From the NCBI GenBank assembly GCA_015179025.1, contig WHUX01000139.1, positions 62,001 through 126,000 on the forward strand: 64,000 bases of DNA, in the 5' to 3' direction. The notes beneath the pieces were generated by a model. The model did not search any database. It was not told where the DNA came from and was given only the letters and a program-made list of their open reading frames with translations. The stretch comes from Terfezia claveryi. Lineage: Eukaryota; Ascomycota; Pezizomycetes; Pezizales; Pezizaceae. The position numbers and the translations under genes were made by a program. Below are positions 1 to 64,000 of the stretch, in pieces; positions within the stretch are counted from its first letter, which is position 1; every line of letters begins with the position of its first letter.

Positions 1-117
1 GAGAGGGATCTGCAGGATATTGGCTAGGAAAAGTTTTTCTTCAACAAAAAGAAATGCCAAATCCTAGCTCCAAGGCTAAAAGTACTGGGATTCATTGTCA
101 CCAAACAAGGGTTAGAA

Positions 118-1449
118 ATGGATCCAGAAAAAATCAACTCAATAGCAAATTACCCAATCCCTGACTCAAAAAAGAAATTGCAAAAGTTTCTAGGGATGGT
201 TAATTACTTGAGAAGGTTTTGTCCAGAATTGGGAGCTGTAGCCAAACCACTATCAGAATTGCAAGGGTCAACAAAGAAGCACATGTGGACTCCCTTGCAT
301 AATGAGTCATTTGTGAGAGTTAAAGAGCTAATAATGAGCAATAAGGTGCTCAAGCCAATTAATCATGACTCAGGCCTTCCAATCTATTTAATTACTGATG
401 CCAGTAATACAGGGATTTCAGGATGGATTGGCCAAATGGAGAATGGTGTTATCAGGCCAGCAGAATTTCACTCTAGGAAATTAAATGATGGACAAATGAA
501 TTACACAACAACTGATAAGGAATTATTAGCAATTGTTGACTCACTGAGGTATTTCAGGCCTGAACTACAGGGTCACAAAGTGATCATCCAAACAGATCAC
601 AAACCCTTAGTCACATTTATGGATAGTATCCCTGAAAGTCAGATGAAGAGAAGGTGGCAAGAGACTATGAGTCAGTTTGACCTAACCCTAGAATACATTC
701 AGGGCAAGGACAACCACATAGCAGATGTACTGTCCAGAGGAGTATATAGTCCCTCTGGAATCCCCTCTACTGGACAGTCTTCTCACCACACAGCTTCTTT
801 ACTACAACATCCAGTAGTAACCAACCACCTCTCTGTTCCATACAAACTTTCAAGAAAACTCCTCCCCACATTCTCCATCAGCCACCATGCCTTCCCCAAA
901 CAGCTCAGGATTAGAGGAGCCACTGGGAGACCAGTGTCTCCACCAATCCTTGGGAGACAATCTCCCAACACCATCCAAAGGAGAAGGAGACTCCCTCCTC
1001 TCCAAATCACCACTACCAACCTCCCACCAAGACAGGTGCAGGAGGTTGATCCTACCAGGCCTGTCTGGCATGACAGAGAAGGCCTGAATGCAGTCTTTGA
1101 GGCTGAAAGGTACCAACCAACAGTTGAAGATGACCTGAACCTGATGAATCTAACACACCACAAAGAAATTTCAGGCTCAGAAGGCTCCAGCAGGAGCCAG
1201 CAGCAGTCCAAACTGCTGCCACCACTACCAGGGCCCAGGCCCAACAGCAACAACAAGAGGAGGAAGAGAGAGGAAGGTCAGTTACAAGAAAACCCAAGTT
1301 TTAAGTGGTTATTAACAAAGAGCCTAGTACCTCCTCTCCCTCTACTCTTGCTGCCCCTGAGGCAGAGGACCCACAGGAATGGACACTTGTGGATGAGTCC
1401 TCTGACTCAGATGAACCTGAGGAATGGGAAAGAGCCAGGGAACCCATGA
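118..1449 (+). pseudogene. Gypsy-A pol: end of RT, connection and RNase H, then Pro-rich spacer
   Basis: The first 210 or so residues are the end of the RT and the RNase H domain. The connection segment KKLQKFLGMVNYLRRF is typical of Gypsy RT. RNase H acidic positions are visible in LITDASNTGISGW, in TTDKELLAIVDSLRYF and in QTDHKPLVTF. RNase H removes the RNA strand during reverse transcription. After about residue 215 the frame becomes a Pro/Ser/Arg-rich linker with no recognised domain, and it probably leaves the true frame near 1300. The part before codon 1 is also coding (RT thumb) but contains a stop at 25-27 (TAG), matching a Phe-Pro stretch in the sister copy. Confidence 0.85.
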
Positions 1450-2080
1450 CTACAGAACAGATGGAACAGTCCTTGAGAAGGGCTGACAGGGGTTCTGTGG
1501 TTGTGGGAAACCTTCAGGAGTGGAACCTACTCTTGAAGTACCTTGAAGAGAAGGGCTGTCTCCCTAAGTGCAAGGATGAGGCAGACAACAAGAAGGTGCA
1601 CTTCCAGCCTCCTCCTCCCCCAGGAGCCTCACCTGCATCCTCTGTCAGCACCCTTCCTGACATCTTCCCTGAGGATCCAATCCTCCCATCCTCCTCTAAC
1701 AGAACTCATGACAAAGAGTTCTGTTCCTATGTGGTAAAGTGGGCCACAAAACTTCCCAATGCAACAACAAAGATCCTGCATTAATCTTGTGAAACTGTTG
1801 GGCAATTGGACACTTTAAGGAGAACTGCCCTAAAAGGGCTAGATTCCCTCCTCCTAGGTGTACCAACTGCATGGAAACAACTCACCTCAGCAACAAATGC
1901 CCCCTTGACAACAAACTCTTCCCACTGCAACATCCACTCCCAGCAGAAACCATCAAAAATGCACCATATGCAACCAAGATGGTCACTGGTCCCACCTATG
2001 CCCAAATCTCCCAAAGGTCACTACCACAGGAGGAAAAGAGGTACCAAGATGCAAGTATTGTCTTGGCTACCATAACCTGA
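1305..2080 (+). pseudogene. Gypsy-A acidic spacer with CCHC zinc knuckle between RNase H and integrase
   Basis: This stretch has an acidic segment (DESSDSDEPEEWERA), a Pro-rich linker, then a zinc knuckle. CTNCMETTHLSNKC (from about 1859) fits C-x2-C-x4-H-x4-C exactly. In the sister copy at 20903-21811 the same region is one open frame with further Cys clusters. CCHC knuckles bind nucleic acid and normally sit at the end of Gag, so their position between RNase H and integrase is unusual. Here the frame is broken near 1785 and 2080. The integrase zinc domain lies separately downstream, so this is not simply that domain. Confidence 0.7.
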
Positions 2081-2384
2081 ACAAAAACTTTGTCAGCTCC
2101 TGTGACACTAGGAAAAACAATGAAGGCCCTCAATAAGCCCTTCCACAATAGTGACTACCTGAAAAGGCACTAGGAGTCCAGGATGAAGATAAAAGAGCAT
2201 GGAACCAGATTTGGTAATTGCTGAGTGGATAGAGATCATGAGTTGGAATGGCATTATAGAGAAGAGTTGGAAAAAGATACAGTGTTTGGACCACTGTACT
2301 TAAGGGTCAAGAGAGGAGAGCAAGTACCTACAGTAAAGGTACAGGATGGGTTTATGTACCTCTTGAAGAATTTTGCTTGAAGGA

Positions 2385-3260
2385 TGGTAATTCCCAAGGA
2401 TTACAAGTTAAAGGTAACCCTGCCTCTGAAGCCCTTATCCAACAAGCACATGTCACTACTGGACATGGAGGCCTTGCAAAAACAACAGAGAGCTTACAAT
2501 AGTACATCTTTCAGGATTTTTATAAACAGGTTGAACAATTTGTGAGGAGTTGTAAACCTGTCAAATCACCAAAGGATCCACACAGAAACCCCCTGGATTC
2601 CTTACTCCTCTGAATTACCTACTAGGCCATGGGTAGTATGGCTATGGATTTTCTTAGTATGAACCTGTTATGATTTCATGTACTGAATTTACTCTTGGTT
2701 ACAGAACTCCTAAAGATGACAAGCCTCATATGTTGTTATTTCATAAGTTATTAGTCATGACTGACAGGCATTCTGATTTCACATTCTTGTTACCTGTTGC
2801 AGACAATGTTGATATATTAGGGGTTATTGATATCTTTGAAAGATTCATTAAGCCTAATGTGGGTTCCCTTATGAAATTGTTTCTGACCAAGACCCCTTGT
2901 TTATGTCTACTGTTTTTCAAGATTGGATGCAGAAAAATGGAATTATGCATAAAGCATCTTCCACATATCACCCCCAGACTGATGGGACAAGTGAAAGAAA
3001 GAATAGGACAATTATTCCTATGTTTGCAGCCAAGAAGTTGGAACAAGGAATGAATTGGGTACAAGCCACACCTTCTGTTCAAACAAGGTGAATGCAAGAG
3101 TTAGTACTACAAGAGGACTTTCTCCCTTTTTTACCAAGCTAGGATACCAGCCTAATTTGTCACCACCTATCCTGCCTCACCCAATTCCTACCTATTCAAA
3201 CCCTACAACCAGATTTTACCAGGTTGCTAAAACCTTACCAAAGCAAAAAGGACCAAATTC
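2385..3260 (+). pseudogene. Gypsy-A integrase, frameshifted
   Basis: The integrase inserts element cDNA into host DNA. The N-terminal zinc-binding part is partly recognisable: HVTTGHGG near 2450 gives the His pair, but the Cys pair near 2550 is damaged. The catalytic core follows in more than one frame: LLVMTDRHSDFTFLLPVAD (first Asp), a segment with VSDQDPLF in the sister copy (second Asp) and STYHPQTDGTSERKNRT near 2960-3010 (Glu of the DDE triad). At least two frameshifts separate these pieces, so no intact integrase is encoded. Confidence 0.8.
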
Positions 3261-4093
3261 AGCAAGCCAACAAACACAGAAGAGCCTCCCCTGATTACCA
3301 AGTCAATGATCAGGTGATGCTGTCAACAAAGAACCTCCCAGCAAGGTACCACTCCTCCAAACTATCCCCAAAATGGATAGGCCCCTTCACCATTACCAAA
3401 TATTCACCATGGAGTCAAAATGCTCAACTTGACTTCACTGACTTCCCTGACCTCAATAATATCAACAATTCCTTCCACACCTCACTTCTCAAGACCTTCT
3501 TCCCTAATCCAATAAAACTGTTCCCCTCCAGAACTCTGGAACAACCAGGACCAGTTAAGGAAGACAGGTATAAGGTAGAAAGAGTTTTGGAATTTAGGTC
3601 ACAACCTAGAACAGGGAAGCTGCAGTACAAGGTGAAATGGAAGGGATGGCCTCATAAGTATGATGAGTGGGTATATGCTGATGGTGTTGATGAGTCATTG
3701 AAAAAACAATTCTGGTTGACTGGTATTAAGCAAGCAACTTACAAAAAGAGAAAGGTTGGTGAGAATAAGCTTGGCAAGAATAAGACAAGGAAAGAAACCT
3801 TGCAAATGATTGATGATGAAAGGAAAAAAGTCCTTGCTCCCCCTGTTTCATCCAATACAGTCAAGATTGACAAAGGCAAAGGTAAAGAGGTGGACTTACC
3901 CCAAATGATGCTTAGACATTTCTTCTTGGAAATACAGCCACAAAGGGTAATTAGTCAGTACTTTGATGACATTGCTGTTAACAAGGACCTCAAGGAAGGG
4001 TATAATAATGTCAGGTATGACTCAGGAGCAGAAGGTAGTAGTTCCTACAAGGATAGGAACAATAGGTATTATGGGTTGAATGTTAACTACTAA
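3224..4093 (+). CDS. Gypsy-A integrase C-terminus with chromodomain and long tail (289 aa frame)
   Basis: This is the intact C-terminal part of the integrase reading frame rather than a separate gene. Residues 1-110 hold the GPY/F-type region (KLSPKWIGPFTI). Residues about 115-165 form a chromodomain, with YKVERVLEFR, then YKVKWKGW and a DEWV block, which gives the usual aromatic positions. Chromodomains of chromoviruses read histone methyl marks, such as H3K9me in fungi, and steer integration into heterochromatin. About 120 further residues follow, rich in Lys then acidic, with no domain that I recognise. The sister copy has the same domain with Trp codons changed to stops. Confidence 0.85.
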   Translation: MLKPYQSKKDQIQQANKHRRASPDYQVNDQVMLSTKNLPARYHSSKLSPKWIGPFTITKYSPWSQNAQLDFTDFPDLNNINNSFHTSLLKTFFPNPIKLFPSRTLEQPGPVKEDRYKVERVLEFRSQPRTGKLQYKVKWKGWPHKYDEWVYADGVDESLKKQFWLTGIKQATYKKRKVGENKLGKNKTRKETLQMIDDERKKVLAPPVSSNTVKIDKGKGKEVDLPQMMLRHFFLEIQPQRVISQYFDDIAVNKDLKEGYNNVRYDSGAEGSSSYKDRNNRYYGLNVNY

Positions 4094-4156
4094 TGTACAT
4101 AACCCATCTCCCCTGTTAATTTCTTAGGATGGAGTGTTTATCTAAACAGGGAGGCA

Positions 4157-4774
4157 TGTAAGGAAGTGGCTTACTCATACCCTATGACTAACCCTCTCCC
4201 TCACAAATATATTTCTTATGTATTTTCTTACTCAGTAAGCATCTCAAAACACACAACATTCTGTGTGCTGTCTGCCTTGCTAATATTTCACATGTTTTCA
4301 CATGTTATCACATGCTTTCACATGTATAAGTCTAAGTTAAGACTTAACCTATTTGTACTAGATAGTATTTGGAAGTACTATCTAGAGGATCAGATGATGC
4401 AGATCTTTATCACATGTAAGGGTCAGATGATGGTGCACTGCCTCAACACTGCCCCAGCACTGCCCCGTTGGAATCACATATAGTCCCCTGAATTTCCCTT
4501 CAGTTGGATAGATAGTTAGAACTCAGAACATAGTTAGAGTACAATCAATATAGAAGTTCCACTGGTTAATCTTCTAAGTGCCTTTGGCACTCCTATACTA
4601 CTTTACCTATTACAGTAATCTTATGCTATTGGTAATAACTTTAATAGTGAGAATAAACAATACACTATTAGTAATCTACTTTGTAGTATACATTACTAGC
4701 CTGAGATTATCTGATTAGATTAGATCCTTATCTAATCTAATCTGATTGTCCAGTCCCCCTAACAACACTTTACA
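4157..4774 (+). repeat. Gypsy-A 3' LTR
   Basis: A 618-bp LTR starting TGTAAGGAAG and ending CTTTACA. It follows a purine-rich stretch (AACAGGGAGGCA) that can serve as the polypurine tract. It is clearly homologous to the LTRs at 14662-15290 and 23598-24246, including the repeated TTTCACATG units near its start and the ATATATAGTCCCC segment that may hold the TATA box. Confidence 0.92.
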
Positions 4775-4928
4775 GTTCTGCTGAGGTAAGACCTTAGAAG
4801 GGTAGGGAGATTACTATATGGAACGTTTCTGGAGGGAACAGTAATTAACTAGTGTAATCTATCTTATATGATTTGTACTATCTAAGCTATATAATTTTAA
4901 TCTGATAGGTATATAGACTTACTACTGC

Positions 4929-5361
4929 TGTATGCTTACTTCTTATTTCTTGTAGATTCCAAAGGGAATCCGGCAGCCTATTTATACTCCTTAAAGTTAT
5001 GATGACTAAAGAAATAAATATAATAAAGGGTGGTACACCAAAAGGTGGTGTGCTGTACAAAAGGGATTATGTAGTTATATCAATGAGTCATATACCTTAA
5101 TAATGGTCATGTAGCTATAGTAATGAGTCATACACCTTAAATAAAGGTCATGTAGCCATAATGAGGGTGTCTTTATATAGCAAATTCCATGGAATTTTGC
5201 ATGGCAAATTCCATGTACTATAGATGCTTATAAAGTAGTAGGAAATATTAGAAGGCTAGTTCTTTAACCGAGAGGCTTAGTTAAATATTATAGTAGTAAT
5301 ATAGGATATACAAAAGTATATAATCAATTATATAAGCAATAAAAAAACGTTCTCCATTACA
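4929..5361 (+). repeat. Dispersed solo-LTR-like repeat, copy 1
   Basis: About 430 bp starting TGTATGCTTACTTCTT and ending CTCCATTACA, so it has TG..CA ends. A second copy lies at 25537-26011 in the same orientation. Shared landmarks are GATTCCA.AGGGAATCC, TATGATGACTAAAGAAATAAATA, the repeated GTCATGTAGC blocks and TATATAATCAATTATATAAGCAAT near the end. No target duplication is visible at either copy. It is probably an LTR or the tail of another element; the class is not known. Confidence 0.6.
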
Positions 5362-6630
5362 TATTCATTCCAACCCTTTGATAAAATCTTGAATCTCTGA
5401 GAGCAGGAGAACTTGATAATCTCATTTAATATATCAGTTGAGGTTAAGTAAGAATTCTCAGGTAGTACTTTGTACTTAAGAAAGGAACTAACAAGAGCAA
5501 GCGCTAAAAAGCAATTCATTTTCTATATAGATATTTAAAGTACTCAAGTGTCAGTCGACAATAACAGGTTTACATCAACAAATCCCAATTGTATTTGTTT
5601 TTCATCAGTTTAAGATTGAAGAACTGCTAAAATATTTAGATCTTGAGACATGGAGAATCTAGGCATTTCTGATTTGAATATTTCTGCTTTATGCCAGGCA
5701 ACATATTCAATGGTAGGGCTAAGCTATTTAAGGTGATCCATCCCAATAGTAGTGATGCCAGTCATAGTTGGCTCCTTAATAAAGTTTATAGAATTATACT
5801 CTCCACCATAATGTGTCTCCCAGATTGCTATATTAGTCACTTCATTGATAAAGGTATGAAATGCAACAAGGGCTAATAGTTGGAGATATCGGAGTATTCC
5901 ATACTTTCTTACAGTGACTTGCAATTCTTGATATGATAGGTAATCCCATACCTGGAAGAAGTACTTAGTAAAAGGCTCTTCCAGTATTAATTGCTCATTG
6001 ATTTGGATCCATTCCTAAATGCATTTCAAATCAGGTGAGGTGTATAATTCTACTTTACAGGGGAAGCCAGTCCTTGAACCAGGTGTGAGAAGGAGTGAAT
6101 GGATAATAGCATAGGTGCTACCTTTTTCTTTTATTCTAGCAACATATATTATATTTAACCTATTGACATTGTGGTCCTAAATCTTTGTTAGTAGAACTTC
6201 ATCATTAGAGTGGAGGGCCTGTATGGAATGCCCTAAGATTTCCAACTAGTCTCTTATTCCAACAATATTAGGTATCCTGAAGAAAGTTGAGGTTCTATAA
6301 ATTAGTATAGTACTGACTAGTGGAAGGCTGTTAATGCCCGCTTCCAATTTATTAGTTGGCCTAGCTATCTATTGCTATGTGTGTAAGATTTTCAAGGTAT
6401 TCTAAGATGATATAAGTATATCTTATCACCAATGGGACAGAATGCACTTTTACCTCATACATTGTCTTTATCCTGAATTGTTTGTAGAGATATAGTCTAG
6501 TTAATGGGGATACACAAAAATGGATGAACAAGACTACAAGTACCAGACTGGTTGGATAGTATATATAATCCATCTTGTACTAACGATACTAAAATATCAA
6601 TCCAAACTTTTCATGAGTGCTTTCTATAAG
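5328..6630 (-). pseudogene. Decayed minus-strand coding tract, unknown product (a)
   Basis: Read on the minus strand, this region gives long stretches of ordinary-looking protein broken by occasional stops. Examples are VRKYGILRYLQLLALVAFHT (about 5920-5860) and VKVHSVPLVIRYTYIILEYL (about 6455-6395). Several stops fall where a Trp codon would fit, as in the other decayed elements here. I recognise no domain. It may be part of a large DNA element together with the other minus-strand tracts up to 12951. The right end overlaps the solo-LTR-like repeat slightly. Confidence 0.35.
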
Positions 6631-7600
6631 AGCTGTGCTAACCAATACTAGTCAGGTTGCATAAGTACCCCTCTAGTTCTTGTACTAGCAGGTTAGACTT
6701 TAGTATTTGTTCATCTTGTTATTTTCAATATACTGATAACCTGCCCATCAAAGTCATTTTATCATTTCATTTCAAATAACAAAACACCCTGTCCGGTAGT
6801 TACATGCCCATCTCCTCTACAACTACCTTATATACAAACCACCCATAATGAACTAGCTACTTACTCTTAACCGACCCTCATACCCTAAACAGGGCCTTTT
6901 CCTATTTTTCAAACTTTGTCAGTAAAGGTAAGGGTAAGACAAAAATTTCATTATACCTTCACCAAAATTGGTTTGTACTATCTTAAGGTGTCCCATTTAA
7001 CTGCATAATTTAAAAAAAGTTGTTATTGATTAATCATAATAGTTAACATATCAGCTATCAATACTTCATTATACTGAAAAATCCTAAATCTAAGAACATC
7101 TTAATGATCTTGAGAGCGTAATTTTCTGTACTATTCAAACTAGTGTAATCTGATCTTTACTTCTGAAAAGATCATCTTTCACCTACTTATACTAAAGTGC
7201 TTGCTTGCCTTTCATAACTTTAGGATTGTCCTCTATCCAGCTTATTAGATCTTCTGTTTCTTCTTTTTCCTATCTGTAAGATATAGAAGAGGATATACTA
7301 GCTTGCGACATACTTACTTAATAGTTACAAGCTACCTAAATTTTAGAAGCAAGAATGTTAGCAAGAGCACTAGTCTATTTTGTATATCATAAATTTATAT
7401 TTTTTCTATAAACAAACTTGTGATTACATTGGCCACCACACCCTTGCAAGTAATATTAGAAAAGAATCTAGTTTGTCATATATGTCACTGACGCTGCAGG
7501 TATCTCAATTAGCAAACGGACAATCTAGAAGGCTATGGTCTCGATTCCTGGCTCCCAAGCATCATCATCTGAACCCTTGACCTCTGGACACCTGCTCTGT
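6631..7600. other. AT-rich stretch without recognised gene
   Basis: I see no convincing open frame, RNA gene or repeat array. Only short ORFs of 60-70 codons are present, and none resembles a known protein. It is probably decayed transposon sequence. Confidence 0.4.
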
Positions 7601-7609
7601 CTCTCGATG

Positions 7610-7905
7610 CTAGCCATATACATTTGGTGTCTCCAGACAGCATCATCCAGACCTATAGTATTCTGATGCTATCATTCAGACATATGACATCTAGACACCA
7701 TATTATTGTACCCATCACGTCTAGATACAATCCTGTTGTACCATGTTGTCCCAGCACCATGCTATTGGATCCCTGGTGTCCCAGTGCCATGGTGTTGGAT
7801 CCTGGCATCACCGCACCCTAGTATTGGATCCCTAGCATTCTGGTGCCATGCTGTTGGATCCTCTGGTGTTCGGCGCTATACATTTGGATTAAGATCTAGT
7901 TCTGG
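7610..7905 (+). repeat. Imperfect minisatellite with TTGGATC units
   Basis: Diverged tandem units of roughly 30-40 bp, built around GTGCCATG.TGTTGGATCC and CTGGTGTCCC, recur through this block (for example near 7750, 7790, 7820 and 7850). Overlapping short ORFs come from the repeat and are not taken as genes. Confidence 0.5.
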
Positions 7906-8239
7906 ATTCTTGTAGTTCTAAATGATCTTTTGCTTTCTCTGTCCATAGATAGTATTCTACATTCTGGCCACCTGCAGTTCCAAGCTCTTTCACATTATAT
8001 TCTAGATCTACTTCTCACAATGTATATTTAAATTTATTTCAGCCCCCACTTTCTATATGTTCCCAATCTCTTATTATCCCTATACTACCCCCTGAATAAT
8101 CTTCTTGTATTAATCTAACATCCCAATACTAATATTCCATCATCCCCTCCGCTGACGCCAAATGCTATACATCCTTATGAATATAAAACCTAAATAAACC
8201 CCTTCCCTAAATATCTCCCCTGAATATAAGTATCCATTA

Positions 8240-9180
8240 AAGTCCTCCAGCTATTGCTACAGAAACCTACTAAAGCTAGACGCAAACAACTAGGTCATAA
8301 AAACAATATATTTACCCTATTCCAATATCCTTGCCTCACTTGCCCGAGAAGTTGGTTATGCATATCCCTAATCATCTTTTTCTTTCTAGCCCCCGATTCC
8401 CCTTATACTCCTCTATACACACTACATACTATCTCCTTCGTCCTCTTCTACAGACATTATTTCATTCCTAATATTCTTCTCTCCTTCTCCACTATCATCC
8501 TCTTCCTCCTCTATATGTGTTGGCCTTTCGCTACCCCAAATCTTCTCCTCCATTGTACTACTAGGGTCCTCCTAATACCTTTCTCCTTAAGTCAAACTAA
8601 CACCCACTTCCTTCAGATCTACTGAAAGTTTTCTCACAGAGTCTACTACCTCCTCATCGTCCACCTTATATGCTGCATCCTGCTACCACTTCATCTTTTT
8701 CCAGCTCTATTGTCCCTTCTTTACTATCTTGGACTGTGTCACCTTTACAATTATTTCTTGTATACTTGTTGGGAATTGACGCCATTGTCTCAACAGCTTT
8801 TTATAGACATCTGCTATACGTTAGCAATCCAGATTAGTCTACTGCTAGACCATCACATACCACTGCAATTAACATTACTAAACTCAAACATAATTGCATA
8901 TTCCCCACTTTCCCAGCCACTAAGTGTATGGTATAGGGCAGTGAAAATAAAATAGATAAAGGGACTATTTATATGTATAATGAATCTTGGGTCAATATTG
9001 TTGAAGTTCTTTTTACTATTGAAATACTGATAATGGATAAGGTCAATTGCTTCTTATGCCCGAAACTGATAACTACAACTCTAGAGTATTATGTCAAGTT
9101 AGCTCCTGTAAGTTCTCTAGCAGATTATTCTATATACCTTATAAAAACTCTCAGCATATGTGAATCGATCTCACTTTAAC
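8240..9180 (-). pseudogene. Decayed minus-strand coding tract, unknown product (b)
   Basis: Minus-strand translation gives a charged protein-like stretch between about 8850 and 8390, with segments such as KVDDEEVVDSVRKLSVDLKE and an acidic run EEEEDDSGEGEKN. Stops occur at positions that suit former Trp codons. A more hydrophobic stretch precedes it (9080-8900). No domain is recognised. The composition (acidic, Ser/Glu-rich) would fit a nuclear or regulatory protein, but this is only a guess. Confidence 0.35.
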
Positions 9181-9479
9181 AACTGACCGATGTAGTCTTA
9201 GATATATTACTTCGATGTAATCCAGTCAAATTGATACAAGAATGCAATATTCTTCTTTGCCTCCAATACTAGGTGTGATCATGTCCGTGATTGTATACTC
9301 CTAAGCTATGACCAACTCTCCATTAGTATCTACTCAAAAACAAATACAATACTGTCACTTACATATAAATCAATCTTTTTGTCTCGAAAATGATCCTTCT
9401 GATATTCTACTTCTATTTCTCACTAGACCTTATCGAGCATGTCTTCCATATACTGAGGGTCTAGGAATAGCTCCTCAAA

Positions 9480-10270
9480 TAGCGTAATATGCTCTATTCT
9501 GTTGCTGGCTGCTTCTGTCATATCTCGCAGAAACCTTATGAACTACGTAATTAATTGGTTTCACTTTTGGCTTGGGGTGCTTTTCACCACCTTAGTCTTG
9601 AAAGGGGTACCAACAATATCCTCCATTACACTAGTTCTTCTCATCAGTGATTCCAGGGATGCAATTGGTAATGATACACCATTCTATCTTGAAAACAAAC
9701 TCACGATAGGAGATTCATCTAGCATGCCAGTAGATCCCTCCCTTCAAGCACCCTAATAACTAATTAGCAATTTATAAATTTACTCAGACTGAATAAGTAA
9801 ATATACTTAGTATGTGAATTATTTCCAGTGTTTTTGTTGTGGTGTGAGACTTTTGCGATCCTATTCTATACTATAAGAGATTGCTTTCCAAATGCTTACT
9901 CGATTCACTAGCTTCCATACATATTCTTATTAGTGAGCCTCTTACTCATTTTCTGGGTAACATTGGTATCATTAGTGTCTTTGCTGGTCCATCTAGTGAT
10001 GGTTTGCAGTTGCTAATAGACAGTGTTGCGGGCGGGGTTTCTCTAGATGTGTAATACCCTAATGATGGTCCAAAAGAAAACTTAATCACCATGCTAAACT
10101 TTGAGGATGCACCCGGACCCATATTATCTCCATCTGTTGTCGTTGTCTCTTTTCATAGGTCATGTGTTGAAGCAGGATGTTTTAGATTCGGCATAGCCTT
10201 CTATTTTCCCTTACTTTTCTTTAGACGAGGTATTTCTATCTTCTTGAGGTACCTTCGGAATGAAGTTTAG
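9480..10270 (-). pseudogene. Decayed minus-strand coding tract, unknown product (c)
   Basis: The minus strand reads as two coherent stretches. One near 10150-9880 includes SLGYYTSRETPPATLSISNC. The other near 9740-9360 includes SNRIEHITLFEELFLDPQYM followed by WEIEVEYQKDHFRDKK. They are interrupted by stops and possibly frameshifts. I do not recognise the protein. It lies between tract (b) and the acidic tract at 10589-11088, in the same orientation. Confidence 0.35.
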
Positions 10271-10588
10271 TACCACAGAAGTATGTTCCCTATGAATGTT
10301 TGGAAGACAGATTTTGGACTACAAAAGCAGATTTGTACTTGGAATAGGTAGGAGGAGAACTAGTGAAGTTCATCTAAGGATACGAAAGAGACCTTTTATC
10401 ATCCTTGTTGCACTCTATAATATGATTTGCTTTGCATACCAGCAATTTCTATATTATTCTGTATTCAGCCAATCTATCTGTACCTACAGAGTCTTATGTC
10501 TTATATTCCTCCTGCAAATCTCTCCTGCATAATAACATGCATAAAAAATATTAGAACCAATTTTATCATAACACCAGATTCTTTACTC

Positions 10589-11088
10589 TCAAATGAGAAT
10601 TATGGGACCCTCATTATCATAATCCTCATCCTCATTACCCTCATCCTCATCCCCTTCATCTGCATTACCCTCTTCCACATCACCCTCTTCAATATCACCT
10701 ACATCTACATTACTCTCATCTATATCTACATTACCCTTATCTACATCATCTCCATCCATATCCCCCTCATCTTCGCCCACATCACCCTCAACTAGCTTAC
10801 CTTCATCCACATCCCTCTCAACCAACTCACCGTCATCCAAATCCCCCTCATCTACATCCCCTCATCCACATTCCCCCACTCATCTACATCCCCTTCCTCA
10901 TCTACATCTTCCTCATCCACATCTCCCTCATCTGCATTATTTTCATCCTGAGCATCTTTACCCTTATCTTCACCCTTATCCTTATCATTACCCTCATCCT
11001 TATCACCTGCAACTTCCCTACTCAGACAACCTCTAAGAACCCCTACCTGCTCTAGTATATCAGTCTTATATTGACAGCCTAGTGACAT
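10589..11088 (-). pseudogene. Asp/Glu/Gly-rich acidic coding repeat, unknown product (d)
   Basis: Two adjacent minus-strand frames (11088-10852 and 10840-10589) encode a protein made of short units such as DEGDVDEEDVDE. At DNA level this is a degenerate hexanucleotide-type repeat of CTCATC/CATCTA units. It could be a real acidic tail, like the acidic end of gene Z in the hAT elements, or a simple-sequence expansion. The first 25 residues (MSLGCQYKTDILEQVGVLRG...) are not repetitive and suggest a coding origin. Between the two frames the reading frame shifts. Confidence 0.35.
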
Positions 11089-11376
11089 GTTAGTATAATT
11101 CCTTGACTAGCTTCAATCTAGACTTACCAGCTATCACATATCATCTCTAACTTAAAAGAGGTTCCCATAGGGTCTGTGGTATGTGTAGGACACCTAAACT
11201 ACCCACTTGCCAAAATTGTGGTGCAAGACTCCAAAACCTTAAACAATCCGCTATCTCTCTCACTGGATAAGGATCTCGAGCATCCTTTCTGCCTATAGAA
11301 ATTTGTTAGCATCAGCCTCAATTTATATTCAGATCAATTTACTTAGTGACTCAAGGTCATTTGGAGATTGGATAGG

Positions 11377-12951
11377 TTATTGTTTCCATTTTGGAATTAT
11401 GACCTTGAGAAATATACCCTTAATAGCTGGGGTAGCCTTTGCTACTGCAATACCTCTAGTAGTCATTCCTGTCTTGGCATTTGTTGTCCTCTTACCAGTT
11501 GTACTCTCCTTAGGACCCTTGGCAGGCTTAGTTACTTCGGGAGCCTTACCAATTGGTGTATACTTAGCTGGTGGCACCAGACTGGCCAGCATACCTTTCA
11601 TAGATTTCCCCTTTGTAGATAGTTGATCCTTGGCAGCCAAAACCATTGTTTTACCCTTAGTTACAGTTGGCTTTGCAGTACCTTTAGTGTCCGATATATT
11701 TCTGGGGGCTATAACCGGAGGATTCTGTGCTCCGGAGACCATGCTTGGAGTATTTACCTGGCCAATGGGGTCTAGTTCAATTTGGAAATCTATTATGTTG
11801 GGCCCTCTATGAGCCATAACAATGCCACCAACTATATAATTTATGGAAAACAGTATAAATTATCTGGTGATGTCTATCCTATAGATATGTCAGATGACCC
11901 ATTGTAGTAGAATGAATGGTGTAACAGCTGCAATTATACCCACCATGTTATGCAAACCTAGTACCACTATAGAAGAGATGGTCATGAAACTGAATATCCA
12001 GCCCCTATATAGAGGGTCTGGACTATGCATTTCTAGCTTGATAATGTGTACCTCTACTATATTTGGAGGGCCTCCTACAGCTGGTGCCCAGCCTGCTAGA
12101 GGAGGTTGATAGTATAATGATGGTGCTAAAGGACTACCAGCAACCCCTGGTAGTGCCTCTGCAAGTGGGACTTTAGGTGCATTTGGGAAGCTTCCAGGAG
12201 GGGATAGCATAGGTATATGTGATCTAATAGGGGAGGAGGGTTTAGGAGGAGCTAGACGGCCTATCCCCGGTGCTCTTACTCGTCCTGGTGCTTGCGCTGG
12301 TATAGGAGGGGCTCATGCTGGTTTGGGGGGGGCTCATGCTAGTGTGGGGGGGGCTGGTACTAGTACGGTAGTAGGTAGTAGCGGGCTAGCTATAGGTCTT
12401 GCCACTCGAGTAGCAGCTCTTTATTACTCTGCGGAAGACATTGCTCTTGCCTTCTTAGTTCTTTAGTTCACTGGCATGTATATGGGTCCTGTGTTAGGTT
12501 GCTCCATATCTAGTAGTCAACTAATGAGTTCAATTACAATCCCTGGATAATCCTCCTTATATGAGGCTCAGGCTTCTACTATGGTCTCCCACATAGCTTA
12601 GTATGACTTTTGAGTCTTCTATACTACATTCTATATTAATTGATTTACCACACTGCAGTCCTCTTAGTGCTGGTAGTTCATCTAGCCCTTCAGAGCTATT
12701 GCAGGATATGCAGCACCCCATTCACACAACTTAGCAAATCTGGTTCGACCTAACTTGCCAGGTCCCAATATAGCAAAATCGGCCATCGTGCACTGTATAT
12801 ATGAGTGTCATATCTGGTAAAGGGTCTTTGGGATATTGAGGTCATTGAACCAAAGTTTATTAGCAAACCGTTTGGTGCCATGATCATCGTCTTCTGAACT
12901 ATTGCCACAGCTATCACTGATATTCTCTACCTTCTGTTTCTTTGTAAGCAT
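11377..12951 (-). pseudogene. Decayed minus-strand gene with Pro/Ala-rich middle, unknown product (e)
   Basis: Translation from an ATG at 12951 gives a coherent N-terminus (MLTKKQKVENIS, then an acidic SSEDDD block and TRFAKLCEWGAAYPAIALKG near 12760-12700) with stops mostly at likely former Trp codons. A Pro/Ala-rich section follows (about 12430-12080), then LQWVI and a stop near 11890. A second open part, 11817-11377, is Lys/Thr/Ala/Pro-rich (TTGKRTTNAKTGMTTRGIAV) and basic. No known domain is recognised. It may be the first gene of the same element as tracts (a)-(d). Confidence 0.4.
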
Positions 12952-14030
12952 GTTCCTAAAGTGCTACATTAATATTACATATGCCAGTAAGGCACTCTAA
13001 GTGTCTCTATATCTATACCTAAACTAGTATGATTACTACTAATAACTACTTAATTAATAGCTTAATCAAGCTTGTATGAATTAGCCATCCTAATGTCAAC
13101 TTCTGATACTTTTCTATACAATCCTGGTCCTATCTTCTGTATACTGTGAGAAATATCAATCCTCTATTCTAAGGTGCTGTAGGGTAGTTTAGAGGAGGAA
13201 AGGGTAGATGTGCTCGTCTGTACCTGTATTATACTCTAGGCTCTTTGTTTGTCAGGTAATAACTACACTTATGAAATAGGCTATAATAAACTGTCAGTAT
13301 TTAATATTTTTAGTTTATTATGATCCAGTTGCAGACATCAAAGATTTATAGACTGTCCAATTGGGATGTGGCTAGTCAATATAGGAACATGTTTTGATGC
13401 AAAATACTATATAGGCATTAATTACAAAGAGTATCTGGTATTCGGTAGAAACCTGTTGAAGCATTTCTTTGTATGCATTATCTTTATCTAGTAATATCTT
13501 TGTTTGTACTGGAGGGGTCATTCTTGTCTATCTTTATCAAGACTAGCCAGTCTAATTCAATATAGTATATAGGGAGAATCCATCCAGTTTAGGCAGGTGG
13601 ATCCTCAGAGGCTAGTTATGGTAGTAGCCTTAAGTATGATTGCAGGACTAGTATGCCTGGTAACTGACCAGTCATGACCACCTAACTAGATATGGGATAG
13701 CCTGTCAATGATAACAACCTAGTGCCAACCGACCTCCTTTCATGCCAACTCTATCATAATGTAAACTAGACTAGACACCATAAATATACCAAAGCCTAGT
13801 CCAGAGCCTACATAATTTACTTATTGGAGAAACCATAAGTACTGCCCTATTATTCAGTCGTATGGCTAGAAAAACTAATATCCAGAATAGGTTGTAGGTT
13901 TTGTAACTTTCAATTCCAAAAAGCTAGGCAGTATGGGAGACATTTGTAAGCCAAACATTACAAGTTGGCTTCAGCTATAGATCATTACAATCCTATCGAA
14001 GACCAGGAAGAATATCAACATCTCTATACA
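12952..14030. other. No recognised gene
   Basis: AT-rich sequence without a convincing frame on either strand. It probably holds the decayed 5' part of the Plavaka-like element whose recognisable transposase starts just downstream. Confidence 0.35.
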
Positions 14031-14039
14031 AACTACTTA

Positions 14040-14661
14040 GTATCTATAAGAATGTCAATCTTGCGGAAATGAATACACTCTATTTCCCCGATCTCTAAAG
14101 AGATTCTGACCAAACCCACAAAGTGATACCAGGAAACTGGGGCGGTGTTGAATACACTCCCCAATTAATGTTTGGGAGCTTTGCAATTGAGGACTGCTAT
14201 TGTAGAAGTAGTGGATGGTATAAGTCTATAAAATATCTGAGAAACAATAGGACAATGATGTGCGAAATCTGTTTTTAGATCTGCATTGTATTGTTCAAAT
14301 GGTCTGGCAGAAGTCTATACTAGTTACACAATCTCTGCTAGTAGAGTATAAAGTTGGAAAGATTATTACGACAATACCTTTGAATGGCCTGCAATTGCTT
14401 CAATTCAATCTAATATCGCCTTTCCAGAATGCATATAAATACAAGCTTGCCAGATTCTTCTATGAAAGCAAGACCTCATTAACAAATATTGATCATTTTT
14501 TCAAGGAAAATCTGCTACTACTAGGTCTTTCCAAGAGTGATGGAGTCTATTTTCGGTCCAGTTTTACATAGAGAAATAAGATGTATAAGTTGATTGATCA
14601 GCCCAACTGGTAGAAAGGAACAGTCGACTTTCACCTCCAAAAAGGCTATGTATTGTATTAT
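14040..14661 (+). pseudogene. Plavaka-like (KDZ) transposase, 5' part
   Basis: Plus-strand coding with RIP-like stops. The segment AYKYKLARFFYESKTSLTNI followed by DHFFKEN (ORF 14260-14571) resembles the Plavaka block in which an ARW..S.LS..IDDFLK motif occurs. It is followed in frame by MYKLIDQPNW, then KGTVDFHLQKGYVLYY. The coding is cut at 14661 by the Gypsy-A' retrotransposon and continues at 24252 with RDLEDILRYLLP. Removing the insertion plus one ATTAT copy restores one frame, so the two parts are one gene. The protein would be a DDE-type cut-and-paste transposase. Assignment rests on remembered family motifs, without a search. Confidence 0.7.
14657..14661. repeat. Left target-site duplication of Gypsy-A' (ATTAT)
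   Basis: ATTAT lies directly before the 5' LTR, and the same five bases directly follow the 3' LTR at 24247-24251. Five-base duplications are normal for Ty3/Gypsy integrases. Confidence 0.9.
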
Positions 14662-15290
14662 TGTAAGGAAGTGGCTTACTCATACCCTATAACTAACCCT
14701 CTCCCTCACAAATGTATTTCTTATGTATTTTCTTACTCAGCAAGTATCTCAAAACACATAACATTCTGTGTGCTGTCTGCCTTACTAATATTTCACATGC
14801 TTTTATATGCTTTCACATGCTTTCACATGCTTTCACATGTATAAGTCAAAGTTAAGACTTAACTTATTTTGTACTAGATAGTATTTGGAAGTACTATCTA
14901 GAAGATCAGATGATATTGATCTCAATTACATGTAAGGGTCAGATGATGGTGTACTGCCTCAGCACTGCCCTAGCACTGCCCCATTAGAAACATATATAGT
15001 CCCCTGAATTTCCCTTCAGTTGGATAGAGAGTTAGAACTCAGAACATAGTTAGAGTATAATCAATATAGAAGTTCCACTAGTTAATCTTCTAAGTTCCTT
15101 TGGCACTCCTATACTTGTTTACCTATTTCAGTAATCTTATACTACTGGTAATAACTTTAATAGTGAGATTAAATAATACACTATTAGTAATCTACTTTGT
15201 AGTATACATTACTAGCCTAAGATTATCTAATTTGATTGGATCCTTATCTAATCTAATCTGATCTTCCAGTCCTTCTAACAACACTTTATA
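14662..15290 (+). repeat. Gypsy-A' 5' LTR
   Basis: Begins TGTAAGGAAG and ends ACTTTATA, where the 3' LTR has ACTCTACA: two C-to-T changes that also remove the terminal CA. It includes TTTCACATG/C repeats and the ACATATATAGTCCCC block, the likely promoter. Confidence 0.92.
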
Positions 15291-15595
15291 TTTTTTTAAC
15301 CTAAAAACTTGATTCTTACCTAACTAGGAAGGCCTGATCAACCTTACCTAATCAACAAAGTTTCTACCAACAAGAATAGAAACTAGAGCCAGTATATGCC
15401 TACAGCATAAAGCATAGTAGTATAAAGTCTAATAGTCAGCAGTAAGACTATCCTCCAAATAGCAACAGTAAGACTATTCAACAAATAGCAACCAGTAAAG
15501 CCTACAAATAGTAGCAAAACAACATAAGAGGGTAACAACAACTGTATTTAACTGGCAAATATAAAGAAAACAACAAACTACCTAATTTGGTAACT

Positions 15596-16060
15596 CTAAG
15601 ACCTAGAAACTGCCTCAAAAGTCCAATAAGGGTGTGGATTATAGGAACAAGTCCTATCAACATCTAAACTCCAGAGAGTATCCCAGCTCCACTTTCTACC
15701 TAGCCAAAAGAAAAATTGGGAATTTTCCCAATAAGTAGAACAAGGAAAGTTTTTGTACCTCTCTCTCCAAAAAGAACACAAGTACCTAGCAGTCCAACCC
15801 CTATCCTTCCACTCAACTTTCTTCCCAGCATTTAAAGGAAACCCTGCTCCAACAACAATTTCATCAACAAAAGTAACCCTTTTTCCCTTCAGTTTCCTCT
15901 CTCCTTTACCATAGTCAACTTTGGTATCAGAGGCAACAGATAAAGGATAAGAAGGAAGTTGATAAGAAGTAGATACTTCTTTATCAGGATCCACCTTGAA
16001 GAAAGCAGGAATAGAAGAAACAGAGTCCAAGGAATCAGTGGTATAATATTTAATAGACAT
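15596..16060 (-). CDS. Antisense ORF in the Gypsy-A' leader (154 aa), unknown
   Basis: Between the 5' LTR and gag, the minus strand is open from an ATG at 16060 to a TAG at 15596. The product is not low-complexity: it has RKLKGKRVTFVDEIVVGAGF, then a Trp/Tyr/Phe-rich half (KDRGWTARYLCSFWRERY, FFFWLGRKWSWDTLWSLDVD). All of its Trp codons are intact, although Trp codons in the sense frames nearby are often stops. The frame stays open upstream to 16249, but that part overlaps the sense gag frame and is probably chance. Antisense genes are known in some plant Gypsy lineages; in a fungal chromovirus I cannot name a counterpart. It could still be accidental. Confidence 0.4.
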   Translation of the reverse strand: MSIKYYTTDSLDSVSSIPAFFKVDPDKEVSTSYQLPSYPLSVASDTKVDYGKGERKLKGKRVTFVDEIVVGAGFPLNAGKKVEWKDRGWTARYLCSFWRERYKNFPCSTYWENSQFFFWLGRKWSWDTLWSLDVDRTCSYNPHPYWTFEAVSRS

Positions 16061-16088
16061 GGAGACTCCTAAATAAAAAAACACTAGT

Positions 16089-17930
16089 GTGATAGAAGCA
16101 GGAGTTAGAGCTAGGAAAGGTAGGAGAAAGGCAATGACAAGTGAGGAGCTAGAAGCACTTAAGGCCAAGTTAGTCAATACTCCTAAAAAGAAAGTTCCAA
16201 CTGGGAAAGATATTACAGAAAAGGAAATGGAAACAAGGAAAATAGTCATTGGGCCTAATTCATTAATGTCTGAAGTAAGGATTGTAACACCTCCTACAAT
16301 AAAAGCCTTTTGGGATAAGAATCAGTCATCATGGTACCAAAGGATATTACAGGTATTTATATGCCTAACAATAAACAATATGTTATCAAAAAGAAAAAGG
16401 AACTATTAGCTGAAGTAGCAGAAAAGTTCATGATTTTTCAACAGAAAGACCAATTTGATAAGTGAGTTCAAATGGACTTTCAACTCTCATCTACTTCAAA
16501 AGCAGTATAGCCTTACCCAACCTATAACCTATGTAAAGGAGTTCTATGGCTAGCATTAAACTGGCCTTTCCTGACACAGTACATGCTTATAGGTAACCTA
16601 TATAATCTGAAAACTCCAGAAATAGTGCCTCTAATAACAGAACCTATAGAAACTTATGAAGAGATAGGAAGGAAACTGTTTGGAGCTGGAGGCAAGGGTA
16701 AGGGGAAAAGTGTACAATATGAAAAGAAGATAATAGAGATTATGAAATAGATATAGAAGAAATATCTAAAAAGGACATGCCACCACTACCTAAAGATAGG
16801 AAAAAGCCAACACATACCAAAAAGAGTAAGACTCTGACAAGAAGTCTAAAAGGAGCACTAGTAGTGTAGCTAGAGGTGGAAGTAAGGACCCAGGATCTGG
16901 ATCTGATGGTGATGAGTCACATAATGGCTCTGATGATGACAGAAAAAAAGGTCAACTAGTGAACCTAGCCCTCACCACTTGGAATAGTCTAAAAAGACTA
17001 GTCAAAAGATACCCTCATAACAGATTAGCAAATCTCTAGTCAAAAAGGCAAACAAACTTGCAAAGATTCCTAATCCCCCAATGATTGATAGAGTATCAGA
17101 GAAATGGAGGGATCAAACTACCTTTAACAATTATATACAACAGTTGCAGAAGTAGGTAGAGTATTAGGGGATGGATATAGCAAGTTGGGAAAGCTGGATA
17201 GAGCAAGTTTTATGTTTGAAAGAGTGCTCAACTTGGTATAACCAGTATTGCTCTGAGAAAGCTGATGTTGAGGACAGGAATTTCCATGAATTTATGTTAA
17301 AACTAAGAGGTAAACTCATCTCTACAGTAGCACCTGAAGTCTTATGGAAACAATATCTGTCATACCATCAGAGGCCAGAAGTTACTATCCTGCAGTATGT
17401 ACAGAACCTAGAAGAGTTTAAAATTAAGTGCAATGATCTAAATGGAAAAGACATGATAAGTGATCATGTACTAAAAATGAAACTAGTAGATAGACTAGTA
17501 CCCCTGCTTAGGGCTAAAGTCAAAGGGTTAATATCATATAAGTCAGTCTTTGAGGAAATATTGAACAAAATTGCAGTTTAGAAGGATGTGCTAAAACAAG
17601 AGACCAAATCCTTGCAACAGCACCAAAAGAAGGCTAATAAGTAATAAGGCTCTGGTAAACCTATGGAATGGACTAAGTCTGAATTTAAATTACCTGAAAA
17701 GGTGGTCAGGAATGCAGCTAAAGTTGCTGGTAGAAGGGTAGATCAGGAGGACTCTATGGCAACTTCCCTAATGCTAGAAAGAATAAAACTAAATATACAC
17801 CTTATACAGAATAGGAGAAGAAAAGGGAAAAGCTGCAAGGATAGGGTCTTGCTATCACTGTGGTCAGAAGGGTCACAGTTCTAGGACTGCCCTAATAAGA
17901 GGGTATCTTCAGCTTACCAATATATGGAAT
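16089..17930 (+). pseudogene. Gypsy-A' gag
   Basis: Gag is the structural protein that packages element RNA. A Lys-rich N-terminal frame begins at 16089. Acidic/Lys linker sequence follows with stops, then the Gag core at 17171-17581, with features of retrotransposon Gag proteins such as FHEFMLKLRGKL and LSYHQRPEVTILQYVQNLEE. A zinc knuckle follows at about 17845-17890: CYHCGQKGHSSR fits C-x2-C-x4-H, but the last Cys is out of frame because of an apparent one-base loss. Several in-frame stops show the copy is dead. Confidence 0.8.
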
Positions 17931-18060
17931 CTAGACCAGGAGTCAGAAGATTCCTCCTTACTAGCCTTTTAGGCCTAATACTACATGGCCTCCACAGAAG
18001 GTGAAGACAGCATATTAAGAGATTGATATAGAACAACAAGAGTCAGCTGCACTCTAGGTT

Positions 18061-20160
18061 ATGAGGAACCCTAATGATACAAAGAAGTTCTTAGTGCCAG
18101 AAAGCCATAGAACTTCTAATGCAGCTGAAATTAAAATTAATGGACATATTGCTTATGCACTATTTGATCTATGTACATCAGGTGGAGACCTGATATTAGC
18201 AAATTATTGTCAGCTGTTTAATATACCCTTGAAAGAGATCAGCTAGAAGCCTCTGTAAACTGCAATTAAAGGTAGCAGATCTCAAATAATAAATACAGCA
18301 ATAGTCACAGTAAATCTACAAGTATACCAAGAAACTAGGACATTCTATATAGCCAACCTGAAGGACTGGGATGTTATATTTAGTGAACCTGCACTGAGGG
18401 ATTATAAAGTAATTATGAATATCAAAGATAATGCAATCACTATACAACCTACAGATAGGACAAGGATTGACATTACTATGCTTAAAACCAAGGATATACT
18501 TGGAAGAGTTACCACTACAGCTATGAATATAGGTAGAACGAGGAAGATTGGTTTAAAAGAGATAATCTAATGGCTATTATGACTGAAGTTGGAGGTAGAT
18601 TAATACACCACCCAAAACCAACTACAGTAATACCATAGATACAAGATGATCTGTCAGAAGACCTAGAGGAAGACCAGGAATTGTCACAAGAGTGGTTTGA
18701 CTCATCAGAGTGGTCAGAGCTAGAAGATGATGGAAGCTCTCCAGTTATTACAAATGCAGTTAATCTGGAAGAAGTGGAGTTTAATATATTTGAGAAATTC
18801 CCTGAACTATTCCCAAAGGAGAAACCAACTGCATTGCTATCAATCAGAGAACCTTATGATATCATGCAACATAAGATCATAGTTCCTAATGGTACAACTT
18901 GGGAACCTGTATACTACACAAATTATATAAGGTTCTTAGATCAAGTAACAGAGAAAATGAGGACTGAGCTAGAATCTAGAACAATAGTACCATCTAGCTT
19001 ACTGAATAGTATTCACATATTTACACAGCTTAAAAGGGATTTAGACAAGAATGGCAAGCAACAGGCCAGATTCTTGCTATACTGTGTACCCAGAAATAAG
19101 CTAGTACAAAAGGATAAAACACCCATGCCAAATATCAAAGCAATATTGGACTGGATAGCTAGCAAGGAATATATTTCAGCAGCTGATCTGGCAGATGGGT
19201 ATCACAATATTAGGCATGCATATAAATCAGTAAAATATAGCACCTTTACAAATAATCTACGGAAATTGGACTCACTAGTCATGCAGCAAGGAGATTGCAA
19301 TGCACCTGCAACTATAATGAGGGCTATGAATTGGTTACTGAGGGATTATATTGGAAAAACAGTCATGGTTTATTTAGATGACATTCTGATTGGAATAGAT
19401 ACCCTGGAAGAATATAAGGAAGTATCGAGAGGGATCTGCAGGATATTTCCTAGGGAAAAGTTTTTCTTCAATAAAAAGAAATGCCAGATCCTTGCTACAA
19501 GGCTGAAAGTACTAGGATTCATTGTCACTAAGAAAGGGTTAGAAATGGATCTAGAAAAATTAACTCAATAGCAAATTACCCTATCCCTGACTCAAAAAAG
19601 AAATTACAGAAATTTCTAGAGATGGTTAATTACTTGAGAAGGTTTTGTCTAGAATTGGGAGCTATAGCCAAACTACTATCAGAATTCCAAGGGTCAACAA
19701 AGAAGCACATATAGACTCCTTTGCATAATTAGTCATTTGTTAGAGTTAAAGAGCTAATAATGAGCAATAAGGTGATCAAGCCAATTAATCATGACTTAGG
19801 CCTTCTAATCTATTTAATTACAGATGCCAGTAATATAAGGATCTCAGGATGAATTGGCCAAATGGAGAATGGTGTTATTAGGCCAGTAGAATTTTACTCT
19901 AGGAAATTAAATGATAGACAAATGAATTATAAAACAACTGATAAGGAATTATTAGTAATTGTTGACTCACTGAGGTATTTCAGGCCTGAACTACAGGGTC
20001 ACAAGGTAATGATCCAAATTGATCACAAACCCTTAGTCACATTTATGGATAGTATTCCTGAAAGTCCGATAAAAAGAAGGTGGCAAGAGAAAATGAGTTA
20101 GTTTGACCTAACTCTAGAATACATTCAGGGCAAGGACAACCACATAGTAGATGTAATGTC
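18061..20160 (+). pseudogene. Gypsy-A' protease, reverse transcriptase and RNase H
   Basis: The protease is at about 18110-18260: ALFDLCTSGGDLI matches the D-S/T-G active-site loop, with the central residues changed. RT is best seen in 18681-19571 (296 aa): SAADLADGYHNI carries the first catalytic Asp and VMVYLDDILIG the YLDD box. RNase H follows at about 19815-20110 (MENGVIRPVEFYSRKLNDRQ, then TTDKELLVIVDSLRYF). Stops at sites such as 18587, 19569, 19686 and 19851 break the polyprotein. Compared with Gypsy-A, several are TGG-to-TAG/TGA or CAG-to-TAG. Confidence 0.88.
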
Positions 20161-21811
20161 CAGAGGAGTATATAGTCCCTCTGGAATCTCCTCTACTGGA
20201 CAGTCTTTTCACTACACAGGTTCTTTACTACAACTTCCAGTAGTAAGTAACCACCTTTCTGTTTCCATACAAACTTTTAAGAAAACTCCCCCTCCACATT
20301 CTCCACTACCAACCATGCCTTCCCCACAACAGCTTAGGATTAGAGGAGCCACTGAGAGACCAGTGTCTCCATCAATCCTTGAGAGAAATTCTCCCAATAC
20401 CATCCAAAGGAGAAGGAGACTCTCTCCTCTCTAAATTACCACCACCAACCTCCCACAAAGGCCAGTATAGGAGGTTGATGGTACTAGGCCTGTCTGGCAT
20501 GACAGAGAAGGCCTGAATATAGTGTTTGAGGCTGAAAGATACAAAGCCACAGTTGAGGATGACCCTAAACCTGATGAATCTAATACCCCACAAAGAAATT
20601 TCAGGCTTAGACAGCTCCAGCAGGAGCCAGCAGCAGTCCAAACTGCTGCCACTGCTACCAGGGCCCAGGCCTAACAACAGCAATAAGAGAGTGAGGAAAG
20701 AGGAAGGTCAGTTACAAGAAAACCCAAGTTTGAAGTAGTAATTAACAAAAGACCTAGTATATCCTCTCCCTCCACTCTTACTGCCCCTGAGGTAGAGGAC
20801 CCACAGGAATGGACCCTTGTGGATCAATCCTCTGACTCAGATGAACCTGAGGAATGGGAAAGAGCCAGGAAAACCATGACTACAGAACAGATGGAATAGT
20901 CCTTGAGAAGGTCTGACAGGGGTTCTGTGGTTGTGGGAAGCCTTCAGGAGTGGAATCCCACTCTTGAAGGTACCTTGAAGAGAAGGGCAGCCTCACCTAA
21001 GTGCAAGGATGAGGCAGACAACAAGAAGGTGCACTTCCAGCCTCCTTCTCCTCCAGGAGCCTCACCTGTATTCTCTGTCAGTACCCTTCTTGACACCTCT
21101 TTTGAGGATCCAATCCTCCCATCTACCTCCAACAAAACTCAGACACAGAAGTTTTGTTCCCAATGTGGTAAGGTGGACTACACCTTTTCCCAATGCAATA
21201 ACAAAGACCCTACTATTAATCTTTATGACAAATGTTGGGCATTTGGACCATTTAAGGAGGAATGGTCTAGAGGCATCAAATTTCCTCCTCCCAGATGCAC
21301 CAATTGCATGGAAACTACTCACCTCAGCAACAAATGCCCCCTTGACAACAAACTCTATCCACTACTAACAGAAACCATCAGAAAATGCAGTATATGCAAC
21401 CAAGATGGCCACTGGTCTCATCTATACCCAAGACTCCCAAATGTCACTACTATAGGAGGAAAAGTCATACTAAGATGCAAGTATTGTCTTGGTTACCATA
21501 ACTTGAACAAAAACTTTGTCAGCTCCTATAACACTAGAAAAAATAATTTGAAGGCCCTCAATAAGCCCTTCCACAATAGTAACTACCTTAAAAAGGCACT
21601 AGGAGTCCAGGATGATAATGAAAAGAGTATAGAACCAGATTTGGTAATTGCTGAGTGGATAAGAGATTATGAGTTAGAATGGCATTATGGAGAAGAGATG
21701 GAAAAAGATATAGTGTTTAGACTACTGTACTTAAGAATTAAAAAAGGAGAACAGGTACCTACAGCAAAGGTACCGAATGGATTCATATACTTGCTGAAGA
21801 ATTTTACTTGA
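20161..21811 (+). pseudogene. Gypsy-A' spacer with tandem zinc knuckles between RNase H and integrase
   Basis: A Pro/Arg-rich linker is followed by an acidic stretch and by an open frame 20903-21811 (302 aa). This frame contains CSQCGKVDYTFSQC, CTNCMETTHLSNKC (a perfect C-x2-C-x4-H-x4-C knuckle) and CSICNQDGHWSHLY, a third knuckle with the last Cys replaced by Tyr. The remaining part is Lys-rich and leads into the integrase N-terminus. The extra nucleic-acid-binding module is conserved between both Gypsy-A copies, so it is a family trait. Its role, perhaps in RNA or chromatin binding, is unknown. Confidence 0.72.
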
Positions 21812-21834
21812 AGGATGGTTATTCCTAAAGGACT

Positions 21835-22770
21835 ACAAGTTAAAGGTAACCCTGCTTCTGAAGCCTTTATTTAACAAGCACATGTCACTACTGGATATGG
21901 AGGCCTTGCAAAAACAGGATATGAGCTTACTAATTAGTACATCTTTCAGGATTTTTATAAGCAGGTTGAAGAATTTGTGAGGAGTTGTGAAACCTGCCAA
22001 ATCACCAAGGGATCCATACAGAAACCCCCTGGATTTCTTACTTCTCTCAATGTACTAACCAGGCCATGGGTAGCATGGCTATGGATTTTCTTAGTATGGA
22101 ACCTGTTATGATTTCATGTACTGAATTTACTCTTAGTTACAGAACTCCTGTTGATAATAAGCCTCATATGTTGACATTTCATAAGTTATTGGTCATAACT
22201 GACAGATATTCTGATTTTACATTTTTACTACCTATTGCAGATAATGTTGACACATTAGGAGTTATTGATATCTTTGAAAGATTTATTAAGCCTAATATGG
22301 GATTTCCTTATGAAATTGTTTCTGACCAAGACCCCTTATTTATGTCTACTACATTTCAAGATTGGATGTAGAATAATGGAATTTTGCATAAAGCATCTTC
22401 CACATATCACCCCCAGACTGATAGGATAAGTAAAAGAAAGAATAGGACAATTATTCCTATGTTTGCAGCTAAGAAGCTGGAACAGGGAATGAATTGGGTA
22501 TAAGCCACACCTTCTGTTCAAATAGAGGTGAATGCAAGAGATAGTGCCACAAGAGGACACTCCCCTTTCTTTACCAAGCTAGGATACCAGCCTAATTTGT
22601 CTGTACCTATCCTACCTCACCCTACACCTACCTATTCAAACCCTATAACCAGATTTTACCAGGTTGCTGAAAACCTTACTAAAGTAAAAAAGGACCAAAT
22701 TCAGCAAGCCAACAAACACAGAAGAGCCTCTCCTAATTACCAAGTTAATGATCAGGTGATGCTATAAACA
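21835..22770 (+). pseudogene. Gypsy-A' integrase
   Basis: The zinc-binding N-terminus is visible: HVTTGYGGLAKTGYELTN (second His changed to Tyr) and SCETCQITKG for the Cys pair. The catalytic core at 22066-22450 shows LLVITDRYSDFTFLLPIAD and EIVSDQDPLFMSTTFQDW for the two Asp residues. The Glu position is changed to Lys (ISKRKNRT, where Gypsy-A has TSERKNRT), a G-to-A change that would by itself inactivate the enzyme. Stops are present at about 22369 and 22501. Confidence 0.85.
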
Positions 22771-23535
22771 AAAAACCTACCAGCAAGGTACCACTCCTCC
22801 AAACTATCCCCTAAATAGATAGACGCCTTCACCATTACCAAATATTTACTATAGAGTCAAAATACTAAACTTGACTTCACTGACTTCCCTGACCTCAATA
22901 ATATCAACAATTCCTTCCACACCTCACTTCTGAAACCCTTCTTCCAAAATCCAATACAACTGTTCCCTTCCAGGACTCTAGAACAACCAGGACCAGTTCA
23001 GGAAGATAGGTATGAGGTAGAAAGAGTATTGGAATTCAGGTCACAACCTAGAATAGGGAAGTTACAGTACAAGGTGAAATAGAAGGGATGGCCTCATAAG
23101 TATAATGAGTAGGTATATGCTGATAGTGTTGATGAGTCATTAAAAAAACAATTCTGGTTGGTTGGAAATAAGCAGGCAACTTACAAGAAGAGAAAGGTTA
23201 GTAAGGATAAGCTTGAAAAAAACAAGACAAGGAAAGAGACCTTGGAAATGATTAATAATGAAAGGAAGTAAGTCCTCAATCCCCCTATTTCATCTAATGA
23301 AGTCAAGATTGATAGAGGCAAAGGAAAAGAGGTGGACTTACCCCAATTGATGCTTAGATATTTCTTTAAAGAAAGACAACCACAAAGGGTAATTAGTTAG
23401 TATTTTGATGACATTCCTATTGTTAAGGATTTCAAGCAGGGGTATAATAATATCAAGTATGATACAGAAGTAGAAGGCAGTAGTTCCTACAAAGATAAAA
23501 ACAATAGGTATTATGGATTAAATGTTGTCTACTAA
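22771..23535 (+). pseudogene. Gypsy-A' integrase C-terminus and chromodomain, broken
   Basis: Homologous to 3300-4093 of Gypsy-A. The chromodomain segment near 23010-23150 is recognisable (YEVERVLEFRSQPR, then YKVK*KGWPHKYNE*VYA), with two key Trp codons now TAG. The C-terminal tail is conserved up to NNRYYGLNVVY before the stop at about 23535. Confidence 0.85.
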
Positions 23536-23597
23536 TGTATATAAATCCAGACCCTGTTTATTTCCTAAGATAGAGTTTTTATCTAAATAAGGAGGCA

Positions 23598-24246
23598 TGT
23601 AAGGAAGTGGCTTACTCATACCCTATGACTAACCCTCTCCCTCACAAATGTATTTTTTATGTATTTTTTTACTTAGCAAGCATCTCAAAACACACAATAT
23701 TCTGTATGCTGTCTGCCTTGCTAATATTTCACATGCTTTCACATGCTTTCACATGCTTGCACATGCTTTCATATGCTTTCACATGCTTTCATAAGTATAA
23801 GTCAAAGTTAAGACTTAACCTATTTTGTACTAGATAGTATTTGGAAGTACTATCTAGAAGATCAGATGATATTGATCTCAATCACATATAAGGGTCAGAT
23901 AATGGTGCACTATATCAGCACTGCCCTAGCACTGCCCCATTGGAAACATATATAGTCCCCTGAATTTCCCTTCAGTTGGACAGAGAGTTAGAACTCAGAA
24001 TATAGTTAGAGTACAATCAATATAGAAGTTCCACTGGTTAATCTTCTAAGTGCCTTTGGCACTCCTATACTACTTTACCTATTACAGTAATCTTATGCTA
24101 CTGGTAATAACTTTAATAGTAAGACTGAATAATATATAATTAGTATTCTACTTTGTAGTATACATTACTAGCTTGAGATTATCTGATTAGATTGGATCCT
24201 TATCTAATCTAATCTGATCCTCCAGTCCCTCTAACAACACTCTACA
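23598..24246 (+). repeat. Gypsy-A' 3' LTR
   Basis: A 649-bp LTR from TGTAAGGAAG to ACTCTACA, preceded by the purine-rich ATAAGGAGGCA. The CACATGCTTT-type repeat near its start has more units than in the other two LTRs, which explains much of the length difference. The right target duplication ATTAT is at 24247-24251. Confidence 0.93.
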
Positions 24247-25536
24247 ATTATAGGGACCTCGAGGATATATTGCGATATCTACTTCCATAGCGTGCCTTTA
24301 CCAAATATCTGGTTTTCTCACCAATTTACAAATTTGATAATAAAGGTAACTGTGTATATACTACAATAAATTCCAGTGATTTATAGTAGAGGACGCAAAT
24401 ATAGAACCTATTCAGTGAATATAAATACAGTTACTAACAAAACTATAGAAGACACTGCTAATTGTCTTATCCCTTATACCTATACTGCTAACATCCAATC
24501 AAACTTGCCTCACAAATTTCTCTAGAGACAAGAAATTATTGCCCTTATTCATAAGTATTGGCAATATTCGCATAGAAATTCAAAATCGGCCAACAGCCCA
24601 AACATGGATCCTAATAGGCCTTTTCTTAATTGGCTACAAGAGGAATAAAGCCATAGGTTTCACGACAAAAGACCAGGAATATGATGCACTAAGGGTACAA
24701 TACTAGATTGTCTCATATATCCTGTTGCCCTTAACAAAAATATTTAAAGTAGGCAAGCAATCCTAGATAGGGTTATAAGAGTCTATATTAATAACTTTCA
24801 TATGCAAGTAGGACTAACATCTTCTGTCAAGACAGCAAGGTTAGAAAGTGCATGCCAATTCTCTCTACTTGGCTTGCTTACTATATAGAAAATGTCAATA
24901 TCTATAGTATTAAAATCAATTGCTGCCCTATCTGTATTACAAGTCTGCAGGAACTTGGAATTCTCCTAAAGAAAGCACTCGCCATATATAATCATGCCAA
25001 CTATGAGAATCTGTATCGAGCAGGGGATCTAAAAAGGTATGTAGCTAATGAAAATGGATATAATTAAACATAGCTAATATATAGGTAGTTTACATAATGC
25101 CCAAATAAAGCCCTTTGAAAATGCGCTTTGAGTATAGATACGAGTTCTAGGTATTGAGCCACTACATATAGTTCATGGTGATATACTTCACAATATTCTT
25201 CTTGAGATTCTCAAGGATCTGATGGGTTGGATAGAGCAGTTTCTGAGCAAACATGAATGCTGAGAGGTATTTAATAGGATTTGTAAATAGATGCTACCAT
25301 ATCTAGTGTATCAACTACTGTAGAAGAGATATTGGCAGATTATAATATAGAGTAGGACCGAAATATAGGGATTTAATCATGTGATTTTGGCTTGCTTCAC
25401 AGTAGTGCTGCATGATTCAATAATAGCCACCTTAAGTCTCTAAGGAGGTGCGAAAGCAAATAGCAAAATTATAATTCATTGTAAGAGATATATCATGAAT
25501 TTCTGCCTGATGGTACAATATTGGAGTTTGCTACTC
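24247..25536 (+). pseudogene. Plavaka-like (KDZ) transposase, 3' part
   Basis: This continues the gene cut at 14661. Blocks that fit the Plavaka family, in order: RDLEDILRYLLP and FTKYLVFSPIYKFDN (24252-24345); VYTTINSSDL followed by stops where WW is expected; FISIGNIRIEIQNRPTAQTW (about 24550-24610), matching the family's LTIGNIS..R.KPS block; and a Cys-pair segment, MPILSTWLAYYIENV then INCCPICITSLQELG (24852-24960). Later parts include HGDILHNILLEILKDLMGWI. Stops and frame changes make it a pseudogene. The end is cut by, or runs into, the solo-LTR-like repeat at 25537. Confidence 0.75.
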
Positions 25537-26011
25537 TGTGCTTACTTCTTGGTTCTTATGGATTCCAGAGGGAATCCAGTAGCCTATTTATACTCCTCTG
25601 AGATATGATGACTAAAGAAATAAATACAATAAAGGATGGTATACCAGAAGGTGGTGTGCTATACAAAAAGGGATTATATAGCCATAGTAATAAGTCACAT
25701 GCCTTAAACAATGGTCATGTCGCTAAATTTATGAGTCACATACCTTAAACAATAGTCATGTGGCTATTGTAATGAGTTACATGCCTTAAGATATAGGTCA
25801 CTCGGCCATAATGAGAGTATCTTCATATGGCAAGTGCCATAGAACTTCCTATAGCAAATTCCATATGCTGTAGATGGTTATAAAGCAGTAGGAGGTAGTA
25901 GAAGGCTAGTCCTTTAACTAAGAGCCTTAGTTACATAATATTGTAGTAATATAGGAAATACAAAAGCATATAATCAATTATATAAGCAATGAAACAATGT
26001 TTTCTATTATA
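25537..26011 (+). repeat. Dispersed solo-LTR-like repeat, copy 2
   Basis: Second copy of the repeat at 4929-5361, same orientation, about 475 bp from TGTGCTTACTTCTT to TTTCTATTATA. It has an extra GTCATGT..C unit relative to copy 1. No target duplication is visible. Confidence 0.6.
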
Positions 26012-26207
26012 GCGGCTTCCCAGTTAGCTACTAATACTAGGCTGTAATACTAATACTCTACTTTAGGAAGTATTGTTTACATCTGATAAGGGTTTATCAG
26101 ATCAACAATTCTATATAAGCTACTACTTCTATATAGTTAATACAATAAGACCTAAGCAGTATTTTAAGTCTTATATAGCTTTACTTGGCACAACTATATA
26201 CTTAGTT

Positions 26208-26355
26208 GTCTTTACCATCACCTGAGATCGTAGATGATGGGTTATTATTATTGTTGCTTTCAGCATCAACTATGATGTAGGTAATGGGTTATTACCATTA
26301 TTGTCTTTGTCATCACTTGCAATCACAGGTAATGGGTTATTGTTATCGTTACCTT
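26208..26355 (+). repeat. Three tandem 48-bp units in the presumed Gypsy-B LTR/leader
   Basis: The units share CATCA, then about 20 variable bases, then GATGGGTTATT or GTAATGGGTTATT. They begin near 26208, 26257 and 26305. No function is visible. Confidence 0.6.
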
Positions 26356-26859
26356 GCTTGGCTTCTGAGATAGGGATCTTGGGAAACTTATTTCCCCCTT
26401 GCTCTAATAGAGTTATGTATATATAGATCCTGTCCCTCGTACTGTCGTTGGATCCCCATCCAATGTCTTGTATACCTAATACAGGACATTGCTTCTCCTA
26501 GTACTTGTTCACCTTCCTTGTACACATCCTTGTCTTATACAAAAAACTCTGCAGCATAGCTACCTTCCTCTAATACAACTGGCAACCACTTCCACATATC
26601 TCTTGCCTCTTGTCCTTACCCCCTGTCCCAGCCTTCCCCTAGTCACACATATAGTGTTCCTATTTGTATGTCTTGCCCTAGTCCTGCCCCTGCCCTGTCC
26701 CTGCCTTCCTTAATCACATAAGTGGCATTCCTACATATGCGATCCCCTTGCCCACTGCCTAGGTGTACCTCTTGGTTGCCTTGTCCTAAAAGCTGTTGAA
26801 AGACTATATTAGATTGCTCTGACCAACAGGTACAATGTCCGAACTAACTCTGTTACCCA

Positions 26860-27918
26860 CCGACAGGTTTCAAGCATGGCAGGAATCCACAATACTCTCA
26901 GACCTAGCCCAGCTGTTAAAATACTACTGAATGGCTATCGATATCTTCACTGCCAATCATAAGATTGGCGAAAAATAAGGAGCAGAGCTCCAAGACACCG
27001 AACAAAGGCTGAAAAGAGCTGAAGATAAAATCCTCCTTCTTCGAGAGGACCTCGCAGACGACTGAGTAACTATGCGCAATCTCAGCTGTACCCTTGCAAC
27101 TGCAACTACACAGGCACCTGTGACTGCCATGCCCACTAAAACCCAAGACCTTCTCACCCCACCCAAATTTAATAGTAAATGGGCTCACCTCAAGGCCTGA
27201 AAAACTCCATCAATATTAAGTTCAACGGAAACGCCGCTAAGTTTCCAACTACTTAGCATAAACTCGTATACGTTTATAGCTTGTAGGAGGGGTTAGCCCT
27301 GGACCAAGTCTAGCCCTATGTATTAGAAACAGGTATCAAACTAGTAGATATCCCTGCCCTATTCGTGATCCTTGATCAAGCATTTGGAGATCCGGATCCA
27401 GAGGGAATAGACACTCGAGCTCTCTAAGCCTTTCGACAAAGAAACACTGACCTGACCACCTATGTAACCGAATTCTCTAGGCTGGCTACAGAAGTCAACT
27501 AGAGTGACAAGATCAAACTGGACCAATTCCAGGAAGACTTAAGTATAGAACTTTGATAGATACTTATCAATTTCCTGAATATCCCCACTCTTGAAGAGTT
27601 CCTTGATAAAGCCAGCTAATTGGAGCAAAAGATGACCAGGTTTAGAAACAGCGTTAAAGCCTCCCATACAATAGCACCCTCCCGATTGACCTTCTTAGCC
27701 CCTCGCCCCTAGCTACAGGTCCCCGTAACCCCCTCCAAATAAACTGGCCCATCCTTCCCTCGTGGTAGGTAGACTGGCCCCTATGAACTTATCTGCGGGC
27801 AGACTCTGCCTAACTCAAGAAGAGAGGAAACACCCCCGGAATAATGGGCTATGCATAGCTTGTGGGAAGGTCAACTACTTCATTGCAGCCTGCCCTCTTT
27901 GAAAGAATCACTCCTTGG
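26860..27918 (+). pseudogene. Gypsy-B gag, 5' of the hAT-A insertion
   Basis: Gag-like coding with stops. Recognisable parts are LETGIKLVDIPALFVILDQA (about 27325-27385), FGDPDPEG, FRQRNTDLTTYVTEFSRLAT (27430-27490), a form typical of Gag of Tf1/sushi-like elements, and a damaged zinc knuckle CIACGKVNYFIAAC (about 27853-27894), in which the expected His is changed. The last codons before 27918 (LCKNHSL) continue at 42473 as SLAIHVIDTLVPRVKEVDK, so the gene was a single frame before the hAT insertion. Confidence 0.75.
27911..27918. repeat. Left 8-bp target-site duplication of hAT-A (CTCCTTGG)
   Basis: CTCCTTGG directly precedes the element end TAGTATGCGCC, and the identical eight bases follow the other end at 42473-42480. 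Eight bases is the hAT superfamily standard. Confidence 0.95.
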
Positions 27919-28062
27919 TAGTATGCGCCACGGGGTGAGTACAACTCGGACCTGGTCGCCAAGACCCACCTCAGCGAGCGAGTTTCGAAGTTTCAACAAC
28001 TCGCTGAGTCGGCTTTCCTGTCCTACAACTCGACTCGCGATTAATCGGTGATGCACAGATTA
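27919..28062 (+). repeat. hAT-A left terminal and subterminal repeat region
   Basis: After the TAGTATGCGCC terminus there are repeated CGACTCG/CGAGTCG-type words (CTCGCTGAGTCGG, ACTCGACTCGCG) and a GATTAATCGGTGAT segment. The same words occur in inverted order near the right end (ACCGATTAATCGG at 42351, GGCGAGTCG at 42402). Subterminal motifs of this kind bind the transposase in other hAT elements. Confidence 0.75.
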
Positions 28063-28219
28063 CTTGCCAAGCCTACCCTGTTTCCTTTTTTTTTTATATT
28101 GTTTTGTCCCGACTCTTCTATAATCTCATCACGTTTAACACCCTCATTCCGTTCTCCTATATCTTAGTTGTCTTTGTATGACTGATTCTTTCTACCTTTA
28201 TGGGTTGCTTGTACAGTAC

Positions 28220-28445
28220 CAGATTGCTTGTCTCGTATTCCTTGCACTATCACGGATTGTATGCACTGTGCCCGATTGCCTGTCACGGATTGTATGCACT
28301 GTGCCCGATTGCCTGTCACAGATTCCTTGCACTGTCACGGATTCCTTGCTTCTTTCACTATGCCAGATTGCCTATTACAGATTGCTTGCACTGTCACGGA
28401 TTGCTTGTACTGTCATGGATTATTTACACTGTCATGGATTGCTCC
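28220..28445. repeat. TGTCACGGA array, hAT-A left
   Basis: About ten degenerate units of roughly 19-30 bp built on TGTCACGGATT and GCTTGCACTG. The ORFs across it are translations of the repeat. It belongs to the motif family found through both hAT elements. Confidence 0.85.
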
Positions 28446-29017
28446 CACCCACTAATAAACAATACTTGCAATCTGTACTACATGGCCAAACAAAATCCTT
28501 ACCCAAATATCGGTTAAGAAATATATTAATATATCTTAAATAAATTACAAGACCCATCACCATGACTATAACAAAAATCCTTCCTACATCCTACAAAACC
28601 TGAAAAATCCTGCCTAACCTCACTTGAGTTTACCAATAATCCCCCGTAAATCACTTCATACAACTATACAACATAGAAAGAAAACAAAAAAACTCTTCAA
28701 AGCAAAACTAAATGCCCTAAATATTCCCTAAAAAAAGCACTTGGCTGGTGGGATGGTGTTCAATTGGTAGGAAGTCGTGTACCAGAACCTAATTCACCAA
28801 AGATTCTAATATTTACCTTGGCTGTCAGACGTTCAGGTATTTGTGTTCCTTGGTAATTGACATCTAAACCGGAATCATATAACATTAGAGCGGTCCCTCT
28901 TCGACTGTTGATGTAAACCTCCCCATGTTGTGGTCGTTCTTGTAACTATATATTTCATCCTCAGTAATAGTGAACCTTCTGCTAGGTGATATATGGTATG
29001 CTAACACAAGGGAATGA

Positions 29018-29972
29018 TTATTGGGTACCTGTGCCTCCTCCTCTTGCTGCCCCTTTGCCTGCTACTGCCCCTACCATTGCTGCTGCTTCTCCTCCTCCTT
29101 CTGCTCCTAGTCCTGCTCCGGCTGCTGCTACTACTGCTACCACCGCCCCTGGTCCTCCTCCTACCCCTGGTCCTGCTCCTGTTGCTGCTGCTGCTGCTGC
29201 TCCTCCTCCTCCTGCCCCTGCTGCTGCTGCTGGCCCTCCTCCTCTAGCTGGTCTCGATATTGCACGGCGTCCTCTTTTTGCTTTTTTGGGCATTCGTTGG
29301 CTCACAAGAGGTACATATGGAAATGCCCCCTGCACATTACCCCCGGCAAATATATTCGCCTGAATTTTATGCCATAGTCTAACATCCCACTGTAGGATTG
29401 TTTATCTATTGTGTGTTTCACCACCTTGTATTGCAATCAAGTTCACCACTTTTTCCGTATTTGTGATTAGTCATATTTGTCTGTGACAGCATCCGTGACA
29501 GCATCTGTGATATATTTTGACCTACTGGTGAAATACTCATGCATATATGCTTCCGCCACTTCCTGTATGGCATCTGTTGCCCTCACTTAGATATGCTCCA
29601 TATTATTCTGATCTATGAACTGCAAATATTTGTTGTTATTATCCCTATTCACATCTTGGACAATCTCCCTGTACAGCCTGCAGAATCCAATCTTCGGAAA
29701 TATTAGGTCAACGCTTCTCTATTGATTCCTAATCTGACATACAAGGCTGACTGATAATACAGTTAGCTTAGTCCTTTTTATTTCATAGAATGGAATGCTT
29801 CATGGAATGGAATACTTCATGGAATGGAATGCTAACGTCCTTGTGACTGCTTTCTTATGGTTTTTGGTGCCACCGCTTTTTGGGGGGGCACGACTGATTT
29901 TATATTCCTAGGGACTTGTAACCTCACTGGTTGCTTGGGGTTTTTATTCAGAACCTGCTTTTTTCTTGCCAT
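29018..29972 (-). pseudogene. Histone H3-like gene of hAT-A, broken
   Basis: Exon 1 (29972-29837) starts MARKKQ and includes PRNIKSVVPP, parallel to MARTKQ and PRNIKTIVPP in hAT-B. Intron 1 is 29836-29751. Exon 2 has the H3 core: FPKIGFCRLYREIVQDVN, with REIVQD as in the H3 REIAQD helix, then ATDAIQEVAEAYMHEYFTS (H3: ALQEASEAYL). A further intron with three motif copies (about 29530-29470) precedes TILQWDVRLWHKI (H3: TIMPKDIQLARRI). The frame then runs into a Gly/Ala/Pro-rich C-terminal tail to 29018. Stops replace residues near 29725, 29592 and 29417; two fit Gln codons. It would act as a nucleosome or chromatin protein. Confidence 0.8.
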
Positions 29973-30212
29973 TCTTATATGTTAGCTGGTTAAAGGAGGC
30001 AATGAACTTGGTGACTCAGGGGCAATAGTGATAATCTTATATGAGACGAAGCAACACAGAGTGTTGTGGGGATCTAGACCTAACTATCAAACAATGAATC
30101 CAAGTTTGCCTGCACATTCCCTAAAGTTAGCTTAGATACTTTAGTGTGATACATCAATAAAGGAAACCCTACAAAGAAAACGCGATAAACGAAACTCGAC
30201 AAAGGATACATT

Positions 30213-30401
30213 AGGAAAGAATTATAGTTTGCCTTTAGTGGTACCCAGGGCACCTGATGGCGCCTGCTGGCGCCTGCTGACGCCCAAGGCACCCATGAAA
30301 CAAGTACTATTTGTTTGCTGGGTGCCTTGGGTGCCAGTGGGCGCCAGTAGGCGCCATCAGGCGCCCGGGATGCCACTAAAGGCAAACTATAATTCTTTCC
30401 T
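30213..30401. mobile_element. Small hairpin element (189 bp) with GC-rich inverted repeats
   Basis: Nearly the whole segment is one inverted repeat. The outer 29 bases are perfectly complementary (30213-30241 against 30373-30401), containing ATAGTTTGCCTTTAGTGG, and the inner arms carry GGCGCC units around 30300. It has no coding capacity. It is absent from the matching gap in hAT-B, so it is an insertion, probably a MITE or foldback element. Its end sequence resembles the right end of the giant palindrome at 56580-56600. Confidence 0.75.
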
Positions 30402-30986
30402 GATATATCAACAACTAGCTGTTAGGCTGTTAGTCGTGTACACAATTAAGCTGAACAAGCATCGTCGTGGCAGATTAACTCGCCTTTTGCCAAATTCCCC
30501 CTGGGGACTGACTCATTTTGGCCCCCTTAATAGGGCTGCATATAGGTTACTTTTGCCTGCAGGTGGGCTGGGATTACCAAAGGAGACCAGACAAGCTGGG
30601 AGGCGATATATACTAGAGTATATATATATACCTATCTGTCTCATATGCAACCTTAGAACATCGAGGGACTAGTGCAAGCCAACTCGTGAGTTGTACCCTA
30701 GTCTAAGCCTACACTACTAGCTAAATATACTGGGCTTGTGCCAACCAGACTATACCTTAAGTACTCTATTGTCCACCTAGCGACTAGTCTATACTAACTT
30801 ATTGCTGTATCCAAAAGAACAATAAATCAACAATCCTGACCCATAATGATATATCAAATAACCAATACCAAACATTCCATCAGATGACAAGGAAATAGAG
30901 AAATAATTGCTGGAAAACATAGGAATCTGTAACAAAATATAAATTCCTTGATAAAGTGTAAGCCCGTGACACCCCATACGTGGTTG

Positions 30987-32446
30987 TTATTCATCTTGTT
31001 CTTCTCCCTCGACATCATCCTCTCCTTCACCATCTTTATCCTCTTCATCCTCTTCATCCTCTTCATCCTCTTCACCCTCTTTATCTTCTTCATCCTCTTC
31101 ACCCTCTTCATTCTCTTTATCCCCTTCTTCCACTTTATTCTCCTCAATCCCCTCCACATCCTCGTAATCATCATCATATGTGTTACTCTGAATAAGTCCT
31201 GGGGGTGGATCGCCACCAAGATGAGGCAATCCTTTTTGACGTAGCCTCAATGCTGGCCATAATGGAGTTTCGATTACGCTATTCTTAACCGAATATACCT
31301 TGGCATCATCATTGGAATCAGTAAGCTCGGCCTCAGCATCAGATGATGAAAGGTCGTCCTCTAGCACCTGGCCATCGCTTTCATCCTCGGAGTCATATAC
31401 TATAGTGAATAATATATCACACTTCTGAAGGGAGAGATACATATGGGTTCAATATCCTTAACTGCATCACTTAAACAATCTTCTGCACCCCCTTCAGCTA
31501 TTTCTATTTCCTGTATGATCCGATCAGCTATGGCAATTGCATCGTCCTATATATGTGGCTGTTCAATTGGCCCCTCGAACCGTGCATATGCTTGGCATGA
31601 AATGGGCTCAACACTAACAACGACACTAAACTTATTTACTGGCTTTGTTCCTGTTTTTTCCAAATCACCTTCTGGAATTGTAAATGCCAGTATATTATCA
31701 CCTTCGCCTAGCTCAAGATAAAACCTCTTCTATACTTGGAAGAGCCCATACCAGCGATATAAAATATACGCCTTCTTCCGAACTAACATTACCTCGCAGG
31801 TCTTTTGGACAAGTCGTTTGAACTTGCCACATTGCACATTACTGAGCTGATTTCTCTTCATCCCAATTGGTGTACCGGTAACAGTGGCATGCTCACTCTC
31901 CACCACGCCAGCTTTGAGAGCCCTGTTAACTTTTTGGTGCTTCCAGTCCTTGGCTCATTCGAACGCTAGAAGTGGACCCAGCAATCTTTGCTGAGTTTCC
32001 CAGATTTTTCTGGTATGTGGATTGGTTGATGTTCCCCAAACTTTACGACTCCCACTAAACTCTTTGTCTGGGTCAAATTCTTTTGAGCCACAAGAAAATT
32101 TCGCATACTTCTTATATGGGTTTACTGCCATAACTGGGGCTGGGGCAGGCATGGTTAGGATAGGCGTAACTGGCATAGTTGTTATAGAAGTCTTTCTCCG
32201 TTTGCGTTTATCTGTTGTTCGATTCCCGGATATTGTGTTCCTCTTCGATAGCGTCTTCTTTTTCTGTACGGGGCCTACCATTGTGATCCCTGGCTTTGAT
32301 AGTCTGTCTTTTTGGCTACACGCTTTCTTGTCAGATATATGGATGTCTTGGACATCGTCTGTGACACCGTCCGTCATATCATCTATAACACCGTCCGTGA
32401 CACAGCCCTTGGAGCACTTTGGATCACGCACAACCTTGGAGCACAT
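30987..32446 (-). pseudogene. Gene Z of hAT-A: basic N-terminus, conserved core, acidic tail
   Basis: Homologous to 57862-59539 in hAT-B. The N-terminal part is Lys/Arg/Thr-rich. The conserved core begins YKKYAKFSCGSKEFDPDKEF and continues VWGTSTNPHTRKIWETQQRL. It runs past a stop near 31955 into LKAGVVESEHATV and AEGGAEDCLSDAVKDIEP. A short intron probably ends near 31400. The C-terminal part from about 31395 is strongly acidic: long Glu/Asp runs at 31120-31000, encoded by a CTCTTCATC repeat. The protein is unknown. Its acidic tail and its position next to an H3-like gene would suit a histone-binding role, which is inference only. The first 30 codons translate a TCCGTGACA array and may be non-coding. 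Confidence 0.65.
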
Positions 32447-33060
32447 ACCTGCAGAAATGAGGCCTTCTAACCAGTGCTGGCGATAGCCAATAGTGGGTAT
32501 TATACTAGACGCAGCGTGAGACTTCTACAAATCAGCCAATTACACTATCTTTCCAATTCAGGCAACCTGCAAGGACACAACCTTTGAATATTCTGAGGCC
32601 AAGTTATGTAGGTTAAAATGTCTGTGATGTCTCCATTAGTAATCTTTCCACCCGCGACTTGCATAGCTGGTCTCCGGTTACAGAACTTAAAGCACTTACC
32701 CCTGAATTATCGTGAGCACAATGTATGTGGATTGAACTGTCAATGTTTGTTATGTGAAATGAATGAGATTCTCAGATGCCTCACAAGTTATGTCAAGTTG
32801 AAGTGAACAAAGGGGCAAATTGAACAAAGGGGGAAATTGAACAAAGGCATGCATTCATTTTTTGTATGCAAGCAAACAATCGAGACTACAAGCAAACTTG
32901 GATGTTATGAACCGAAAAAGGAAAATGTGACTTGTATTACTACTAAGCGAGCATGTGTCACTAAGTAAATAGATGCATTCCAAATAACCCAGATTTATTA
33001 TTTCTTAAAATTCATGGTTATAGGGCCAATATGGGCAATATAGATATTTGAACAGCTAGG
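32447..33060. other. Intergenic gap in hAT-A, no recognised gene
   Basis: Contains short ORFs only. Repeated GGGGCAAATTGAACAAAG units near 32810-32845 are the only local pattern I see. It separates genes Z and Y, which face the same way. Confidence 0.4.
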
Positions 33061-33063
33061 CCT

Positions 33064-33545
33064 GATTAAATGCCCTTCTATTGAGCTGACTGTCTTAGGC
33101 TATCTACCTACACCTGCCCTCCTTTTTTCTCTTTGCTTCTGATCGCGAGCCCTTCGTTGCTTGCAGAGGAGCCGCTATTTAGCGTCCATAGTCCTAAGGG
33201 GAGCAACCTCATCCTCATCCTCATTAGGCAAATGACTTAGTACTCGCAATAGGGAATGGGGCTTCACTAGGTAGAAACCAGAAAGGGCAAGGTCTAAAAT
33301 TATAGGACGTTCTTAGAAGACAGAAGCAGATGTAATAAATTGGGATAATTCATATTGCGTGCTTGGGACGGGCTTCTCATTCTCCTTGTTCTCTGGCTGC
33401 TCACTAGGAAAATCGTCTTCAACTTCCTCACCATCTGTAGGTGCTTCGCTTGGGGTGACAGGGACTTCTACAAGCCTGCAAGACTAGTAGCGCCATGAAT
33501 ATCGGTTCCTAAAATCACTAGAGTAATATTCGGATTAGCCGCAGG
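33064..33545 (-). pseudogene. Gene Y of hAT-A, broken
   Basis: Minus-strand sequence gives LVEVPVTPSEAPTDGEEVED and PENKENEKPVPSTQYELSQ, which parallel EVPATPSEADTDSD and KENEEPL...PPYTQYEHSQ in hAT-B gene Y. The basic end (RLLCKQRRARDQKQREKRR, about 33170-33115) is preceded by a stop where the hAT-B copy has Asp. Stops and a frameshift in the middle make it a pseudogene. The function is unknown. The layout, acidic then basic, is the same in both copies. Confidence 0.6.
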
Positions 33546-34214
33546 CTTATAACAAGGTCCTGTTGTTTTCAAGTGATATGCCCACCATACCGCTATAGCG
33601 CCTATTTCTGTCCACTGGAGCCTTAACTATTTTCTACCACTACAAGCCGCGGTGCTTTTGGCACGTGTAGTTGCCTATGGCTTCCAAAAGCTCAGTCCTC
33701 AGGGAGTAATGAAAATACGATCAGAATCTATCTAGTGCAACCAGTCAATTGGGCAAGCCCATTAAGCCCAGAATCGCAAATACCAAATTATGCAGGATAA
33801 CTGCAAAACAATGATATTGAGCAAGAAACTAAGTATGAGAAGTTCATTCCTTGGGGCCATGCTTTGATCTGGGATTCCTGTGCTCAAGTTGGTATGTATA
33901 GTTTTGTTCAGTGTATGAGATCTTGAGGATGAGGATTACGGTAGTTGTAGAAGTAGTATAGTGATTGCTGTTACTGTAGTTGAAGGAGCAGTAAGGACAT
34001 GCGGATTTTATCTACCATTGCTATGGCCACTATCTGGCTATGGTCTACCCTCCAGCCCCTTGATGTCTCTATTGCTAAAGTAAAGGAGTCTCAGAAACGA
34101 GATAAGACTATGCAACTTAGAGAGAAGAAAAAAAGCTAATACGTGATTGGTATGTGGCTGGTCATTACATGTGGAGGTATCTTCTACATGATTGGGAGTT
34201 TGATACGGTTGGAA

Positions 34215-34660
34215 TCACCCAGCGGTTAGTTGGTTGTCTTGTTACAGATTGTTTGTCTTATCATGGACTAGTTGACTTATCACTTTGTTGTCTTGTTATG
34301 GATTGACTGTCTTGTCATGGATTGGATTGTCTTGTCACGTACTCGTTGACTTGTTAGTCGGTTGGCACTTGACTTGTCATAGGCTAATCGTCTTGTCACG
34401 GACTTATCACTGAGTAATTGTGTTGGTATGTACTGGTTGACTAGTCTGGTTGCACTACCCCTCATAGTTGTCACGGACTAGTTGACTTGTTAGTCTTGAT
34501 CAGACTCTCGTAGAGGTTGACTTGTGAGGAGGGTGTTATGCCAACCAGACTATTGACTTGTTACAGACTAGTTGACTTGTTACGGAATAGTTGACTTGTC
34601 ACGGAATAGTTGACTTGTTAGGACTAGTTGACTTGTCACGGACTAGTCACTGCTGAGCAG
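34215..34660. repeat. TGTCACGGA array, hAT-A middle
   Basis: About 18 degenerate units of the type CTTGTCACGGACTAGTTGA (19-20 bp), many with C-to-T changes such as TTACGG or TCATGG. It sits in the gap between genes Y and X. The matching gap in hAT-B has an array with another spacer at 50108-50245. Confidence 0.85.
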
Positions 34661-34965
34661 TTTGGTACTTGCGGTTATCCTAAGTAGGCATAAGTATTTC
34701 ATAGCATTACCGAATATGGTCACATACCATAGAACTCCAGTTATTTGGTAGCATAATTTCAAATTGGGTGGTATACTTAAGTAGTGTTTCTGTTGAAGCT
34801 TAACTAAGCAACTTCACCCAACAGGTATAGATTTCACAAGCTAAGTAGCATTAGCCACCAAATCTTAGTATACTACTGGGTATGTAGACTAGATTGAAAT
34901 AAGGCTACTGAGTAACTAGTATGTACTGATCTAAAGTAGAATAAAGAGGTATGTAAACAGGATAC

Positions 34966-35150
34966 TGCATCGACTGGCGAACAATGATCCTTGTCAGTTT
35001 AATGATATAGGCCGAGCTTATACAGTAAAGGTGATGTCCGAGTACAAAACAGGAGGTAGTAACATACTCACTGACTTGCTAATAATGATGTCTATAGCGA
35101 AAGTCAGAGAACTGACAAGGATCATTATTCGCCAGTAGATGTAGTATTAC
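34966..35150. repeat. Inverted repeat with about 100-bp loop
   Basis: GGCGAACAATGATCCTTGTC (34976-34995) is repeated inverted as GACAAGGATCATTATTCGCC near 35114-35133, one mismatch, and the similarity extends to about 33-36 bp on each side. This could be a small foldback element or MITE. A TA microsatellite lies just downstream at 35258-35270. Confidence 0.6.
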
Positions 35151-35305
35151 AATATCCAGATAATTCCTAGAATAGGCAATAGTCATCGAATATGAGCAAC
35201 GAGTTTTTTCTTTTTTAAAAATGAAAATTAAAAAATAAAATAAATGTATAAAACTATATATATATATAGTATGTAGGTATTGCCATTTCATATTAGCCTA
35301 ACAAT

Positions 35306-36351
35306 ATGGCGGAGAACTATTACAACCCGGATGATGAAGAGTCATTTGAATGCTTCAGAGTGTTGTGGGAGCAGGATAATGGAATACAATATTTCCTGAG
35401 CTTGGGAAGCAGTGAATTGGTAAAATTTGAGGCTACACTGTTGGTTATGGAATGATTCGACCTAAGCAAGATTGAGTCTTGAGTAGCAGCCCAAGTACTC
35501 CTTGAGCTGATCTGGGTAGGTCAGTACCACTTACGCCTTAGGGCCACATCTACTTGGGATCTATTTTACCTAGATGACTACACTCTTTATGATTTATTAT
35601 GGGTTACTCTTTTCAACTTTTACCTGACTCTCTGCTGACCAACTACTAATGGCATAGGTGCATTATCCTGAGGTTTATGCGAAAATTGTCAATTTCCATC
35701 TGTAAGTTGACACTGGGCCAAAGAACATCTATGCTGTAACTTACCTTATTCTAGGTACTTTCTGAGACCCATTGAATACCAAACACCTTGGTGTCTCGAT
35801 GTCGTATATTTGTGCCCCAACCATGGCACCCATCGCCCAGAATAATAGTATAATGTTGTGGGGAGCGCATCTCACTTCTACCTTCTCGAAGGCATGTTTT
35901 TGATATTGCTTCTAATCACAATGTCAGGCTAACTCCATGTAGATCTCTAGAGATTATCAACTTCTATGCAATACTCAACTGGACTTGGAGATGCTCTTTA
36001 CTACAATAGAACACTCTCACATCTAGCAAGAGCGATACGGACGTGGAAGTGGATATGATTGCGGACAATGTTGAAGAGTATGCAGTGGATTCAAGGTATA
36101 GTGGTTCCTTAGGTGCATCCTACTCAACCAATTGTGAAAGCTTTGGCTATCCAAGTGAGCTCTGGGGGTCATCTTCTAGTTTGGAAAGCTTATAAGATTT
36201 AGAAGCGTCAGAAGTGTCAGAAGCCTCAGAAGCCTTAGAAGCATTGGAAAATGACGATTGGAGTACGCATTAGCCTGCGTGAAGGATTGCGGCTTTGGAT
36301 TGGAATTGGGTTTGATGTGCAGTAGATACGCAAGAGTCGGCCAATAACTGA
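35306..36351 (+). pseudogene. Gene X of hAT-A, broken
   Basis: Starts MAENYYNPDDEESFECFRVL, matching MPEYYNPEDEFAFEEFRQPW in hAT-B. A well conserved block, FYLDDYTLYDLLWVTLF, is at about 35560-35615. An internal exon with PQPWHPSPRI (about 35815-35845) and an acidic C-terminus ending in IAALDWNWV are also shared. Stops at about 35450, 35482 and 36291 interrupt it. It lies upstream of the transposase on the same strand, as in hAT-B. No domain is recognised. It may be a second protein needed for transposition, which is inference. Confidence 0.6.
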
Positions 36352-36473
36352 CATTTTTTTCCTACTGTATCCTTACTTGTGTAACCTTGTATATAACGTT
36401 GAGTTTTTGAATTGAAGAGGTACTGCAAGTACCTATGGCATTGGATATGCGCCTCTCGAAGCCACCCACTTTT

Positions 36474-36595
36474 CCGTGACAGAAGTGGTTTTCCATGACA
36501 GAAGTAGTTTTCTGTGACAAAAGTGGTTTTCCGTGACAGTAGCGGATTTCCGTGACAGAAGTAGTATTTCGTGACAGAAGTCTGTGATACTGTCC
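36474..36595. repeat. TCCGTGACA array downstream of gene X in hAT-A
   Basis: Seven or so units of TTTTCCGTGACAGAAGTAG (about 19 bp) with small changes. Same core motif as the other arrays, different spacer. Confidence 0.85.
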
Positions 36596-36661
36596 CCTCT
36601 GTTCTAGAGAGTTAATAAATATGTTCAATTCCCTAATGTATTGCTTGACCAGTCCACCAAC

Positions 36662-38447
36662 TACCCTTGCAAGCCTACTAGTGAGCAGCTACTATCTAGT
36701 GCACATCCCCGCAAACTCCCTTACAACAGCGTTTCCAGCCACAATCGTGATATATCATGAGCATAGTGATTCCGGCTAAATGCATAGCCATAGAAAAGAG
36801 TACGCTCTACAACATGGTTATGCTCATATCCCACCAAGGTCAACCGAAGACTCAATATTCCCCTTTCCTATATGACCTCCCCAAAGAGCCAACTCCACCC
36901 CCTCAACGCCTGTTATAGGTCGGATATCCAGCAGGATAGCCTATGATGACTAAAACGCCATTTCCTGGTACTTATATTCATGTCAAAACAGTCTCTAGGG
37001 CAGCAGCCCCTAATATGACTAAACGGTATACAGGCAACAATAATGCTCCAAAGTGAACATTTTCAGAATTAACTAATTTACTTCATATATGGTAGTCTGA
37101 ACTCTCGACCCCCTCCCCTCTGCAACCTTTCCCTCTATAGCATTCTCAATTACTATGGATAGGTTTTCAATAGTTTTGGTACCTCTAATACTTCCCTTTA
37201 AGGACCTCCCCCCAATATCTACGCTCTCTCTCCATCCCTCTATAGGCCGAATATTGCACGAATAGGCCCATAACTACTAGTAGACCTCTATGTATCATCT
37301 GTTGCTGCTGGTGCTGAAGGTGGAATGTGCAAAATGGCAAAACTAGAGGTCCCAATTTACAGTACTAATTTCCCCAAATAATTACTTCTGAGAGCTCTAT
37401 TATGCCTCTCCTCTATCCACCTCGATCTAACTTGAAGCTCTCCTCTAGAGCATCCTCAGTACCACCGCTCTGCTAGTACCCTACGCTAAGTGCACGGTTA
37501 CTATAAGGATTTAAAATATCTCAAGAAAGGCCAGTATCAAAGCGACTATAATATAATTTATCGATTGAGACTAATAATGTGGGGGTAGAAATTATAGTGC
37601 AATTAGAGGCCTTTTCACGAGTTAAGTACTAGATTGGATGCTAGGTTGAGTATAAGGTTGGACTGCATACTAGGTTGGATACTAGGTTGGACATTAAATG
37701 GGATGATAGGCTAGATCTTTAGACTGACACTAGACTGACGCTGGAGTAGATATTGGAAATCTAGGGCAGCTAGATTAGAAAGGTTGAAATCTAGGTCGAT
37801 TGTGAGCATATAGTTGCTGTGAGCAGGTTAAAACAACCCTGGAGGAGGCCGGCAAACCCTCTAGATCAAAGCGATTTATAAAGGCCAAAGGCGGGTATTA
37901 GTAGTCCGAATATATAAATATTGGAGCTTCTAAAGCTATTGGCGACCTCCCCGTAGTGCTTGAGAATGCTGTAGAGGGGAATTTGCATAGAGAGGGGGGG
38001 TTGAGAGTTCAGACTACCATAAATAAAGTAAATTAGTTAATTCTGAAAATGTTCATTTTGGAGCATTGTTGTTGCCTGTATACCGTTTAGTCATATTAGG
38101 GGCTGCTGCCCTAGAGGCTGTTTTGACATGAATATAAGTACCAGGAAATGGCCTTCTAGTCATCATAGACTCTCCTGCTGAATACCCGGCCCATAACAGG
38201 CGTTGAAGGGGTAGGGGTGGCTCTTCGGGGAAGTCATATTGGAAAGGGGAATATTGAGTCTTTGGTTGACCTTGGTGAGATATGAGCATAACCATGTTGT
38301 AGAGCGTACTCTTTTCCATGGCTATGCATTTAGCCAGAATCACTATGCTTATGATATATCACGAGTATGGCTGGAAACGCTGTTGCAAGGGGGTTTGCAA
38401 GGATGTGCACTAGACGGTGGCTGCTAACTAGTAGGCTTGCAAGGGTA
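36662..38447. mobile_element. Long inverted-repeat insertion in hAT-A (1.79 kb)
   Basis: The ends TACCCTTGCAAGCC and GGCTTGCAAGGGTA are exact inverted copies. The arms are about 520 bp (36662 to about 37190, and about 37930 to 38447) with moderate divergence. The loop of about 700 bp has no convincing gene and holds a small GATACTAGGTTG minisatellite near 37620-37720. A 4-bp CAAC lies directly outside each end, a possible target duplication. It lies between gene X and the transposase; the matching gap in hAT-B is only about 270 bp, so this is an insertion. Confidence 0.75.
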
Positions 38448-39687
38448 CAACAGCCTGAAAGTATCAACCGCCAACTCCTTTTACCAATATATCTATCTCT
38501 GCAAACGTCCTGGTCCCTTCATTTGCGATAGATTCGTCCCTCATTAGGATTCTAATGGGTACTGCATCCAAGTAGGAGGCCGAGAAGTCTGCCTGTTTCA
38601 TAGAATAGTGGAAGACAACCGAATGGGCCAGCAAAGTCCGTGACAATCTTGCCAAGGACATGCTGAATTGAAACAATATTAGCCCACCACGATGGGATTC
38701 TAAACTGTGAACGGCAATGCACTAGGCTCAATTCAGTCAAGGTGCAAAGGTCAGTAGTGGAGAACCTTTCATATATTGCTTGGGTTACAACAGTTTGTTA
38801 CAGCACCCGAGTGCATTCAACTTGGGTACGACACACATGAAATCACACCTGAGCTCTGGGAGATGCCGCACCATAACTGGGTGAAAGAAGGAGGATATTG
38901 CTAATATGTTTGTAAGGGTAATTATATAATCCATGCCAATGCAAAATACGCAGACTGATATTATCCGTAGGCTGCAACTACTACTGCTATACAAGTTCCT
39001 CAATTTAGTAATAATGTATTTCAACATGAACTGATGAAAATAGTTATTACATTTAACCTACCTTTCCGAACAATCGAGCATCTACAATTCCACTGCCTCC
39101 TAAACCTTCTCAGGCCTCGAATAAATATCCCCAGTGCAACTACACTTCGGTGTAGTATACATCATTATGCAGCAGAAATCCAAGCGAAGCTTAAGAAAAG
39201 CCTTCCAGACGATACATTGCTTCACCTCGCCACTGACTGTTGGACCTCACCTAATAAATTAGCATTTATGGGTACAACACTCTACTATATAGACAAAGAA
39301 TAGCAAGTGCATCAACATGCTATCGGATTCCAATTCCTTGGAGGGGAATCTTATAATGCAGTACAACTGGCCAATAAGCTAAGCCAAATAATCCAGGACT
39401 TAGGTATCACTAGCCGGGTCTTAGCTATTGTCTCAGACAATGCTAGTGTCAACATAGCACTAGCCAAGCATTTACAGGCAAATGTATTCTGTCCAAAGTG
39501 GAATGCGGAGCAATATAAACTTCCCTGCATCACACATGTTATCGTGTTGGTGAGCAACCAGTTCATGAAAGAACTTAAGTCAAGCCCAGATAATGATATC
39601 ACTATCTTATCTGCTCTTCAAGTGGAGACTTCAATCAAAGCACTGCAAGGGTATGCGCCATGTACATTTGCGCGATCAGTATGCAAG

Positions 39688-39832
39688 GTTAGTCATATTT
39701 GCTCTACAATAACCCCATCACAGAATTCCATATGTCATAGAATTACACAATGTTATGGAATTCCACATGTCATAGAATTCCACAATGTCACGGAATCCTA
39801 TCCCTCAATTCCATGTGCTAACAGTTTTCTAG
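39688..39832 (+). repeat. Transposase intron 2 of hAT-A, filled with TGTCACGGA-type units
   Basis: A 145-nt intron from GTTAGTC to TTCTAG, with a GTGCTAACA branch-like site. It contains about five units AATTCCA.ATGTCATAG with core variants TGTCACGGA, TGTCATAGA and TGTTATGGA. The same intron in hAT-B (47197-47322) has three units with other spacers. Confidence 0.8.
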
Positions 39833-40458
39833 GTTTGGGAGCTGTGTAAAGCTATAGTGGCTAGTCCTTAATGGTTGGCACAATTCAAAGAACTCCAAAA
39901 TGACACTCCCGTGCCAATGGGCCTCATACAGGATGTCAGAACTCGGTGGAACTCCACCTTTGACATGCTTACGCGAGCATTGCGACTATAGTCATACATT
40001 AAATAACGGATCAGTCTGACTACAACTGAAGGAAAGTATAGCCTATTGTGGCTAAGTAAAGAAGAATAGGCCCAAGTTCAGGAGACTATAATTTTTCTGA
40101 AACTGCTCTCCAATTATACACATGCTATTTCCATAGGCCAGCATGCGACTATACACAACGCGTTATTCATCTACAACGACATTTTCGACCATATTGAAAA
40201 ACAACACAAACGTATATGCAAACTTCCAGCCAGCGCAATATAGGCACCAAGATTTTTGTGTACAAGGAAAGGCTGTCACCTTATATTGCAGAAGTATTAT
40301 TCGATAACGAAAAAACAATCACTGATCTACAATCTAGCGACTATCCTGGATCCATCTAAGAAGTTATCCTTGTATGCGAATTGGGAAAATGTCTCGGTAC
40401 AGGATCCTACCATGAATTAGGAGGCTGTTGACTGCATACTATATATAGAATATTACCA

Positions 40459-40614
40459 GTAAGTATCAATTCTATGAACATTATAGAGTACATTCCATGA
40501 CAACAGATACATCCGTGACAACAGATACATCCATAACAACAGATGCATCCGTGACAACAGATGCATCTGTGACATTATGAAATAAATAAGAATCTGACTT
40601 TATTAGGTACTTAG
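40459..40614 (+). repeat. Transposase intron 3 of hAT-A, filled with TCCGTGACA units
   Basis: A 156-nt intron from GTAAGTATC to ACTTAG. It holds five units of ACAGATGCATCCGTGACA type (18 bp) at about 40490-40580. The matching hAT-B intron (46411-46570) has five units with AAAATCT spacers. Confidence 0.8.
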
Positions 40615-41491
40615 AGTACAGTTTGAGGAATATTTTGATATCAACTACGCCAGGTACATACCGGAGCCCCAGGCTCAGAAGAGTCACCTCGATGATGAAG
40701 AGCAATCCTACATTATGCGTTGACTACAAGAGCGGACAGTGACCAAATCAGAGAATATTCCGGAGGTCAAGAGATACTTAACCAGTGGTCTGGCCATACT
40801 AGATGGGCAGTGTCCCCTATCTTGGTAGAAGGTTCATGCCATTGAATACCCAACGCTAGCACGAATGGCAAGCGACATATTGAGTATTCCACTGACATCT
40901 ATGGCTATTAAGCGTATATTCAGTGGTACTCGAGATATTTTGCCTTACCAGTGGAACCAAATAGGTCACCAGATGATTACAGTGCTAATGTTGACGAAAT
41001 CTTAGGACTTGATACATGCAAAATATACAGAACCAGACCCTGAGAACACTCCTGCACATGTGGAAGAAGGATTAGCTGATCATGATGAAATTGATGTGAG
41101 CCAGAAGAGACAGGCTCTCAGATATGATGCAGAATTCCTCTGCCGCATGATGCCAGTCACTCTAGATAGACCATCAGGAAATGGTGATACAGTGTCAGAG
41201 TATGAAAGTAGCGTGGAGGGAGAGTAAGAGTTTGAGGGAGATGATCTTGATGTAGGAGATACAACTTCTCAGATTTCTAGCCCATTCAACAATTTCAGTG
41301 CGCAGTCAGCGGGAGGAATTGGCTTATTCTAAGGCAGCCTATTGAGGGAGGAAAGAGGGACCCCAACACCCTGCACCCCACATCGCGGGACTAAGCGCCC
41401 TGCCTCTCCATCCGTCAACCTGACGCCTTCAATGGCAACAAGGCTCCAGAAAAGGTTATAGCCCACTCAGTATAGGAATTACAAAGTGTGA

Positions 41492-42175
41492 GCCTGCATA
41501 CTTGAGGGGGCGCAAACCGAGGTAGGTATGGTCAATTATCCTTTGTTCATTGTTTTTTTTCTTTGTCCTTTGTACCTGAGTTTTGCTTTTTCCTATTAGC
41601 TTCCCTTGTATAGGTGGGTTTCCTTTTGTGCATGGGTTTCCTTAATATGTTGTTTTTTTAGTTGAATTGTGATTATTATGATGAGCGATACTAGGGTAGA
41701 TTAGTTCTCATGATGAATCCACGGTTGATACTCTTTTTTATTTTTTTTATTTTGGTCATTGATTACTTACGGGATATAAATTGAGTTTGGGGAGAATGGG
41801 AATAATTCACAATGTGGAACTGTAGGCACTTCTTGGGTGGACTGAAGAATCTTCAGAGCATTTATGTATGAATTATTATTAAGATAGGGCAGATGGAGGG
41901 TTTAGAGATTAGAAGCAAACATGAGAAATTTGGGTGCAAGGAAAAGGATAACATGAGGATGAGTAGGTAGGATGTTTGATATAGAATGTATGGACATATG
42001 GCAGCACAAACAGAGCATAGAGAATGTGAAAGAGAAATTTGAAAGAATGGTTCTAGAAATGGTGACAGCAGAAGCAATCCATACTAGTAACTAAGAATGG
42101 TGACATTGGCAAAAACCATACAAAGGGACAGGAACGGGGTTTGGTGGGATCGGTGCTATGCTGGAAGATGAAACG
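41492..42175. other. 3' flank of the hAT-A transposase
   Basis: T-rich sequence without a convincing gene. It probably contains the transposase 3' UTR and polyadenylation region. No clear single signal can be named. Confidence 0.4.
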
Positions 42176-42245
42176 AGCAATCCGTGACAAGACGGGCAAT
42201 CTGTGACAAGAGTAGCAATCCATAACAAGACGGGCAATCTGTGAC
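42176..42245. repeat. TCCGTGACA array, hAT-A right end
   Basis: Four units CAATCCGTGACAAGACGGG (about 19 bp), two with CTGTGACA or CATAACA variants. Confidence 0.8.
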
Positions 42246-42329
42246 AAGCTGTATACACGGACGATAGGGGAAAGAACGGAAAACCCTAGACTTGGCAAAT
42301 GCACAAGTGTGAACGAAGTTAGTAAGGGA

Positions 42330-42472
42330 TCTTGATGAGTAATCTGTAGATCACCGATTAATCGGGAAAGTGGTCTGAGGCGAGTTGCAGTAGGCAGAGA
42401 CCGAGGCGAGTCGATAGGTGAACAAGTCGTAAGGGCCAGAAACTCGGACCGACTCGCCCCGTGCGCACACTA
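42330..42472 (-). repeat. hAT-A right terminal and subterminal repeat region
   Basis: Inverted counterpart of the left end: ACCGATTAATCGG, GAGGCGAGTCG, GGACCGACTCGCCCC and the terminus GTGCGCACACTA. The right 8-bp duplication CTCCTTGG follows at 42473-42480. Confidence 0.8.
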
Positions 42473-44593
42473 CTCCTTGGCCATCCACGTAATTGACACT
42501 CTAGTGCCTAGGGTCAAGGAGGTTGATAAGTCGGGAAAAGCCCTATCCCTTACCTAGTTACTGACACTAGCAAGGGACCTGCCTTGGGCCATTTATTTTT
42601 GTCTACATTTTCTTTGCCTGCACCTATGTCTGTTAATGAATCTCATTTGTTTGGTAAGCATTTTGTAGTACCAATAACTGTTAAATTCAATGATAAAACA
42701 GTAGTAACATTAGCTCTCATAGATTATGGTACCTCGGGAATTGCATTTATTGATCAAGCCTTTGTCAGTAAAAATTCTATACCAACCTCTAAGTTAAAGA
42801 CTTTCCACCTTCTCGATATCATTGATGGCCGCCTTATTTCATCTAGGGCTATTACCAACTTCGCATGCTTACCTAATACTATCGGAGACCATTCGGAAAG
42901 CCTTCTATTGTTTATAACTAAGCTCAAATATCCATTGGTCTGGGAATTTCCTGGCTCCATATGCATGACGTCTCTATTAACTTTGGCTCCTACACCTTAA
43001 ACTTCAATAGTGGGTATTGCAAGAGGCACTGTGGTACCCAACAGACTGCTGTTAAGGGATTATATGCACTACCAACCCTAGTGGAGGACCCCGTCCAGGT
43101 AGTACACCAGACTGTATATGCCAACGTTAACAACCCCTCTTTTTCTGTTCCTCCTGTTTCCCCGATATCCCACAATTCCCTAAAACCCCTGAATATTAGC
43201 TTTATTGGAGTAAGAGCTTTCACCTACCTCACCAGAAGGCACAAGCTGAAGGCGCATGCCCTCTCCATACATAATGTAAACCTGTAGATCAATAAAATAA
43301 GGTCTAAGAAGGAGTGGAAGTCTATAGTCCTAGATGAATATCATGAGTTCATTGACCTGTTCTCAGAGAAAGCCGTGGAAAAGCTCATACCACACCAACC
43401 ATACAACCACACAATTCTGCTGATAGAAGGTAAGACCTTCCCCTATGGACCCCTGTATGGAATGTCTCACACGGAGCTAGAAGCCTTAAAGAAGTATTTG
43501 GAAGAAAACCTCAATAAGTGCTTCATTCACCATAGCATCTCCCTGGTAGGTGCCCTGGTGCTGTTTGTGAAGAAATCGGATAGCTCCCTTTGGTTGTGTA
43601 TTGATTATCATAGCCTGAATAATATAAAGGTCAAAAACAGATACCCCCTACTTCTGATCCAAGAGACATTAGCCAGGCTTTCCAAAGTGAAATAGTTTAT
43701 CAAATTGGACTTGTCAGGAGCGTACAATCTGGTAGAGATCGCCGAAGAAGAGGAGTAGAAAAGAGCCTTCCAGATACATTATGGCCACTTCGAGTACAAC
43801 GTCATGCCCTTTGGCCTAACCAATGCCCCTGCCTACTTCCAGCACTTCATCAATGACACCTTACGAGACTTTCTGGATATGTTCTGTATGGCTTACCTTG
43901 ATGATATCTTGATTTATTTAGATACCCTAGCAAAGCACAAGATTCATGTCCGGCAGGTATTGGAGAAGCTGGAGTAAGGTGGATTGTATCTCAAGCCCAA
44001 GAAATATAAGTTCCATGTGCAAAAGGTTATATATCTAGAGTTGATTATCACCACAGAAGGTATTAGAACAGACTCTACCAAGGTCACCACTGTTCAGGAA
44101 TGGGAAATCCCAGCAAATCTCAAGGATATTCAGGCCTTTCTGGAATTCGCCAACTTTTACCGATAGTTCATTCTAGAATATTTGAAGATTGTAGCCCCCC
44201 TCACAGCCCTGACCAAAAAGGACTGGCAATTCCACTGGAGTCCAGAAGCCCAATCCGCCTTCCAGAACCTCAAGGAAGCCTTCTGCTCAGCACTCATACT
44301 GGCTCACTTTAATCCCAATAGTAAGTGTATTGTAGAAATGGATGCCTCCGACTATGTCTCTGCTGGAATCCTATCCTAGTATGTCAATAGAGTCCTCTAC
44401 CCGGTAGCTTATTTCTCTAAAAAGCACTCTCCGGTAGAGTGTAATTACGAGATCTATAATAAGGAATTAATAGCAATTGTCTACGCTTTTGAGGAATGGA
44501 GACCTTACCTGGAGTCAGCCAAGGGGATCATCGAAGTACTATCCAATCATGAGAATCTTTAGAACTTTACCACCACTAAGCTGCTGAACTGAT
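42473..44593 (+). pseudogene. Gypsy-B protease, reverse transcriptase and RNase H
   Basis: Coding resumes in frame with gag after the hAT-A insertion. Protease: LALIDYGTSGIAFID (about 42712-42756), with Tyr in place of the usual Ser. RT: KKSDSSLWLCIDYHSLNNI (43571-43627), KLDLSGAYNLVEIAEEEE with the first Asp (about 43705), [13 protein letters not shown] and [10 protein letters not shown] (43888-43917). RNase H: IVEMDASDYVSAGILS and [12 protein letters not shown] (44330-44480). The coding stops at the hAT-B insertion after FTTTKLLN and continues at 62455. Stops at 43693, 43757, 43976, 44164, 44377 and 44561 mostly replace Trp, Gln or Glu. A Tf1/sushi-like chromovirus, distinct from Gypsy-A. 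Confidence 0.9.
44586..44593. repeat. Left 8-bp target-site duplication of hAT-B (GAACTGAT)
   Basis: GAACTGAT precedes the element; AAACTGAT follows it at 62455-62462. The single G/A difference fits later mutation. Confidence 0.85.
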
Positions 44594-44745
44594 TAGTGTG
44601 CGCCCCGAGGCGAGTCGAGGCGAGTTTTACAACTATTTTTCCGACTCGGTACTGACTCGCACTGGCCACATTTCTAGCGAAGCCACCTCGCACCGACTCG
44701 CTGAGTACTCGGTGATTAACCGAGTCCTCGCCAAGAATTACTGAC
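44594..44745 (+). repeat. hAT-B left terminal and subterminal repeat region
   Basis: After TAGTGTGCGCC come GAGGCGAGTCGAGGCGAG, CCGACTCGGTACTGACTCGC, CACCGACTCGCTGAGTACTCGG and GATTAACCGAGTC. CGACTCG and its complement recur at least six times, the likely transposase-binding units. Confidence 0.8.
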
Positions 44746-44826
44746 CGATATTTCACTGTGTACTTCGTTTCTGTCGTCACTAAATTATTCTCTTGGCAGA
44801 GAAATTTGCCCGAGTTAGCTTTAAAC

Positions 44827-45142
44827 AATTCCGTGACAAGTTGAATTCCGTGACAACTTGAGAGAATTCCGTGACAAGGAGCAATCCGTGACACCTAAGG
44901 AATCCGTGACAACTTGAGTTGATTCCATGACAACTTGAGTTGATTCCGTGACAACTTTAGACAATTCCGTGACAACTACGGGACCGTGAGAAATAGCGAC
45001 AATTCCATGACAGTGCAATCAATCCATAACAGTGGAGGCAATCCGTGACGTGCAAGAAATCCGTGACGTGCAAGAAATCCGTGACAGTGACGGTGTGCTA
45101 AGTTAAATTTGACCCGAATTATATACAATATGTATGAGAACT
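44827..45142 (+). repeat. 316-bp direct repeat, left copy, with TCCGTGACA array
   Basis: About 98% identical (six differences by eye) to 61937-62252 and in the same orientation. It contains about twelve TCCGTGACA units with variable spacers and ends GTATGAGAACT. The two copies lie near the two ends of hAT-B. Confidence 0.9.
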
Positions 45143-46410
45143 TGTCCGCCGGCAGCATATAGCCGAGTTGGAGCATTGTAAAATAACCCCGCAAAAATTC
45201 GATCCTGATATATTCCACATAAAATAAAGCAAACCTTACTCAAAAGACAATCCCAAGACACAAAAAAAACATTTTTTATCATAGCAAAATATGCCTGAAC
45301 GCCAATTCGCTAACAAAACACCAAATCAAACCTAACACCACCTAAAAAAAAAAACCCTAAATCCAAAAATATTCCCATCACACAAGAGAAACATTCCCTA
45401 TCAAACACCAATACTTAAACTGCAACGTCCCTAGACACTCCTGATTACTGAGCCGGCAGTAATAATTACCATCCCGCACGCCCTACATATCATCAAACCC
45501 CACATAAAATACACTACTTACTCAGACTTTGTAGTTCCTACGCTGAGCAGGTCGTAGTTTCTTCTGAAACCTGGTTGCCATTGATGGCGTCAGGCTCACG
45601 GATGGTGATGCGCGGCGCTTCACGCTCCGACGTGGAGTTGAGGGGGATGGTGTTGCTTCTTGCTCGCAAAATACAGTTCGACGGAATGAGTTCAACAAGC
45701 CTGGCGTAGAATGTTCCATCAGACTATGCGATAGGCTTGTATTATCTAATGCTGAGTCTGCCAGGTCATTTTCCAGGTAATCCTCCATTAGACCGCTCGT
45801 ACCAGCATCCATGTCACAATCCGTATCTGAATCCAAGTCCGTCGTTCCCTCTGCGGGATCTAGGAATTGTGGTACCATGCGGCGGAGGAAGTCTGCGTCA
45901 TAAGTGAGAGCCTCGTTCTCCAGTATTACCTCACCTTCATCCAGATCGGCTATCCCTTCTTCCACATGTGCTGGTGTAATTTGTCCCTCTGGGGCTCCGT
46001 ATTTCGCGTGTACGGTTGCCCACGATTTGGTTAGCATCAGCGCAGTTATCATCTCGTGACCCATTCTGTTCCGTCTGTAAGGCAAAATATCTCTAGCACT
46101 ACTGAATATTCGCTCCACTGGCACAGATATCAGTGGAATACTCAATATGTCCCTTGCCATTCGTGCCAGCACCGGAAATTCACTAGCATGGACTTTCCAC
46201 CAGGAGAGGGGACATTTCCCATTCAGTGTTGTTACTGGAATCGAAAGGTATCTTTTGATCTCGGGTACATCCTCCGATTGCACTGTTGTACGCTCTTGCA
46301 GTCGACGCATGATATAGGATTGTTCTCCATCATCGACTTGTGTGTTATGAACCGAAGGTTCTGGCGCGTACTTGGCGTAATTATGATCAAAATAATCTTC
46401 GAACTGAACT

Positions 46411-46570
46411 CTGAGCACGGAATTTTGTAAGAATTGTCTTTCTGTATGTCATGGAGGGTCTCGTGTTACAGAAAATCTTGTGTCATGGAAAATCTCATGT
46501 CACGGAAAATCTGGTGTCACGGAAAACACATTGGGCAACATAGGGAGGGGCGGAGTAAATTCAAACGTAC
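46411..46570 (-). repeat. Transposase intron 3 of hAT-B with TGTCACGGA units
   Basis: A 160-nt intron (GTACGT..CTCAG on the minus strand). The array at about 46447-46530 has five units of GTGTCACGGAAAATCT type (about 17-18 bp). Confidence 0.8.
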
Positions 46571-47196
46571 TTGTAATACTCCGCGTATGCAATAGAGTCA
46601 CTGTTCTCCTGCGTCCCACTTAGATTTTGGACGGTGAGATTTCCCCAGTCCATATACAAGGATAATTTCTTGGATGGATCAAGGATGGTGGCAAGGTTGT
46701 AGATGAGAGATTGTTTTTCAGTCCTAGAATAATACTTCTAGAACATCTGCTGACACGCTTTCGTCGCGGAGAGAAACCCTGGAGCCCAGGTAGGATTACC
46801 GGGAAGTTTGCGTATACGTTTCCGCTGTTTTTCTATGTGGTCGAAGATGTCATTGTAGATGAAGAACGCATTGTGTATGGTCACATGCTGTCCTGTGGAG
46901 ATAGCGTGAGTGTAATCTGACAAAGGTTTGAGGAAAATAGTAGCCTCCTGAACTTGGGTCCACTCCTCCTGACTCAACCACAACTCGGAGTACTTGTTCT
47001 CTGTTGTAGCTAGAGCAATCCATTGCTCAATGTAGCACTGGAGCCTCAATGCTCGTGTAAGCATTTCAAACGTTGAGTTCCAGCGCGTTTTGACGTCCTG
47101 GATGAGGCCTATGGGTGCTCGGGTGTCAGTTTGGAGTTCCTTGAATTGTGCCAGGCGTTGTGGGCTGGCAACTATAGCCTTACAGAGCTCTCGAAC

Positions 47197-47322
47197 CTGC
47201 ATAAATTTTAGCAATAGGTTCCGTGACTCGTATTGGTCTTCCGTGACATGTCTGCCATTCCGTGACATGTTTGCCTTTCATGATCCACCTTTGTTTATTG
47301 AGCAGCACGGAAAATGACTTAC
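47197..47322 (-). repeat. Transposase intron 2 of hAT-B with TGTCACGGA units
   Basis: A 126-nt intron (GTAAGTC..ATGCAG, branch-like TGCTAAAA). It holds three units (ATGTCACGGAATGGCAG, ATGTCACGGAAGACC and GAGTCACGGAACC). Confidence 0.8.
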
Positions 47323-48654
47323 TTTGCAAACAGATCGCGCGAAAGTACCTACCGCATAGTTCTGCAGCGCTCTTATTGACGACTCGATTGGAGGTGTGGA
47401 CCAGCTAGGATCTTCATTATCTGAGTTGGACTTGAGTGCTTTCATAAACTCGTTGCTGACCAAAGCAATCACATGTGCTAGGCAGGGAAGTCGGTATTGC
47501 AGTGGGTCCCATTTAGCACCGAAAACATTGGCTTGTAAATGCTTAGCCAACGCCGTGTTAACACTTGTGTTATCTGAAACAACAGCCAAAACTCGGTTCG
47601 TGATGCCATATTCCCGTATTAATTTACTTAGATTGTTACCCAAGTGAATAGCGCTATGAGCTTCCCCACCTAGGTACTGGAATCCGATTGTATGTTGGCG
47701 CAGCTGCCAGTCCTGGTCAATATAATGAATTGTTGTCCCCATGAATGCTAACTTATTTGGAGAAGTCCAACAGTCTGTAGCCAGGTGTAGGAATGTATCT
47801 CTTGGGAGACTTTTTTCAACTTTCACTTGAACTTCAGCTGCATAATTATGTACACCCCTGCAAAGTGTAGTGGGAGAGGGGATATCAATTCCAGATCTAA
47901 GCAATTTCAGGAGATTCTGGAACTGCGGATGTTGGATAGTTCGGAAAGATAAGTTGGTGGCTATTACAGTTTTCATGAGTTCATGTTTGAAGGCATCATT
48001 ACTAAATTGCACTTGCGGGGATTGTGCGGCGGGAGGTGTTGCCTAGGTGTAACGTAAGCTTGTCTCCTCAATTATTGCAGGGTAGGTATGGATTATATAA
48101 TTACCTTCCCAAACAGGGTTGAAATGTCTTGATCCTTTCGCCCACTAGCTGACCGACATCTCCCTGAGGTGAGGTGACCTCTTATGTGTGTGGTGCCCAC
48201 ATTGAACGCACTAGGGTGTTGCAAGGTACCTTTGCAAGATAAACAAAATATGAAAGGCTCCCCGCTCTGGATCTTTGCGCCTTGTCCAAAATGGGCCCAG
48301 TGTGCGGCCGTTCGAAGTTTAGAAGCCCATCGGGGTAGATTCATATTGTTACTTCGCATCTCTTTGGCCAGATTTTCATGGAGCTTGCCTGCCCAGTCGG
48401 TAGTTTCCCACTATTCATCAAAAGGCGCAGATTGCTCTGCTTCCCACTGGAAAGCAGTTCCGCCTAATATTCTAGTGAGAGTGGAAACCATTGAGCTAGA
48501 ATGAGGTACCTATGTGTACACTTGCAGATCGAGATACGTTCGAGTATGGGGCAAGATCGTCTGGCTATTGTATTCCTGGAAGTTGGCAATAGGTTGGGAA
48601 AGGCATTAGGGAAGAGATAATTATTTATTCACATTCTGCGACCAGTTGGCGCAT

Positions 48655-48695
48655 GTCACGGATAACGCGTGCTTGTCACGGATTCTGTGGAAGAC
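48655..48695. repeat. Two TGTCACGGAT units upstream of the hAT-B transposase
   Basis: GTCACGGATAACGCGTGCT is followed by TGTCACGGATTCTG. They lie in the short gap between gene X and the transposase start, where promoter sequence would be expected. Confidence 0.65.
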
Positions 48696-48758
48696 ATTCC
48701 ATTGGTACCTGAGATGCGTTCCATGATAACGCAAATTTATATACTTCAATAAGCACGG

Positions 48759-49856
48759 TCAATCATGCTGTAGCGCATCTACAGCGCGCCAAACCCAATC
48801 CCAATCCAACCGGGCGACCGTCCAATCATTCCAAAAAGGGTCCCCGATGTTTTCGTGGTCATCATGTGAGTCGTCATCATTGTCATCACCTGAATCCTCT
48901 GAGCTGTGGGATGACCTCAAGAGCTCAGTTGTACAGTCAGAGCTTTCGCTGCAGGAAGATGATGAATCGCTATAACCAGAATCGCAGTCGACATTGTCCT
49001 CCATCATGTCGTCTTCAGAGTCATTCCCGATTTCGGACTCAGTCGGGCTAGCGTTATCAATTGGTCCGGGGCTGTCGCCGACATCACTTTCTGGTAGCTC
49101 TGATATATCATCGGGGATATTGGTCAAATCCAGTTGGAGTATGCTGCATCTCAATGGCCAATCGGGACTGGCTGTAAGTTCCATAATCTCTCAAGGTCTA
49201 GACATAGTTAGCCCGACGCTCTGTCTAACCAGACTACGCTCTGTCTATATGCAAGGATTAGAAATACACCTTCTTGAAGGCCGAAGCCAGAACTCTTGCC
49301 CACAACATAATACTGTTATTCTAGGTGGGGGATGCCATTGCGGTGATATATACACTGGACGCCGAATGATTGCCCCATCAGGGATCCGGTGGGTCTGGGA
49401 GAGTATCTAGCATGTGGTGAGTCGAGACCTCAATGTTTTAGCGCAGAGTTAACTTACTGATGGGAATCGACAATCTTGGCATAAACCCTATGATTGTTGG
49501 CTGCCACTCAGGTAATGGTGGAAAAGGGTAACCCATAACAAATCATAGAGAGTATAGTCATCCAGGTAAAAGATTTGTGCACTACTATGCAAGCTCATTG
49601 GGAATACTATATCACACCCATCAAACCAAATCCTCTCTAGAAGCTCCATGGCTACCGCTCTGGAGGTAATCCTGTTGGGGTCGAATCGGTCCATAACCAA
49701 CTGGGTGGACTGGGACGTTACCAATTCCGTAACCTGTAGACTAAGGATGCGTCGTAGTCCTGCGGTATCTCTCCATGGCTGCCGGAACTCTTCGAAAGCG
49801 AATTCATCTTCTGGATTGTAGTATTCGGGCATATTGTGAGGTAGGGTTCTTGGCAT
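48759..49856 (-). CDS. Gene X of hAT-B, unknown protein, probably spliced
   Basis: The 5' part, 49856-49488, is open; the start conserved with hAT-A is the ATG at 49832 (MPEYYNPEDEFAFEEFRQPW). FYLDDYTLYDLLWVTLF lies near its end. A middle exon near 49390-49270 encodes RRPVYISPQWHPPPRI. The C-terminal part, 49184-48759, is Ser/Asp/Glu-rich and ends WTVARLDWDWVWRAV. The splice sites are not certain (a GTAAGTT donor near 49455 fits) and a small duplication near 49200-49240 may break the frame. No known domain is recognised. The gene is conserved with hAT-A and lies just upstream of the transposase. Confidence 0.55.
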
Positions 49857-49864
49857 AATGCTCG

Positions 49865-50105
49865 TTGTAATATGGTCGGTGAGAATTACAGCCCTGACGA
49901 ACTATATATAAGCAAAACTCCAGTTGATAGTTCTAGAAAGAATCCCTAAATAGCAATATCCTCTTTTGGTAGATTGTCTACCTCTAATTCTGACGTAGAA
50001 TGGGAGGACAAAAGTAGACTAGTCCGCAGCTAATAATAATTGTATCCAAAGGACCTGGCTAGCATTAGTCGTAGGAAAGACCTGCATGGCCCATCTGGGA
50101 CAAGG
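49865..50105. other. Gap upstream of gene X
   Basis: Presumed gene X promoter region. No specific site can be named. Confidence 0.3.
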
Positions 50106-50107
50106 CA

Positions 50108-50245
50108 TAAGATCCGTGACAACACATCCGTGACAAGACATCTGTGACAAGACATCCGTGACAAGACATCCGTGACAAGACATCCGTGACAAAATAACCC
50201 GTCCGTGACAAAGAAAATATCCATGACAAGAAAAAATATCTATGA
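50108..50245. repeat. TCCGTGACA array, hAT-B middle
   Basis: About nine units; the most regular part is five or so copies of the 15-mer CATCCGTGACAAGA at 50125-50195. The ORFs over it only translate the repeat. Confidence 0.9.
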
Positions 50246-50980
50246 CCACATAAGTAAAGCACAAGATACCACCAAATGGAAGTACCATCCTGATCCACTC
50301 CAACCTGGTGTAGAACTGCCACAATGGTTCACAATAGTACCTCATCTACGAAAGCGATGAGTCGATGGCGATGAGTCGATGGCATAATCTATACCATAAG
50401 AGTTGGTTTAGCTGGTGGGAGGTAGGCTGGCAGGTAAAGCATTCTCTGTCTCATGTAGTAACGGTCAATGCATCTTCTGAATAGCATGGTTAATCCTGAT
50501 ATAGCTAGTTGTTCACAACGCATCGACTGATCAATTGCTGTACAGGCAATAATGTCGTTCATCACTTGCCGAGGTATAGTTCCAGGCAATGCAGGCAAGT
50601 TATTGTGCCAGTTCCGAAACAGGTAGTACATGCCTAGGTCTGAAGGAAATGACCAGAGACATTGCTTGAGCCAGCGTCTGCTGGTGCCAGATAAATTCGT
50701 CGTGTCCCCACTCTACCACTCTATTCACTTCCTGTCCTCCATTATCTGCATCTTCCTACCCTTTTGTCATTCCGCACCAAGCCACCTCCGATCCATTATT
50801 ACTTCACCACAACAAAATATGTCGTCAAGGTATGACTTCCATACTTTTTTGCTTGCCCTATATGAGGTTGCGTACATATCCCGTGTTATTTGAGTAAGTG
50901 CGATAGTCATGTGGGCTTGTCCCATTTTGCGCGGTTCCACTGAACAGATGACGATGATCGTATTTTCCTATTACCTTGAG
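50246..50980. other. Intergenic gap in hAT-B, no recognised gene
   Basis: A minus-strand frame at 50631-50389 (80 aa) reads well (MYYLFRNWHNNLPALPGTIP) but I did not find it in hAT-A and do not recognise it. The final part is homologous to hAT-A around 33700-33770 (GTATTTTC and GGGCTTGTCC/GGGCTTGCCC blocks on opposite strands). Confidence 0.35.
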
Positions 50981-51004
50981 CGGGTCATGTTTGAAGCGCC
51001 TGGC

Positions 51005-51240
51005 ACATCAGGATAGATATTTCTGTGCCGCAACGCCCCCTGCAGGCGCCCTGATGGACCACCTTGTACCTCTCCTGCCCTCTGCGTTAGGTCGCCCCGA
51101 CGCCACTTCTGGCGCATCAGGATATATATTTCTGTGCCGTAACGCCTGCTCCCGGCACCCTGACGGACTATCTTCTACCTGACCCGCCTTGTGCGTCAGG
51201 TCGCCCCGACGCCACAACACCATCACCAGGCGCCCTGACC
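51005..51240 (+). repeat. Two tandem GC-rich units of about 115 bp
   Basis: The units begin CATCAGGATA.ATATTTCTGTGCCG (51007 and 51116) and end TCAGGTCGCCCCGACGCCAC. They contain GGCGCC-type words as in the hairpin element at 30213. They lie outside the left palindrome arm. Confidence 0.75.
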
Positions 51241-51289
51241 ATTGCCCTATTCTAGCTGCGCACCCTAGGAACCCTAGCCCTTGTGTCGC

Positions 51290-53425
51290 TCGGGCGCCAT
51301 GTCTTCTGAGGTACCGCCCTGGCGCCTTGTGTTCCGAGGTGCCACCGTGGTGCGTGTGTACATCCATGCCCTGGCACAACTACCTGATAGGTGGACCACT
51401 GTGTGCACTCGGAGCATGGAGGTAATAGCAGCTATACATTGCAAGAACTATGTACGTTTGAATTTCTATATACATAGCTAAGCTATAGATGCACTTTGAA
51501 CGAACCATTCTCTCATGCATCCCACTTGAACTCATCCTGCGCATATGCCTCCAAAAATCCTAGCGGTTCCCTGATCTGAGCCGTCTGCAAAGTCGTTATC
51601 GCCGTGCTTTGATCTAATAATATCCATATAGCTATTAACAACAGAACGCTGATATCGCGAGACTGCACATACCTAGAGCTACCCAATTGCTGGCTGATGT
51701 AGTCATCCACTGCCATGAGCAATGCCAATTACTAGAGCAATTAGCTATGCGTTCCCATAAAGTCCGTGGGTTGGCTGGCGAGTTCACGTACCTAGGTATG
51801 TCTACGCATATAGATGGGGAATATCTCGGGAGTGCACTTGCGGAGTCCTAAGAGCAATTAGCTATGCCTTCACATACAGTCCGCTGGTTTTCTGGCGAGT
51901 TCACGTACCTGGCTATGCCTGTGTCTGCGCATATAGATTGGGGATATATCGGAACTGCACTGGCGGAGTCCTAAGAGCAATTAGCTATGCCTTCACATAC
52001 AGTCCGCTGGTTTTCTGGCGAGTTCACGTACCTGGCTATGCCTGTGTCTGCGCATATAGATTGGGGATATATCAGAACTGCACTGGCGGAGTCCTAAGAG
52101 CAATTAGCTATACATTCACATAGAGTCCACTGGTTTTCTGGCCAGTTCACGTACCTAACTATGCCTGTGTCTGCGCATATAGATTGGGGATATATCGGAA
52201 CTGCACTGGCGGAGTCCTAAGAGCAATTAGCTAGAGTCCGCTGGTTTTCTGGCGAGTTCACGTACCTGGCTATGCCTGTGTCTGCGCATATAGATTGGGG
52301 ATATATTGGAACTGCACTGGCGGAGTCCTAAGAGCAATTAGCTATACATTCACATAGAGTCCGCTGGTTTTCTGGCCAGTTCACGTACCTGGCTATGCCT
52401 GTGTCTGCGCATATAGATTGGGGATATATCGGAACTGCACTGGCGGAGTCCTAAGAGCAATTAGCTATACATTCACATAGAGTCCGCTGGTTTTCTGGCC
52501 AGTTCACGTACCTGGCTATGCCTGTGTCTGCGCATATAGATTGGGGATATATCGGAACTGCACTGGCGGAGTCCTAAGAGCAATTAGCTATACATTCACA
52601 TAGAGTCCGCTAGTTTTCTGGCCAGTTCACGTACCTGGCTATGCCTGTGTCTGCGCATATAGATTAGGGATATATCGGAACTGCACTGGCGGAGTCCTAA
52701 GAGCAATTAGCTAGAGTCCGCTGGTTTTCTGGCGAGTTCACGTACCTAGCTATGCCTGTGTCTGCGCATATAGATTGGGGATATATCGGAACTGCACTGG
52801 CGGAGTCCTAAGAGCAATTAGCTAGAGTCCGCTGGTTTTCTGGCGAGTACACGTACCTAGCTATGCCTGTGTCTGCGCATATAGATTGGGGATATATCGG
52901 AACTGCACTGGCGGAGTCCTAAGAGCAATTAGCTAGAGTCCGCTGGTTTTCTGGCGAGTACACGTACCTAGCTATGCCTGTGTCTGCGCATATAGATTGG
53001 GGATATATCGGAACTGCACTGGCGGAGTCCTAAGAGCAATTAGCTATACATTCACATAGAGTCCGCTGGTTTTCTGGCGAGTTCATGTACCTAGCTAGCT
53101 ATGTCTCCGCATATAGATGGGGGATATCTCGAGAGTGCACTGGAGGAGTCCTAACCTCAGCTTGACCTGCCGCCGACTGGCTGGTTGAGTTACCTGTGCA
53201 AAGAGGGGGCGCACGTGCTCTCGTGTTATGTTCGTTCACGCATGCCTGGAAATATGTCTCGGTTGACGCGGCCGACAAATATGTGTGATTGGCGGGAAGG
53301 CAGATTGGCGCACGCTAGTGTGACAGATCAGTACATGCATGTTTCAGGCCACATATGCCCGCCAGCCGTGAGATTACCGAAGTGGGTAATAGGTATGGAA
53401 GAGGAGCCCTCATGGCAGGCTTGTA
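51290..53425 (+). repeat. Left arm of the giant palindrome
   Basis: Inverted copy of 54620-56405. The outer part includes CCCTGGCACAACTACCTGAT (51371), present inverted at 56317-56336. The next part (51510-51730) codes for an open frame on the minus strand that is repeated inverted at 55977-56186; it begins MAVDDYISQQLGSSRYVQSR. The rest is tandem 104-122-bp units. Confidence 0.9.
51735..53100 (+). repeat. Tandem array, about 12 units of 104-122 bp (left arm)
   Basis: Each unit contains GAGCAATTAGCTA, GTCCGCTGGTTTTCTGGC, CACGTACCTGGCTATGCCTG and GGGGATATATCGGAACTGCA. Some lack the 18 bp ATACATTCACAT segment, giving shorter units. The units are highly similar, which indicates recent homogenisation. 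Confidence 0.92.
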
Positions 53426-53429
53426 AATA

Positions 53430-54615
53430 TGGACTTGTTTATGCGAGAAACTCATGCTTTGAGACTTATATATATATATATGCGAGAAACTCATGCTTTT
53501 CGAAGCTTATATATATATACTCATGCTTTTCGAGGTTTCTAGATATATATATATACTCATGCTTTTCGAGGTTTCTAGATATATATGCGAGAAACTCATG
53601 CTTTTCGAGGCTTATTAGTATATATGCGAGAAACTCGTGCTTTGGAGATATATATATATATATGTGAGAAACTCGTGCTCTTGAGGCTTATTAGTATATA
53701 TGCGGGAAACTTGTGCTTTGGAGATATATATATATATATGCGAGAAACTCTTGCTTTGAGACTTATATATATACTCATGCTTTTCGAGGCTTCCAGATGA
53801 AACTAACGATGGGTTTCTCGCATATATATATATATAAGTCTCAAAGCATGAGTTTCTCGCATATATATCTAGAAGCCTCGAAAAGCATGAGTATATATAT
53901 ATCTCCAAAGCACGAGTTTCCCGCATATATATATATATATCTCTAAAGCACGAGTTTCCCGCATATATACTAATAAGCCTCGAAAAGCATGAGTTTCTCG
54001 CATATATATATATATATCTCCAAAGCACGAGTTTCCCGCATATATACTAATAAGCCTCGAAAAGCATGAGTTTCTCGCATATATATCTAGAAACCTCGAA
54101 AAGCATGAGTATATATATATCTCCAAAGCACGAGTTTCCCGCATATATATCTGGAAGCCTCAAAAAGCATGAGTACATATATAAGTCTCAAAGCACGAGT
54201 TTCTCGCATATATATATATATATATCTCCAGAGCACGAGTTTCCCGCATATATATATATATAAGCCTCGAAAAGCATGAGTTTCTCGCATATCTATATAT
54301 AAGCCTCGAAAAGCATGAGTTTCACGCATATATATATATATAAGCCTCAAAGCACGAGTTTCTCGCATATATATATATATATATCTCCAAAGCACGAGTT
54401 TCCCGCATATATATATATAAGCCTCGAAAAGCATGAGTTTCTCGCATATCTATATATAAGCCTCGAAAAGCATGAGTTTCTCGCATATATATATATAAGC
54501 CTCGAAAAGCATGAGTTTCTCGCATATATATATATAAGCCTCGAAAAGCATGAGTTTCTCGCATATATATATATATAAGTCTCAAAGCATGAGTTTCTTG
54601 CATAAACAAGTCCAT
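53430..54615. repeat. Core of the palindrome: short units in both orientations
   Basis: Units of about 35-45 bp read GCGAGAAACTCATGCTTT, then TCGAGGCTTATATATATA, left of about 53810. Their complements, with GAGTTTCTCGCATATATATA, fill the right part. (TA)n tracts of varying length separate the units. ORFs translating to MRETHAFRGLYIYM-like repeats are by-products. Confidence 0.92.
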
Positions 54616-54619
54616 ATTT

Positions 54620-56405
54620 ACAAGCCTGCCATGAGGGCTCCTCTTCCATACCTATTACCCACTTCGGTAATCTCACGGCTGGCGGGCATATGTGGCCTGA
54701 AACATGCATGTGCTGATCTGTCACACCAGCGTGCGCCAATCTGCCTTCCCGCCAATCACACATATTTATCGGCCGCGTCAACCGAGACATATTTCCAGGC
54801 ATGCGTGAACGAACATAACACGAGAGCACGTGCGCCCCCTCTTTGCACAGGTAACTCAACCAGCCAGTCGGCGGCAGGTCAAGCTGAGGTTAGGACTCCC
54901 CCAGTGCACTCTCGAGATATCCCCCATCTATATGCGGAGACATAGCTAGCTAGGTACGTGAACTCGCCAGAAAACCAGCGGACTCTATGTGAATGTATAG
55001 CTAATTGCTCTTAGGACTCCGCCAGTGCAGTTCCGATATATCCCCAATCTATATGCGCAGACACAGGCATAGCTAGGTACGTGAACTCGCCAGAAAACCA
55101 GCGGACTCTAGCTAATTGCTCTTAGGACTCCACCAGTGCAGTTCCGATATATCCCTAATCTATATGCGCAGACACAGGCATAGCCAGGTACGTGAACTGG
55201 CCAGAAAACCAGCGGACTCTATGTGAATGTATAGCTAATTGCTCTTAGGACTCCGCCAGTGCAGTTCCGATATATCCCCAATCTATATGCGCAGACACAG
55301 GCATAGCCAGGTACGTGAACTGGCCAGAAAACCAGCGGACTCTATGTGAATGTATAGCTAATTGCTCTTAGGACTCCGCCAGTGCAGTTCCAATATATCC
55401 CCAATCTATATGCGCAGACACAGGCATAGCCAGGTACGTGAACTCGCCAGAAAACCAGTGGACTCTAGCTAATTGCTCTTAGGACTCCGCCAGTGCAGTT
55501 CCGATATATCCCCAATCTATATGCGCAGACACAGGCATAGTTAGGTATGTGAACTGGCCAGAAAACCAGCGGACTCTATGTGAATGTATAGCTAATTGCT
55601 CTTAGGACTCCGCCAGTGCAGTTCCGATATATCCCCAATCTATATGCGCAGACACAGGCATAGCCAGGTACGTGAACTCGCCAGAAAACCAGCGGACTGT
55701 ATGTGAAGGCATAGCTAATTGCTCTTAGGACTCCGCCAGTGCAGTTCCGATATATCCCCAATCTATATGCGCAGACACAGGCATAGCCAGGTATGTGAAC
55801 TCACCAGAAAACCAGCGGACTGTATGTGAAGGCATAGCTAATTGCTCTTAGGACTCCGCAAGTGCACTCCTGAGATATTCCCCATCTATATGCGTAGACA
55901 TACCTAGGTACGTGAACTTGCCAGCAAATCCACGGACTTTATGGGAACGCATAGCTAATTGCTCTAGTAATAGGCATTGCTCATGGCAGTGGATGACTAC
56001 ATCAGCCAACAATTGGGTAGCTCTAGGTATGTGCAGTCTCGCGATATCAGCGTTCTGTTGTTAATAGCTATATGGATATTATTAGATCAAAGCACGGCGA
56101 TAACGACTTTGCAGACGGCTCAGATCAGGGAACCGCTAGGATTTTTGGAGGCATATGCGCAGGATGAGTTCAAGTGGGATGCATGAGGGAATGGTTCGTT
56201 GGAAGTGCATCTATAGCTCAGCTATGTATATAGAAATTCAAACGTACATAGTTCTTGCAATGTATAGCTGCTATCACCTCCATGCTCTGAGTGCACACAG
56301 TAGTTTGCCTATCAGGTAGTTGTGCCAGGGCGTCGATGTTAAAGACACGCATCACGGCGGCACCTCAGAAAACACGGCGCCAGGGCAGTACCTCCCAAGA
56401 CATAG
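54620..56405 (-). repeat. Right arm of the giant palindrome
   Basis: Inverted copy of the left arm. It contains about nine tandem 104-122-bp units at 54955-55975 and the 69-71-codon frame at 55977-56186. Arm lengths differ (about 1.79 against 2.14 kb), mainly through tandem unit number. Confidence 0.9.
55977..56186 (+). CDS. Short ORF repeated in both palindrome arms (69-71 aa), unknown
   Basis: Reads MLMAVDDYISQQLGSSRYVQ, then SRDISVLLLIAIWILLDQS and ends QDEFKWDA. The same frame on the minus strand at 51728-51513 gives an almost identical product. Sequence identity between arms explains this without selection, so a real gene is doubtful. It is, however, the only non-repetitive open frame in the insertion. 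The middle part is hydrophobic. Confidence 0.25.
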   Translation: MLMAVDDYISQQLGSSRYVQSRDISVLLLIAIWILLDQSTAITTLQTAQIREPLGFLEAYAQDEFKWDA

Positions 56406-56789
56406 CGTCAGAGCTCGTTCCTGATGATTGTGCAGTAACGTCAGGGTCAGGAGGAGGACCATGTGGTGCCAGCGTCAGCAGGCAGCCTGTGAAGAGCCGG
56501 CGTCGGGGAGACAGAGAAACAGCGGAGCGCGCCGGTAACTGGCAGTTTGTCATTAGTGGCACCGAAGGCGTCAGATGCCATAAAGGCAAACTATATTCCT
56601 TTGTGATGCAACCACACGTACTGCAAGGTCGAGTGGTTTGTGGTGCTGGAAACTGATCTGCGGTGAGGAACAGGAAAATGGCGTATAGCGGTATTGTGTG
56701 GTAACTCACTTGATTTGACACAACCTTATTTTCGGCTTGCAGCTAATCTTTAACCCCAAACTTCCAGTGATTATCAAACCCGATACCGT

Positions 56790-57323
56790 GTGCGAAATCA
56801 ATCACGATGTCCAATACTAGAAGTACCTGCCACACCTAGCGAAGCCGACACTGACAGTGATCATGTCAGAGATGGTAGAAGGGTTTTGCAGGAAATAGAG
56901 GTGGAGATGCAGGAGGACAATCCTGGGGTTGATAAAGAGAATGAGGAGCCACTCGACGAAACTCCAAGGCAACCCCCATACACCCAATATGAACATTCCC
57001 AACCTGTACAACTTTCCCCGTCATTTGCCACCCCCCCTGTTATTGATGTCTCACGTGCTCCTCGTCAGCAGCAGAATTCCATAAATCAGCCCCTAAATCT
57101 TTCTTTGCCTGCAGTTGGGACTATTAACCCAAGAAGGACAAGGTGGTCCAAAGACCGGTCAACCCGGCGACGCCAGGTTCGCAAACAAAAGCGATGGCAA
57201 AGGCAGCAGGAAGCACAAGTCATCGAGGAGGCCGCTGTGGGGGAAAGTCTTAGTATTGAGATTGGGCCGGGCTCTTCTGATTTTCATTTTGGCCCGATAT
57301 CCTTCCATGTCAACCAAAATTAA
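56790..57323 (+). CDS. Gene Y of hAT-B, unknown protein (about 177 aa)
   Basis: The N-terminus carries VPATPSEADTDSD and an acidic stretch (QEIEVEMQEDNPGVDKENEE), the middle is Pro/Gln-rich (PPYTQYEHSQPVQLSPSF), and the C-terminal part has a strongly basic RRTRWSKDRSTRRRQVRKQK block that may bind nucleic acid or act as a nuclear signal. The frame opens with GTG at 56790, so the true start is probably in an upstream exon or at an ATG nearby. A broken homologue lies at 33064-33545 in hAT-A, which supports a real gene. No known family is recognised. Confidence 0.6.
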   Translation: MRNQSRCPILEVPATPSEADTDSDHVRDGRRVLQEIEVEMQEDNPGVDKENEEPLDETPRQPPYTQYEHSQPVQLSPSFATPPVIDVSRAPRQQQNSINQPLNLSLPAVGTINPRRTRWSKDRSTRRRQVRKQKRWQRQQEAQVIEEAAVGESLSIEIGPGSSDFHFGPISFHVNQN

Positions 57324-57602
57324 ACATGGACCCATTTATTCATATGTAGACTTGAGTGCAGGTGAAATTCACAATGTAAGCACTTATGTGCACGCCTCGT
57401 GGTGACGCTAGTCGCATGGCCGTGTTCGGTTAATGGCATCCAGGTTTGCTTGTAAACAAAGAATTCATTTATTTGCACGAAAAAAGGGTTTTGGTGGTTA
57501 TCTTCCATTTATCTACCAGGTCCAAGGAATCGTCAGCACTTGTACGGTGATTTGCATCTATATAATCTGCTGTGAAGATAACGAAGGGGTATGTGCAAAG
57601 CC

Positions 57603-57800
57603 ATGTCACGGATGCTGTCACGGAGGATGTCACAGAGGCTGTGACGGAGGTCGTGTCAGGAAATCTGAAGTTAGCTTATTCACTAACTATCAGTTATCTC
57701 AATCACAGATATTCCCGTCTGAATAACTAGCAGCTGTGAAGATAACGAAGGGGTATGTATTGCAAAGTCGTGTCACGGAGGCTGTCACAGAGGTCGTGTG
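57603..57800. repeat. TGTCACGGA units between genes Y and Z (hAT-B)
   Basis: Four units at 57603-57660 (GGATGCTGTCACGGAGGATG) and two at 57769-57795, separated by a duplicated GCTGTGAAGATAACGAAGGGG segment (57570 and 57732). Confidence 0.75.
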
Positions 57801-57861
57801 AAGTGGAACGACGTTGAGTCCAAAGTGGAAAGACTGACGAAGTTTGTGTTTAAGATCCGCA

Positions 57862-59539
57862 ATGCCAGACCGTCCTCAGAAGAAAAGTAAGACAACTGGT
57901 AAAGCGCCAGCCAGCCCGGCACCAGAGTCTGCCATGCAGAAAAAAAAGTCAACTCGAGAAGGACCAGCTAGCTCGGCGGGGAAGAGGCCGGAGCTTATTC
58001 AGAAAGAAGGCATGACAACTCGCAAAGCGCCGGCAGCACAGACAACAGAGCATGTTCCGAAAAAAAGGAAGACAAGAGCAGAATTATCACCCTCAATTGA
58101 GGATGTTACAAGAAGAAGGAGGACAAGAGCCGAACTAGCCCTGGTCCCCCCCCCAGTTGAAGATGTTCCAACAAGAAGAAGGACAAGAGCCGAACTAGCC
58201 TTCTACCCACCCCCAATTGCGGATGTTCCAAGAACAAGGACAGCCGAACTAACTGAGGATGTTCCTAAAAAAAGAAACACAAGTGCGAGATTAGCCATCC
58301 CATCCCCAAGGAATCTTTACGCCAAATATGCCAACTTTCCATGGGGCTCACAGGAGTTCAATCCAGATACCGAATTTAGCGGGGGGAGGAATGCATGGGG
58401 CACTTCCACCAATCCCCACATGAAAAAAATTCGAGAGACCCACAAGAAACTGCTTGGCCCCCCTTTGTCGTGGGAGCGTGCCAAAGACTGGAAAAGACAA
58501 AAAGTCAACAGGGTACTCAAAGCAGGGATTAAGGAGGCGGAACACGCTACGATAACTAGAAGGGCAATCGGCACTCGGAGAAACCAGTTAAACGATATTG
58601 AACTAGGAAACTTCGAAAGAGTTGTCCAAAGAACGTGGGACCTGATGTTCATCCGCAAAAGGCCATATATTCTTTACCAGTGGTATCAACTCTCGGATGA
58701 CCAGAAGAGATTATACTTGGAATTGGAGGAGCAATAAGAGCTCCCCGATTTCCAAATTCTAAATGGGGAATTGGAAGCAATAGGGGTCAAGCCAGTATAG
58801 CAGTTCGCAGTCGTCATTAATGTTGTGCCGATAAACCGCCGAGCCTATACCCGATTCCAAGAGCCAACTCCACTAGTCTCGACACCCGACCCTGGAGCTA
58901 CACGTGACACAGGTGCCAACATAACTAGTGACACAGGTGCCAACAAAACTAGTAACAAAGGCCCTAACGTACCCGAGGGTCAGATGCTGACCATTCAAGA
59001 GGAATTAGCCGAGGGGGATGCCGACGATTGTTTAAGTGATGAGGACATTGGGACGGATATTGAAGAGGTAGGTGCATCCTCACGCTTGATCCATCTCGCG
59101 CTTGATGTAAAGAACTTTACTCACTAGTGGATAGGATTGCGATGACAAACCCAACAAGCAAGATGATGACGAAGATACAGGACTATGGGGCAGATGGGAA
59201 GCTTCTAAGGGTTCTACCGAAGAAGAAGAAGCTTAACTAACTGAATCTGACTCCAGCAAACGGGGAAAGGGGTTGTTGGTACCTGGCGGAGATAGGCCCA
59301 CCGAATTTCTTCCAAGCGGCATGGAAGATGAGGATTATAGTGACTCCACCGAGGAGGATGATACCGAGGTCAATAAACGAGTATATCGGCGGATATTGCG
59401 TCGAGGTACTGCAATGACAACCACCGACAACAATCAAGAGGACAAAGGCGAGAAGCAAGTCGCAGGCGATAATGGGGGGAAAGATGAGCGAGAAGATGCA
59501 GATGAGGAAGAGGGTGAGGATGAGGACAAAGCTGACTAG
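57862..59539 (+). pseudogene. Gene Z of hAT-B: basic N-terminus, conserved core, acidic tail
   Basis: The ATG at 57862 opens a 291-codon frame. Residues 1-145 are Lys/Arg/Thr/Pro-rich, with three or four repeats of RRRTRAELA separated by PPP..EDV. The core, shared with hAT-A, starts LYAKYANFPWGSQEFNPDTE and includes AWGTSTNPHMKKIRETHKKL and YILYQWYQLSDDQKRLYLEL. A TAA at 58735-58737 and a TAG at 58798-58800 interrupt it, but similarity to hAT-A goes on (GELEAIGVKPV, RRAYTRFQEP, EGDADDCLSDED). An intron at 59068-59134 joins, in phase, a tail ending in an acidic DEREDADEEEGEDEDKAD block, with one more stop at 59234-59236. It may bind chromatin or histones; this is inference. Confidence 0.65.
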
Positions 59540-59580
59540 GGAGCAAGGAGCAAAATGGGAAATATTTTGGATTTGTTTTT

Positions 59581-59635
59581 ACTGTCACGGATGAAGGACT
59601 TGTCACGGATGGCAAACTTGTCACGGATGCCGTGA
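59581..59635. repeat. Three TGTCACGGAT units between gene Z and the H3-like gene (hAT-B)
   Basis: ACTGTCACGGATGAAGG, then CTTGTCACGGATGGCAAA and CTTGTCACGGATGCCG. They directly follow gene Z. Confidence 0.85.
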
Positions 59636-59639
59636 ATAG

Positions 59640-60254
59640 TCGTTATCAACTTTCTGAGGTGTAATTGTACTACTATTTTTGTGTCTTTGATTGTATATTT
59701 TATTGTGTCTTTTGTTGTGTATGTGTTGGATGTCTACGGGCTGATGCAAGTTTTTTTTTTGGGTGTTTACGGGGTGGGGTGATGCAATAGTTTTTATCTT
59801 TGTATATTTTTTTGATGTCTACTCCGGACTGATGGTATTTTCTTTGTATGTTTTTTTGATGTCTACAGGCTTTGTTTTGGGCTCATGCTAGAGGTATTTT
59901 GTTTCTGTTTTTGTTTTGTCCAATGCTAGTGTTTGTTCTGTCTGAAACATTAGAAGGTACATTTTTTTATTCCTCCCTTTGTTACTAGTGAGCTAACTAA
60001 TGACGGCCAATACAAATTAGTGAGGATAGAGAGAAACAATGAATTATATTTTGTTCTAGAGCTCATTGGTCTATTTGTGGTCCACTGCGTACCCTCGGGA
60101 ACATACATATACAAGCAAACTTACTATCCCAAATCTCAGATTCTTCGAAACTCCGACTTCTGTAACCTTCAGGTTTGGAAATAACACTTACTCCTAGATA
60201 CAGATAACACTTACCCCCAGATACAGATAACACTTACCCTCAGATACAGATATA
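59640..60254. other. Gap upstream of the H3-like gene in hAT-B
   Basis: T-rich sequence, then three tandem CAGATAACACTTACCC.. units (about 60180-60250) directly before the ATG, within the likely 5' leader or promoter. Confidence 0.5.
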
Positions 60255-61418
60255 ATGGCGCGAACAAAACAGAAACCCAGAAATATCAAGACCATAGTGC
60301 CCCCAGCGACGGTCCCACCCCCCCAGGTGCCCCCGCCCCAAGTGGCCGCACCCCAAGTGGCCGCACCCGAAGTGGCCCCGGCGATAGTCCCCCCTCCCCA
60401 AGTGGCCCCCGCCATAGGCTCACAGGCTAGAGCAGTTCCCAGAAGAAGAAGGGTCAATCGAGGACGTAAGAACTCCTAAGCTCAATGCCAGTTCAATTTG
60501 ACCTTGGAATGCTAAGTGTGCTGTCAGTGGCCATTGTCAGACAGATACGGAGACAACAGGGCAGCGCAAAGCTGATAATACCGAAGACTGCGTTCCGACG
60601 GTTGTGCAGAGAAATTGTACAAGACGTGAACAATGAATACAACACTATGCCGAGGATTCTCGGGGAACGGACCGATGTTGAAAGAATTGGAATTCTCGCG
60701 ACAAATGCTCTCCAAGAGTCTATGGAGGCATATATACATGAATTTTTTACAGGTAATAAGGCATAGATGGTGAGTAGAAAATTGTCAGAATAATACTAAC
60801 ATGGCTGATGCAATAGCGATCAACCTTTTGGCAACCCAAAGTGGGGAGTGAAACCCACCACGCCAAACAATTCTTCGCAGGGATGTGAGGTTGTGGCGTC
60901 AAGTGGAAGAGAATCGGCTATCCGGGGGTAATGTGACCCACATACACGCACCATTTTTCCATCCACCACCAGCAACACCAGAACCAGCAGACGCACAAGA
61001 ACAAGCACTAGCACCAGCACCAGAACCAGCACCGGCACTAGCACAAGCACAAGCACCAGAACCAGCACCAGAACCAGCACCAGCACCAGAACCAGCACCA
61101 GCACCAGCACAAGCACGAGCACGAGCACGAGCACGAGCACCTGCACGAGCTCGAGCACGAGCTCGAGCACCAGCGCCAGCACCAGAACCAGGACCAGCAG
61201 CTCCTATTGGGGCGGATACTTCTTCGTCATCGTCTAGAAGAAGTATTAGAACAAGAACCTTGTCATCGTCTTCTTCCTCATCTTCTGACAAGGAAGGAGA
61301 ACAATCGGAGGAACGGGGACGACAAGGAGAAGAACAACAGGTAATTGAAGGATCACCTCGAACACAAGATTCCATATTACAGCCCCAGGAAGATCATCGA
61401 AGATGTTTTATTAATTGA
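60255..61418 (+). pseudogene. Histone H3-like gene of hAT-B with extended tails
   Basis: Exons 60255-60465, 60528-60752 and 60817-61418; introns of 62 and 64 nt, the second with a perfect TACTAAC branch site. Exon 1: MARTKQ, identical to the first six residues of canonical H3, then PRNIKTIVPP and a Pro/Val/Ala tail ending RRRRVNRGR. Exon 2: IVRQIRRQQG (H3 LREIRRYQKS), FRRLCREIVQDV (H3 FQRLVREIAQDF) and ATNALQESMEAYIHEFFT (H3 ALQEASEAYLVGLFED). Exon 3: INLLATQSGE, then TILRRDVRLWRQV (H3 TIMPKDIQLARRI). A tail of about 160 residues follows: Pro/Ala/Glu/Arg repeats, a Ser run and an acidic end. One TGA at 60849-60851 splits exon 3. It likely replaces or joins H3 in nucleosomes. Confidence 0.85.
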
Positions 61419-61936
61419 GCTTAGCATGTTTTTTGTGCCCCGGGTTGATTGGGGGTAATGAATGATCTGATAAGGGCAGGAACAAGGTTACAGAAACTAA
61501 TTCGTTTGTATGTAGGCTTGAGAATAGCTTATGTTATTCGGATCGATATGGGACTGAACATGCGGACACGCAAGGAAGAGGAAGGAGGTAGAAAGGGAAG
61601 AGTGAAAAGGGTAGGGTTATCGGTGGTATTATTTTTTGGCTTGTATTATATTTTAGGGAAAAGAGTGTAGGCTTGTTGGTAGCGTTTTTTTTTTAGTTGT
61701 GTTTTCTGTTATTTTTTAATTGTGTTATCAATTGGGGAAGAAGGAAGTTGGAATGAAGGAAGTTGGAATCGGATTCATTTGTATTTTTAATGTAGTTGTT
61801 TTATGAGTTGTAATTGGGTCATGGGATTTTCAGAAGCAAAGGGAGTTCGCGAATGAGGTTATGATTAGGAATGGCGGACGGCATGAAGGAACTATTACAA
61901 TTTTCGAGTTAGTAGGGTTGTGTTACAAAATGGGAG
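61419..61936. other. 3' flank of the H3-like gene, no recognised gene
   Basis: T- and G-rich sequence. A 73-codon frame (61449-61670) with YVGLRIAYVIRIDMGLNMRT is not recognised and has no visible partner in hAT-A. Confidence 0.35.
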
Positions 61937-62252
61937 AATTCCGTGACAAGTTGAATTCTGTGACAACTTGAGAGAATTCCGTGACAAGGAGCAATCCGTG
62001 ACACCTAAGGAATCCGTGACAACTTGAGTTGATTTCGTGACAACTTGAGTTGATTCCGTGACAACTTTAGACAATTCCGTGACAACTACGGGACCGTGAG
62101 AAATGGCGACAATTCCATGACAGTGCAAGCAATCCATAACAGTGGAGGCAATCCGTGACGTGCAAGAAATCCGTGACGTGCAAGAAATCCGTGACAGTGA
62201 CGGTGTGCTAAGTTAAATTTGACCCGAATTATATACAGTATGTATGAGAACT
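61937..62252 (+). repeat. 316-bp direct repeat, right copy, with TCCGTGACA array
   Basis: Near-identical to 44827-45142 and in the same orientation. It lies about 200 bp inside the right end of hAT-B; the left copy lies about 230 bp inside the left end. Confidence 0.9.
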
Positions 62253-62296
62253 CGTCTAGAGTCAGGTACCAGCACAAGTACTAGATCAATAATACT

Positions 62297-62454
62297 AAGG
62301 CTTGGCGAGTACTCGTCGGCTACTCGGCGCTGGCTCGAGTAATCCAGAGCAGCGAATAACCGACTCGCCGGTTAGAAGAGTAGAGAAAAACCGACTCGCC
62401 GGTGCGAGTCTTGGCGAGGCGGTTCGAGAAAAAATCGCCTCGCGGCGCACACTA
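62297..62454 (-). repeat. hAT-B right terminal and subterminal repeat region
   Basis: Contains GGCGAGTACTCG, two copies of AACCGACTCGCCGGT, GTGCGAGTCTTGGCGAGGCG, then ATCGCCTCGCGGCGCACACTA at the end. The right duplication AAACTGAT is at 62455-62462. Confidence 0.85.
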
Positions 62455-64000
62455 AAACTGATGGCAGGCTAAATTATCAGAGTTTTTATATCGATTCAAC
62501 TTCAAGATCAAGTATTGGCCTAGAAAAGCTAGGGGTAAGCTAGATACACTGACTAGAAGATCAGGAGATCTTCCTAAAGGGGAGGATAAAAGGCTAAAGC
62601 ACCAAAATGAGGTGGTACTAAAACCTGAAAATCTCGACCTAGCAGCCAATAGCTATACTGATACTGATGTTAATACTGATGCTAAAGCTAAAATGAACCC
62701 TGAAGCAGATCTCCTTCTGTGGATATGATGGGCATATGTAGAGGACGACCTGGTTAAGGATATAATTGCTGCAGTGGAGTCTAGATAGCGCTGTCATACC
62801 AAGATTTCTCTAGCCAAGTACACCACTTAGGATGGCCTTTTATACTACCTAGATTAACTTTATATACCTGAAGGAGAGCTGCAGATGCAGCTGATTAAGG
62901 AACACCATTATACCCTAGCTGTGGGTCATTCTGAGGTAGCTAAAATGTTAGAGCTGCTAGCTAGGCAATATATATAGATTGACCAACAGAAGGAAGTGGA
63001 GTAGTACATATGGAACTGCCATGTTTGTAAGCATGCTAAGCTTACCTGTCATGCTCCTTATGGGACCCTGAAGCCCCTAGAGATCTCAGACTAACCTTGG
63101 CAACACCTAACCATAGACTTTGTAACTGGGTTGCCGGAGGATTCAGGGTTTAATACTATTCTTATGGTAGTAGACCGATTGACCAAAATGAGGTATGTTA
63201 TACCTTGCCATAATACCTGTTTGGCCTGGGACCTCACCGGCCTCTACCTCAACCATGTATTCCACTACCATGGTCTCCCCAAGTTAGTCGTCTCGGACCG
63301 CGGCCCTCAATTCATCTTGGACTTCTAAAAAGTATTTTGCAAGCTTCTAGGAATCAACATACACCTCTCCACAGTATATCACCCCCAAACAGATGGTCAG
63401 TCCAAGCAAATGAATGCAATTATAGATCAGTACCTGAGAGCATATGTCAATTATCAGTAAAACAACTAGGTTTCGCTGCTGGCAATCTATGAGTTCGCTA
63501 CTAACAACCATTTCTCAGAGACTCTAAAAACCTTCCCGTTCCTAGTCAATTATGGCTAGCACCCTCATTTTGTGGACTCCCTAGCACCCCTACACAAGGC
63601 TAGGGAGAACACTCCAGCTAAGGAGTTTACTACACAGATTGCTGAGTTGTACTCTATCCTAAGAGCCGAACTGGTATATGTTTAAGCAAGGCAAGTGGAG
63701 TATACTAATGGATTACAGTTGCCAGCCCCCAGGTATCAGCCAGGAGATAAGGTGTGGCTCTCAAGCATGCACTTCCAAATAGAACAGCCATCTCACAAGT
63801 TCGACTATAAGTTCCTAGGTCTATTTGAGGTGGTGGCTGCTATAGGCACTCATGCCTATCGATTGAGGTTCCCTAAGGACATCAAATGCCACCCTATTGT
63901 CTAAATCTTAGAGATCGAGCCAGCCGTAGATGATCTCTTCCCTAAGTAAAAGCACTCCTTACCCCTCCCATGGTGATCACAGATGAAGAGGAGTGGGAAG
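62455..64000 (+). pseudogene. Gypsy-B RNase H end, integrase and start of chromodomain
   Basis: Coding resumes after h[14 protein letters not shown] sequence and [11 protein letters not shown] close the RNase H. The integrase zinc domain shows EHHYTLAVGHSEVAKMLELL (His pair) and CHVCKHAKLT (Cys pair, about 63015-63045). The core has TIDFVTGLPEDSGFNTILMV, VVDRLTKMRYVIPC, VSDRGPQFIL (second Asp) and [18 protein letters not shown], where Lys stands at the usual Glu of DDE, or the adjacent residue serves. PGDKVWLSS and a GPY/F-like region follow. The last bases encode TDEEEWE, the usual start of a chromodomain, cut off by the window end. Stops mostly replace Trp. Confidence 0.88.

Follow-up and report, generated by a model that had tools for sequence, protein, structure and literature searches.

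The window that we analysed, a 64-kb stretch of Terfezia claveryi DNA, contains two hAT elements, and the H3-like gene under study sits between the terminal repeats of one of them, the type-A element (positions 44594 to 62454, forward strand). The terminal repeats read TAGTGTGCGCC.. at both ends, the right one inwards from 62454, and its partner begins at 44594. Assignment to hAT rests on these inverted repeats, on an 8-bp target duplication, for which the flanks of the type-A element (GAACTGAT and AAACTGAT) have 7 of 8 bases in common, and on a transposase with a dimerisation domain. The transposase lies on the reverse strand, its C-terminal part with the dimerisation domain at 45525 to 46448 (PF05699, 2e-20) and its upstream part at 47281 to 48042, where a weak DUF659 match (PF04937, 2.2e-4) scores 21.4 bits, below the curated cut-off of 34.7. 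At the right end, copies on five other contigs lose similarity to the window exactly at 62454; this boundary is not seen in L040, where the contig end comes first, in L043 and L045, which stop earlier, and in L047, which stops at 62445, while in the copy on contig C23 (L041, L072) similarity continues past it, as if the flank had been duplicated too. A later insertion of about 5.6 kb (51006 to 56607), missing from the C23 copy, consists mostly of long inverted repeats, for example 1,231-nt arms at 98%. A small forward-strand ORF (56754 to 57320) has counterparts in L069 to L072, with 31–94% identity over the matched part, and belongs to no Pfam family. Adjoining the element, at 62500 to 64000, we saw by eye retroelement pol remnants with stops, including WQHLTIDFVTGLPEDSG.., which we take to be an integrase-like motif. 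Rfam and tRNA scans of the 64-kb window returned no match.

The gene itself comprises three exons on the forward strand. Exon 1 (60255 to 60465) supplies the MARTKQ start and a Pro-rich N-tail; intron 1 (60466 to 60527, GTAAG..CAG, phase 1) was placed by comparing several donor and acceptor pairs, only one of which kept H3 in register; exon 2 (60528 to 60752) encodes alpha-N, alpha-1, a loop 1 with a 14-residue insertion, and alpha-2; and after intron 2 (60753 to 60816, GTAA..TACTAAC..TAG, phase 1), exon 3 (60817 to 61418) encodes alpha-3 and then a long low-complexity C-tail. Across 60255 to 61418 the helices of H3 type occur in the correct order, and exon 3 is interrupted by an in-frame TGA at 60849 to 60851, which precedes the last helix (TILRRDVRLW); looking by eye for an intron-2 acceptor past this stop, we found none in frame. 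The same codon is open in the sister copies L040 and L041, which are damaged elsewhere (by a stop in exon 1 and by frameshifts, respectively), so the splice model holds and it is the window copy that is broken; we regard this copy as a dead member of its family. Of the three-exon MARTKQ gene first described here, the start, the order of the helices and the consistent intron phases stand, whereas its being open does not.

The original prediction also pointed to a homologue in the other hAT element, and this gene is real, though decayed: it lies on the reverse strand with its start codon at 29972 and exon 2 at 29527 to 29754, and carries three stops. Its element, of type C (27919 to 42472, reverse strand), aligns end to end with one on contig C773 (C773:772295-784890, 12,596 bp) that has the same ends, the window element differing by extra stretches at about 36665 to 38445 and at 30209 to 30404. 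The C773 element encodes a transposase matching part of the dimerisation domain (PF05699, 7.2e-11), and its flanks match exactly over 8 bp (8/8), a match that is weaker than it looks because the element lies in a tandem repeat containing those 8 bases. The repeat TCCGTGACA was found 50 times in the window against 0.21 expected, all copies falling by their coordinates (28281 to 62196) inside the two hAT elements; intron 2 of a type-C gene (L069:4800-4876) contains copies of the repeat TGTCACGGA, which is scattered over its element.

With the fold as query, the 72.6-Mb assembly gave 106 matches, which, once merged and with host H3 and CenH3 set aside, represent 99 H3-like loci, fragments included. 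Those that we read fall into at least four subfamilies: A (the window gene), B (L071), C (L069, L070) and D (L027). Exon 2 measures 225 nt in A, B and C, while introns 1 and 2 measure 62 and 64 nt in A, 53 and 58 nt in B, and 69 and 77 nt in C. The tails vary more freely, the N-tail being Pro-rich in A and Lys-rich in B, and the C-tail being rich in Pro and Ala in A, rich in Gly and Ala in C (L070) and all but missing in D; the Pro-rich N-tail and C-terminal extension of about 160 residues ascribed to the gene at the outset are therefore features of subfamily A and not of the family as a whole. The protein starts MARTKQ in the window gene, in other A copies and in many C copies, mostly MAGTKQ in B, and MATTKT in D. 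Among the 56 genes examined in A, B and C, six are intact from the initial Met through the whole fold and have the splice signals of both introns (0/13 in A, 2/20 in B and 4/23 in C, two of these four starting MVRTKQ), and the other 50 are broken. Type D was left out of this count; exon 1 of L027 is frameshifted by our reading of its sequence. The L027 protein (C512:175670-178894) repeats a K(P)(R/K)NIKTMGG motif in its N-tail and ends soon past the fold. A deep, decayed lineage is seen on C27 (L097 and L095, C27:15100-17700), where an ORF resembling the companion ORF described below (33% identity) and an H3-like stretch follow one another in the same order; no open splice model was found for this H3-like stretch, and a similar pair (29%) occurs in L096 (C143:32300-33300).

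Several lines of evidence identify the encoded protein as an H3. The spliced product of type-C copy L069 aligns over residues 1–150 with H3 chains in the PDB (E 2e-11), which argues that the gene is an H3 rather than a chance string of motifs. A profile search for the histone fold, proposed with the original prediction, succeeded as well: exon 2 of the window gene by itself passes the Pfam Histone threshold (PF00125, 30.6 bits against a cut-off of 26.4, 4.5e-07), and spliced copies match at 1.9e-11 (type C) and 1e-11 (type B). The central claim, a divergent H3 fold carried within a hAT element, is thus upheld by the PDB and Pfam matches together with the transposase and terminal repeats. For comparison we used host H3 (L002, C153:8707-8961) and host CenH3 (L001, C773:158053-158367), the latter recognised by its match to S. 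pombe cnp1 (3.4e-45); in a tree with both, the H3-like copies form one group of their own (support 100/100).

The 14-residue insertion in loop 1 is common to all four types, and at 29 positions of the fold host H3 and the four types have the same residue, among them R69, R72, Q76, D77, R116, T118, D123 and L126. All four types differ from host H3 at K56, R63, V117, C110, H113 and A114, and have 4–5 extra residues behind A114; C110, H113 and A114 are H3-H3 contact residues. Canonical H3 is ruled out by the extra loop-1 residues and the altered C110, H113 and A114, and we conclude that the protein is best described as a divergent H3-like one. When these kept and changed residues are read on the nucleosome structure, pairing with H4 and contacts with DNA seem plausible, and the H3-H3 contact would be altered. 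As to the N-tail, the K9 region had been thought lost, and the normal ARKST context is indeed gone; all four types nevertheless carry a (P/A)RN(I/V)K(T/S) motif in this tail, which occupies residues 8–13 in A, B and D and lies deeper in the tail of C. The N-terminus reads MA-x-TK or a near form of it in all four subfamilies, which weakly suggests mimicry of K4 of host H3.

The fold bears the marks of constraint. Over exons 2 and 3, pairwise omega was 0.131 between A and B, 0.132 between A and D, and 0.169 between B and D, at dS 0.80–1.15; in comparisons with C silent sites were saturated, and 56–59% of residues agreed. A codon model gave omega values of 0.175 for five A, B and D copies, 0.167 for ten copies from all four types and 0.143 for one copy of each type, type C being aligned with a gap codon in exon 3, and fixing omega at 1 cost 37.4, 62.6 and 59.2 log units, respectively, even when scored at the best of six kappa values. 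These tests cover few subfamilies, represented in A and D by copies with exon-1 damage. We conclude that the fold appears to have been under strong purifying selection between subfamilies while the tails diverged. That this signal was inherited from host H3 is unlikely, because the copies form a separate group, share the loop-1 insertion and carry introns at two positions where the reading frame of host H3 runs on uninterrupted. A captured host H3 transcript (transduplication), which would bring neither introns nor constraint, does not fit the two introns and the omega values of 0.13–0.18 between subfamilies.

On these sequence grounds the gene is H3-related, has two introns of its own, diversified into subfamilies within the lineage of the transposon and had its fold kept by purifying selection; we take it to be a real transposon-borne H3 variant, maintained by selection in the past. 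As for what it did, we favour with moderate confidence the reading that it is a long-resident, selected H3 variant of the hAT lineage that probably alters chromatin to the element's favour. In this lineage the divergent H3 gene resides between the terminal repeats of the element, with a companion gene a short way upstream. The H3-like protein would pair with host H4 and act on chromatin, so that the DNA of the element, or a share of host nucleosomes, would receive an H3 without the normal K9 context, K56 and the H3-H3 contact residues. The most likely job of such a protein may be to weaken heterochromatin silencing of the H3K9 type over the element, which would help transcription and transposition.

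The main rival to this anti-silencing reading is a direct role in transposition, in which the H3-like protein helps the transposase to fold the element or to select or open target nucleosomes, with at most a small part in silencing; we consider it possible but less probable. It would fit the conservation of the DNA-facing arginines alongside the changed H3-H3 contact region, and it would fit the finding that the gene is kept with the transposase and a companion ORF in the same elements. The companion, a central ORF at 57862 to 58734 of the window (forward strand, conserved core 58312 to 58734), ends early at 58735 when compared with its counterparts in L071 and L069. Over 141 codons it is 86% identical between A and B, with an omega of 0.086, and 69% identical between A and C. 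It lies upstream on the same strand, at 1.6–2.2 kb (within 2.5 kb), at 54 of the 99 H3-like loci; a further 12 have it within 12 kb, and 33 have none in that range, part of these lying near a contig end on that side (e.g., C16, C52, C98 and C712), and a downstream control found it at 0 of 99. It matched no Pfam family, and AlphaFold predictions on three rows of it reached a mean pLDDT of 37.5. Against a direct role, hAT elements in general are not known to need a histone.

Alternatively, the gene could be passive cargo, a host H3 captured by chance that has no function and is drifting or being killed by RIP. Most copies are broken, and among 19 type-C loci compared with L070, 607 of 729 changes are C-to-T or G-to-A, 283 of them in CpG and 213 in CpA context, a decay that we regard as RIP-like with a strong CpG share. 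Recent divergence likewise shows high omega values (0.909 between the window copy and L040, and about 0.50 among five type-C copies), although such relaxed constraint is expected once copies begin to decay. Chance capture accounts poorly, however, for the low omega between subfamilies, for the common insertion and non-host introns, and for a companion gene in fixed order at the 54 loci, and we consider it improbable. A centromeric type of H3, used to target or mark centromeres, is very improbable. In its favour, loop 1 of host CenH3 is also longer than that of H3, and the AU test does not reject a tree that joins the H3-like copies to CenH3 and sets H3 apart (p 0.154); in the phylogeny suggested earlier, the separate group may be rooted with either H3 or CenH3. 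Against it, CenH3 groups without the H3-like copies in the best tree (96/91), the long open frame of host CenH3 showed no MARTKQ-type start, and position F84, which is W in the CenH3 rows, is occupied by I in all four types.

For the preferred reading, a selected H3 variant that acts on chromatin to the element's favour, we count the H3 identity, the location between hAT terminal repeats, the low omega, the separate group, the insertion, the introns, the companion, the kept residues and the six intact genes of 56. Against it we count the 50 broken genes, the lack of an intact gene among 13 of type A, the relaxed recent omega and the small number of subfamilies tested; the RIP-like decay, moreover, gives no sign that the element is shielded from host defence. 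Host H3, chiefly through methylation of K9, is a common route to the silencing of transposons, and an element that retains an H3 of its own under selection would, if our reading is true, represent a direct counter to such silencing. The family would also serve as a natural test of how far H3 can vary; here the tails, K56, R63, V117 and the H3-H3 contact have changed, while R69, R72, R116, T118, D123 and L126 have stayed the same.

The original prediction held that no histone was known in a hAT transposon, but published cases exist in other fungi. Manning et al. (2013, PMC3538342) describe, in their account of the element, a hAT of Pyrenophora tritici-repentis that has a transposase and a central ORF together with an H3-like gene, the latter present in 26 copies and represented by ESTs. 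Compared by text, the architecture of transposase, central ORF and H3-like gene is the same here, and the H3-like proteins are alike in that theirs, too, has N-tail insertions, matches neither H3 nor CenH3 and is multi-copy. Their element measures 5.6 kb, and its 26 nearly identical genes are read in that account as a recent amplification with drift, whereas ours measures 12.6 kb (on C773) and has diverged subfamilies and a signal of purifying selection. Dhillon et al. (2019, PMC6710886) report hundreds of RIP-damaged H3-like copies in hAT elements of Mycosphaerellaceae. Pseudocercospora fijiensis and its relatives resemble T. claveryi, as far as the passages on the element go, in the H3-like sequence within a large hAT (9.5 kb), the 8-bp duplications and the RIP-like decay; a 16-residue insertion is described there in one of two copies, against 14 residues in loop 1 here. 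All 784 copies are reported to be inactivated and to stem from a captured transcript that lacks introns, whereas here some genes are intact, introns stand at non-host positions and omega is low between subfamilies. In the passages concerned, capture of a transcript was deduced from the absence of host introns; a gene with introns elsewhere, as here, would likewise show none at the host positions.

In their passages on the gene, both papers (PMC3538342, PMC6710886) take it to be a captured host H3 that drifted or was killed by RIP. More speculatively, and we put this forward as somewhat unlikely, an old lineage of fungal DNA transposons could have evolved its own H3 and a companion, perhaps a partner or chaperone, to form nucleosomes favouring the element and to escape heterochromatin, and the Dothideomycetes "captures" would then be branches of that lineage rather than separate accidents. 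If true, the two published cases of "transduplication" would be possible members of one long-lived element family.

Among more distant parallels, the R25 repeat that Hane and Oliver (2010, PMC3017866) describe in Stagonospora nodorum resembles our elements in its weak homology to a DNA transposon, in its homology to H3 and in its degradation by RIP, but the portion of that paper dealing with it gives a degraded consensus only and re-classifies it as presumably a region of endogenous genes. Viral histones, as reviewed in PMC9145170, are likewise histone genes carried by selfish elements, but the carriers are viruses; those passages of the review that name transposons or transposable elements include no transposon-borne histone. 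When the spliced product of type C was searched against a protein database, it gave 11 candidates, none at E 0.001, and among the titles and abstract beginnings of the literature that we searched, which included few subscription papers and preprints, there was no selection test on a transposon-borne H3 and no claim of its long residence. A gene of this kind is already known from hAT elements of other fungi; the evidence that it may have been a working part of the element appears to be new.
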